DNA from: Candidatus Muproteobacteria bacterium RBG_16_65_34
Lineage (GTDB): Bacteria > Pseudomonadota > Gammaproteobacteria > Acidiferrobacterales > Sulfurifustaceae
Direction of reading: 5' to 3'
NCBI GenBank assembly: GCA_001785115.1
Contig: MFSU01000049.1
Location: forward strand, 812-36,801
Length of the DNA stretch: 35,990 bases
Shown here: one piece after another, positions 1 through 35,990 of the stretch
How the letters are laid out: each line of letters opens with the position of its first letter
How positions within the stretch are numbered: position 1 is the first letter of the stretch
Position numbers and translations under genes: made by a program
Notes under the pieces: model-generated
Told to the model about the DNA's origin: nothing
Seen by the model: only the letters and a program-made list of their open reading frames with translations
Databases searched by the model: none

Positions 1-442
1 CTTCGGCGCGGCTGAGGGGCGAGAGAAAATCCATGGCGCAAACCCCGCGCGCGGTCACGGCGATCAGGCACTCGCCGAACGGGCTCGCGTGGAAACCGTA
101 CTGGATGGCAAGGCCGGCGCCCCGACCCTTCACGTCCCCCGGAGTGGCCGCGTGGATATTCACCATCAGATCGTGCAGGCGACCGGCGCCGGACAGGCCC
201 GTCTCGAGGGACACGTCCAGCACGCTGCGCGCAGCCCGCAGCAGGCTGCGCGCGTGCTCGGCGGTCAGGTACTGCAAAAACCGTTTGGGGCTGATGCCGG
301 CCCAGCGCCGGAACAGCCGTTGGAAGTGGTATTCACTCAACCCGACGTGCGCCGCGACATCGGCCAGCACCGGCTGGTCGCGGACGTGCCGGGCGATATA
401 GAGAATCGCCCGCTCGATGCGCCCGTAATCCCGGTCCGACAT
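1..442 (-). CDS. Ada-like protein: AraC-type DNA-binding domain plus methylated-DNA methyltransferase domain (cut by window edge)
   Basis: Translated from the minus strand, this begins MSDRDYGRIERAILYIARHV and runs off the left edge (147 codons present). Residues 1-90 form an AraC/XylS helix-turn-helix pair; the stretch around LSEYHFQRLFRRWAGISPKRF is typical of the second helix-turn-helix. The following residues, about 100-147 (including HASPFGECLIAVTARGVCAM), resemble the start of an O6-methylguanine-DNA methyltransferase domain. The catalytic PCHR motif would lie outside the window. The start is supported by GGAGGT four bases upstream of the ATG. The N-terminal zinc/cysteine methyl-phosphotriester sensor of E. 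coli Ada is absent, so control by that route is not expected. By family, it should repair alkylated guanine and possibly regulate an alkylation response. The family call is good; the regulatory role is inferred. Confidence 0.8.
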   Translation of the reverse strand, partial: MSDRDYGRIERAILYIARHVRDQPVLADVAAHVGLSEYHFQRLFRRWAGISPKRFLQYLTAEHARSLLRAARSVLDVSLETGLSGAGRLHDLMVNIHAATPGDVKGRGAGLAIQYGFHASPFGECLIAVTARGVCAMDFLSPLSRAE

Positions 443-605
443 GCGACCTCCCGCGTTACACCTCGAGCGCATGATAGTCAGCGATGCGGCGCGCGAACAA
501 CCCGATTCTTGCGCTCTTTTCGGTCCGCCCGCGCATCCTTGCGCCCCGAGACAGGGGCAACAGTGATAAAATTCATGGCTCTTAGCGCCGTCGTTCCGCT
601 CGTAC
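443..605. other. Divergent intergenic region between the Ada-like gene and hemW
   Basis: 163 bases between divergently transcribed genes, so it should hold both promoters. A TGATAAAAT stretch at about 562-570 resembles a -10 region facing hemW, but no -35 at good spacing was identified. No clear Shine-Dalgarno sequence precedes the hemW ATG at 606. Confidence 0.35.
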
Positions 606-1754
606 ATGTTTCACTTCACCGCCCTGCCGCCGCTTGCGCTCTACATCCATCTACCATGGTGCGTGCGCAAGTGCCCGTACTGCGACTTCAATTCGCACGA
701 AGCCCGCGGCGACATTCCGCAGGACAAATACATCGAGGCGCTGCTGCGCGATCTCGAATGGGACCGGCCGCGGGTGGAAGGAAGACCGATCCAAAGCATC
801 TTCCTCGGCGGCGGCACGCCGAGCCTGTTTTCGCCCGAGGCCGTCGCGCGTCTGCTCGCCGGCGTGTGGACGCGGCTCCCGGTCGCTCAGGACGCCGAGG
901 TTACGCTGGAAGCAAATCCCGGCACCGTTGAGCTCGAGCGATTCCGGGGCTTTCGTCAGGCCGGGATCAATCGCCTGTCCATCGGCATCCAGAGCTTCGA
1001 GCCGGAGAAGCTCCGCGCGCTCGGCCGTATTCACGGGCCCGAGGAGGCGCTGCGCGCGGCGCAGGCGGCGCGCGCGGCCGGGTTCGAGAACTTCAATCTC
1101 GATCTCATGTTCGGCCTGCCGGGGCAGACGGTCGAGCAGGCGCTGGCTGACGTGCGCACGGCCATCGAGCTCGGGCCGACGCATTTATCCGCTTATCAGC
1201 TCACTGTCGAACCGAACACGCTCTTCCACGCGCGCCCGCCGAAGCTCCCGGACGATGACACGATCTGGGAGATGCAACAGGCGATCCAAGACTTGCTCGC
1301 CGAGAGCGGCTTCAGGCAATACGAGGTCTCGGCCTATGCCAGACCCGGTTATGAATGCCGCCACAACCTCAACTACTGGACCTTCGGGGATTACCTCGGC
1401 ATCGGCGCCGGCGCGCACGGCAAGCTCACGGACCCGGGCGGAATCACGCGGCTCTGGAAACTTAAGCGCCCCGACGACTACCTCGCCAAGGCCGGCGCGC
1501 GCGCGGCCATCGGCGGCGAGCAGCGGCTTACGGGCCGAGACGCCGCGGCGGAATTCATGCTGAACGCGCTGCGCCTCAAGGAGGGATTTTCGAAGTCGCT
1601 CTTCCCGGAGCGCACGGGCCTTCCGGTCGCCGAGATCCAAAGCGCGCTCGGTCTTGCCGAGTCCAGGGCGCTGCTCGATGTCGACGCGCTGACCGTGCGC
1701 CCGACGGCGCTCGGCTACCGCTATCTCAACGATCTCATCGGCCTGTTTCTGTAG
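606..1754 (+). CDS. hemW: Radical SAM haem chaperone HemW (HemN-like)
   Basis: A 382-residue radical SAM protein. C19, C23 and C26 form the CxxxCxxC iron-sulfur motif (WCVRKCPYCDF), and GGGTPS near residue 70 is the usual SAM-binding glycine motif. The next conserved position after the third cysteine is phenylalanine. Coproporphyrinogen oxidase HemN has a further cysteine there, so HemW is the better call. The C-terminal third carries the HemN/HemW C-terminal domain (RLTGRDAAAEFMLNALRLKEGF). HemW proteins bind haem and are implicated in delivering it to respiratory enzymes; many genomes mislabel them as oxygen-independent coproporphyrinogen oxidase. The gene ends 41 bases before hemJ, so two haem-related genes are adjacent and probably co-transcribed. 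Length is normal for the family. Confidence 0.93.
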   Translation: MFHFTALPPLALYIHLPWCVRKCPYCDFNSHEARGDIPQDKYIEALLRDLEWDRPRVEGRPIQSIFLGGGTPSLFSPEAVARLLAGVWTRLPVAQDAEVTLEANPGTVELERFRGFRQAGINRLSIGIQSFEPEKLRALGRIHGPEEALRAAQAARAAGFENFNLDLMFGLPGQTVEQALADVRTAIELGPTHLSAYQLTVEPNTLFHARPPKLPDDDTIWEMQQAIQDLLAESGFRQYEVSAYARPGYECRHNLNYWTFGDYLGIGAGAHGKLTDPGGITRLWKLKRPDDYLAKAGARAAIGGEQRLTGRDAAAEFMLNALRLKEGFSKSLFPERTGLPVAEIQSALGLAESRALLDVDALTVRPTALGYRYLNDLIGLFL

Positions 1755-1795
1755 CGCGCCAGAGGGCGCGGGGAATTCGCCCGCCCTCGTGTAGA

Positions 1796-2218
1796 ATGGC
1801 GGCCATGCTCTGGGTCAAGGCGGCGCACGTCATCTTCATGGTCACCTGGTTCGCGGGGCTGTTTTATCTTCCGCGGCTTTTCGTCTATCACGCCATGAGC
1901 GAGGACCGCACGAGTATCGAGCGCTTCAAGCTGATGGAGCGCAAGCTCTTCTACGGCATCATGGCGCCGGGCGCGATTCTTACTGTCGTCTTCGGGCTGT
2001 GGCTGTGGCTCGGGTACGGGATCGGCGGGACCTGGCTGCATGTGAAGCTCGCGCTGGTCGTTCTGCTCATCGGCTATCATCTCTACTGCGGCAAACTCCT
2101 GAACGACTTCAAGCACGATCGCAACCGCCGCGCGCACGTCTTCTACCGCTGGTTCAACGAGTTTCCGGTGCTCGTGTTGATCGCGGTCGTGATCCTGGCG
2201 ATCGTGAAGCCGCTTTAG
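1796..2218 (+). CDS. hemJ: Protoporphyrinogen oxidase HemJ (UPF0093 membrane protein)
   Basis: A 140-residue inner-membrane protein with four predicted hydrophobic segments (about residues 5-25, 55-75, 80-98 and 118-138). It has the HemJ landmarks: a histidine in the first helix (KAAHVIFMVTWFAGLFYLPRLF) and the GxWLHVKL segment before the third helix. HemJ oxidises protoporphyrinogen IX to protoporphyrin IX, the penultimate step of haem synthesis, in bacteria lacking HemG or HemY. An alternative ATG lies three codons downstream at 1805 and gives MLWVKAAH, the more common N-terminus in the family. Neither start has a strong ribosome site. Co-orientation with hemW supports a small haem operon. 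The stop is followed within about 20 bases by an inverted repeat that may act as a hairpin terminator. Confidence 0.9.
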   Translation: MAAMLWVKAAHVIFMVTWFAGLFYLPRLFVYHAMSEDRTSIERFKLMERKLFYGIMAPGAILTVVFGLWLWLGYGIGGTWLHVKLALVVLLIGYHLYCGKLLNDFKHDRNRRAHVFYRWFNEFPVLVLIAVVILAIVKPL

Positions 2219-2239
2219 AAGGAACCTTCAATTGAGCAT

Positions 2240-2319
2240 GTTCACCGCGGAGATCGCAGAGGGTGCGGAGAATTTCAGAGAACAGCCCTTTGGTTTTCTC
2301 TGCGCCCTCTGCGGTGAAC
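2240..2319. repeat. Inverted intergenic repeat, CGCAGAG family
   Basis: About 80 bases whose ends are inverted copies: GTTCACCGC at 2240-2248 pairs with GCGGTGAAC at 2311-2319, and the GCAGAGGG and CTCTGCGCCCTC stretches continue the pairing inward. The same type of sequence occurs between ylqF-independent loci at 9613-9751 and inside the 161-bp element at 16842-17002. It lies between hemJ and oxyR and could form a long hairpin, possibly terminating hemJ transcription. It is non-coding in all frames. Confidence 0.85.
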
Positions 2320-2375
2320 ACTCATAACGATCCCAGCCGGCTAAGGAAGCTTGCCGATCACACGACTTCCCGACG

Positions 2376-3326
2376 ATGACCCTCACTGAGCTTCGCTATA
2401 TCGTGGCGGTCGCGCGCGAGCGCCATTTCGGGCGCGCCGCCAAGGCCTGCTTCGTGAGCCAGCCGACGCTCTCGGCCGCGGTGAAGAAACTCGAGGAGGA
2501 GCTCGGGGCCGCGCTTTTCGAGCGCACACCGGGCAGGCTGCGCGTCACGGCCGTGGGCCAGCGCGTCGTCGAGCAGGCCCAGCGCGTGCTCGAGCAGGCC
2601 GCCGCGATCAAGGAGCTCGCCCGCGCCGGGCACGATGAGCTCGCCGGGCCGCTCAAGGTCGGCTTCCTCTCCACCGTGGGACCGTACCTGCTGCCCGATC
2701 TGATCCCGGTCCTGCGCCGCCGCGCCCCGAAGATGCCGCTCGTGGTCGAGGAGCACATGACGGAGACGCTGCGTGCGCGGCTCAAGGAAGGCACGCTCGA
2801 TGCGGTGGTGGCGTCGGCGCCCTTTGTCGAACCGGGCATCGTCACGTTGGCGTTATACGAGGAACCCTTCGCCCTGGTGCTGCCGGCGGGACACGCGCTC
2901 GCGCGCAAAGCGCGCCTCACCGTGGACGAACTGCGGCGCGAGAACCTGCTGCTGCTCGGCCCCGGGCATTGTTTCCGCGATCAGGTCTTGAGCGTCTGCC
3001 CGGTCTGCGAATCGCCCGCGGACGATGAGCACAGCATCCAGCGCACGCTCGAGGGCAGCTCGCTCGAAACCATCCGCCACATGGTCGCCTCCGGCGTCGG
3101 GATCACGCTCCTGCCCTGCACCGCGGTGGCGAGCCCGCGCCACGAGCGCCGGCTGCTCACCGCACGCCGGTTCCCCGGCGCCCAGCCGACCCGGCGCATC
3201 GCGCTCGCCTGGCGCGCGAGCTTCCCGCGCCCCAAGGCGATCGCGGCGCTGCGCGCGGCGATCCTCGACTGCCCCCTGAAGTGCGTGCGCCGACTGCACC
3301 GCGCGGCGGCCGACGCGGCGGCCTGA
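2376..3326 (+). CDS. oxyR: LysR-family peroxide sensor OxyR (first paralogue)
   Basis: A 316-residue LysR-type regulator. Residues 1-60 are the winged helix-turn-helix (FVSQPTLSAAVKKLEEELGAALFER), and residues about 90-300 are the substrate-binding fold. The OxyR redox cysteines fall at the E. coli positions, C199 and C208, in GHCFRDQVLSVC. An extra cysteine at 211 creates a CPVC motif not seen in the second OxyR of this window. OxyR forms a C199-C208 disulfide on peroxide exposure and activates defence genes. The next operon (tolC-type channel, adaptor, RND pump) has a 37-bp OxyR-like site directly in front of it, so this protein may control an efflux system. No clear ribosome site precedes the ATG; an alternative start is possible but would shorten the DNA-binding domain. 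Confidence 0.9.
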   Translation: MTLTELRYIVAVARERHFGRAAKACFVSQPTLSAAVKKLEEELGAALFERTPGRLRVTAVGQRVVEQAQRVLEQAAAIKELARAGHDELAGPLKVGFLSTVGPYLLPDLIPVLRRRAPKMPLVVEEHMTETLRARLKEGTLDAVVASAPFVEPGIVTLALYEEPFALVLPAGHALARKARLTVDELRRENLLLLGPGHCFRDQVLSVCPVCESPADDEHSIQRTLEGSSLETIRHMVASGVGITLLPCTAVASPRHERRLLTARRFPGAQPTRRIALAWRASFPRPKAIAALRAAILDCPLKCVRRLHRAAADAAA

Positions 3327-3342
3327 GCGGCCCCGGCCGGTC

Positions 3343-3379
3343 ATCGGTAATTTCTATCGGGCAGATCGGCAAAAACGAT
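3343..3379 (+). promoter_or_regulatory. Candidate OxyR operator upstream of the RND efflux operon
   Basis: Four 4-base elements with exact 7-base spacing: ATCG (3343), CTAT (3354), ATCG (3365), CGAT (3376). The OxyR consensus is ATAG-N7-CTAT-N7-ATAG-N7-CTAT, so 13 of 16 defined positions match. The site abuts the candidate -35 at 3380, the geometry typical of OxyR-activated promoters. It lies between oxyR (first copy) and the tolC-type gene. Confidence 0.6.
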
Positions 3380-3408
3380 TTGCTCAATCGCGCATCCGTC
3401 CCTATTGT
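3380..3408 (+). promoter_or_regulatory. Candidate sigma-70 promoter for the efflux operon
   Basis: TTGCTC at 3380-3385 and TATTGT at 3403-3408 are separated by 17 bases. Each matches the consensus hexamer at four of six positions. Weak hexamers are consistent with an activator-dependent promoter, and the candidate OxyR site ends at 3379, immediately upstream. Predicted transcription would start near 3415, leaving about 46 bases of leader before the ATG at 3461. Confidence 0.45.
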
Positions 3409-3460
3409 CTCTCCAGGACCCGCCGCCCGATCGCGCCGGCGCACTGGAGGGAAGACAACG

Positions 3461-4810
3461 ATGCGAACAAAAACCGTGCTGCACGGCGCGCTGCTCCTCG
3501 CCGGGATCGCGGCCGTGCCCGCGTGGGCGGAGTCGCTCACCCTCGACCAGGCGATCGCCTATGCCCTCGGCCATAACCCCGAGCTGCGCGCCGTGCGCGA
3601 GCGCGCGGCCGCGACCGGGGCGCGGCGCGCGGCGGCCGAAGGCGCGCAATGGCCCCAGCTCGGCGCTTCCTACGGCGTGCGCCGCAGCGACAGCCCGCTC
3701 GACGCCTTCGCCGACAAGCTCAACACCCGGCGCGTCGCCGCGCCGGACTTCGATCCCGCGCGCCTGAACCATCCCGAGGCGAGCGACCTCTACATGGGGC
3801 AGCTCGCGCTGCGTTATCCCGTCTACACCGGCGGGCGGGTCTCCGCGACCATCGAAGCCGCGCGCGGCATGGAGCGAACCGCAGAGCTGCAATACGCGCG
3901 CGCGCGGGAGATCGCCGCGTTTCAAACCCTGCGCGCCTACTTGGGCGCGCACGCGGCGCAGGAAGGACTGGCCATCGCCGAGGACGCGCTGCGCGCGGCC
4001 GAGGAGCATGCGCGCACCACCGCCGGTCTCGTGCGCGAGGGTCGGATCGTGATGTCCGACAAGCTCACGGCGGAGGTCAACCTCGCGGCGGTGCAGTCCC
4101 AGAAGGAGCAGGCGGCGGCGCGGCGGCTGCGGGCCTTCGATCAACTGAAGCGCGCCATGGGCCTGACGCTCGAGCGCGAGGTCGAGATCGCGCCGGCGGC
4201 GCCCGCGCCGGCGGCGCCGCTTCGGCCGCGCGCCGAGATCGAGGCGGCGGCGCTCGTAAACCGCAGGGACCTGGCGGGCCAGCGCAGCGCGCAGGCGGCG
4301 GCGCGTTCGCGCATCAAGGCCGCGCGCGCGGCACACCTCCCGCAGTTCAGCGTAATCGCGGCCGAAAGCTGGTTCAGCGGCGATCCCGCGCTCGATAACC
4401 GCTCGACCAGCGTGATGGGCGTGCTTTCGATCGAGCTGTACGCCGGCGGCGCCCACCAGGCGGAGGTCGCCGCGGCCGCGGCCGAGGCCGAGGAGACCGA
4501 CTGGCGCCTCGATGGGCTCGATCAGCAGGTGCGCGACGAGGTGCGCGAGGCCTACGAGAGCCTGCGCGAGGCGCAGGCGCGACACGCGATCGCCGGCGCG
4601 AACGTCGGGCGCGCACGCGAGGCGGTGCAGCTCGTCAAGCAGCGCTACGGCCAGGGCCGCACGATCCTGATCGATCTGCTTCAGGCCGAACGCGCGCTCG
4701 TCGAGGCGCGCGCCGAGGAGCTCGCCACGCGCCTCGGCATCGAGATCGGGTCGGCGGCGCTCGGGCTCGCGCAGGGCGCGCTGGAGTTACCCGCGGGAGA
4801 GACGCCGTGA
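3461..4810 (+). CDS. TolC-family outer-membrane efflux channel
   Basis: A 449-residue outer-membrane factor. Residues 1-23 are a signal peptide (hydrophobic core LLLAGIAAVP, cleavage after AWA). Two OEP repeats follow, each mainly long alpha-helix with beta-strand segments: LTLDQAIAYALGHNPEL opens the first, and the second begins around the RPRAEIEAAAL stretch. The open frame extends upstream to 3281, but ATG 3461 is preferred because it gives the signal peptide and has GGAGGG about ten bases upstream. The protein should form the trimeric channel that carries pump substrates across the outer membrane. It overlaps the adaptor gene by four bases (GTGA), so the two are translationally coupled. 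Confidence 0.9.
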   Translation: MRTKTVLHGALLLAGIAAVPAWAESLTLDQAIAYALGHNPELRAVRERAAATGARRAAAEGAQWPQLGASYGVRRSDSPLDAFADKLNTRRVAAPDFDPARLNHPEASDLYMGQLALRYPVYTGGRVSATIEAARGMERTAELQYARAREIAAFQTLRAYLGAHAAQEGLAIAEDALRAAEEHARTTAGLVREGRIVMSDKLTAEVNLAAVQSQKEQAAARRLRAFDQLKRAMGLTLEREVEIAPAAPAPAAPLRPRAEIEAAALVNRRDLAGQRSAQAAARSRIKAARAAHLPQFSVIAAESWFSGDPALDNRSTSVMGVLSIELYAGGAHQAEVAAAAAEAEETDWRLDGLDQQVRDEVREAYESLREAQARHAIAGANVGRAREAVQLVKQRYGQGRTILIDLLQAERALVEARAEELATRLGIEIGSAALGLAQGALELPAGETP

Positions 4811-5178
4811 AGCGGTGGCTGACTTGGGCCGGCGTCGGCCTGCTCGTCGCGGGTTGCGGTCGTGAACCCGCGCCCGAGGCCGCCGGCGCCCCGCTCGCCC
4901 GTCCGGTCATCGCGCTCGCGGTCAAGCCCGGGGCGGCGCAGACGATCCTTATTCCGCGCGCCGCGCTCGCCGAGCGCGGCGGCATCCCCGGGGTGTTCGT
5001 GCTGAGCGAGACCAGCGAGGCGCGGTTTCGCATGGTCAAGCCCGGGCGCGGGCGCGACGGCGAGATCGAGATTCTGAGCGGGCTGCACGGCACGGAGACG
5101 CTCGTGCTCGGCGACCTGCGCGAGGTGCGCGACGGCAGCCCGGTAAAAATTCTTGAAAACGCGGATAAACGCAGATGA
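4807..5178 (+). CDS. Miniature RND adaptor-like lipoprotein (apparently lacking lipoyl and hairpin domains)
   Basis: Only 123 residues, starting GTG within the stop of the channel gene. The N-terminus is a lipoprotein signal (LLVAGC, lipidated Cys17), and residues 27-44 resemble the mature start of HlyD/AcrA-type adaptors. From residue 46, ILIPRAALAERGGIPGVFVL to SGLHGTETLVLGDLREVRDG resembles the C-terminal beta-barrel/membrane-proximal end of such adaptors. The middle 200 or so residues of a normal adaptor (about 350 aa), including the lipoyl and alpha-hairpin domains, are missing. The frame is open and in phase across the apparent junction near 4940. The last eight residues and the stop are encoded by a CGCAGAT repeat. 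It could be a working mini-adaptor, an internally deleted remnant, or an assembly collapse. Confidence 0.7.
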   Translation: MKRWLTWAGVGLLVAGCGREPAPEAAGAPLARPVIALAVKPGAAQTILIPRAALAERGGIPGVFVLSETSEARFRMVKPGRGRDGEIEILSGLHGTETLVLGDLREVRDGSPVKILENADKRR

Positions 5179-5268
5179 TTTTTATTGATAGACGCAGATG
5201 TCGTGAAATGAATCGGATCAAACCGCGTTCATCTATCACATAAATCTGCGTGCATCTGCGTTCCAACA
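5155..5268. repeat. Inverted CGCAGAT-type repeat between adaptor and pump
   Basis: An imperfect inverted repeat. The left arm (AACGCGGATAAACGCAGATG, from 5158) is matched in reverse by ATCTGCGTGCATCTGCGTT ending about 5263; an AT-rich centre lies between. The left arm supplies the last codons and the TGA of the adaptor gene. The right arm occupies the place where a ribosome-binding site for the pump gene would be expected. A half copy occurs at 31831-31858. The element probably inserted into the operon rather than being part of it originally. Confidence 0.85.
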
Positions 5269-5273
5269 ATCAT

Positions 5274-8200
5274 ATGGATAAGAATAACCACAAATTGAAT
5301 CTCGCCGGCCGCATTGCGGCCTACTTCATCGACAGCAAGCTCACGCTGCTCGTCATGGCCTTTGCCTTCCTCGCCGGCGTGTTCGCCTTCCTCGTGACCC
5401 CGCGCGAGGAGAACCCCAAGATCGTGGTGCCGGCGGCGAATGTCATCGTGCAAAAACCCGGGGCGTCGCCGGCCGAAATCGAGCAGCTCATCGTGAAGCC
5501 GCTCGAGGCGATCCTTCAGGGGCTCGCCGGAGTAGAGCACACCCACGGCCTCGCCCTGCCCTCGCTCGGTGTGGTGAGCGTGCAGTTCAAGGTCGGGCAG
5601 CCCAAGGAGGAGTCGCTCGTCAAGCTCTACGACCGCATCATGAGCAACCGCGACCGCATGCCGCCGGGCACGCTGCAACCGCTCGTGAAGCCCGCGGACG
5701 TGGACGACGTGCCGATCCTCACCGTCTCGCTGTCGTGCGCCGGGCCGCAGGACTGCCGGCTGCGGCACGTGGCGAACGACGTTCTGGAACACCTGCGCCG
5801 CGTCGAGGGCACCTCGCTCGCCTACGTGCACGGCGGCCGCAGGCGTGCGATCGGTGTCGCGCTCGACCTCGAGCGCATGCGCGCCTTCAACGTGACGCTC
5901 TCCGATATCCGGCGCGTGGTCGAGGCGACCAATGTGGACATCCCCTCGGGGGCGTTCGTGGGCGGCAACCGCGTGGCCGCGGTGCAGGCGGGGGGCATGC
6001 TCAGGACCGCCTCCGACGTGGGCGATCTCGTGGTGGCGCTCGCGGCGCACCGACCGGTGTACCTGAAGCAGGTCGCCGCCGTCACCGACGGGCCCGAGGA
6101 GATCGAGCGCGCGCACCGCATCGGCTACGGGCCGGCGTATTCGGGCAGGAAGCCCGGGGGCTATGAGGCCCCGGCGGCGACCATCGCCATCGCCAAACGC
6201 GCGGGCAGCAATGCCGTCACGGTCGCCGAGGAGGTGCTGAGGGAGCTCGATCGCATCCGGCCCACGGTGATCCCGCAGGGCGTGGATGTGAACGTGACGC
6301 GCAACGACGGCGCCAAGGCCGACGACGCCGTCAACACCCTCATGGAGCACCTCGCCATCGCCGTCGCCACCGTGGTGCTGCTGCTGGTGTTCTTCCTGGG
6401 CTGGCGCGCGGCCGGCGTCGTCACCGTTACCATTCCGCTGATTCTTTTCATTACGCTTGCCGTGGGCCTGATCGCGGGCCAGAGCATCAACCGCATCACG
6501 CTGTTCGCGGTCATTCTTTCGCTCGGTCTCCTGGTGGACGATTCGATTGTCGTGATCGAGAACATCTTCCGACACTACGCCAGGAAGGGCGCGGACCGCC
6601 TGAGACACGCGGTGGCCGCGGTGAACGAGATCGGCCGGCCCACCAACCTCGCCACCTTCACCGTGATCCTCGCCTTCCTGCCGATGTTCTGGGTCACCGG
6701 CATGATGGGGCCGTACATGGCGCCGATTCCGTTCAACGTGCCGGTGGCGATGCTCACCTCGCTCGTCATCGCCTACACCGTCGCGCCCTGGGCGGCCTAT
6801 CGCTTTCTCAAAGTGCGCGGCCACGAGCACGAGGGTCTCGCGCACGAGGAGCATCGCGGGTTTCTGGAGCGGCATTACGCCCGCATCATGAATCGGCTGA
6901 TTGCCGACGCCAAGGCACGTCGCAACTTCTTTATCGGCATCGGCGTGGTGATGTTGCTCGTTTTGTCGATGCCCGCCTTCAATCTGGTGCTGTTCAAGAT
7001 GCTGCCGAAGAACAACACCAATACCTTTAACCTCACCATCGACATGCCCGAGGGCACGAGCCTCGAGGAGACCGATCGCGTGGCGCGCCTCGTGGGCGAC
7101 GTCGTGCGCGGTCACCCGCAGGTGCAGACCTATGAGACCACGGTGGGCGAATCCGGCATCATCGACTTCAACGGGCTGCTGCGCGGCGCGGGGCTCAAGC
7201 AAGGCCCGCATGTCGCCGAGATGCGCGTGAACCTGCGCGACAAGCACGACCGTCGGGCCTCTTCCGTCGACATCGTGCGGGAGCTCAGAAAACCCATCGC
7301 CGAGCTGGCCGCCGTAACCGGCGCCAACATCAAGCTCGTCGAGGACCCGGCGGGGCCGCCGGTGCGCGCCACGATCCTGGCCGAGTTGTACGGGCCGGAT
7401 TACGCAACCCTGCGCAAACTGGCGGCGGAGCTGCGCGCCGAGGTGTTCGAAAAAACCGCGGATGTGGTCGACACCGACGATTCGGTCACCGACGACTGGA
7501 CCGAATACCGCCTCACGGTGGATCGCGAACGCGCGATGCTCGCCGGCATCGCGCCGGCGCAGGTGGCCGAGACCCTGAACGCCTTCCTGGCGGGCCTCGA
7601 TGCGGGCACGGTGCACCTCGAGCTCGAGCGGGAGCCGGTGCCCATCCGCTTTCGCATCCCGGCAGCCGATCGCGCGGGTCCGGGGGATTTACGCAAAATC
7701 TTCTTCACCAATCCACAAGGTCGGCAGGTGGCGCTCACCGACATCGCGCGGGTGGAAAAACAGACCGCGCCCAAGCCGATCTTCCACAAGGACCAATACC
7801 CGGTGGTGTACGTCACGGGCGAGCTCGGGAGCACGAGCCAGGTATACGCGGTGCTCAAGATGTGGAACTACCTGCGTGCGCATGAGCTGCCCTCGGGGGT
7901 GAAGCTCACGCAGTACTTCATGGCCGACCCGGATACGACCGGCTATTCCGTGCGCTGGGACGGCGAGATGCGGCTCACGCTCGATGTGTTCCGCGACCTG
8001 GGCTCGGCCTTCGCGGTCGCGATTGTTCTGATCTATCTGACACTGGTCGGTTACTACCGCTCGTTCATGACGCCGCTCATCGTCATGGGCGCGATCCCGC
8101 TGACCGTCGTCGGCGTGCTGCCGGGCCACGCGCTCATGGGTCAGTACTTCACCGCCACCTCCATGATCGGCGTGATCGCGCTCGCCGGCATCGTCGTGCG

Positions 8201-8483
8201 CAACTCGCTGCTGCTGATCGACTTCATCCTCGAATACCGCCGCGCCGGTCACGCCCTGCGCGAGGCGGTGTTGCAGGCCGGCGTGGTGCGCCTGCGCCCG
8301 ATCCTGCTCACCGCGTTCGCCATCATTCTGGGCACCTTCGTCATGGCCTTCGACCCGGTGTTCGGCGGGCTCGCGGTCTCGCTCATCTACGGCACCTTCG
8401 CCTCCACAGTGCTGACGCTGCTCGTGATCCCGCTGGTGTACTTCATCTACGAGCAGCGGGTGCAACAGGCCGCGCACCGCTGA
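5274..8483 (+). CDS. RND-family efflux pump, inner-membrane permease
   Basis: A 1069-residue AcrB/HAE1-like RND transporter. It shows the usual duplicated plan: a single N-terminal helix (about residues 23-42), a large periplasmic loop, helices 2-6, another helix near 570 followed by a second periplasmic loop, and C-terminal helices. The tandem aspartates in GLLVDDSIVVIENIFRH are the proton-relay residues of TM4. The pump should drive export by proton antiport with the upstream channel and adaptor; the substrate cannot be read from the sequence. The frame opens at 5250, but that ATG lies inside the intergenic repeat, so ATG 5274 is preferred. No Shine-Dalgarno sequence is visible, probably because the repeat replaced it, so translation may be weak. 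Confidence 0.92.
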   Translation: MDKNNHKLNLAGRIAAYFIDSKLTLLVMAFAFLAGVFAFLVTPREENPKIVVPAANVIVQKPGASPAEIEQLIVKPLEAILQGLAGVEHTHGLALPSLGVVSVQFKVGQPKEESLVKLYDRIMSNRDRMPPGTLQPLVKPADVDDVPILTVSLSCAGPQDCRLRHVANDVLEHLRRVEGTSLAYVHGGRRRAIGVALDLERMRAFNVTLSDIRRVVEATNVDIPSGAFVGGNRVAAVQAGGMLRTASDVGDLVVALAAHRPVYLKQVAAVTDGPEEIERAHRIGYGPAYSGRKPGGYEAPAATIAIAKRAGSNAVTVAEEVLRELDRIRPTVIPQGVDVNVTRNDGAKADDAVNTLMEHLAIAVATVVLLLVFFLGWRAAGVVTVTIPLILFITLAVGLIAGQSINRITLFAVILSLGLLVDDSIVVIENIFRHYARKGADRLRHAVAAVNEIGRPTNLATFTVILAFLPMFWVTGMMGPYMAPIPFNVPVAMLTSLVIAYTVAPWAAYRFLKVRGHEHEGLAHEEHRGFLERHYARIMNRLIADAKARRNFFIGIGVVMLLVLSMPAFNLVLFKMLPKNNTNTFNLTIDMPEGTSLEETDRVARLVGDVVRGHPQVQTYETTVGESGIIDFNGLLRGAGLKQGPHVAEMRVNLRDKHDRRASSVDIVRELRKPIAELAAVTGANIKLVEDPAGPPVRATILAELYGPDYATLRKLAAELRAEVFEKTADVVDTDDSVTDDWTEYRLTVDRERAMLAGIAPAQVAETLNAFLAGLDAGTVHLELEREPVPIRFRIPAADRAGPGDLRKIFFTNPQGRQVALTDIARVEKQTAPKPIFHKDQYPVVYVTGELGSTSQVYAVLKMWNYLRAHELPSGVKLTQYFMADPDTTGYSVRWDGEMRLTLDVFRDLGSAFAVAIVLIYLTLVGYYRSFMTPLIVMGAIPLTVVGVLPGHALMGQYFTATSMIGVIALAGIVVRNSLLLIDFILEYRRAGHALREAVLQAGVVRLRPILLTAFAIILGTFVMAFDPVFGGLAVSLIYGTFASTVLTLLVIPLVYFIYEQRVQQAAHR

Positions 8484-8537
8484 GATGCGGCCGGACGCCG
8501 CGCGCAGGCGGTGGCGCGGGCGTAGACTATAGGGGAC

Positions 8538-9608
8538 ATGGATACCCTGACTCATGCGCTCTCCGGGGCGCTGGTGGCGCGCGCGACGCAGCCGAATGAC
8601 CCGCGACCCGACCGCTTGCCACGGCGTACGCGGATGTGGGTGGGCTTTCTCGCGGCCGCGTTCCCGGACAGCGACTTCGCGCTGCTGTTTCTCGATCCGC
8701 TCACCTACCTCACCACCCACCGCGGAATCACGCACTCGATCGTGATGCTGCCGCTGTGGGCGGCGCTGCTGGCGGTGGCATTCGTATATCTCATGCGCCG
8801 AAGGTATCCGTGGCGCGCATTCGCCGGCGTCTGCGCCTTGGGCATCGGCGCGCATATCGCCGGCGATGTCATCACCGCCTTCGGCACCATGGTGCTCGCG
8901 CCGCTCTCCGACTGGCGCGCGCAGCTCCCGACCACTTTCATCATCGACCCGTATTTCACGACGATCATCGTGGGCGGCCTTTTGGCCTCGGCGTTTTGGC
9001 GCACGACGCGCGCGCCGGCCGTGCTCGGGCTCGCCCTGCTCGCGGCCTATGTCGGTTTCCAGGGGCTGCTCTACGGCCGCGCCCTGGCCGTGGGCACGGC
9101 CTACACCGCGACGCAGGGGATCGAGGAAGCAACGGTCGAGGCGATCCCGCAGCCGTTCTCGCCGTTTCACTGGATGGTGGTCGTGATCGAGCCGGGCGGC
9201 TATCGCCTGAGCTACATAAGTCTCACGCGCGAACAAATTCCCGAAGCGCCGGCCGCCGATGCGTTCTGGTTTCGGCGCATCGTCGCGGCGTACACCCCGG
9301 TGAAGGATGCGGTCTGGACCCGGATCCCCCGCTTCGGCGCGCCAAACACCGCGCACGTGGCGGAGCAGGCCTGGCAGGCCGAGGCGCTCGCACCCTACCG
9401 CCGCTTCGCGCTGCTGCCCGCGGTCTACCGCGTGGACCATTACAGCGAGCGGCTGTGCGTCTGGTTTCAAGACCTGCGCTTCGCGCTCCCGGACCGCAGC
9501 ATGCCGTTTCGCTTCGGCGCCTGCCGCGCAAACGCGGATGCGGCCTGGCAGGTGTATCGGCTCATCGTCCACGACGACGGGCGGGAAATTCCGGACGCGA
9601 TCCAATAA
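8538..9608 (+). CDS. YdjM-type inner-membrane protein (DUF457, putative metal-dependent hydrolase)
   Basis: 356 residues. The N-terminus MDTLTHALSGALVAR and the following HRGITHSIVMLPLW and GAHIAGDVITAFGT segments carry the histidine/aspartate pattern of the LexA-binding, membrane-bound hydrolase family. Four or so hydrophobic helices occupy residues about 30-185; the C-terminal 170 residues look soluble and are not recognised. A GGGG-type ribosome site lies four bases before the ATG, and a TAGACTATAG stretch just upstream could be a -10 region. The biochemical activity of the family is not firmly established. The gene is convergent with priA, with an inverted repeat filling the space between. 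Confidence 0.8.
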   Translation: MDTLTHALSGALVARATQPNDPRPDRLPRRTRMWVGFLAAAFPDSDFALLFLDPLTYLTTHRGITHSIVMLPLWAALLAVAFVYLMRRRYPWRAFAGVCALGIGAHIAGDVITAFGTMVLAPLSDWRAQLPTTFIIDPYFTTIIVGGLLASAFWRTTRAPAVLGLALLAAYVGFQGLLYGRALAVGTAYTATQGIEEATVEAIPQPFSPFHWMVVVIEPGGYRLSYISLTREQIPEAPAADAFWFRRIVAAYTPVKDAVWTRIPRFGAPNTAHVAEQAWQAEALAPYRRFALLPAVYRVDHYSERLCVWFQDLRFALPDRSMPFRFGACRANADAAWQVYRLIVHDDGREIPDAIQ

Positions 9609-9612
9609 GAGT

Positions 9613-9751
9613 GTTTACCGCAGAGAACGCAGAGAACATTCTTAAAATCTGCGGAAATCTGCGTAATCTGCGGATGCAATCGCCGTTTTTAGGTTCAACA
9701 AACCCCTAAAGACGATTTCCTCTGCGATCTCCGCGTTCTCTGCGGTGAAAC
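9613..9751. repeat. Inverted CGCAGAG-type repeat between convergent genes
   Basis: The outer arms are GTTTACCGCAGAGAACGCAG at 9613-9632 and its near inverse, CGTTCTCTGCGGTGAAAC, ending at 9751. Inside are three further tandem TCTGCG-type units (about 9648-9676) and a second inverted section. It fills the whole gap between the ydjM-like stop (9608) and the priA stop (9752), and could act as a two-way terminator. Same family as 2240-2319. Confidence 0.85.
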
Positions 9752-11959
9752 CTAATACATATCAACTGGATCGACGTCGAGCGACCAGCGCACCTGTTTC
9801 CCGAATTTCAATTCGGCGAGCTGCGCCACCCATTGCCCGAGAAAGCCATGCAGCGCCTTGCGGTGCTTGCACTGCACCAGGAGCTGCGCGCGGTGACGGC
9901 CGGCGCGCTTTTCCATCGGCGCGGGCATGGGCTCCAGCACCTGCACCGACGATTCCTGCGCCGGGGCGCGCGCGCGCATGCGCGCCTCCGCGAGAAACCG
10001 CAGGGCCGCGCCGGGGCGGGTCGATTCCGCGCGCAGCAACGCCAGGTGGCTGTAGGGCGGGTAGTCCGTCGCGCGCCGCTCGGCGAGCGCATAGTCGGCG
10101 AAGGCGCCGTAGTCGTGACGCGCGAGGGCGGCAAACACCGGATGCTCCGGGTGCCAGGTCTGGATCAGCACCTCGCCCGGCTTGTCCGCGCGCCCGGCGC
10201 GCCCGGCGACCTGCATGATCTGCTGGAACAGCCTCTCCCCGGATCGGAAATCCGCGCTATAGAGTCCCTGGTCGGCGTTCAGCACGCCGACCAACGTGAC
10301 GCTGGGGAAGTCGTGACCCTTCGACAGCATCTGGGTGCCGACCAGGATATCGGCCTCGCCCGCGTGCACGCGCTTCAATTTTTCTTCGAGCGCCCCCTTG
10401 CGGCGCGTGCTGTCGCGGTCGATGCGCTCGATGCGCGCGGCGGGAAAGAACTTCGTCAGCGCCGCTTCGATGCGCTCCGTGCCCTCGCCCAGGGGATGAA
10501 GCCCGGCGGCGCCGCAGTGCGGACACTTGTCCGCGAGCGGCGCCTCCGCCCCGCAGTGATGGCACTTGAGCTTGCGGCTTTCCCGATGATAGATCAGCCG
10601 CGCGTCGCAGCGCGCGCAGGGCGCCGTCCAGCCGCAGCCGTGGCACATCCACACCGGCGCGAAGCCGCGGCGGTTGAGGAACAAAAGACTTTGCTCGCCC
10701 CGCGCCAGCCGCTCGGCGAGCGCCGCGCGCAGCGGATGCGACAGCCCCTCGGCGGGCTTCAACCGGCGCATATCGAGCACCGCTACCCGTGGCATTCCGG
10801 CGCCGCCGGTGCGGTCCGGAAGCGTAAGCAGTCGGTACGTCCCGACGCGCGCGTTGTTGAGACTTTCGAGCGCGGGCGTGGCCGAGCCGAGCACGACGGG
10901 GATATTTTCCCGCGCGGCGCGCATCACCGCCACATCGCGCGCGCTGTAACGAAACCCTTCGTGCTGCTTATAGGAGGTATCGTGCTCCTCATCCACGATG
11001 ATGAGGCCCAGGTTCTTAAACGGCGCAAACACCGCCGAGCGCGTGCCGAGCACGATCGGCGCCGTGCCGTCGCGCGCCAGAAGCCAGGCGCGCAACCGTT
11101 CCTGATCCGCGAGCGCCGAGTGCAGCACGGCGATCGGCGCGTTGAAACGCCGCTGGAAGCGCTCGATGAGCTGCGGCGTGAGGCCGATCTCGGGCGCCAG
11201 CACAAGCGTCTGGCGGCCCTGCGCGAGCGCACGCTCGATGAGCCGCAGATACACCTCGGTCTTGCCGCTGCCCGTCACGCCGTGCAGCAAAAAGCATTGA
11301 TAACCGCCGAGCGCTCCGGTCACCGCCTCGACGGCCGCCTGCTGGGCGGCATTGGGCTGCGGGGGCGGCTGGATCGCCGCGGGCGAGGCGGCGAGGCGGT
11401 CGTGCACCTGGACTTCGATCCAACCCCGCGCGCTCAGGGCCTTGAGCGCCGCCCGCCAACGCGGAGAAATGTTCTCGAGCGCCTCGGCCTCAAGCCCCGC
11501 CGGGGCGCGTGCGAGCGCCTCGAGCAGGCGGCGCTGCGCCGGGGCGCGTGCGAGCGCCGCGGGATCGGCGGCGCGGCCCGCGGCGCTGAGCGACCACAGG
11601 CGCACGCCCTCGACCGCCGCCGCGCGGCCCGCACGCAGCCACGCGGGCAAGGCCGCGGCGACGACCTCGCCTACGGGGTGGTGGTAGTACTCCGCGGCCC
11701 AGGCGAGGAGCTTCAGGAACGACGCCGGCAGGAGCGGCGCGGCATCCAGCACCCGCGCGATGCGTTTCAGGCGCGCGTGCGGCAGATCGCTTTCCGGCGC
11801 CGTGCCGAGCACCACGCCCACGAGCTCGCGCTTTCCGAAGGGCACGCGCACGCGCGCACCGACGGCCGGCACGCCGACCTCCGACGGCGCGAGATAGTCG
11901 AACAGGCGGTAGAGCGGCGCGGGAACGGCGACTTGGTAAATCGGCTGCGAGCGGGCCAT
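9752..11959 (-). CDS. priA: Primosomal protein N' (replication-restart helicase PriA)
   Basis: 735 residues, normal for PriA. An N-terminal 3'-DNA-binding domain (residues about 5-100) is followed by a superfamily 2 helicase core. The core has Walker A in GVTGSGKTEVYL near residue 228, the DEEHD Walker B, and the GSATPALESL motif III. Between the helicase lobes lie the zinc-binding cysteines (CHGCGWTAPCARC and CHHCG ... CPHCG). The protein reloads the replisome at collapsed forks. ATG 11959 gives the standard N-terminus; no strong ribosome site was seen. The start faces a 555-base stretch without a convincing gene. Confidence 0.96.
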   Translation of the reverse strand: MARSQPIYQVAVPAPLYRLFDYLAPSEVGVPAVGARVRVPFGKRELVGVVLGTAPESDLPHARLKRIARVLDAAPLLPASFLKLLAWAAEYYHHPVGEVVAAALPAWLRAGRAAAVEGVRLWSLSAAGRAADPAALARAPAQRRLLEALARAPAGLEAEALENISPRWRAALKALSARGWIEVQVHDRLAASPAAIQPPPQPNAAQQAAVEAVTGALGGYQCFLLHGVTGSGKTEVYLRLIERALAQGRQTLVLAPEIGLTPQLIERFQRRFNAPIAVLHSALADQERLRAWLLARDGTAPIVLGTRSAVFAPFKNLGLIIVDEEHDTSYKQHEGFRYSARDVAVMRAARENIPVVLGSATPALESLNNARVGTYRLLTLPDRTGGAGMPRVAVLDMRRLKPAEGLSHPLRAALAERLARGEQSLLFLNRRGFAPVWMCHGCGWTAPCARCDARLIYHRESRKLKCHHCGAEAPLADKCPHCGAAGLHPLGEGTERIEAALTKFFPAARIERIDRDSTRRKGALEEKLKRVHAGEADILVGTQMLSKGHDFPSVTLVGVLNADQGLYSADFRSGERLFQQIMQVAGRAGRADKPGEVLIQTWHPEHPVFAALARHDYGAFADYALAERRATDYPPYSHLALLRAESTRPGAALRFLAEARMRARAPAQESSVQVLEPMPAPMEKRAGRHRAQLLVQCKHRKALHGFLGQWVAQLAELKFGKQVRWSLDVDPVDMY

Positions 11960-12514
11960 GGCCCCCGACTTTAATTCATATGCCGCAGAAAGAAAAAAGT
12001 GCCGATGCCGTGGACAGGCGCGTGAAACAATCTGGCTCCACGTTCAAACGCATGCCAACAAGTTGCGCTAACTGCTTGTTGGACAAAGCCCCTTTGGATT
12101 ACTCACAGGAGCTGTGGATAAGATTGTTAATAGTCCGTAGCGATGCCACGCGCGCCCGCCAAAGCACTGTGGTTTTGCTCGCTTGATTAAAAAATAGTCT
12201 ATGCATAAAACCCGAGACGGTTCAGATGGTTACGACGGTGTCATATTTTTGACAACAAATCTTTGCCTTTCTGCCACAGGAAATTATTGCAGCGTTTCTG
12301 CATGTGCATAAATAATCGGCAGCTCCTCAGGAATTTCCCCAATCTTGCGGGCAGTTACCAGTTACCAACGCAATGAACGCGCCCCGGTCGCGCGCGTAAT
12401 TTCGCGCAGATCGGGATGGTTTTTCAAACGCGTGGGTCAGGGTGGCGTTTTCATGATAAAAAGGCGCACAAAAGCCGACGATTCAGTGCAAACGCGGACC
12501 CCGAGGTGCACCGA
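11960..12514. other. Gene-poor, lower-GC region between priA and the nitroreductase
   Basis: A 555-base stretch visibly richer in A+T than its surroundings. The only open frame of note (11980-12186, + strand, 68 codons) has no recognisable domain or ribosome site and is not called. A TTGATT/TAAAAC pair spaced 17 bases apart around 12184-12212 could be a promoter reading rightwards. A short tandem AGTTACC-AGTTACC occurs near 12353-12366. No tRNA or structured RNA was recognised. The region should contain promoters for both flanking genes. Confidence 0.5.
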
Positions 12515-13120
12515 ATGACCAGCAAGGTTGCCAAAACGCAGGTTCCCATCCACGAGCTCGTCGCCCGGCGCTGGAGCGGACGCGCCTTCGACCGCGACCG
12601 GCCGCTCGAGCGGGTGCAACTGATCGCGCTGCTTGAGGCGGCGCGCTGGGCCCCAAGCTGCTACGGTGACGAGCCTTGGCGCGTAATCGTCTGGGACCGG
12701 CTCCAGGACGAATCGTTGTGGAGGAAGGCCTTCGAGTGCCTGGGCGAGTGGAATCAGCGGTGGGTGAAGAACGCGCCGGTGCTGATGCTCACGGTCGCCG
12801 ACAGCGTGTTTGAGAAGAACGGCAAGCCGAACCGCTGGGGACAACATGACACCGGGGCGGCGGGCGAGAACCTGTATCTCCAGGCCGCGGCGCTCGGCCT
12901 CATGGCACACCCGATGGGCGGGTTCGACGCCGATAAGGCGCGCCGGGTATTCGCCATCCCCGAGCAATTCGCACCCATGGCCATGATCGCCGTCGGACAT
13001 CCCGCGCCCGCGGAGGTTCTCGAAGGGGAATATCGCGAGCTCGAGCTCGCCGGGCGCACACGCAAACCGCTGGGCGAGCGCTTTTTCGAGGGCGGCTGGG
13101 GAACGCCGGTCAGCGCCTGA
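12515..13120 (+). CDS. Nitroreductase-family flavoprotein
   Basis: 201 residues in the FMN-dependent nitroreductase fold. The N-terminal FMN-binding arginines (RRWSGRAFDRDRPL), the RWAPSCYGDEPWR loop and the C-terminal helix with AAALGLMAHPMGGFD are characteristic. It should reduce nitro or quinone compounds, or related acceptors, using NAD(P)H; the substrate is unknown. The frame opens at 12416, but ATG 12515 is chosen because the family N-terminus begins there and GAGGTG lies six bases upstream. Its 3' end overlaps the tail of the convergent GGDEF-EAL gene by 11 bases. Confidence 0.87.
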   Translation: MTSKVAKTQVPIHELVARRWSGRAFDRDRPLERVQLIALLEAARWAPSCYGDEPWRVIVWDRLQDESLWRKAFECLGEWNQRWVKNAPVLMLTVADSVFEKNGKPNRWGQHDTGAAGENLYLQAAALGLMAHPMGGFDADKARRVFAIPEQFAPMAMIAVGHPAPAEVLEGEYRELELAGRTRKPLGERFFEGGWGTPVSA

Positions 13121-15587
13121 GCGGAACGGCGCGCGCTTCAACGCGCGCGGCTTTGTCTTTGCCGGACTTCTTCATGCCCCAAAGCGACTGCTCGAGCCAC
13201 ACCTCGAGATCCTCCGGCGACAGCGGACGACTGAGAAAAAGCCCCTGAGCCAGGTCGCAACCGAGCTCCCGCAAGCGCCGGTAGACCGCCTCGCTCTCGG
13301 CTCCCTCGGCCACCACCTCGAGACCGAGGTGGTGCGCCAGCTCGACACTGGTGCGGACGATCGCCGCGTCGTTCTCGTCCTTGATCATGCCGGTGACGAA
13401 GGTCTTGTCGATCTTGATCGCGTCCACCGGAAGACGCTTCAGGTACGAAAGCGAGGAATAGCCGGTGCCGAAATCGTCGATCGTGAGCTTGAGCCCCATG
13501 GCCGACAGCCGCGCGAGCATGTCCAACGCGCGCGCGGGGTCGGTCATCACCGCGCTCTCCGTGATCTCGAGCTCCAGCCACGCTGGCTCAACCTGGTGCG
13601 CGGCCAACTGCTCGGCGATGGTGTCCGCGAGCGAAGGGTCCTGGAGATCGCACACCGACAGGTTCACCGCAACGGAGACCGGAAACCCCATCCGGCGCAG
13701 CCGCGCACTTTGCTGCATGGCCTCGTTGAGCACCCACGGCGTGAGGTTGCGGATCTGGCCGGTCTGCTCCAGCAGCGAGATGAACGCATCGGGCGGTATG
13801 ACGCCCTCGCGCGGGTGGTTCCAGCGCACCAGGGCCTCGACCCCCTCGACCCGGCCGCTCGCGAGGTTCACCTTCGGCTGATAGCAGAGCGTGAACTGCT
13901 CCTGCTCGATCGCCTGACGCAGCTCGCTCAAGAGCGCAAGCCGCGTCCCGTAGTGCTGATCCATCTTCGTATCGTAGAAGGCGAATCCGCTGTTGGCGGT
14001 CTTGGCGGCGTACATGGCGACGTCCGCGCGCTGGAGCAGGACGTTCGCCTCCACGCCGTGGTCCGGATGCAGCACAATGCCGATGCTGGCGCTGATATCG
14101 AGATGGTGCTCATGGAACACGAAGGGCGAACGCAACGTCTGCAGCAGCATGCGCGCCGCGGTCTCGGCCTGCTTGACGCTGACCGCGGACAGCAGCACGG
14201 CGAATTCATCTCCGCCCAGGCGCGCGACCATGTCGGAGTCGCGCAGCTTGTCGCGCAACCGCTCGGCCACCTGCTCGAGCAGCAGATCCCCGATGTGGTG
14301 CCCGAGGGTATCGTTGATGTCCTTGAAATGGTCGAGATCCATGATGATGAGCGCAAACGGCCGATGCTCGCGCTTGGCGGCGTGGATCGTCTGGCGCAGC
14401 CGGTCCAGGAACATGGCGCGGTTCGGCAACTGCGTGAGCGGATCGGTGAAGGCGATGTCGTCCATGTTGACACGCAACTCCCGCATGCCCGCGATCATCG
14501 CGTTGAACTCGACCACCAGCTCGGCGACCTCGGCGGTGCCGCGGACCGGCACCGGATGCACCGGCGCCTGAACGTCCCGGCGCACGCCGCGCAGCCGTTC
14601 GGCCAGTGCGCGCAACGGCTCGATGGCGGTCTTCTGCAGCGCTACAAGCGCCACGAACATGAACGCTACGGTGAGAAGTACGGCAACGAATAAAATGAAG
14701 TATCGGGCCTGCGCGAAGCCCGCGTGAACATCGCTCATGTCCTTGAGCGCGGCGATTTTGAGCGCCATCGCCCGGCCCCGCTCATGGGCGCTGAACGCGT
14801 GTTCGACGACGATGGCCTCGTCCGTCGTGTCCGGCGCGGGCCACTTGCCGAGTTGGTGCAGGACGCGCCCGCTCACCATACGCAATTCGAGCGGCAGCGC
14901 CATGCCGGCTTGCATCGCGCCCAGACGGCGCTCAACGCCCATCACAACCTGGAGATATCCCACGGGGGCCTCGCGCCCCAGTGGAATCAATACCGCGTAA
15001 TGCAGTCCGTCTTGCAGGCAGAATCCCGAGAGCGGCGCGCGGATCCCGGGCGCGACTTTTGCGGCGGGGGCGCGCCAATTCGCGCAGAGCAGCGCGGCGA
15101 GGGACAAGTCCTGCGGGCGCGAGGCGTGCGCCAGGATATTGAGCTTGGCGTCATAGGCCTGGAGCTGGGCCGGCGCGACTTCGCCGAGCAGGCGCTCGTG
15201 ATGTTGCGCGAGCACGCCCAGGCGCCGGGCGAGCGCGCGCTCGTCGCGCGCTCCCAGCGCGGCGATCAGCCCGGCATCGTTCTGCGCCGCTTCGCCCAGC
15301 CACTGCGCGCGCACCGTCAGGTCCCGGCGCAGCGCGCCGAATTCCGATCTCAGATAATCCGTCAGGACGGCGCGCTGCTGCTCGATCGCGAGATCGCGAT
15401 AGACGGCGGCGCCCGCAAACGTGAGCGCAAGGCCCAGGGCGCCGAGCGTGAGGACGGTAGCGATGAGGCTGGTGCGCATCGAGACGCGCCGGAAGAACCG
15501 CGCGAAACGCCGGCCGAGGCGGTTGCGCCGCGCCTCGGACGCGCTCTCATCGCCTGCTGTCGGATTGATTCTGGCTTCGTTGACCAC
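13110..15587 (-). CDS. Membrane-bound diguanylate cyclase/phosphodiesterase (GGDEF-EAL) with periplasmic sensor
   Basis: 825 residues from a GTG start. TM1 (about 40-62) and TM2 (about 292-316) bracket a periplasmic sensor region of about 230 residues. A HAMP-like segment (ALAERLRGVRRDVQ) follows. The GGDEF motif is intact at 458-462, with an RDSD inhibitory site exactly five residues before it. The EAL domain is also intact: EAL at 584-586, then EITES, DDFGTGYSSLSYLKRLP and EGAES. Both synthesis and hydrolysis of cyclic di-GMP are therefore plausible, with feedback control at the I-site. An internal ATG at residue 37 is an alternative start, still upstream of TM1. The sensed signal is unknown, and no partner gene lies nearby. 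Confidence 0.93.
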   Translation of the reverse strand: MVNEARINPTAGDESASEARRNRLGRRFARFFRRVSMRTSLIATVLTLGALGLALTFAGAAVYRDLAIEQQRAVLTDYLRSEFGALRRDLTVRAQWLGEAAQNDAGLIAALGARDERALARRLGVLAQHHERLLGEVAPAQLQAYDAKLNILAHASRPQDLSLAALLCANWRAPAAKVAPGIRAPLSGFCLQDGLHYAVLIPLGREAPVGYLQVVMGVERRLGAMQAGMALPLELRMVSGRVLHQLGKWPAPDTTDEAIVVEHAFSAHERGRAMALKIAALKDMSDVHAGFAQARYFILFVAVLLTVAFMFVALVALQKTAIEPLRALAERLRGVRRDVQAPVHPVPVRGTAEVAELVVEFNAMIAGMRELRVNMDDIAFTDPLTQLPNRAMFLDRLRQTIHAAKREHRPFALIIMDLDHFKDINDTLGHHIGDLLLEQVAERLRDKLRDSDMVARLGGDEFAVLLSAVSVKQAETAARMLLQTLRSPFVFHEHHLDISASIGIVLHPDHGVEANVLLQRADVAMYAAKTANSGFAFYDTKMDQHYGTRLALLSELRQAIEQEQFTLCYQPKVNLASGRVEGVEALVRWNHPREGVIPPDAFISLLEQTGQIRNLTPWVLNEAMQQSARLRRMGFPVSVAVNLSVCDLQDPSLADTIAEQLAAHQVEPAWLELEITESAVMTDPARALDMLARLSAMGLKLTIDDFGTGYSSLSYLKRLPVDAIKIDKTFVTGMIKDENDAAIVRTSVELAHHLGLEVVAEGAESEAVYRRLRELGCDLAQGLFLSRPLSPEDLEVWLEQSLWGMKKSGKDKAARVEARAVPLRR

Positions 15588-15900
15588 GTGTGGCTCTGCC
15601 TGGTGAAATTATGGGCCCGAACGACCGCCCGTCTCCCGCTGCACGCTAAGCACGCCACCCTGGCTGGGATGTCAGAAATCAGTGCAATTCCGGTGCCATC
15701 TGTTAGCCGCTTGCAATCAAGATGTTATGCAACGCTTCGGGCCGCCGGAAGCGCTGCGCGGCAGGTAACGGAAACGCGGTGTGCGGTGGCCGACGCGCGG
15801 AGCGCATTTTGGGCAGGCGGACGTGAAGATCGGGCCGCTTCTCACGATAAGCCGGGGCCACTACATTAAAGGACCGAAATTTCGGTAGGCGAATACAGAC
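15588..15900. other. Divergent intergenic region between the GGDEF-EAL gene and the fructosamine kinase
   Basis: 313 bases without a convincing gene. The most distinctive item is a 14-base perfect palindrome at 15873-15886, listed separately. The remainder is moderately GC-rich, with no RNA-like structure recognised. It should hold promoters for both divergent genes. Confidence 0.5.
15873..15886. promoter_or_regulatory. 14-bp perfect palindrome, possible operator
   Basis: ACCGAAATTTCGGT reads the same on both strands and ends 14 bases before the ATG of the fructosamine-kinase gene. A symmetric site in that position could bind a dimeric repressor. It also overlaps the zone where a ribosome site would be, and no strong Shine-Dalgarno sequence is seen there. 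Confidence 0.4.
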
Positions 15901-16785
15901 ATGTCCCTGTGGATGGAGGTGGCGCGACAGGTTTCGGCGGCGACGGGTGAGGCCTTCGCGCTGGCCTCCCGGCGCGACGCAGGCGGCGGGTGCATCAACT
16001 CCGCCGTGGTGCTCGAGGGCGAGGACGGTCGGCGCTATTTTGTAAAGCTCAACGACGCCGCGCGGCTTTCGATGTTCGAAGCCGAGGCCGAGGGGCTTGA
16101 AGAGCTAGCCGCTGCTCGCGCGGTGCGCGTGCCACGTCCGATCTGCTCCGGAGCCGATGAGGGAACCGCCTATCTCGTGCTGGAATACCTGGATCTGAGC
16201 GGCGGCGGCCGCGATCAGGAACTCCTCGGCCGGCAACTGGCGCAACTGCACCGCAGGACAGAGCCCCGCTTCGGCTGGCGCCGGGACAACACCATCGGCT
16301 CGACGCCCCAGATCAACACCCCGAGCGACGATTGGGTCGAGTTCTGGCGCCGCCATCGCCTCGGCTATCAACTGGCACTCGCCGCGCGCAACGGTTATGG
16401 CGGCGCGCTGCAACGTCTGGGCGAACGACTCATGCAAGAGCTGCCGGCCTTCTTCACCAGTTACAGCCCTGCCGCCTCACTGCTGCACGGCGACCTCTGG
16501 GGCGGCAACCGCGGCGCCACGGCCGAAGGCGAACCCGTGATCTTCGACCCGGCGGTGTACTACGGCGACCGCGAAACCGACCTCGCCATGACCGAGCTCT
16601 TCGGCGGCTTCTCCGGTCGGTTCTACGACGCCTACCGCGAGGAGTGGGCGCTCGATGCCGGCTACTCGGTGCGCAAGACGCTCTATAACCTCTACCACGT
16701 TCTCAATCATCTGAATTTGTTCGGCGGCGCCTACGGCGCGCAGGCGCAGCGCATGATGGAAGCGCTGCTAAGCGAGATCCGCTGA
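15901..16785 (+). CDS. Fructosamine kinase family protein
   Basis: 294 residues with an aminoglycoside-phosphotransferase-like kinase fold. Visible landmarks are the nucleotide-binding lysine in YFVKL (residues 46-50), the catalytic loop HGDLWGGN (196-203) and the metal-binding DPAVYYGDRETDLAM (216-230). Family members (YniA, FN3K-related) phosphorylate sugar adducts on protein amines, ribulosamines or erythrulosamines, so they can break down and repair glycated proteins. Length is typical. It stands alone, with a 14-bp palindrome just upstream and a MITE-like element downstream. Confidence 0.92.
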   Translation: MSLWMEVARQVSAATGEAFALASRRDAGGGCINSAVVLEGEDGRRYFVKLNDAARLSMFEAEAEGLEELAAARAVRVPRPICSGADEGTAYLVLEYLDLSGGGRDQELLGRQLAQLHRRTEPRFGWRRDNTIGSTPQINTPSDDWVEFWRRHRLGYQLALAARNGYGGALQRLGERLMQELPAFFTSYSPAASLLHGDLWGGNRGATAEGEPVIFDPAVYYGDRETDLAMTELFGGFSGRFYDAYREEWALDAGYSVRKTLYNLYHVLNHLNLFGGAYGAQAQRMMEALLSEIR

Positions 16786-16841
16786 AAATTCACCACGGAG
16801 GGCTGTGTCAAAGACAAACGGATCAAGGAGCCTCTAAGAAT

Positions 16842-17002
16842 TATAGGGAACCTCTAAAAACGCATTTGCATAAGATTATTTGCCGCAAAGACGCAGAGGA
16901 CGCAGAGAAAATCTCCTGGTTTTTCAGCGGGAAAATGCCTTTGCGTTCTTTGCACCTCTGCGGCGAGATATCTTGGTGTTGAATTTCTAGAGGTACCCTA
17001 TA
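16842..17002. mobile_element. 161-bp MITE-like element with terminal inverted repeats
   Basis: The left end TATAGGGAACCTCTAAAAA (16842-16860) is mirrored by the right end, whose reverse complement starts TATAGGGTACCTCTAGAAA (down from 17002): 17 of 19 positions match. Inside are further inverted CGCAGAGG/CCTCTGCG sections related to the shorter intergenic repeats at 2240 and 9613. It has no coding capacity. A small non-autonomous element moved by a transposase elsewhere is the natural reading. It makes up half of the 303-base gap between the fructosamine kinase and the small exported protein; the rest of that gap shows nothing recognisable. Confidence 0.7.
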
Positions 17003-17088
17003 TCTAAAGACTCCCGACCTCGTTGTTTCCCACAATCAATCTGTCCCGGTTTTCGCCCGGACAAGCGAGCGGCAAGATCGGCAAACGC

Positions 17089-17337
17089 CTACTTGATCTT
17101 CAGAATATCGGTCGCCCTGCTGAGGGTATCCAGAGCTTCCTCGTGGCGGCCCAGTTGGTGCAGGAGCTCGCCTTCGGAACGAAACTTCTTGACCTCCGCG
17201 AGCCGTTCCGCGCTGAGCGCCGGGTCGGCCGCCAGCGCCTTGTCGATCTTCGCCATTTCATCGCCACAGTGAAAGGCAAAAGCATTGCCCGCCGCCAGCA
17301 ACAAACCGAGGCCCACGACGGACGTCTTGATTCTCAT
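17089..17337 (-). CDS. Small exported protein of unknown function
   Basis: 82 residues. Residues 1-20 are a signal peptide (SVVGLGLLLAAGNAFA), and the mature protein starts FHCGDEMAKIDKAL. It is helical and charged, with one cysteine; the C-terminal half (GRHEEALDTLSRATDILK) looks like a single TPR-type helical hairpin. A longer frame opens at 17403, but ATG 17337 is preferred because of the signal peptide and the AGGAGGT nine bases upstream, the best ribosome site in the window. It lies downstream of katA on the same strand, separated by 210 bases and a hairpin, so it probably has its own promoter. No function is assigned. Confidence 0.8.
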   Translation of the reverse strand: MRIKTSVVGLGLLLAAGNAFAFHCGDEMAKIDKALAADPALSAERLAEVKKFRSEGELLHQLGRHEEALDTLSRATDILKIK

Positions 17338-17511
17338 GTTGACGACCTCCTGTGCAGTTGTAGTGGATTCGGATGCCACACTAAGGTAAACAGCGCAGAA
17401 CATCGATTTATTCCCGCCATCCCTCGGGGTGCTGTCACGCGACGGGGGCTACCCCATAGCGGTGGCGCCTGCGGCGGGAGGGACGTGGCGCCCCCTCATG
17501 GCCGCGGCATC

Positions 17512-17539
17512 CCGGGCGCGGGTGTCGGCCCGCGCCCGG
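17512..17539 (-). terminator. GC-rich hairpin downstream of katA
   Basis: CCGGGCGCGGG and CCCGCGCCCGG form an 11-bp perfect stem with a 6-base loop, starting 9 bases after the katA stop. There is no T-tract on the katA side, so it would be an atypical terminator or a 3'-end-stabilising structure. Confidence 0.5.
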
Positions 17540-17547
17540 TTTCCACC

Positions 17548-19011
17548 TCAGGCCGCTTTCACACGGTTGATATCGATTCCCAAGCCCCGCGCCACGCCTT
17601 CACCGTACGCCGGGTCCGCCTGGTAGAAGTGGTGGATCTGACGCACCTGAATCTCGCGCGGAACCGGTTTCAGTGCGTCCACAAGGTTTCCGATCAACTG
17701 GGCTTTCTGGTCGGCGTTCATCAACCGGTACAGGTTGCCCGCCTGCGTGTAGTCATCGTTGCCCGCGCGGTGATCGTAGCGGTCGGCGTCGCCGCTGATC
17801 TTGAGCGGCGGCTCCTTGTAGCGCGCGTCTTCCACCGGCCCGCCGAAGCTGTTGGGCTGGTAGTTGGGCGCGCGCCCGAAGTTGCCGTCGAAACGGGTTT
17901 GACCGTCGCGGTGATAGTGATGCACCGGGCAGCGCGGTTTGTTCACCGGCAACGCCGCGTAGTTGACGCCGATGCGGTAGCGGTGCGCGTCCGGGTAGGA
18001 CAACAGCCGCGCCTGGAGCATCTTGTCCGGCGAGGCGCCCATGCCGGGCGGCAGGTTGCCCGGCTCGAACGCCGCCTGCTCGACTTCCGCGAAATAGTTC
18101 TCCGGGTTGCGGTTGAGCTCCATCACGCCCACCTCGATCAGGGGGTAGTCCTTGTGCGGCCACACCTTGGTGAGGTCGAAGGGATTGATGGCATAGGTTT
18201 CGGCGTCCTTCTCCGGCATGATCTGCACCATCGCGCGCCATTTAGGGAACTCGCCCTTTTCGATGGCGGTGAACAGATCACGGCGGTGGTGGTCGAGGTC
18301 CTCTCCGGCGATCCGGGTCGCTTCATCCGAGGTCAGGCACTTGATGCCCTGCATGGTCTTGAAGTGCCACTTCACCCAGTAGCGTTCGCCGGCCTCGTTC
18401 CACAGACTGTAAGTGTGACTGGAGTAGCCGTTCATGTGGCGCAGCGTGGCGGGAATGCCGCGATCGGAAAACAGTGTCGTTACCTGATGCAGCGATTCCG
18501 GCGACAGGCTCCAGAAGTCCCACTGCATGGTGTTGTCGCGCATCCCGGTGCGCGGGTCGCGTTTCTGCGAATGGATAAAGTCGGAAAACTTCAGCGGGTC
18601 GCGCACGAAGAACACCGGCGTGTTGTTGCCCACCATGTCCCAGTTGCCTTCCTCGGTGTAGAACTTGACGGCGAAGCCGCGCGGATCGCGCGCCGTGTCA
18701 GCGGAGCCGAGCTCGCCCGCCACCGTCGAGAAGCGCACAAAGATTTCACAGGTTTTGCCGACCTTGGAAAAGATCTTCGCGCGGGTGTAACGCGAGATGT
18801 CGCCGGTCACCTTGAAGGTGCCGTAGGCGCCCGCGCCCTTGGCGTGCACCACCCGCTCCGGCACGCGCTCGCGGTTGAAGTGCGCCATCTTTTCCATCAG
18901 CTGGTAGTCCTGCATCAGCACCGGGCCGCGCGGGCCGGCGGTGAGGCTGTTCTGGTTGTCGCCCACCGGTACCCCGGCGGCGGTGGTCATGCGGTTGCGT
19001 TTGTCGGTCAT
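17548..19011 (-). CDS. katA: Monofunctional haem catalase (small-subunit, KatA type)
   Basis: 487 residues. The distal catalytic histidine is H56 ([15 protein letters not shown]), the asparagine lies in [14 protein letters not shown] (about 129), and the proximal haem tyrosine is in [14 protein letters not shown]. Length fits small-subunit clade 3 catalases. The enzyme dismutates hydrogen peroxide to water and oxygen. The frame extends to 19101, but ATG 19011 gives the usual [20 protein letters not shown] start and has AGGAG about nine bases upstream. It is divergent from the second oxyR, with an OxyR-like operator in between, so peroxide induction is expected. Confidence 0.96.
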
Positions 19012-19070
19012 GTCCTTGCTCCTGGATAAGTCTGGTTTTGGGAGAACCGTCGTTCCGACAGTTCGTGAGC

Positions 19071-19102
19071 GGATTCTGGTCTCCGTCCATGTATTGTTCA
19101 AA
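19071..19102 (-). promoter_or_regulatory. Candidate sigma-70 promoter of katA
   Basis: On the minus strand, TTGAAC (19102-19097) and CAGAAT are separated by 17 bases. Each hexamer matches the consensus at four of six positions. The candidate OxyR operator begins at 19106, three bases upstream of this -35, the arrangement expected for OxyR activation. Confidence 0.4.
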
Positions 19103-19105
19103 TTG

Positions 19106-19142
19106 ATTGTTTGAATCTATAGAATCTATGAAATAGATATCT
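19106..19142. promoter_or_regulatory. Candidate OxyR operator between katA and oxyR
   Basis: ATTG (19106), CTAT (19117), ATGA (19128) and ATCT (19139) have exact 7-base spacings. Eleven of 16 defined positions match the OxyR consensus, weaker than the site at 3343. The block is AT-rich in a GC-rich genome and lies next to a candidate katA -35. It also reaches the ribosome site of the second oxyR (AAGGAG at 19143), so it could autoregulate oxyR. Confidence 0.5.
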
Positions 19143-19154
19143 AAGGAGATCACC

Positions 19155-20093
19155 ATGACCTTGCAGGAATTGCGCTATCTGGTGGCCGTGGCCGAGGAGG
19201 GGCAGGTGGCGCGCGCCGCCGGGCGCTGCCACGTCGGCCAGCCGACGCTGAGCACCCAGCTCAAGAAGCTCGAGGACACCCTCGGCGTGCAGCTCTTCGA
19301 GCGCGGCCCGCGCGGGCTCACGCCGACCGCCGCCGGCGCACCGATCATCGCCCAGGCGCGCGTCGTGCTCGAGGAAACCGAGAAGCTGCGCGCGCTTGCG
19401 CGCGCCACGCAGGACCCGATGGCGGGACCGTTGCGGCTCGGGGCGATCCCGACGCTCGGGCCGTATCTCCTGCCGCATCTGCTGCCGGTGATCCGCAAGC
19501 GTTATCCGCACCTGCGGTTGCTGCTGAGCGAGCTCCTTACCGCGCAGTTGGTCGCGGCCGTGCAGGCGCACACGCTCGACTGCGCGCTGCTCGCGCTGCC
19601 GGTGGCGCACGAGGGGCTCGAGGTGGTGGAGTTGTTTCGCGAGCCGTTCGAGGTGGCGCTACCGGCCGGCCATCCGCTCGCGCGGAAAAAGCACGTGCAG
19701 CCCGGGGACCTGGCGCACGAGTGCCTGCTGCTGCTCGAAGAGGGCCACTGCCTGCGCGACCAGGCGCTCGATGTCTGCGGGGTGGCGAAGAGTGAGTCGC
19801 GCGAGGAGGTGCAGGCGACAAGCCTCGAGACGCTGCGCCAGATGGTCGCCGCCGGCATCGGCTGCACGCTACTGCCGCAGCTCGCCACCCAGGGCGGCGC
19901 GCGCCCCGACAAACGCCTCATCGAGCTGCGGCCGTTCGCACGCCCGACACCGACGCGGCTGATCGGCCTGCTGTGGCGCGCCCGCGGCGCGCGCGCTGAA
20001 GCGGCCCGGCAGCTCGGCGACCTGATCCGCGCGCACTTGCCGACGGGCGTGCTCGCCACGCGGTCGGTCGGGAGCCGCCCGCACACATCCTGA
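19155..20093 (+). CDS. oxyR: LysR-family peroxide sensor OxyR (second paralogue, paired with katA)
   Basis: 312 residues, a LysR-type regulator with the winged helix-turn-helix at 1-60 (HVGQPTLSTQLKKLEDTLGVQLFER). The redox cysteines are C199 and C208 in GHCLRDQALDVC; the third cysteine of the first paralogue is not present here. AAGGAG lies seven bases upstream of the ATG. Divergence from katA with a shared operator is the classic arrangement, so this copy is probably the main peroxide regulator. It starts with MTLQELRYLVAVAEE, close to MTLTELRYIVAVARE of the other copy; the two are clear paralogues. Confidence 0.93.
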   Translation: MTLQELRYLVAVAEEGQVARAAGRCHVGQPTLSTQLKKLEDTLGVQLFERGPRGLTPTAAGAPIIAQARVVLEETEKLRALARATQDPMAGPLRLGAIPTLGPYLLPHLLPVIRKRYPHLRLLLSELLTAQLVAAVQAHTLDCALLALPVAHEGLEVVELFREPFEVALPAGHPLARKKHVQPGDLAHECLLLLEEGHCLRDQALDVCGVAKSESREEVQATSLETLRQMVAAGIGCTLLPQLATQGGARPDKRLIELRPFARPTPTRLIGLLWRARGARAEAARQLGDLIRAHLPTGVLATRSVGSRPHTS

Positions 20094-20279
20094 TCGGCGG
20101 CGTCGTCGGGTTGCCTCGCGAGATTCCGCCGTATATTTAGCAGCGGGCGGGGCCGGTCTTCGCTCGACGACCTTGGGTTCGACCCGATTTAGCCTTAAGG
20201 TAGCGCCATTGGACTCGGCCCCCTTTGGTTCCCGGCGGCGCAGAGTAAAATCAACTTTTGATTAGCGTGGTGATCGCGA

Positions 20280-21191
20280 ATGAGCATTCAATGGTTTCCC
20301 GGTCACATGACCTCGGCGCGCAAGGAAGCGGCCAAGACCATGGAATGGATCGATGTCATCATCGAAGTGCTGGATGCGCGCCTGCCGGAAGCGAGCTGCA
20401 ACCCGATGATCGCGGAACTGCGCCTGCACCGTAGCCGCCCTTGCCTGAAAATCCTCAACAAGGCCGATCTCGCCGATCCCGCCGTCACCCAGGCCTGGCT
20501 CAACTTCTACAACAAGCAAAAGGGTGTCAAGGCGGTGGCGCTGTCCTGCAAGAAACCGGGCGATGCCGCCAAGGTGCCCGACCTGTGCCAGGCGCTCGCC
20601 CCGCATCGCGACAGCACCCTGAAGCCGCTGCGCATGATGATCATGGGCATCCCCAACGTCGGCAAGTCCACGCTGATGAATGCACTGCTCAAACGCCGAG
20701 TGGCCGCAGTGGGCGACGAACCGGCGGTGACCAAATCCCAGCAGCGCCACGACCTGAACGAACGCATGACGCTCACCGACACGCCCGGCCTGATGTGGCC
20801 GACAATCGCATACGCCTCCGACGGCCTCATGCTCGCCGCGAGTCATGCCATCGGCCGCAATGCCGTGATCGACGAAGAAGTCGCCGCCTTTCTCGCCGCG
20901 ATTCTGCTCGCGCGCTATCCCGCCTCGCTCACCGCGCGCTACGGTTTTGCCGTGGAAGGGCTGGATAGCGGGGGCGTCGTCGCAGCCGTTGCAAAAAAGC
21001 GCGGCTGCATCTTGAAGGGCAGGCGCGGCGCACCGGACCTGGAGAAAGCGGCCATGATACTGCTGACGGATTACCGCAGCGGCGCCCTAGGCCGCATCAG
21101 TTTGGAGACACCCGAAACGCGCAGCACCATGCTCAGTGAGCCGGCGCCGGCAAAAGATGAGGACCCACGGCATGAACAGGAATTACGCTAG
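20280..21191 (+). CDS. ylqF: Circularly permuted GTPase, YlqF/RbgA family (ribosome biogenesis)
   Basis: 303 residues. The G motifs occur in permuted order: G4 (LNKADL, about 59-64) comes before the P-loop G1 (GIPNVGKST, about 124-132) and G3 (DTPGLMWP). The N-terminus IQWFPGHMTSARKEA is diagnostic of the family. In Bacillus, RbgA assists late 50S subunit assembly. The C-terminal domain is present, and the last 20 or so residues (PAPAKDEDPRHEQELR) are a charged tail. It appears to be a single-gene unit; a TAAAAT about 30 bases upstream could be a -10 region. Confidence 0.93.
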   Translation: MSIQWFPGHMTSARKEAAKTMEWIDVIIEVLDARLPEASCNPMIAELRLHRSRPCLKILNKADLADPAVTQAWLNFYNKQKGVKAVALSCKKPGDAAKVPDLCQALAPHRDSTLKPLRMMIMGIPNVGKSTLMNALLKRRVAAVGDEPAVTKSQQRHDLNERMTLTDTPGLMWPTIAYASDGLMLAASHAIGRNAVIDEEVAAFLAAILLARYPASLTARYGFAVEGLDSGGVVAAVAKKRGCILKGRRGAPDLEKAAMILLTDYRSGALGRISLETPETRSTMLSEPAPAKDEDPRHEQELR

Positions 21192-21225
21192 CCGCTAACG
21201 CAGGCCCGATTGTTTCTGTTCAGAG

Positions 21226-21256
21226 CGTAATTCGAATCTGGCCCCAAGACCCCGCC
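21226..21256. repeat. TAATTCGAATCTGGCCCC-type border sequence
   Basis: TAATTCGAATCTGGCCCC just after ylqF resembles the GACTCTGACCCC sequence at 34456-34467. In my recollection, such (A/G)CTCTGACCCC-like ends often flank REP-associated (IS200-like) transposase genes in proteobacteria. No transposase is present here, so this would be a remnant or junction scar at the edge of the low-GC island. It is followed by two AAGACCCCGCC-type copies. Confidence 0.35.
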
Positions 21257-21269
21257 AAGACCCCGATCG

Positions 21270-22556
21270 TTATCGTTGAACCTCGTTCGATTTCCGAGCA
21301 ACGCCGGCTGGAGTATACGTCTGTTTTGGCTTGACTACTGTAAGTATTACTGTCATTGAGTGTATCCCTGGCCCACTGTATCGAGCAAACTGCGGCTTAC
21401 AGACCATTGGCTTAATCTCAGCCGAATCTATGTGGAGTGTGTGCAACACTCCGTACGCATACTTGCTCCATTCAACTCCCGCTTTCGCAATGGGATATTT
21501 CTGTTTTTCAGTTGTACTTCCGTAATAGGTTCGTCCCGCCGGATAAACTCCATAATAAGTTCGTCCTGCCGGAAAAACTTGTGCCTCGACACCATGTGAA
21601 GCCGTTTCGTTCGTGTCCAACTGTAACCCTAGAATTCCACCGGGCTCACAAAAGTTCCCAAGCATGTTTACGCTGGACACACGCACACCGACCTCACCGG
21701 TGCCCTGCCTGTCGCATTTCAATGACCACGTCTTATCCACCTCAAGTAGGCAACGCTGCGCTAGAAGCGTCTCCCCCGTTTCGACTGCACCCCGAAACCA
21801 CGATCGTTCGAGTTCCGCCTGTTCCAGCATTACCGTGTCCAGGCCCTTCGCTTTCACTAAGCTCGCAAGCTGTTCATTCAGCACTGGCCCCCCTATCTTC
21901 TCAAGAAGATCGTGCAAGGGGCCGATTCGTCTTTCGCGCATTGCCAATATATGCTTCTTGACCAACGCGGGATCCTTGTAGATGTCACCGTGCCTGTGCA
22001 TCTTTTCCCTGTTCCAACGGTATGTCGTGTAACTAAGCGTTTCCCTGTCAATGAATATCAGGCCCTTGCAGTCTCCTGCCCAGTACTCTCCGGCGCGGTG
22101 GGTCAGGACGGCAATGTATTTCGTCGTTACCTCAATCGATCGTGTTGCACAGTCGATAATCGCCGGATGGCGCAACAATCCCACCTTCAGCGTTTTGGGG
22201 TCGAAAAAACCTACTCCGCCAATGCCCTCGTGCCCCTCCCCGGAATAAAAATTCAAGCCGAACCAAATCTTGTTTTCTGCAACGGCCGTCGGTCCGATAG
22301 TCGTGTCCACTACGTAATCGAATGTTTTGTCTATATCTGTTCGATAGTGCCTGAGTACTGCATTGGTGGTGTTCGGCAAATCTATTGAGTATTTATCGTC
22401 GCCATTCTCTGCACCCGAAATTCCATACCCACCTATCTGAAATGTTTGCCCGTTGACCGTCTCTTCATCAAATGCGCCGTCCTCAGAATAGCCGATAGCA
22501 GCGCCCGAAAAAATGCTAAACCCGACAAGCGCCTTCGCTAAGAGTCTGCCCAACAT
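21270..22556 (-). CDS. Exported protein of unknown function, second gene of a two-gene unit
   Basis: 428 residues with a signal-peptide-like N-terminus (residues 5-22, LLAKALVGFSIFSGAAIG). The first half has strand-rich segments ending in phrases such as AENKIWFGLNFYSG, KYIAVLTHRAGEYWAG and KGLIFIDRETL, reminiscent of a beta-propeller. The middle (200-280) is charged and helical. Cysteines are scattered through the mature part. A 10-residue direct duplication (PAGRTYYGVY, PAGRTYYGST) occurs near residue 340. I recognise no family. Base composition is clearly lower in G+C than in neighbouring core genes, suggesting transfer. It follows the preceding gene (22560-23993) with a 3-base gap, so they are almost certainly co-expressed. 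Confidence 0.75.
   Translation of the reverse strand: MLGRLLAKALVGFSIFSGAAIGYSEDGAFDEETVNGQTFQIGGYGISGAENGDDKYSIDLPNTTNAVLRHYRTDIDKTFDYVVDTTIGPTAVAENKIWFGLNFYSGEGHEGIGGVGFFDPKTLKVGLLRHPAIIDCATRSIEVTTKYIAVLTHRAGEYWAGDCKGLIFIDRETLSYTTYRWNREKMHRHGDIYKDPALVKKHILAMRERRIGPLHDLLEKIGGPVLNEQLASLVKAKGLDTVMLEQAELERSWFRGAVETGETLLAQRCLLEVDKTWSLKCDRQGTGEVGVRVSSVNMLGNFCEPGGILGLQLDTNETASHGVEAQVFPAGRTYYGVYPAGRTYYGSTTEKQKYPIAKAGVEWSKYAYGVLHTLHIDSAEIKPMVCKPQFARYSGPGIHSMTVILTVVKPKQTYTPAGVARKSNEVQR
21520..21579. repeat. Two 30-bp tandem units inside the 428-aa protein gene
   Basis: Units 21520-21549 and 21550-21579 differ at only four or five positions and keep the reading frame, producing the 10-residue duplication PAGRTYYG(V/S). 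Recent in-frame slippage is the simplest explanation. Confidence 0.85.
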
Positions 22557-22559
22557 GGA

Positions 22560-23993
22560 TCACCGATAACCGTGCTGCAAGGGATTCTGACAAGAATCCT
22601 CCTGCAGCTCCAACTTATAAATGGCCCCGTCCACACGACGGCGGTTCTTGATGTTGACGCACAGACGGACGTTTTCGGGATTCTCCGGTTTCACGCGAAT
22701 CGGCCATATTGCTACGGCCCGGCCCTCTTTGTCTTCCACAATCTTGGGTTTCACGAAATCTATGGTGGTCCCTCCGATTCGTTTTGGCGGCGCCCATGCT
22801 CCGAGCTTGTCGTAATGGGTCGCCCACACGCTCACGCGGTTCTTGTGTGATTCGAGCCATACGACCGTACCTGAGCCCGCTCTTGCCGATGTGATCGCAG
22901 GATTGATGCTATGTCCGCCTTCGGTTGGCAGGCTTACTGGAACAGTCCATCCCTTTGGCGCATATTCGCTCAACCATATAGAGTTTCCGTATCCCTTTGG
23001 ACTAACTAACTGTGTCCACGCCGCCGTGACGGTACCAACGTCGTCTACAACGGCTGTAACACCGGAAACGTCTTCGAGCTTCGGGTCATTGATGCTGGCC
23101 ACGTTGCTCCACGAATCGGATGCTTTGTCGTAGCGCGTGGCATAGAGGTGTACACCGCCGACCCATAGCACTGTCACATTTCCGTGCTGGTCTACAACGG
23201 GTATTGGCTCGCCACCAGATCCCTTCTCCCAGAGCGGGCCCGCAGCAATCGGTTCCTGTCCCATCCAGCCTGTCCCGGGAACGTATCTCTGGGCGGTAAT
23301 AACGTAATCCTCATCACCCGCCGTTCTCCAGACCACTACGGCGTGTCCGTTATTGACCGCCGCGGCGGGATGATCGGCGTACCGATCCTGACAATCATTC
23401 TCCGTGGGTATTGGCGAGCCAAGGTGAATGAGCCTGCAACGAAGCCCCCCCTTTTCGAGCCATACGATCAGTCCGTTTCCCGTCTTGTCAATCACCGCAT
23501 CGGCGGTTTCGGGTGCGTACGGGTTTGCGTTCCCGATGCGGTATGGCTTACCCCAATCGTTGCTGGGATCGTATTCGCGCGCCCACAACTCAGAGCCACC
23601 CCGCGACTTTTCTTGATGCCAAACGACCAACGCCTGGCCGGAGTCGCCGGCCGCGACTTTGGGCGAGCTTGCGCGCTCTTCCCCGAAATAGACTTGGGAG
23701 GGGCCGATCCAACCCTGCTCAGGATCGTAGCGGCTGGCAAGAATGTGTTTTAGGGAACGTCCGTTCCTCTTCCAGACCACCAAAACCCGTCCCTTGCCGT
23801 CCATTGTCATGTCCGGTTCAAGCCATGCCGTCGGCGCGACATCGCCGTCTTGAGGGTCTAGATGTCTCGGCGTTTGCCAGTGGTGAGATGATTCCTCGCT
23901 CCAGGATGCCGCGGGCGCCGGCGACGCAATTACAAGAGTTGCACAAACCACTGCCGCGAGTGCCGCAGCGCATCGGTTCGATGCATGGCCCAT
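22560..23993 (-). CDS. Exported beta-propeller-like repeat protein of unknown function
   Basis: 477 residues. Residues 1-29 are a signal peptide (ALAAVVCATLVIASPAPAAS). The mature part contains about eight copies of a 45-60 residue unit, each with a hydrophobic VVW-type strand: RVLVVWKRN, QALVVWHQE, GLIVWLEKG, AVVVWRTAG, VTVLWVGG, VTAAWTQL, GTVVWLESH, AVAIWPIR. Most are followed by a tyrosine-containing strand such as ASRYDPEQGWIGP or ATRYDKASDSW, as in multi-bladed propellers. The open frame continues much further upstream, but that part overlaps the lipoprotein gene antisense-free in another frame and is spurious. ATG 23993 gives the signal peptide; ATG 24017 is an alternative. No ribosome site is obvious. 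It is probably secreted or surface exposed; substrate and partners are unknown. Confidence 0.75.
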   Translation of the reverse strand: MGHASNRCAAALAAVVCATLVIASPAPAASWSEESSHHWQTPRHLDPQDGDVAPTAWLEPDMTMDGKGRVLVVWKRNGRSLKHILASRYDPEQGWIGPSQVYFGEERASSPKVAAGDSGQALVVWHQEKSRGGSELWAREYDPSNDWGKPYRIGNANPYAPETADAVIDKTGNGLIVWLEKGGLRCRLIHLGSPIPTENDCQDRYADHPAAAVNNGHAVVVWRTAGDEDYVITAQRYVPGTGWMGQEPIAAGPLWEKGSGGEPIPVVDQHGNVTVLWVGGVHLYATRYDKASDSWSNVASINDPKLEDVSGVTAVVDDVGTVTAAWTQLVSPKGYGNSIWLSEYAPKGWTVPVSLPTEGGHSINPAITSARAGSGTVVWLESHKNRVSVWATHYDKLGAWAPPKRIGGTTIDFVKPKIVEDKEGRAVAIWPIRVKPENPENVRLCVNIKNRRRVDGAIYKLELQEDSCQNPLQHGYR

Positions 23994-24035
23994 GAATTGT
24001 GCATTGGGGTCACCCATTGGTCGCGGCAGTGCGCA

Positions 24036-24061
24036 CCAAGAAATCCTGTTAATCCTGTCTA
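24036..24061. repeat. AACAGGATT-type tandem repeat at the 3' end of a lipoprotein gene
   Basis: On the minus strand, ACAGGATTAACAGGATTTCT immediately follows, and shares bases with, the TAG stop of the LPP20-type gene. A related tract lies at 32388-32417, just after the stop of the aldolase/dehydrogenase gene. Two copies in the same position relative to stop codons suggest a dispersed 3'-end repeat family. Confidence 0.7.
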
Positions 24062-25081
24062 TTTCGGTTTTTCTTCCCGCCCGGTGGCGAAGCCGATTAT
24101 CGTGGCGCGCAGGTCTTTTTTCAGGACCTTGTCCGCTTCGTCCAACGCGCGGCGGCGGGCGACTGCGTGGTCGGTCGCCGAGGACTTGATGCTCCAGCGC
24201 TGGGTGCCGCGCACGCGGGCGCTCGCGGCCTCGACGAGGCGGACCTCGAGGGCGCCGCGCTGCCAGTACCAGCCCTCCTTGAGCCCGAGGTCCTCGAGCG
24301 GGAACGCCGCCTCGAGCACGTACTCCGGGCTCTGGCCGGTCTCGATCAGGAAGCCGGCGCCGGCCAGCGCCCCGCTTACGACCGACTCCAGGCCGCCGGC
24401 GTCGTCCTGCACGATGCGCGGGGCGATGCGCACGCGGCCCAGAAGCTCGGCCAAGTCGGCGCGCAGCTTGTCGCGGCTCCACGGGGCCGCGATCCCCTGG
24501 CCGGTCACGTCGACGACCTTGAGGGATTTCTGGTACGACTGGCGCTCGAGCTGGGCCTCGTAGGCGCGGCTGGCGGCGGCGATCTTGAGGAACAGATCCC
24601 CCGCCGCGCGGGCGCGCTCGAGGTCGCTGCGCGTCGCGGCATCGAGCCGGTCGATCTCCTGGCGCAGGCTCGCGGCGGTCTGAAGCCGCGGGAGCGTCGC
24701 GAGCGCATGCTGCGCGCGCGTCTTCGGGTCCTGCCACAGCTCCGCGATCTGGATGCCCTGGACGATCTGCTCGGCGCGCGTGGCGATGCGCCGGCGCGCC
24801 TGCGTGGCGTACTCGCCCGCGCCGCCTTCCTTGCCCCCGGCCTTGAACGCCTGGACGTCCTCGGTATCGACGACCACCGAGACCTCGAAGATCTTGGCGA
24901 GGTCCGCGCGCGCCCGGTCCTTGGCCTCCTCGAGGCTCGCGGCCTGGCCGCGCCCGATCAGGTATTGCGCGGCCGGGTACTGGCCGCTGGCGCCGTCCAC
25001 CCAGTCGGGCTGGCCGGGGCGGGTGGCGCAGGCGCTGAGCAACAGCAGCGCGATCAAGGCGGTTCGGCGGAAGATGTTCAT
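24059..25081 (-). CDS. LPP20-family lipoprotein, last gene of a lipoprotein operon
   Basis: 340 residues. The lipoprotein signal LIALLLLSAC places the lipidated cysteine at 18. Residues about 25-110 (PDWVDGASGQYPAAQYLIGR, then AKDRARADLAKIFEV) match the LPP20/FlgP-type fold also seen in the gene at 27111-27677. A helical middle region and a further alpha/beta domain (KEGWYWQRGALEVRLVEA) follow, so it is about 150 residues longer than the first LPP20 protein. It is probably anchored to the outer membrane. It lies 23 bases after the COG3014-type gene on the same strand. Function is unknown; a role in envelope or flagellar outer-membrane assembly is only suggested by relatives. Confidence 0.8.
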   Translation of the reverse strand: MNIFRRTALIALLLLSACATRPGQPDWVDGASGQYPAAQYLIGRGQAASLEEAKDRARADLAKIFEVSVVVDTEDVQAFKAGGKEGGAGEYATQARRRIATRAEQIVQGIQIAELWQDPKTRAQHALATLPRLQTAASLRQEIDRLDAATRSDLERARAAGDLFLKIAAASRAYEAQLERQSYQKSLKVVDVTGQGIAAPWSRDKLRADLAELLGRVRIAPRIVQDDAGGLESVVSGALAGAGFLIETGQSPEYVLEAAFPLEDLGLKEGWYWQRGALEVRLVEAASARVRGTQRWSIKSSATDHAVARRRALDEADKVLKKDLRATIIGFATGREEKPK

Positions 25082-25104
25082 GGTCGGTTCCTCGGCACGG
25101 TGAA

Positions 25105-26487
25105 CTACGGGGACACCACGTGTTGCGAGACGAAGGTCTTGTGGCCTTTGCGAATCGTAACGCGCGGGAGCGTGCGCGTTTCGATCGCCTGGCGGTGCGG
25201 CCCGAGCAGCTCCACATTAACCGTGTACTCGCCCGGCGGCAAGGGCAGGCGGACCAGCTGGATGTCATGCGGGAGCGTGAGCCAACTGCGCGTGTCGGCG
25301 CGCTCGGTGAGCAACCCGGCAACCTCGACGGTGAGGCTGAGGAGCGCCGGCGCGAGCGAGGCCTGCTGGTCGCGGTTGTCGCGACCGCCCGCCTTGCGCG
25401 CAACCTCCTGCTTGACCGCGGCGCGCGCCACCGCGCGCGCCGTGATGACGGGCATCTTGGCGTTCAGGCTCTCCACGGCCATCGCCTGCACGTCTTCGGC
25501 GGGCTCCGTCGTGGCCGCCGACCCGCCCAGGTTCAGGCGCGCGGCGGTCACGGCGGGCGCGCGGGTTTGGTAGTAAGGCAGCGACACGCGTATGAGGTGA
25601 CCGGAGTTCGGGTTGACCACGGTCACCGCGTGCTCGCGCTTGATGGGGGCCAGGCCGTTGTGGAGCAGGAATACGAGCTCACCGCCCTGCCCCAGTTCCT
25701 CGAGGCTCATCCAGCGGTCGATGGCGAATTCCTTGCGGTACTTCGCGAGCTCGTCCCTGAGTCCCTGGCGGCTCGTCAGGCGCAGCAGATCCTGCTTGAG
25801 CTGGGAGGGCGGCTCGCCGGCGTTGTTCCGGCGGTAGGTCCGGTACGCCTCGTAGGCCTTGCGGTAGGCGATGAGGGCGTCGCTCCACTCGCCCAGCTCC
25901 TCGTAGACGAGGCCGGTGAGATAGCGCGCGAAGGCATCGCCGGCGTAGCGGTTCTCCGGGAGCCGCTCGGCGATCTCGCGCAGCTTGATGTCGATCTGCA
26001 ACGCCTCGACGCGCGCCGCGTCCGGCTGTCCCTGCTCGAGATAGTTGAGCGCCTTGTACACGCGCACCAGCACCTGCTCGTATTCCTCGCCGGCGTAGCT
26101 CAACGTGGCGTCGTTGATGACGAAGGCGAGCGCGTGTTCGCTGACGCTCGCGGCGTAGAGCGCCTCCATGCGCTGCTTGGCGGCCTCGAGCGCCTGGTTG
26201 GAGGCTTCGAGGTCGCGGTTCATGCGCGTGAGCATCCCCCGGTTGAGCAGGTACAGGACCTCGTCGCGGTCCGGATGCGGCTTGCGTTCGAGCTCCTGAA
26301 GCGCGAGATCGTAGCGCTGCGCCTGGAGCTGCTGCTCGATCGGCCGGAAGGAGTCGCTGTAGGTCGCGCAGCCGGAGACGGCGAGGAGCAGCGCCCCGAG
26401 GAGCAGGCTTGGCGCGAGGCGCCGGGCGCGGCGGCGCGCGGGCGCCGCGTCGGCTCGGGCCCCGCGCACGCGGCGGGCGGCGGGCAT
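25105..26487 (-). CDS. COG3014-family lipoprotein with helical repeats
   Basis: 460 residues. A basic N-terminus precedes a lipoprotein signal (SLLLGALLLAVSGC, lipidated C40). The 40-residue leader is long, and a GTG at codon 7 (26469) is a shorter alternative start. Residues about 45-230 are TPR-like helices (YDLALQELERKPHPDRDEVL, TGLVYEELGEWSDALIAYRK). The C-terminal half is beta-rich and ends in a carrier-like domain (LPLPPGEYTVNVELLG). This family is known mainly from genomes and occurs beside LpoB-like genes. It starts six bases after the LpoB stop, so it is in the same operon. Confidence 0.8.
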   Translation of the reverse strand: MPAARRVRGARADAAPARRRARRLAPSLLLGALLLAVSGCATYSDSFRPIEQQLQAQRYDLALQELERKPHPDRDEVLYLLNRGMLTRMNRDLEASNQALEAAKQRMEALYAASVSEHALAFVINDATLSYAGEEYEQVLVRVYKALNYLEQGQPDAARVEALQIDIKLREIAERLPENRYAGDAFARYLTGLVYEELGEWSDALIAYRKAYEAYRTYRRNNAGEPPSQLKQDLLRLTSRQGLRDELAKYRKEFAIDRWMSLEELGQGGELVFLLHNGLAPIKREHAVTVVNPNSGHLIRVSLPYYQTRAPAVTAARLNLGGSAATTEPAEDVQAMAVESLNAKMPVITARAVARAAVKQEVARKAGGRDNRDQQASLAPALLSLTVEVAGLLTERADTRSWLTLPHDIQLVRLPLPPGEYTVNVELLGPHRQAIETRTLPRVTIRKGHKTFVSQHVVSP

Positions 26488-26493
26488 CGGGAA

Positions 26494-27111
26494 TCAGGGT
26501 CGCAGGTTGCTGCGTTCCACGAGCTTCTTGATCTTCTTCTGTCCGATCCAGACCTTGGTGTTGTCCGCCAGGCTAATGAGGGTGAGATCCACCTGGTAGT
26601 AGCGCACCTGGGTGCGGCCGGCGACATCGACGATGGTATTGATCGTGCCCTTGAGCATAAAGTCGGCGCCGAGTTCCTGCCCCATGGGCTTGCGGGTCGC
26701 CTCGGCGGCGTGCAGCTCCTGCTCCTTGCGCTCCTCGCGGATCTCGCCGCGTTCGGTCTTCGAGGCGACGAACTTAACTTTTCCGGAGTTGATGAGCGCG
26801 CGCTCGACGTCGGCGACGAAGGTGTTGACGTTGATGTGCTCGTGCGACAGGTTGCGCACCTCGCCGACGATCACGGCCGGCGGGCGCTTGCTGGCGCGCG
26901 CATGCTCCTCGACCCAGGGGCGCGACAGCACATCCTGGATCATCTCCTCGGATACCAGCCGCGAGTCGGTGTCGTTCCAAGCGCCGGAGAGGTCCTTCAC
27001 CTCGCCCACGTCGAGGCGCTCGACCGACGTGGCGCAGCCGGCGGCGGCCGCGGCGAGCAGCGCGGCAAGAATCAGGCGCGCGGCCGAATACAATGTCGTG
27101 GTCCTCGTCAT
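26494..27111 (-). CDS. lpoB: LpoB-type lipoprotein (penicillin-binding protein activator family)
   Basis: 205 residues. The signal peptide ends in a lipobox with C26 (AAAAGCATS). The mature domain (residues about 60-205) has the LpoB/YcfM features: DDVLSRPW-like helix, PPAVIVGEVRNLSHEHINVN, QELGADFMLKGTINTIVD and KVWIGQKKIKK. E. coli LpoB stimulates the peptidoglycan synthase PBP1b from the outer membrane; whether that holds here is inferred from the family. The ATG overlaps the TAA of the upstream LPP20 gene by one base (TAATG), indicating coupled translation. The absence of a long proline-rich linker after the lipobox differs from E. coli LpoB. Confidence 0.83.
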   Translation of the reverse strand: MTRTTTLYSAARLILAALLAAAAAGCATSVERLDVGEVKDLSGAWNDTDSRLVSEEMIQDVLSRPWVEEHARASKRPPAVIVGEVRNLSHEHINVNTFVADVERALINSGKVKFVASKTERGEIREERKEQELHAAEATRKPMGQELGADFMLKGTINTIVDVAGRTQVRYYQVDLTLISLADNTKVWIGQKKIKKLVERSNLRP

Positions 27112-27677
27112 TATTTTTTCTCCTTGGAAACACGGTCAAAGATGTTGTCGGCGTTGCTCTGGATGTAACGGCGCACGTCCTCGTTCATCTCCTGCGCCGC
27201 GCCGAGCGTGGTCTTCAACTGGCGCATGTCGATCTCGGCGATGGAATACACCGCGCTGGTCTTCTTGTCGAGCCAGCGCGCGACGATCTGGGCGCCGGCC
27301 AGATTCACCTGGGTGAGATTCTTGATCTGGCGCGACACCGACTCCTCGGCGACGGCCGCGCCGCCGGACCTGGCCGCGGCCTGGTAGTCGCTCGAGACCA
27401 CATCGAGATAGGAGGAGAAGATGCGCGCCAGCTCCGCGCGCGCGCGGTCATCGGCCACCGAGCGCTGCAATGAGGCATCGCCCGTCGGCCCCGCCGAGCC
27501 CACGCCGTGGAACAGCTTGCCGTCCTGATTCTTGACGTAGGCGGTTCCCTTGTTCACCCAGTCGGGCGCGCCCTTGACGCCGATATCGCTTTCCAGTTGC
27601 GTGCGGCCGGCGCACGCCGCCAGCAGCGCCACGCAGGCCAATACCGCGCCCAAATGTCCCGCTTTTCGAATGTTCAT
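27111..27677 (-). CDS. LPP20-family lipoprotein, first gene of the lipoprotein operon
   Basis: 188 residues. The signal LAAVLACVALLAAC-like segment puts the lipidated cysteine at 22. The mature domain begins with APDWVNKGTAYVKNQDGKLF, followed by GVGSAGPTG and the helix DRARAELARIFSSYLDVVSS, the LPP20/FlgP pattern. An ATG four codons upstream (27689) is possible; 27677 is preferred because GGAG lies six bases before it. It is the promoter-proximal member of a four-gene unit, divergent from the beta-CASP nuclease. Confidence 0.85.
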   Translation of the reverse strand: MNIRKAGHLGAVLACVALLAACAGRTQLESDIGVKGAPDWVNKGTAYVKNQDGKLFHGVGSAGPTGDASLQRSVADDRARAELARIFSSYLDVVSSDYQAAARSGGAAVAEESVSRQIKNLTQVNLAGAQIVARWLDKKTSAVYSIAEIDMRQLKTTLGAAQEMNEDVRRYIQSNADNIFDRVSKEKK

Positions 27678-27895
27678 CGTTGTCTCCACGGCGAATGAAA
27701 GTGCCCAGTGCCATTACCCGTGCCATTATGTAAGCACCAATTAACCCGTTATGCAAAACCGGCCCGATGGTCGCACAACTGAACACAAAAAATCAGTATA
27801 GACGCTGGCGCGATACGAATATCCCGCGCCCTCTACTATAGTTGATCCAGGCGGGCCGGGGCGCGTGCTCGGCGCCGCCCAAAAGAGGGATAACG
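27678..27895. other. Divergent promoter region between the lipoprotein operon and the beta-CASP nuclease
   Basis: 218 bases, AT-richer than the flanks. It contains a direct repeat GTGCCATTA at 27708-27716 and 27720-27728 (3-base spacer), possibly an operator for the leftward operon. A CTACTATAGT stretch near 27834 could be a -10 region for the nuclease gene. No gene is seen. Confidence 0.45.
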
Positions 27896-29338
27896 ATGGA
27901 GGTCCTGTTCCACGGCGCGGCACGCGAGGTGACGGGCGCGTGCTTTCTCGTACGCTGCGCCGGGCATCGGTTGCTGCTCGACTGCGGGCTGATCCAGGGC
28001 GCCGCGGCCGACGAGGCGCGCAACCGTGAGCCCTTTCCCTTCGACGCCGCCGCGATCGACGCCGTGGTGTTGAGCCACGCCCATCTCGATCATTCGGGCC
28101 GCCTGCCGTTGCTCGTCAACGCCGGCTTTCGCGGCCCGGTCTACACGCACGCCGCCACCCGCGACCTGTGCGATATCCTGCTGCGGGACGCGGCGCATCT
28201 GAGCGAAAAAGACGCGGAGCTCGAAAACCGCAAGCGGGCGCGCAAGGGCAAACGCCCGCTCGCGCCGCTCTACACGCGCCCCCAGGCGGAACGGGCCATG
28301 CGCCAGTTTCGCGCCCTCGCCTACGGCGAGGAGCGCGAGATCCTGCCGGGCGTGCGCGTGACGCTGCACGATGCCGGCCACATCCTGGGATCGGGGATCG
28401 TGGAGCTCACGCTCACGGAGCAAGGCGTGCGCCGCAAGCTCGTCTTCAGCGGCGATCTCGGCCACGCCGGCGCGCCCATCCTGCGCGATCCGCAACCCTT
28501 GCGCGAGGCCGATCTCGTGTTGCTCGAAAGCACGTACGGCGACCGCGACCACCGTTCCTGGGAGGAGACGTGGCACGAGCTCTCCGGGGTATTCCGCAAC
28601 GCCGAGCAATCCAAGGGCAATATCCTGATCCCGGCCTTCTCCGTCGGCCGTTCGCAGGAGCTGCTCTACGTGCTCAAGCGCAACTACCGGGAATGGGGCC
28701 TCAACCGCTGGACGATCTTCCTCGACAGCCCCATGGCGATCGAGGCGACCGCGGTCTACGCGCGCCACTGGCGGCTCTACGACAGCGAGGCCGCCCGCGA
28801 GCAGCGCTTCAACGGCGGCGCCTTCCGCATGCCGAACCTGCATTTCACCCAGACCGCGAAGCAATCGGCGGCGATCAACCGCGTGCAATCGGGCGCGATC
28901 ATCATCGCCGGTAGCGGGATGTGCAACGGCGGCCGCATCCGCCACCACTTGAAGCACAACGTCTGGCGCGAACACTGCCACGTCGTGTTCACCGGCTTTC
29001 AGGCGCAGGGCACACTCGGCCGCCAATTGGTCGAGGGGGCCAAGCAGATCCGGCTCTGGGGCGAGACGATGCGGGTCGCGGCGCGGATCCACACCATCGG
29101 CGGGCTTTCCGCGCACGCCGATCAGAACGGCCTCATCGACTGGTATCGGCATTTTCGCGGCGCTCCGCCGGTGGCGCTGGTCCACGGCGAGGCCGGCGCG
29201 ATGGAGGCGCTTGCGCGCCGCCTCGGTCGCGAGCTTGACGCCACCGTGCATACGCCGAGTTACGGCGAGGCGCTGAATCTTGCCACCGTCACCGCCCGCC
29301 GAGGTCGTGGCGCGGCAAAAAAACCACCGCTCGGATAA
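27896..29338 (+). CDS. Beta-CASP metallo-beta-lactamase-fold ribonuclease (CPSF73-like)
   Basis: 480 residues. The metal-binding motif HAHLDH is at 61-66 (SHAHLDHSG), with SGDLGH further on and GLSAHADQ near the C-terminus as motif C. The RNA-specific beta-CASP insert has the GSGMCNGGRIRHHLKH motif and the VGRSQELLYVL segment. This architecture is that of bacterial/archaeal CPSF73-type endo- or exoribonucleases, not lactamases. ATG 27896 is preferred to the upstream frame opening at 27842 because the family N-terminus begins MEVLFHGAAREVTG and AGAGGG lies about eight bases before it. The RNA targets are unknown. A basic tail (RRGRGAAKKPPLG) ends the protein. Confidence 0.92.
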   Translation: MEVLFHGAAREVTGACFLVRCAGHRLLLDCGLIQGAAADEARNREPFPFDAAAIDAVVLSHAHLDHSGRLPLLVNAGFRGPVYTHAATRDLCDILLRDAAHLSEKDAELENRKRARKGKRPLAPLYTRPQAERAMRQFRALAYGEEREILPGVRVTLHDAGHILGSGIVELTLTEQGVRRKLVFSGDLGHAGAPILRDPQPLREADLVLLESTYGDRDHRSWEETWHELSGVFRNAEQSKGNILIPAFSVGRSQELLYVLKRNYREWGLNRWTIFLDSPMAIEATAVYARHWRLYDSEAAREQRFNGGAFRMPNLHFTQTAKQSAAINRVQSGAIIIAGSGMCNGGRIRHHLKHNVWREHCHVVFTGFQAQGTLGRQLVEGAKQIRLWGETMRVAARIHTIGGLSAHADQNGLIDWYRHFRGAPPVALVHGEAGAMEALARRLGRELDATVHTPSYGEALNLATVTARRGRGAAKKPPLG

Positions 29339-29759
29339 ATGGGGTTTTGTCGGCTGCGACCTATCCGTACGCTGCGGGCGCCGGCAAGTTCACGGATTCG
29401 CGTGCGATGCGGAATTTTCGCCACGGCGATTCTCAATTCGCATTCGGGACGAAATCGCGCTAACCGTTTCATAACCCGGGGAATAATCCGGGCGCGGCCC
29501 GCAATAATCCGGGTGGAAAAACGCCTGCTGAATCTGTCAGACCTGACAAATCCGGCGGGCCAACCGGAAGGATGCGCTCGCTGCGGGGCAAATTTCTTTC
29601 AACCCGCGCCAAAACATTTGATATACGTCAACAACAGGCCTACGATCTTGTGCAGAGATAATGTTTCGCCAAAAACGAATCTCGACGCTGCGTCTGCCGA
29701 GACGAAGTTTTCATTGCGCATACCGATTTTTTTTACAGCCACCGATGAGGAGGTGCGAA
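29339..29759 (+). promoter_or_regulatory. Long leader/regulatory region of fccAB
   Basis: 421 bases between the beta-CASP gene and fccA with no supported gene. It contains, in order: a direct repeat AATAATCCGGG at 29482-29492 and 29503-29513 (21-base period, two helical turns); the palindrome TGTCAG-AC-CTGACA at 29535-29548; an FNR/CRP-type box at 29618-29631; and GATAAT at 29657-29662 as a candidate -10. The fccA ribosome site GAGGAGGT lies just before 29760. Such density suggests multi-signal control of sulfide oxidation. Confidence 0.55.
29618..29631. promoter_or_regulatory. FNR/DNR-type box upstream of fccAB
   Basis: TTGATATACGTCAA matches the FNR-family consensus TTGAT-N4-ATCAA except for one base. 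Its centre (29624.5) is about 44 bases upstream of the start expected from the GATAAT at 29657-29662, close to the -41.5 position used for class II activation. It could place fccAB under oxygen or nitric-oxide control. Confidence 0.5.
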
Positions 29760-30179
29760 ATGAAGTGGAGAAAATCAACAATAACGCTGTTGCTGGCCGC
29801 GGTGGGCGCGGCCGCGACGGCCTGCTCGACCACACCGCCCCCCGCTCCCGCCGCGCCGGCGCCGGCCGCGAAGCCCGCCCCCGCACCGGTCGCCGCGCCA
29901 CCCGCGGCCGCAAAGGTCGAAGAGCCGGCGAAGCCGATCAGCGCGGCGGCGGCCGCCAACATGGCGAACAACTGTTTCGCCTGCCACGGACCGCGCGGCG
30001 TGAGCCCCGGCTCCATCCCGAGCCTGCATAACCTGACGGCCGGCAACATCGCTTCCCTGCTCAAGGCGTTCAAGAGCGGCGAGCGTCCGTCCACGGTCAT
30101 GGGCCGGCACGCCAAGGGCTATACCGATGCGGAGATCGAGGCCCTGGCCAATCACATCGCAAGCGTCAGCAAGAAATAG
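29760..30179 (+). CDS. fccA: Cytochrome subunit of flavocytochrome c sulfide dehydrogenase (single haem, lipoprotein-like)
   Basis: 139 residues. The leader ITLLLAAVGAAATAC looks like a lipoprotein signal with C22 as the lipidated residue. Residues 26-57 are an alanine/proline linker. One haem c site, CFACH, is at 72-76, with a likely distal methionine in STVMGRHAKGYTD. The partner gene fccB starts 10 bases later. The cytochrome should accept electrons from the FAD subunit and pass them to soluble cytochrome or the respiratory chain in the periplasm. The Allochromatium subunit has two haems and is not a lipoprotein, so this is a small, possibly membrane-tethered variant. GAGGAGGT five bases upstream fixes the start; the frame opens earlier, at 29661. 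Confidence 0.87.
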   Translation: MKWRKSTITLLLAAVGAAATACSTTPPPAPAAPAPAAKPAPAPVAAPPAAAKVEEPAKPISAAAAANMANNCFACHGPRGVSPGSIPSLHNLTAGNIASLLKAFKSGERPSTVMGRHAKGYTDAEIEALANHIASVSKK

Positions 30180-30188
30180 GGGGCGGAC

Positions 30189-31478
30189 ATGAGCAGAATC
30201 ACACGCAGAGATTTTCTGAAACTCGCCGGCGCGACCGGCACGGCGGCGGCCTTGGGGACCTTCGGCCTGAGCGCGCGCGCGGCGCAAGGCAAGGGACCGC
30301 GGGTCGTCGTCATCGGCGGCGGTTTCGGCGGCGCGACGTGCGCGAAGTACCTGCGCGGCGGCGACGCGGGCATCGCGGTAACGCTGGTCGAGCCGAACCT
30401 GAAGTTCATCACCTGCCCGTTCAGCAATTACGTAATCGGCGGCTTCCGCACGATGCAGTCCATCACGCACGGCTACGACGCGCTGCGCAAGAAGCACGGC
30501 GTCAACGTCGTGCACGACACCGTGACCGCGATCGATCCGGCGGCTAAGAAGGTGAAGCTCAAGAGCGGCAAGACGCTCGATTACGATCGCCTCGTCGTCT
30601 CGCCCGGCATCGACTTCAAGTGGGATGTCATCAAGGGCTACGATGAGAAGGCGGCGCAGGTCATGCCGCATGCCTGGAAGGCAGGCCCGCAGACCGTGTT
30701 GCTGCGCAAGAAGCTCGAGGCGATGAAGAACGGCGGCACATTTATCCTGGTCGCGCCGCCGAATCCCTTCCGCTGCCCGCCCGGACCGTACGAGCGCGCG
30801 AGCATGGTGGCGCATTACCTCAAGCAGCATAAGCCCAAATCCAAGGTCCTGATCCTGGATGCCAAGGACTCGTTCTCCAAGCAGGGTCTCTTCATGGAAG
30901 GCTGGAAGAAGCTCTACGGCGACATGATCGAGTGGGTGCCGGGCGCGAAGGGCGGTATCGTCAAGGCGGTGAACACGAAGACGATGACCGTCGAGGGCGA
31001 GCTCGACAAATACAAAGGCGACGTGGTGAACGTGATCCCGCCGCAGAGCGCGGGCCAAATCGCCCTCAAGGCCGGGCTCGCCGACGACAAGGGTTGGTGC
31101 CCGGTCGACCCCAAGACCTTCGAGTCCAAGATGCACCCGGGTATCCACGTGATCGGCGACTCCTCGATCGCCGGCACGCTGCCCAAGTCGGGCTTCGCCG
31201 CGAACAGCGAGGCCAAGATCGCGGCGGCGGCGATCGTGGCGATGCTCAAGGGCGAGACGGTGGCCGACGCCTCCTACGTCAACACCTGCTACAGCCTGAT
31301 CGCGCCGAACTACGGCATCTCCGTCGCGGGCGTGTACCGCATCACGGAAAAAGGCATCGCCGATGTGCCGGGCGCCGGTGGCGTGAGCCCCAAGGAGGCC
31401 TCCGAGGGCTTCCGCGAGGACGAGGCCAAGTACGCAGTGGGCTGGTACGCCTCGATCACGGCCGATGTCTGGGGCTGA
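30189..31478 (+). CDS. fccB: Flavoprotein subunit of flavocytochrome c sulfide dehydrogenase
   Basis: 429 residues. A twin-arginine signal (RRDFLKLAGA, residues 6-15) directs the folded, FAD-loaded protein to the periplasm. The dinucleotide motif GGGFGGATCAKYL is at 43-55. C76 (ITCPFSN) corresponds to the cysteine that holds FAD covalently. C196 (FRCPPGPYERA) and C367 (VNTCYS) correspond to the redox-active disulfide pair of the Allochromatium enzyme. All key residues are present, so the enzyme should oxidise sulfide to sulfur or polysulfide. It is co-transcribed with fccA. The stop is followed about 30 bases later by a strong hairpin. Confidence 0.95.
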   Translation: MSRITRRDFLKLAGATGTAAALGTFGLSARAAQGKGPRVVVIGGGFGGATCAKYLRGGDAGIAVTLVEPNLKFITCPFSNYVIGGFRTMQSITHGYDALRKKHGVNVVHDTVTAIDPAAKKVKLKSGKTLDYDRLVVSPGIDFKWDVIKGYDEKAAQVMPHAWKAGPQTVLLRKKLEAMKNGGTFILVAPPNPFRCPPGPYERASMVAHYLKQHKPKSKVLILDAKDSFSKQGLFMEGWKKLYGDMIEWVPGAKGGIVKAVNTKTMTVEGELDKYKGDVVNVIPPQSAGQIALKAGLADDKGWCPVDPKTFESKMHPGIHVIGDSSIAGTLPKSGFAANSEAKIAAAAIVAMLKGETVADASYVNTCYSLIAPNYGISVAGVYRITEKGIADVPGAGGVSPKEASEGFREDEAKYAVGWYASITADVWG

Positions 31479-31495
31479 CGGGTAAACAGTGAGGG

Positions 31496-31840
31496 GTGAG
31501 GAGTAAGGGGGTGACGAAAAAAGATTCGTCACCCCCGCCTCGCACCTCGCGCCCCGCGCCCTCGACGCTCTCGGCCGGCGTCGTGGTCGTGCGGCAAATC
31601 GCCGACAAGCGCAACTACCTGCTCCTGCGCGCCTACAGCTACTGGGACTTCCCCAAGGGCGAGGTCGAGCCGGGCGAAGAACCGGGGCACGCCGCCTGCC
31701 GCGAAGTCGAAGAGGAAACAACCCTCAGGGATCTCGACTTCCGCTGGCTCGATTACGACGCGGCCCGCGAGCTGCTGGTGCCGAGGGTGCAGGCGATTCT
31801 GGATTGGGCGGACGAAATAACAAAACGGAACCGCAGATGA
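31496..31840 (+). CDS. Nudix hydrolase, apparently shortened internally
   Basis: 114 residues. The Nudix box GEVEPGEEPGHAACREVEEE is present, though the glycine normally four residues after the REVEEE core is replaced (TTL). The C-terminus WLDYDAARELLVPRVQAILD is that of diadenosine-tetraphosphatase-like Nudix proteins of about 145 residues. Between box and C-terminus, around DLDFRWLDYD (31735-31755), some 35-40 residues of beta-strands seem to be missing. Such proteins commonly have HEFRW before the LDY segment, so recombination between two FRW copies would explain it. The first 20 residues lie in a hairpin repeat, and the last five and stop in a CGCAGAT repeat. GTG 31496 or GTG 31511 may be the start. 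It may be inactive. Confidence 0.6.
   Translation: MRSKGVTKKDSSPPPRTSRPAPSTLSAGVVVVRQIADKRNYLLLRAYSYWDFPKGEVEPGEEPGHAACREVEEETTLRDLDFRWLDYDAARELLVPRVQAILDWADEITKRNRR
31507..31536. terminator. Perfect 12-bp-stem hairpin after fccB, overlapping the Nudix N-terminus
   Basis: GGGGGTGACGAA (31507-31518) and TTCGTCACCCCC (31525-31536) form a perfect 12-bp stem with the 6-base loop AAAAGA. It lies 29 bases after the fccB stop and may end or stabilise the fccAB message. The preceding GTGAGGGGTGAGGAGTAAGG is a dispersed-repeat-like tract. The hairpin is translated as the start of the Nudix gene. Confidence 0.7.
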
Positions 31841-31858
31841 ACGCAGATAAACGCGGAT
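31831..31858. repeat. Half copy of the CGCAGAT repeat at the Nudix 3' end
   Basis: CGCAGATGAACGCAGATAAACGCGGATAAGG carries three tandem CGC(A/G)GAT units, like the left arm at 5158-5178. It supplies the TGA of the Nudix gene. No inverted right arm is present here. Confidence 0.8.
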
Positions 31859-31883
31859 AAGGATTCAACCCCCCATTCCCCTA

Positions 31884-32261
31884 TCAGCCCTTCTTCCTCC
31901 GACGCTTCAGCAGCGGCTTCCGATATCGGCCGACCCTTTTGACACTACTATTCTTCATCACCCGCACTTCCAGCAAACAGTCATTGGGACCAAACAACTT
32001 TCTGATTGCCTCCGCCGCCCGCCGCCTCTTGAACAAGGTCGCGGCGGAAATATCGTTCATGGCGTACGTATCGCTCGACACGTTGTAGTAGAGAACAAAC
32101 TTGCGCGAAAACTGGCTGGCAATAACAAATCGCACGGGATCGTCAAAATCCTTGACTCGCGCTCTGATCTCGCGAACTTGAGAAGGCGTCATACGACTGG
32201 CGCCTGAAGTAACAGGCGCATGCTTCTTTCGGGCCCTAGCGGATTTTTTGCTCATTTCCAT
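31884..32261 (-). CDS. Small, very basic hypothetical protein
   Basis: 125 residues, rich in lysine and arginine at both ends (SKKSARARKKHAP and KPLLKRRRKKG). The centre is a compact alpha/beta region (DPVRFVIASQFSRKFVLYYN, then TYAMNDISAATLFKRRRAAEAI). Nucleic-acid binding is plausible from charge, but no domain is recognised. The start may be ATG 32261 or ATG 32255 (MSKKSARAR). Base composition is lower in G+C than fccAB and the aldolase gene. It stands alone on the minus strand. Confidence 0.6.
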   Translation of the reverse strand: MEMSKKSARARKKHAPVTSGASRMTPSQVREIRARVKDFDDPVRFVIASQFSRKFVLYYNVSSDTYAMNDISAATLFKRRRAAEAIRKLFGPNDCLLEVRVMKNSSVKRVGRYRKPLLKRRRKKG

Positions 32262-32387
32262 ATTCGAAAGTTAAAGCTTTCGTTTTTCCCCATTCTCTGC
32301 CCCAATTCAGCCGGCGGGGCCTGAAAGCGCGGGGAGCGCATTAGCTTTGAGGTCATGGTTAGCATGGCAACCTTTTTGTCGCAGCCT

Positions 32388-32417
32388 AAATCCAGTTAAC
32401 CCTGTAAATCCTGCCTG
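32388..32417. repeat. AACAGGATT-type tandem repeat after the aldolase/dehydrogenase gene
   Basis: On the minus strand, TTAACAGGCAGGATTTACAG followed by GGTTAACTGGATT directly trails the TGA at 32418. Same family and placement as 24036-24061. Confidence 0.65.
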
Positions 32418-34391
32418 TTAAATCACTCTTTCGTTCCCCCCATCCACCGGCACCTGCGCGCCGGTGGTCTTGGCGAACAGCGGGCCGCACATCTCGGCGG
32501 CCAATTCGGCGACATCGCGGCTCGTGACCTCAACCTTGAGCACGTTCTTCTTCTTGTACTGCTCGACGGTCAGCCCGTAGTGCGCGGCGCGGGCCTTGAG
32601 CACCTCGTCGGTCCAAATGCCGGTGTCGAACACGGCGTCGGGGTGAAGCGCGTTGAGACGGATGCCGTCGGCGCCCCATTCGAGCGCGGCGACCCGCATG
32701 AGCTGGGTCAGCGCGGCCTTGGAGGCGGAGTAGGCCGCCGCGCCCGGACCGGGCGCGGGGACGTTCTTCGAGCCGATCACGACGACACGTCCGCCGTTGG
32801 GGGCGAGTTTCAACAGCGCATGCGCCTCGCGCATGAGGGTGAGGTTTGCGTCGAGATTGAGGCGCAGGACGCGATCCCACTCCGGTGTCGTCAGGGATTC
32901 GATGCGGCAGCCCGGCGGAAACACCCCGGCGTTGAGGATCAGCATGTCCACCCCGCCGAAGGCGCGCGCGGTTCTTTCCAAGGCGTCTCCAAGCTGCGCC
33001 TCGTCGGTCACGTCGCACTTGAGGCCGAGATAATCCGCGCGCTTGAAAAGCGTCTCGATGGCGGGATTGATGTCGAGACCGGCAACGGCCGCGCCGCGCG
33101 CAAGCAGCGACTCGACACAGGCCTTGCCGATGCCCGAGGCCGCGCCGGTTACGAGCGCGACCTCGCCGGTGAATACTGGCGGTCTTCCGCCGCTTCTAAG
33201 CTTCGCCTGCTCCAGATCCCAGTACTCGACATCGAAAATGTCTCGCGCCGGAAGCGCGCGCCAACCGCCGAGCAGCTCCGCTTGCTGGACGATCTCCAGG
33301 GTATGCGCATAGATGTCGAAGACCATCGCCGCGTCCTGGGCGCTGCGCCCGGCGGTGCAGACCCCGAGCGCGGAATCGAGGATCACCCGCGGCGCATTGT
33401 CGAGCATGGTCTTGGGCTCCCGCGCCTTCGGCGCATGCTCGTCGAAGTATTGGCGATACGCCTCTGCATAAGCCGTCACATCGCGCCCGATCATCGGCAC
33501 GCGCTTGGTGCGGATCGCATGGTCCGGCGTCGCCGGTCCCTGCTGCGAGATCGCCCCGATATCGGGGCGGTTCGCAAACGCAAGGCTTTGGGCGTCGTCG
33601 TGTACGGCGAGGATTACGGGGAAACCGGCGGCCTCCGAGATCCCACGGCGCAACTCGGCAACCTCCCGCCGCGACGGTCCCGTTGTCGCTGGAACGGCGG
33701 ACGCCGGAATGTCCCACGCTTTGCGTTGCTTGAGGTACTCCTCGGCCCGGGTCACGAGCGCGATCATGCGCTCGTAAGATTCTCTTGCGGTCTCGCCGAA
33801 GGCGAAGATGCCGTGGTTCATCAGCACCATGCCGGTCGTGTTCTTCCCGGCCTGCTTCGGAAACTCCTCGGCGCACAAGCGCGCGAGATCGAAGCCGGGC
33901 ATTACATAGGGAATCACCACGACCGAATCGCCGTAAATCTCGCGAATGCGGTCCGCGCCTCCGGGCGTATTCGCGATCGTGACGACCGCATCGGCGTGGG
34001 TGTGGTCGACGTACCGGTAAGGCAGGATCGCGTGCAGGATGGCCTCGACCGAAGGCGTGGGCGCATCCGCCCGCAGCATGTGCGCGCGCAGCTCGTTCAC
34101 CATCTGCGGATCGGAGAGGGTCTTGAGCTGCGCCAGCTTGAGCAGCCGCGCCATCCGCACCGGCGAGAACCCCTTCTCCTCGATCGCCTCCAGGTCCCAG
34201 CCGCTGCCCTTCACATAGAGGATGGTCTCCTCTTCGCCAAGGATGTTTTTCTCTTTGATCTTAACTGAGGTGTTGCCGCCGCCATGCAGCACCAGCGCCT
34301 TCTCGCGCCCGAGCAGCCGCGAGGTATAAACGCGCAACCCGAGATCGCCGCGGTACCGAGACGCTTCGCTGTCGTTCCAGAGGCTTTTCAT
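32418..34391 (-). CDS. Bifunctional class II aldolase / short-chain dehydrogenase fusion
   Basis: 657 residues. Residues 1-390 are a class II aldolase/adducin domain: LHGGGNTSVK at 35-44, then HTHADAVV at 130-137 with metal-binding histidines 130 and 132, and LMNHGIFAFGETA. Residues about 405-657 are a short-chain dehydrogenase: TGAASGIGKA for NAD(P) binding, then NAG and the catalytic YSASK. Fusions of this kind are often labelled rhamnulose-1-phosphate aldolase/lactaldehyde dehydrogenase and link sugar-phosphate cleavage to oxidation of the aldehyde product. The true substrate cannot be read here, and no sugar-transport or rhamnose genes are nearby. Both domains look complete; total length is slightly shorter than the 680-700 usual for the family. 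Confidence 0.9.
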   Translation of the reverse strand: MKSLWNDSEASRYRGDLGLRVYTSRLLGREKALVLHGGGNTSVKIKEKNILGEEETILYVKGSGWDLEAIEEKGFSPVRMARLLKLAQLKTLSDPQMVNELRAHMLRADAPTPSVEAILHAILPYRYVDHTHADAVVTIANTPGGADRIREIYGDSVVVIPYVMPGFDLARLCAEEFPKQAGKNTTGMVLMNHGIFAFGETARESYERMIALVTRAEEYLKQRKAWDIPASAVPATTGPSRREVAELRRGISEAAGFPVILAVHDDAQSLAFANRPDIGAISQQGPATPDHAIRTKRVPMIGRDVTAYAEAYRQYFDEHAPKAREPKTMLDNAPRVILDSALGVCTAGRSAQDAAMVFDIYAHTLEIVQQAELLGGWRALPARDIFDVEYWDLEQAKLRSGGRPPVFTGEVALVTGAASGIGKACVESLLARGAAVAGLDINPAIETLFKRADYLGLKCDVTDEAQLGDALERTARAFGGVDMLILNAGVFPPGCRIESLTTPEWDRVLRLNLDANLTLMREAHALLKLAPNGGRVVVIGSKNVPAPGPGAAAYSASKAALTQLMRVAALEWGADGIRLNALHPDAVFDTGIWTDEVLKARAAHYGLTVEQYKKKNVLKVEVTSRDVAELAAEMCGPLFAKTTGAQVPVDGGNERVI

Positions 34392-34453
34392 TTGTGGTCG
34401 GGTGGTTGGTGGGCGGACATTATTTATCGCTGACGATGCTGGAAGCGGCTTTC

Positions 34454-34476
34454 AAGGACTCTGACCCCCTTGGCCG
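34454..34476. repeat. GACTCTGACCCCCTTGG-type border sequence
   Basis: AAGGACTCTGACCCCCTTGG lies just downstream of the 253-residue gene and resembles the TCTGGCCCC end at 21230-21243. It may mark the left edge of the foreign segment that continues to the right end of the window. Confidence 0.3.
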
Positions 34477-35238
34477 CTATTTCTTGATAGAGCTGACGAA
34501 GTACCGCATCTCCGGCGTCATGAAATCAGTGGAGCGCGAACCTACATATAACGTCATGGTCGAGGAGTCTCCTATATGGTTAATCACTCGAAACGTGAGT
34601 GATCCTCTTTCAGAATCTTTTGTCCCTGTAACAGTGCCAACTGTTCCGTAGCTATCTACACGATATTCAAAGGCAGGCAGTTTCAGACCAAGGCGAGACG
34701 AAATTATCTTCATATAGCTATACATCTGCTCTTTATTAGGCCTAGTTCCGCCCGACACTGGATGCGAACCGCATTCGGCACGTAAGAATGCGGTTCCATT
34801 TTCAACAGTGAGTTGAGCCCCATGCAGAGGGACCAACTTGCCGACTGTATTCTCGATATCAACTGAGTAGAGTTTAGGAACATCTGGAAATCGAACAACA
34901 TATTCACAGCCTTGGGGCTGAAATCTATAGCCATCGGTTCGAACCGACGCTTCATATGAAGTTACAGTAATACTGCTCGCGGCTAGAATGAGCCACACAA
35001 GCGCAGCCACCCCAAATGCCGTTTTATCAGCGACAGGGCTATTGACGATTTTTCGGAACAGCATGACGATACTTACGGCAACGACAGGAACAAGCACGAG
35101 CGCTATTACTTTGCCCAAGATAAGGGGAAGCACCTCGACTAGCAGATCCCCGCGGAACGCACCTTCGCGCCAAGTGAGGTAAAGTGCGATTACGATACTG
35201 GCCAGAGTAAGCGTGATCCAAAAGATTGGCCTTTTCAT
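34477..35238 (-). CDS. Membrane protein of unknown function, probable integron cassette gene
   Basis: 253 residues. Three hydrophobic helices occupy residues about 5-22, 34-60 and 73-92. The remaining 160 residues form a soluble, presumably periplasmic domain with two cysteines (QGCEYVVRF and RAECGSH) and a strand-rich C-terminus. No family is recognised. G+C content is far below that of the neighbouring aldolase gene. The ATG follows a core-like GTTAAAA (35258-35252 on the minus strand) by about 13 bases, the spacing usual for integron cassette genes. No attC-like site is seen after its own stop; instead a GACTCTGACCCC-type sequence is present. Confidence 0.65.
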   Translation of the reverse strand: MKRPIFWITLTLASIVIALYLTWREGAFRGDLLVEVLPLILGKVIALVLVPVVAVSIVMLFRKIVNSPVADKTAFGVAALVWLILAASSITVTSYEASVRTDGYRFQPQGCEYVVRFPDVPKLYSVDIENTVGKLVPLHGAQLTVENGTAFLRAECGSHPVSGGTRPNKEQMYSYMKIISSRLGLKLPAFEYRVDSYGTVGTVTGTKDSERGSLTFRVINHIGDSSTMTLYVGSRSTDFMTPEMRYFVSSIKK

Positions 35239-35251
35239 ATTCGTGGTTGCC

Positions 35252-35323
35252 TTTTAACGCAGAACCAACCGGCCGAGGGCCCGCGCCAGCGGGACTGAGG
35301 TCCGGTTAAATGTCGTGTTAGAT
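35252..35323 (-). repeat. attC-like site (integron recombination site)
   Basis: Read on the minus strand, ATCTAAC (35323-35317) fits the RYYYAAC box and GTTAAAA (35258-35252) fits GTTRRRY except for the last base. Between them are the inner boxes TTTAACCGG and CCGGTTGGT, and a central CCCGC-TGGC-GCGGG hairpin, so the 72 bases fold as an imperfect palindrome. The stop codon of the preceding gene lies inside the first box, as is common in cassettes. Confidence 0.55.
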
Positions 35324-35767
35324 GCCATACTTTTGCTGCAAATGAAACTGCACGCCTCTCCTGAGGCGTTTGACCAGATGTTGTGTCAGAGCCGGATCTG
35401 GCAGGGTGTAACCATGCCCTGAAATTCGATATTCGAATCGCTTTGAAAGGTAATCGAGATTCAGTACTCGAACGATGGCGACATCTACTCCGCTCGTGCC
35501 AATAAGACTACCAATACCTCGGTGGCAAGCTTCGTTGTACAGCTTTAGAAGGTCATGCCCAAACTTCCCGGACTTGAGTTCGGTCGCTGATACTCCTTCT
35601 GCTAGGAGGTAGCTCTTGAGAAAGAGCTCAATTGTACGGCCCCATAGAAAGTATTTCGGGAGCGGATCGACTTTCACCGCATCGCGAACCGCGCGAGCGG
35701 CATCATCGAATACTGCCGCGTGCGTATACAGGCTGCGTGCGGTTGTGGATGTGGAGCGGATGGTCAT
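35318..35767 (-). CDS. HEPN-like hypothetical protein, probable integron cassette gene
   Basis: 149 residues, mostly helical. The WGRTIELFLKSYLLAEGVSA and KSGKFGHDLLKLYNEA segments resemble HEPN-domain proteins. An R-x4-H pattern (R137-GVQF-H142) near the C-terminus could be the HEPN ribonuclease motif, although its position after the last helix is unusual. The ATG follows GTTAGAC, a perfect GTTRRRY core site, by only 4 bases, and the stop lies in an attC-like site, so it looks like a complete cassette. Possible roles include a toxin or a defence nuclease; this is inference only. Low G+C supports transfer. Confidence 0.6.
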   Translation of the reverse strand: MTIRSTSTTARSLYTHAAVFDDAARAVRDAVKVDPLPKYFLWGRTIELFLKSYLLAEGVSATELKSGKFGHDLLKLYNEACHRGIGSLIGTSGVDVAIVRVLNLDYLSKRFEYRISGHGYTLPDPALTQHLVKRLRRGVQFHLQQKYGI

Positions 35768-35990
35768 CTGCGTCTAACGAGACTGTAGAAAAGCCCCCTG
35801 TTTTCGGACCTTGTCTTACCAGAATCCGCACAGCGCTACAAAAGTGCTGTTGTGTCCGTAAAGCTCAACGATAGCGCAAAATGCCGTCGGTGAAGGCTCT
35901 GACGCGGTTCTAACAGTTCGTTGAAAAACTCGTTTTTCAACAAACTGCGGTGCGGCATAGGGACGCGCCGCCATTTTTCGAACACGTTAA
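35768..35990. other. Right-end intergenic region with core site and palindrome
   Basis: 223 bases without a supported gene. GTCTAAC at 35774-35780 is GTTAGAC on the minus strand, a cassette core-site match. CAGTTCGTTGAAAAAC (35914-35929) and GTTTTTCAACAAACTG (35932-35947) form an inverted repeat with a 10-bp perfect inner stem, perhaps a terminator or an element end. A second TTCTAAC at 35907-35913 may belong to another recombination site. An integrase gene, if present, would lie beyond the window. Confidence 0.5.

Follow-up and report, generated by a model that had tools for sequence, protein, structure and literature searches.

Is the RND efflux operon at this locus controlled by OxyR, and if so, how did a pump become a target of this regulator? 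OxyR regulons are usually described as comprising peroxide scavengers together with iron and thiol repair. The first-pass annotation of the window (the whole stretch of 35,990 nucleotides analyzed here) proposed that the pump operon is under OxyR control, through a site between the pump genes and an adjacent oxyR. The following features are concerned:

2376..3326, + strand: oxyR1, encoding an OxyR of the Pseudomonas/Neisseria type (LysR family, peroxide sensor) that has the two redox cysteines (GHCFRDQVLSVC), assigned by Pfam and nearest structure
3343..3379, + strand: predicted four-element OxyR-type operator, assigned by pattern match and conservation beside orthologous oxyR genes
3380..3385, + strand: -35 hexamer TTGCTC, directly abutting the fourth element
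3403..3408, + strand: -10 hexamer TATTGT, at +23 from the fourth element and separated from the -35 by a 17-nt spacer
3461..4810, + strand: TolC-family outer-membrane channel gene, first of the predicted operon (Pfam OEP, E 3.5e-48)
4807..5178, + strand: mini-adaptor, a 123-aa lipoprotein whose start codon overlaps the tolC stop (TIGR01730 positions 250-321 of 322)
5274..8483, + strand: RND permease, 1069 aa from ATG (Pfam ACR_tran, E 4e-167)

OxyR1 has the Pfam domains HTH_1 and LysR_substrate, the helix-turn-helix and substrate domains of LysR-type regulators. Its nearest solved protein is Pseudomonas aeruginosa OxyR (4x6g, E 6e-98), aligned over its length, and the redox pair C199/C208 is kept in the context GHC-x8-C (GHCFRDQVLSVC in OxyR1, aligned to GHCFRDQVLEAC in P. 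aeruginosa OxyR). The NCBIfam OxyR model NF008361 was the best match to OxyR1, at 239.5 bits, below the equivalog cut-off of 329 bits. Orthologues (E<=1e-85) were present in 112 of the 370 sampled genomes of the class, indicating that OxyR1 represents the usual OxyR in many Gammaproteobacteria. The regulator had been described as an OxyR paralogue; it belongs to the widespread Pseudomonas type and is not an odd paralogue.

The segment at 3343-3408 reads ATCG-N7-CTAT-N7-ATCG-N7-CGAT-TTGCTC-N17-TATTGT. Its four elements (ATCG 3343-3346, CTAT 3354-3357, ATCG 3365-3368, and CGAT 3376-3379) lie 7 nt apart and match the consensus ATAG/CTAT/ATAG/CTAT at 3+4+3+3 = 13 of 16 positions, all in register. 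The operator starts 16 nt past the oxyR stop codon, inside the 134-bp gap between oxyR and tolC, and abuts the -35 of the downstream gene; 52 nt separate the end of the -10 from the tolC ATG (3461). The elements, 7-base spacing, 13/16 score, both hexamers, and 17-base spacer had all been annotated exactly to the base, and the coordinates place the promoter between oxyR and the channel gene, as claimed. In the window, the region upstream of oxyR1 was searched for an autoregulation operator and contained no good site (best, 9/16). A repeat-like inverted sequence (CACCGCGGAGA...CTCTGCGGTGAACA) lies at 2240-2330, also upstream of oxyR1.

Among known systems, the closest solved OxyR is that of P. 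aeruginosa, with sites at phnW, ahpC, and katB (PMC5720770). The phnW site, which was DNase I-footprinted with OxyR, is ATCG-N7-TTAT-N7-ATCG-N7-CAAT (12/16) and shares the window's ATCG at elements 1 and 3. Of the consensus matches of 9-13/16 that were tested in P. aeruginosa, most were not regulated by OxyR, a warning against trusting the match alone (PMC5720770). In the window's own whole genome, only two places had three or fewer mismatches to the consensus, and a reversed control pattern gave an equal number, so this search was dropped as proof. The consensus match alone, genome-wide, is at chance level, and the argument is therefore carried by the position behind oxyR and by conservation.

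We compared the footprint across orthologous oxyR loci, in which sites were picked by consensus only; the -10 spacing played no part in the choice. Twelve of the 13 order-level orthologues had a four-element site matching 12-14 of 16 positions beside oxyR. Nine of these sites were behind oxyR, at 9 nt in G008 (the genome FW104_bin.7), at 10-36 nt in six loci, and ~300 nt past the stop in two; the other three lay in the gap separating oxyR from a divergently oriented peroxiredoxin gene. In the thirteenth orthologous locus (L009), whose 5' flank was masked, the sequence behind oxyR contained no site. The genes next to the sites behind oxyR encode catalase (L008, L089, L091), KatG (L090), or rubrerythrin (L088, L092, L093, L094), and in G008 a YgaP-like gene and tolC stand behind the site. 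In 10 of the 12 sites, a TAnnnT hexamer begins precisely 23 nt past element 4, with 0 or 1 occurrence at any other offset. This offset corresponds to the 6 nt of the -35 plus a 17-nt spacer, the same as in the window.

At class level, a site of at least 12/16 was found beside oxyR in 16 of 27 loci (13 behind the gene and 3 upstream of oxyR only). Of the 13 sites behind oxyR, 12 share the -10 offset and 12 precede rubrerythrin; in none of the 27 loci is oxyR adjacent to a TolC or RND gene. Gammaproteobacteria commonly conserve a pair in which oxyR precedes an OxyR-type promoter and a rubrerythrin gene (L088, L105, L108, L110, L112, L114, L118, L120, L121, L126, L127, L130). The oxyR-rubrerythrin and oxyR-catalase pairs resemble the window in the type of oxyR, the operator behind it, and the -10 at +23; whereas these pairs drive a peroxide enzyme, the unit in the window would drive an RND pump operon.

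The window and G008, with 78% OxyR identity, have both kept the site, its spacing, and the oxyR-pump linkage. Although elements 1 and 3 differ between the two, both retain the CTAT and CGAT elements, the spacing, and the -10, which suggests selection. The four elements and the promoter spacing thus recur beside orthologous oxyR genes, G008 included, as the proposed conservation check called for, and OxyR control of the RND operon is supported at the level of sequence comparison.

In nearer relatives, the gene order is hemW-hemJ-tolC-adaptor-RND-ydjM-priA, without oxyR; oxyR stands between hemJ and tolC only in the window and G008 (L037/L007). Because the same join occurs in two genomes, an assembly error is unlikely. 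Pump loci without this oxyR had no site of at least 12/16 before tolC, suggesting that OxyR control is lineage-specific and that an oxyR-plus-promoter unit was apparently inserted upstream of an existing pump operon, which appears to be the simplest history. The G008 locus has a rhodanese gene and a YgaP-like gene in addition, the latter between the site and tolC. These two genes flank oxyR, resemble the two halves of YgaP, and each adjoin an OxyR-like site (13/16). In a Centralia MAG (locus L048), a YgaP-like gene precedes tolC, yet neither oxyR nor the site is present.

The best explanation as a whole for the observed site, spacing, conservation, change of synteny, and cysteine pair is, with high probability, that OxyR1 controls the pump operon via a captured promoter. 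OxyR1 (2376-3326) would bind the four-element operator (3343-3379); upon oxidation of its cysteine pair, it would contact RNA polymerase at the abutting -35, and activation of the promoter (3380-3408) would turn on tolC, the mini-adaptor gene, and the RND gene (3461-8483). In this reading, OxyR binding, peroxide activation, and a single transcript for the three pump genes are predicted, and exposure to oxidants probably leads to production of the pump. The suggestion that the pump exports oxidant-damaged compounds gained no support here. In other Gammaproteobacteria, the same operator and promoter unit behind oxyR would drive rubrerythrin, catalase, or KatG; in the common ancestor of the window and G008, oxyR and the promoter would have come between hemJ and the existing pump operon, capturing the pump. 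OxyR control is also favored by the rarity of a 13/16 match in Markov sequence and by the rank of the site under a profile from orthologous loci (both given below). Counting against it are the chance-level consensus count genome-wide, the unregulated matches in P. aeruginosa, the weakness of the window operator within its set, the unremarkable score of the operator alone under a reduced profile, the occurrence of the oxyR-pump linkage in two genomes only, and a repeat-like hairpin between the adaptor and permease genes. A literature search of partial coverage for an RND operon under direct OxyR control found nothing direct. In contrast to the pump predicted as a target in the window, no efflux target appears in the P. 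aeruginosa paper ('efflux' and 'mex' are absent from the text of PMC5720770). If the pump is oxidant-induced, the locus would provide a direct connection between oxidative stress and efflux among environmental bacteria. It also offers a testable model of regulon evolution, in which an oxidant sensor brings a new target under its operator by relocating together with it.

OxyR might also control the operon in response to a different inducer, a possibility raised by another gene of the window:

30189-31478: flavocytochrome c sulfide dehydrogenase flavoprotein

This gene suggests that the source, an uncultured and probably sulfur-oxidizing organism, oxidizes sulfide. Sulfane sulfur (persulfide or polysulfide) would then be the inducer, and the pump would serve reactive-sulfur management in a sulfide oxidizer. 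Sulfane sulfur is sensed by E. coli OxyR (PMC6831875), which together with the sulfide dehydrogenase makes it a real alternative inducer, and the rhodanese and YgaP-like membrane protein neighbor oxyR in G008. However, the orthologous sites mostly serve peroxide enzymes, and the window locus has neither the rhodanese nor the YgaP-like gene. We consider this alternative unlikely, and peroxide the better candidate.

It is less probable still that the site is a relic of a chance insertion of oxyR and its promoter, with OxyR having little effect on the pump or its control decaying. The oxyR-pump linkage is rare, and the window operator is weaker than those of its relatives, being among the weakest of its orthologous set, with ATCG instead of ATAG as elements 1 and 3. 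We scored the site with a 66-bp profile of site plus promoter, built from orthologous loci only. Position 3343 ranked first in the window, and nothing as good occurred in 10 Mb of null sequence. When G008 and the divergent sites were left out of the profile, 3343 scored lower and was all but tied at the top of the window ranking, and null sequence gave 3 equally good matches per 10 Mb; the 37-bp operator alone, scored with the same reduced set, was unremarkable (164 as good per 10 Mb). Against a relic, the spacing, CTAT, CGAT, and -10 retained between the window and G008 at 78% OxyR identity suggest selection.

We give an equally small probability to the site being bound mainly by another LysR-type protein or by a second OxyR encoded in the window, with OxyR1 not being the regulator:

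19155-20093: OxyR2, second OxyR, 48% identical to OxyR1, with the cysteine pair kept, beside catalase

The two OxyR proteins both have the cysteine pair and resemble each other over the whole length, and LysR proteins in general accept T-N11-A motifs. By contrast, the site accompanies oxyR1 in many genomes, and OxyR2 has a different site of its own in the gap between oxyR2 and the divergent catalase gene (17548-19101), both of which favor OxyR1. The OxyR-like site in that gap ends in CAAT, and the 66-bp profile placed it second in the window. Elsewhere in the window, the regions 13329-15869 and 21270-25403 contain several long open reading frames with no Pfam match.

That the resemblance is due to chance and the operon is constitutive is hardly credible, since the position, promoter spacing, and conservation of the site speak against it even though genome-wide consensus matches equal the reversed control count. 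In first-order Markov sequence of the window's composition, matches of at least 13/16 occurred at 2 per 10 Mb, or ~2e-5 per 134-bp gap. With the promoter built into the pattern, the window site was the sole match in its own genome; the wobble positions had been widened to fit the window, and this match was therefore not counted as independent evidence.

The pump itself is unusual. The permease is full-length, has MdtB as its nearest solved protein, and contains the VDD proton-relay motif (LLVDDSI). Its TM10 motif, GIVVRNS, has Arg in place of Lys, as in 38 of 38 relatives with a readable motif; the TM10 Lys is essential in AcrB-type pumps. The mini-adaptor consists of a lipoprotein signal plus what corresponds to the final quarter of an RND adaptor, that is, the C-terminal membrane-proximal domain only. 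Of the four domains of an RND adaptor (membrane-proximal, beta-barrel, lipoyl, and hairpin), the window protein and its 36 aligned relatives (37-sequence alignment A1; L035-L075) hold just this one. The relatives are 103-134 aa long, most with a lipobox. The predicted structure of the mini-adaptor (pLDDT 88.5) matched only the membrane-proximal domain of TMexC, MexA, TriA, AcrA, and BesA. A pseudogene produced by frameshift or deletion was ruled out, because the adaptor is equally short, mostly with a lipoprotein signal, in ~37 operons. The predicted one-domain adaptor is conserved in ~37 operons of Gammaproteobacteria MAGs, a more surprising finding than the OxyR control; the reviews searched, with partial coverage of the literature, yielded no description of an adaptor of this kind.

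Compared with pumps of the MdtB/TriABC type, the window permease is nearest MdtB by sequence, and the adaptor is nearest TriA among solved structures. Unlike these pumps, it has a membrane-proximal-only adaptor, its own TolC gene, and the Arg for Lys in TM10. The RND pump BesABC of Borrelia burgdorferi also has an adaptor without an alpha-hairpin (PMC3807786), but BesA keeps the lipoyl and beta-barrel domains, both of which are missing from the mini-adaptor. If this one-domain class is real, the TolC channel would have to meet the permease without adaptor hairpins, and its conservation questions which adaptor domains such a pump really needs. We propose only tentatively, and with some doubt, that the oxyR-plus-operator unit swapped its peroxide-enzyme target for a pump of an undescribed one-domain mini-adaptor RND class. 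What appears to be new here is a pump as the target of a well-known regulator, gained by promoter capture and equipped with a reduced adaptor.

Between the adaptor and permease genes, an imperfect inverted repeat at 5160-5260 folds at -38 kcal/mol, and short related copies occur at eight other places in the genome; this hairpin may affect permease expression. Short open frames resembling the mini-adaptor are also present in a few other members of the class.
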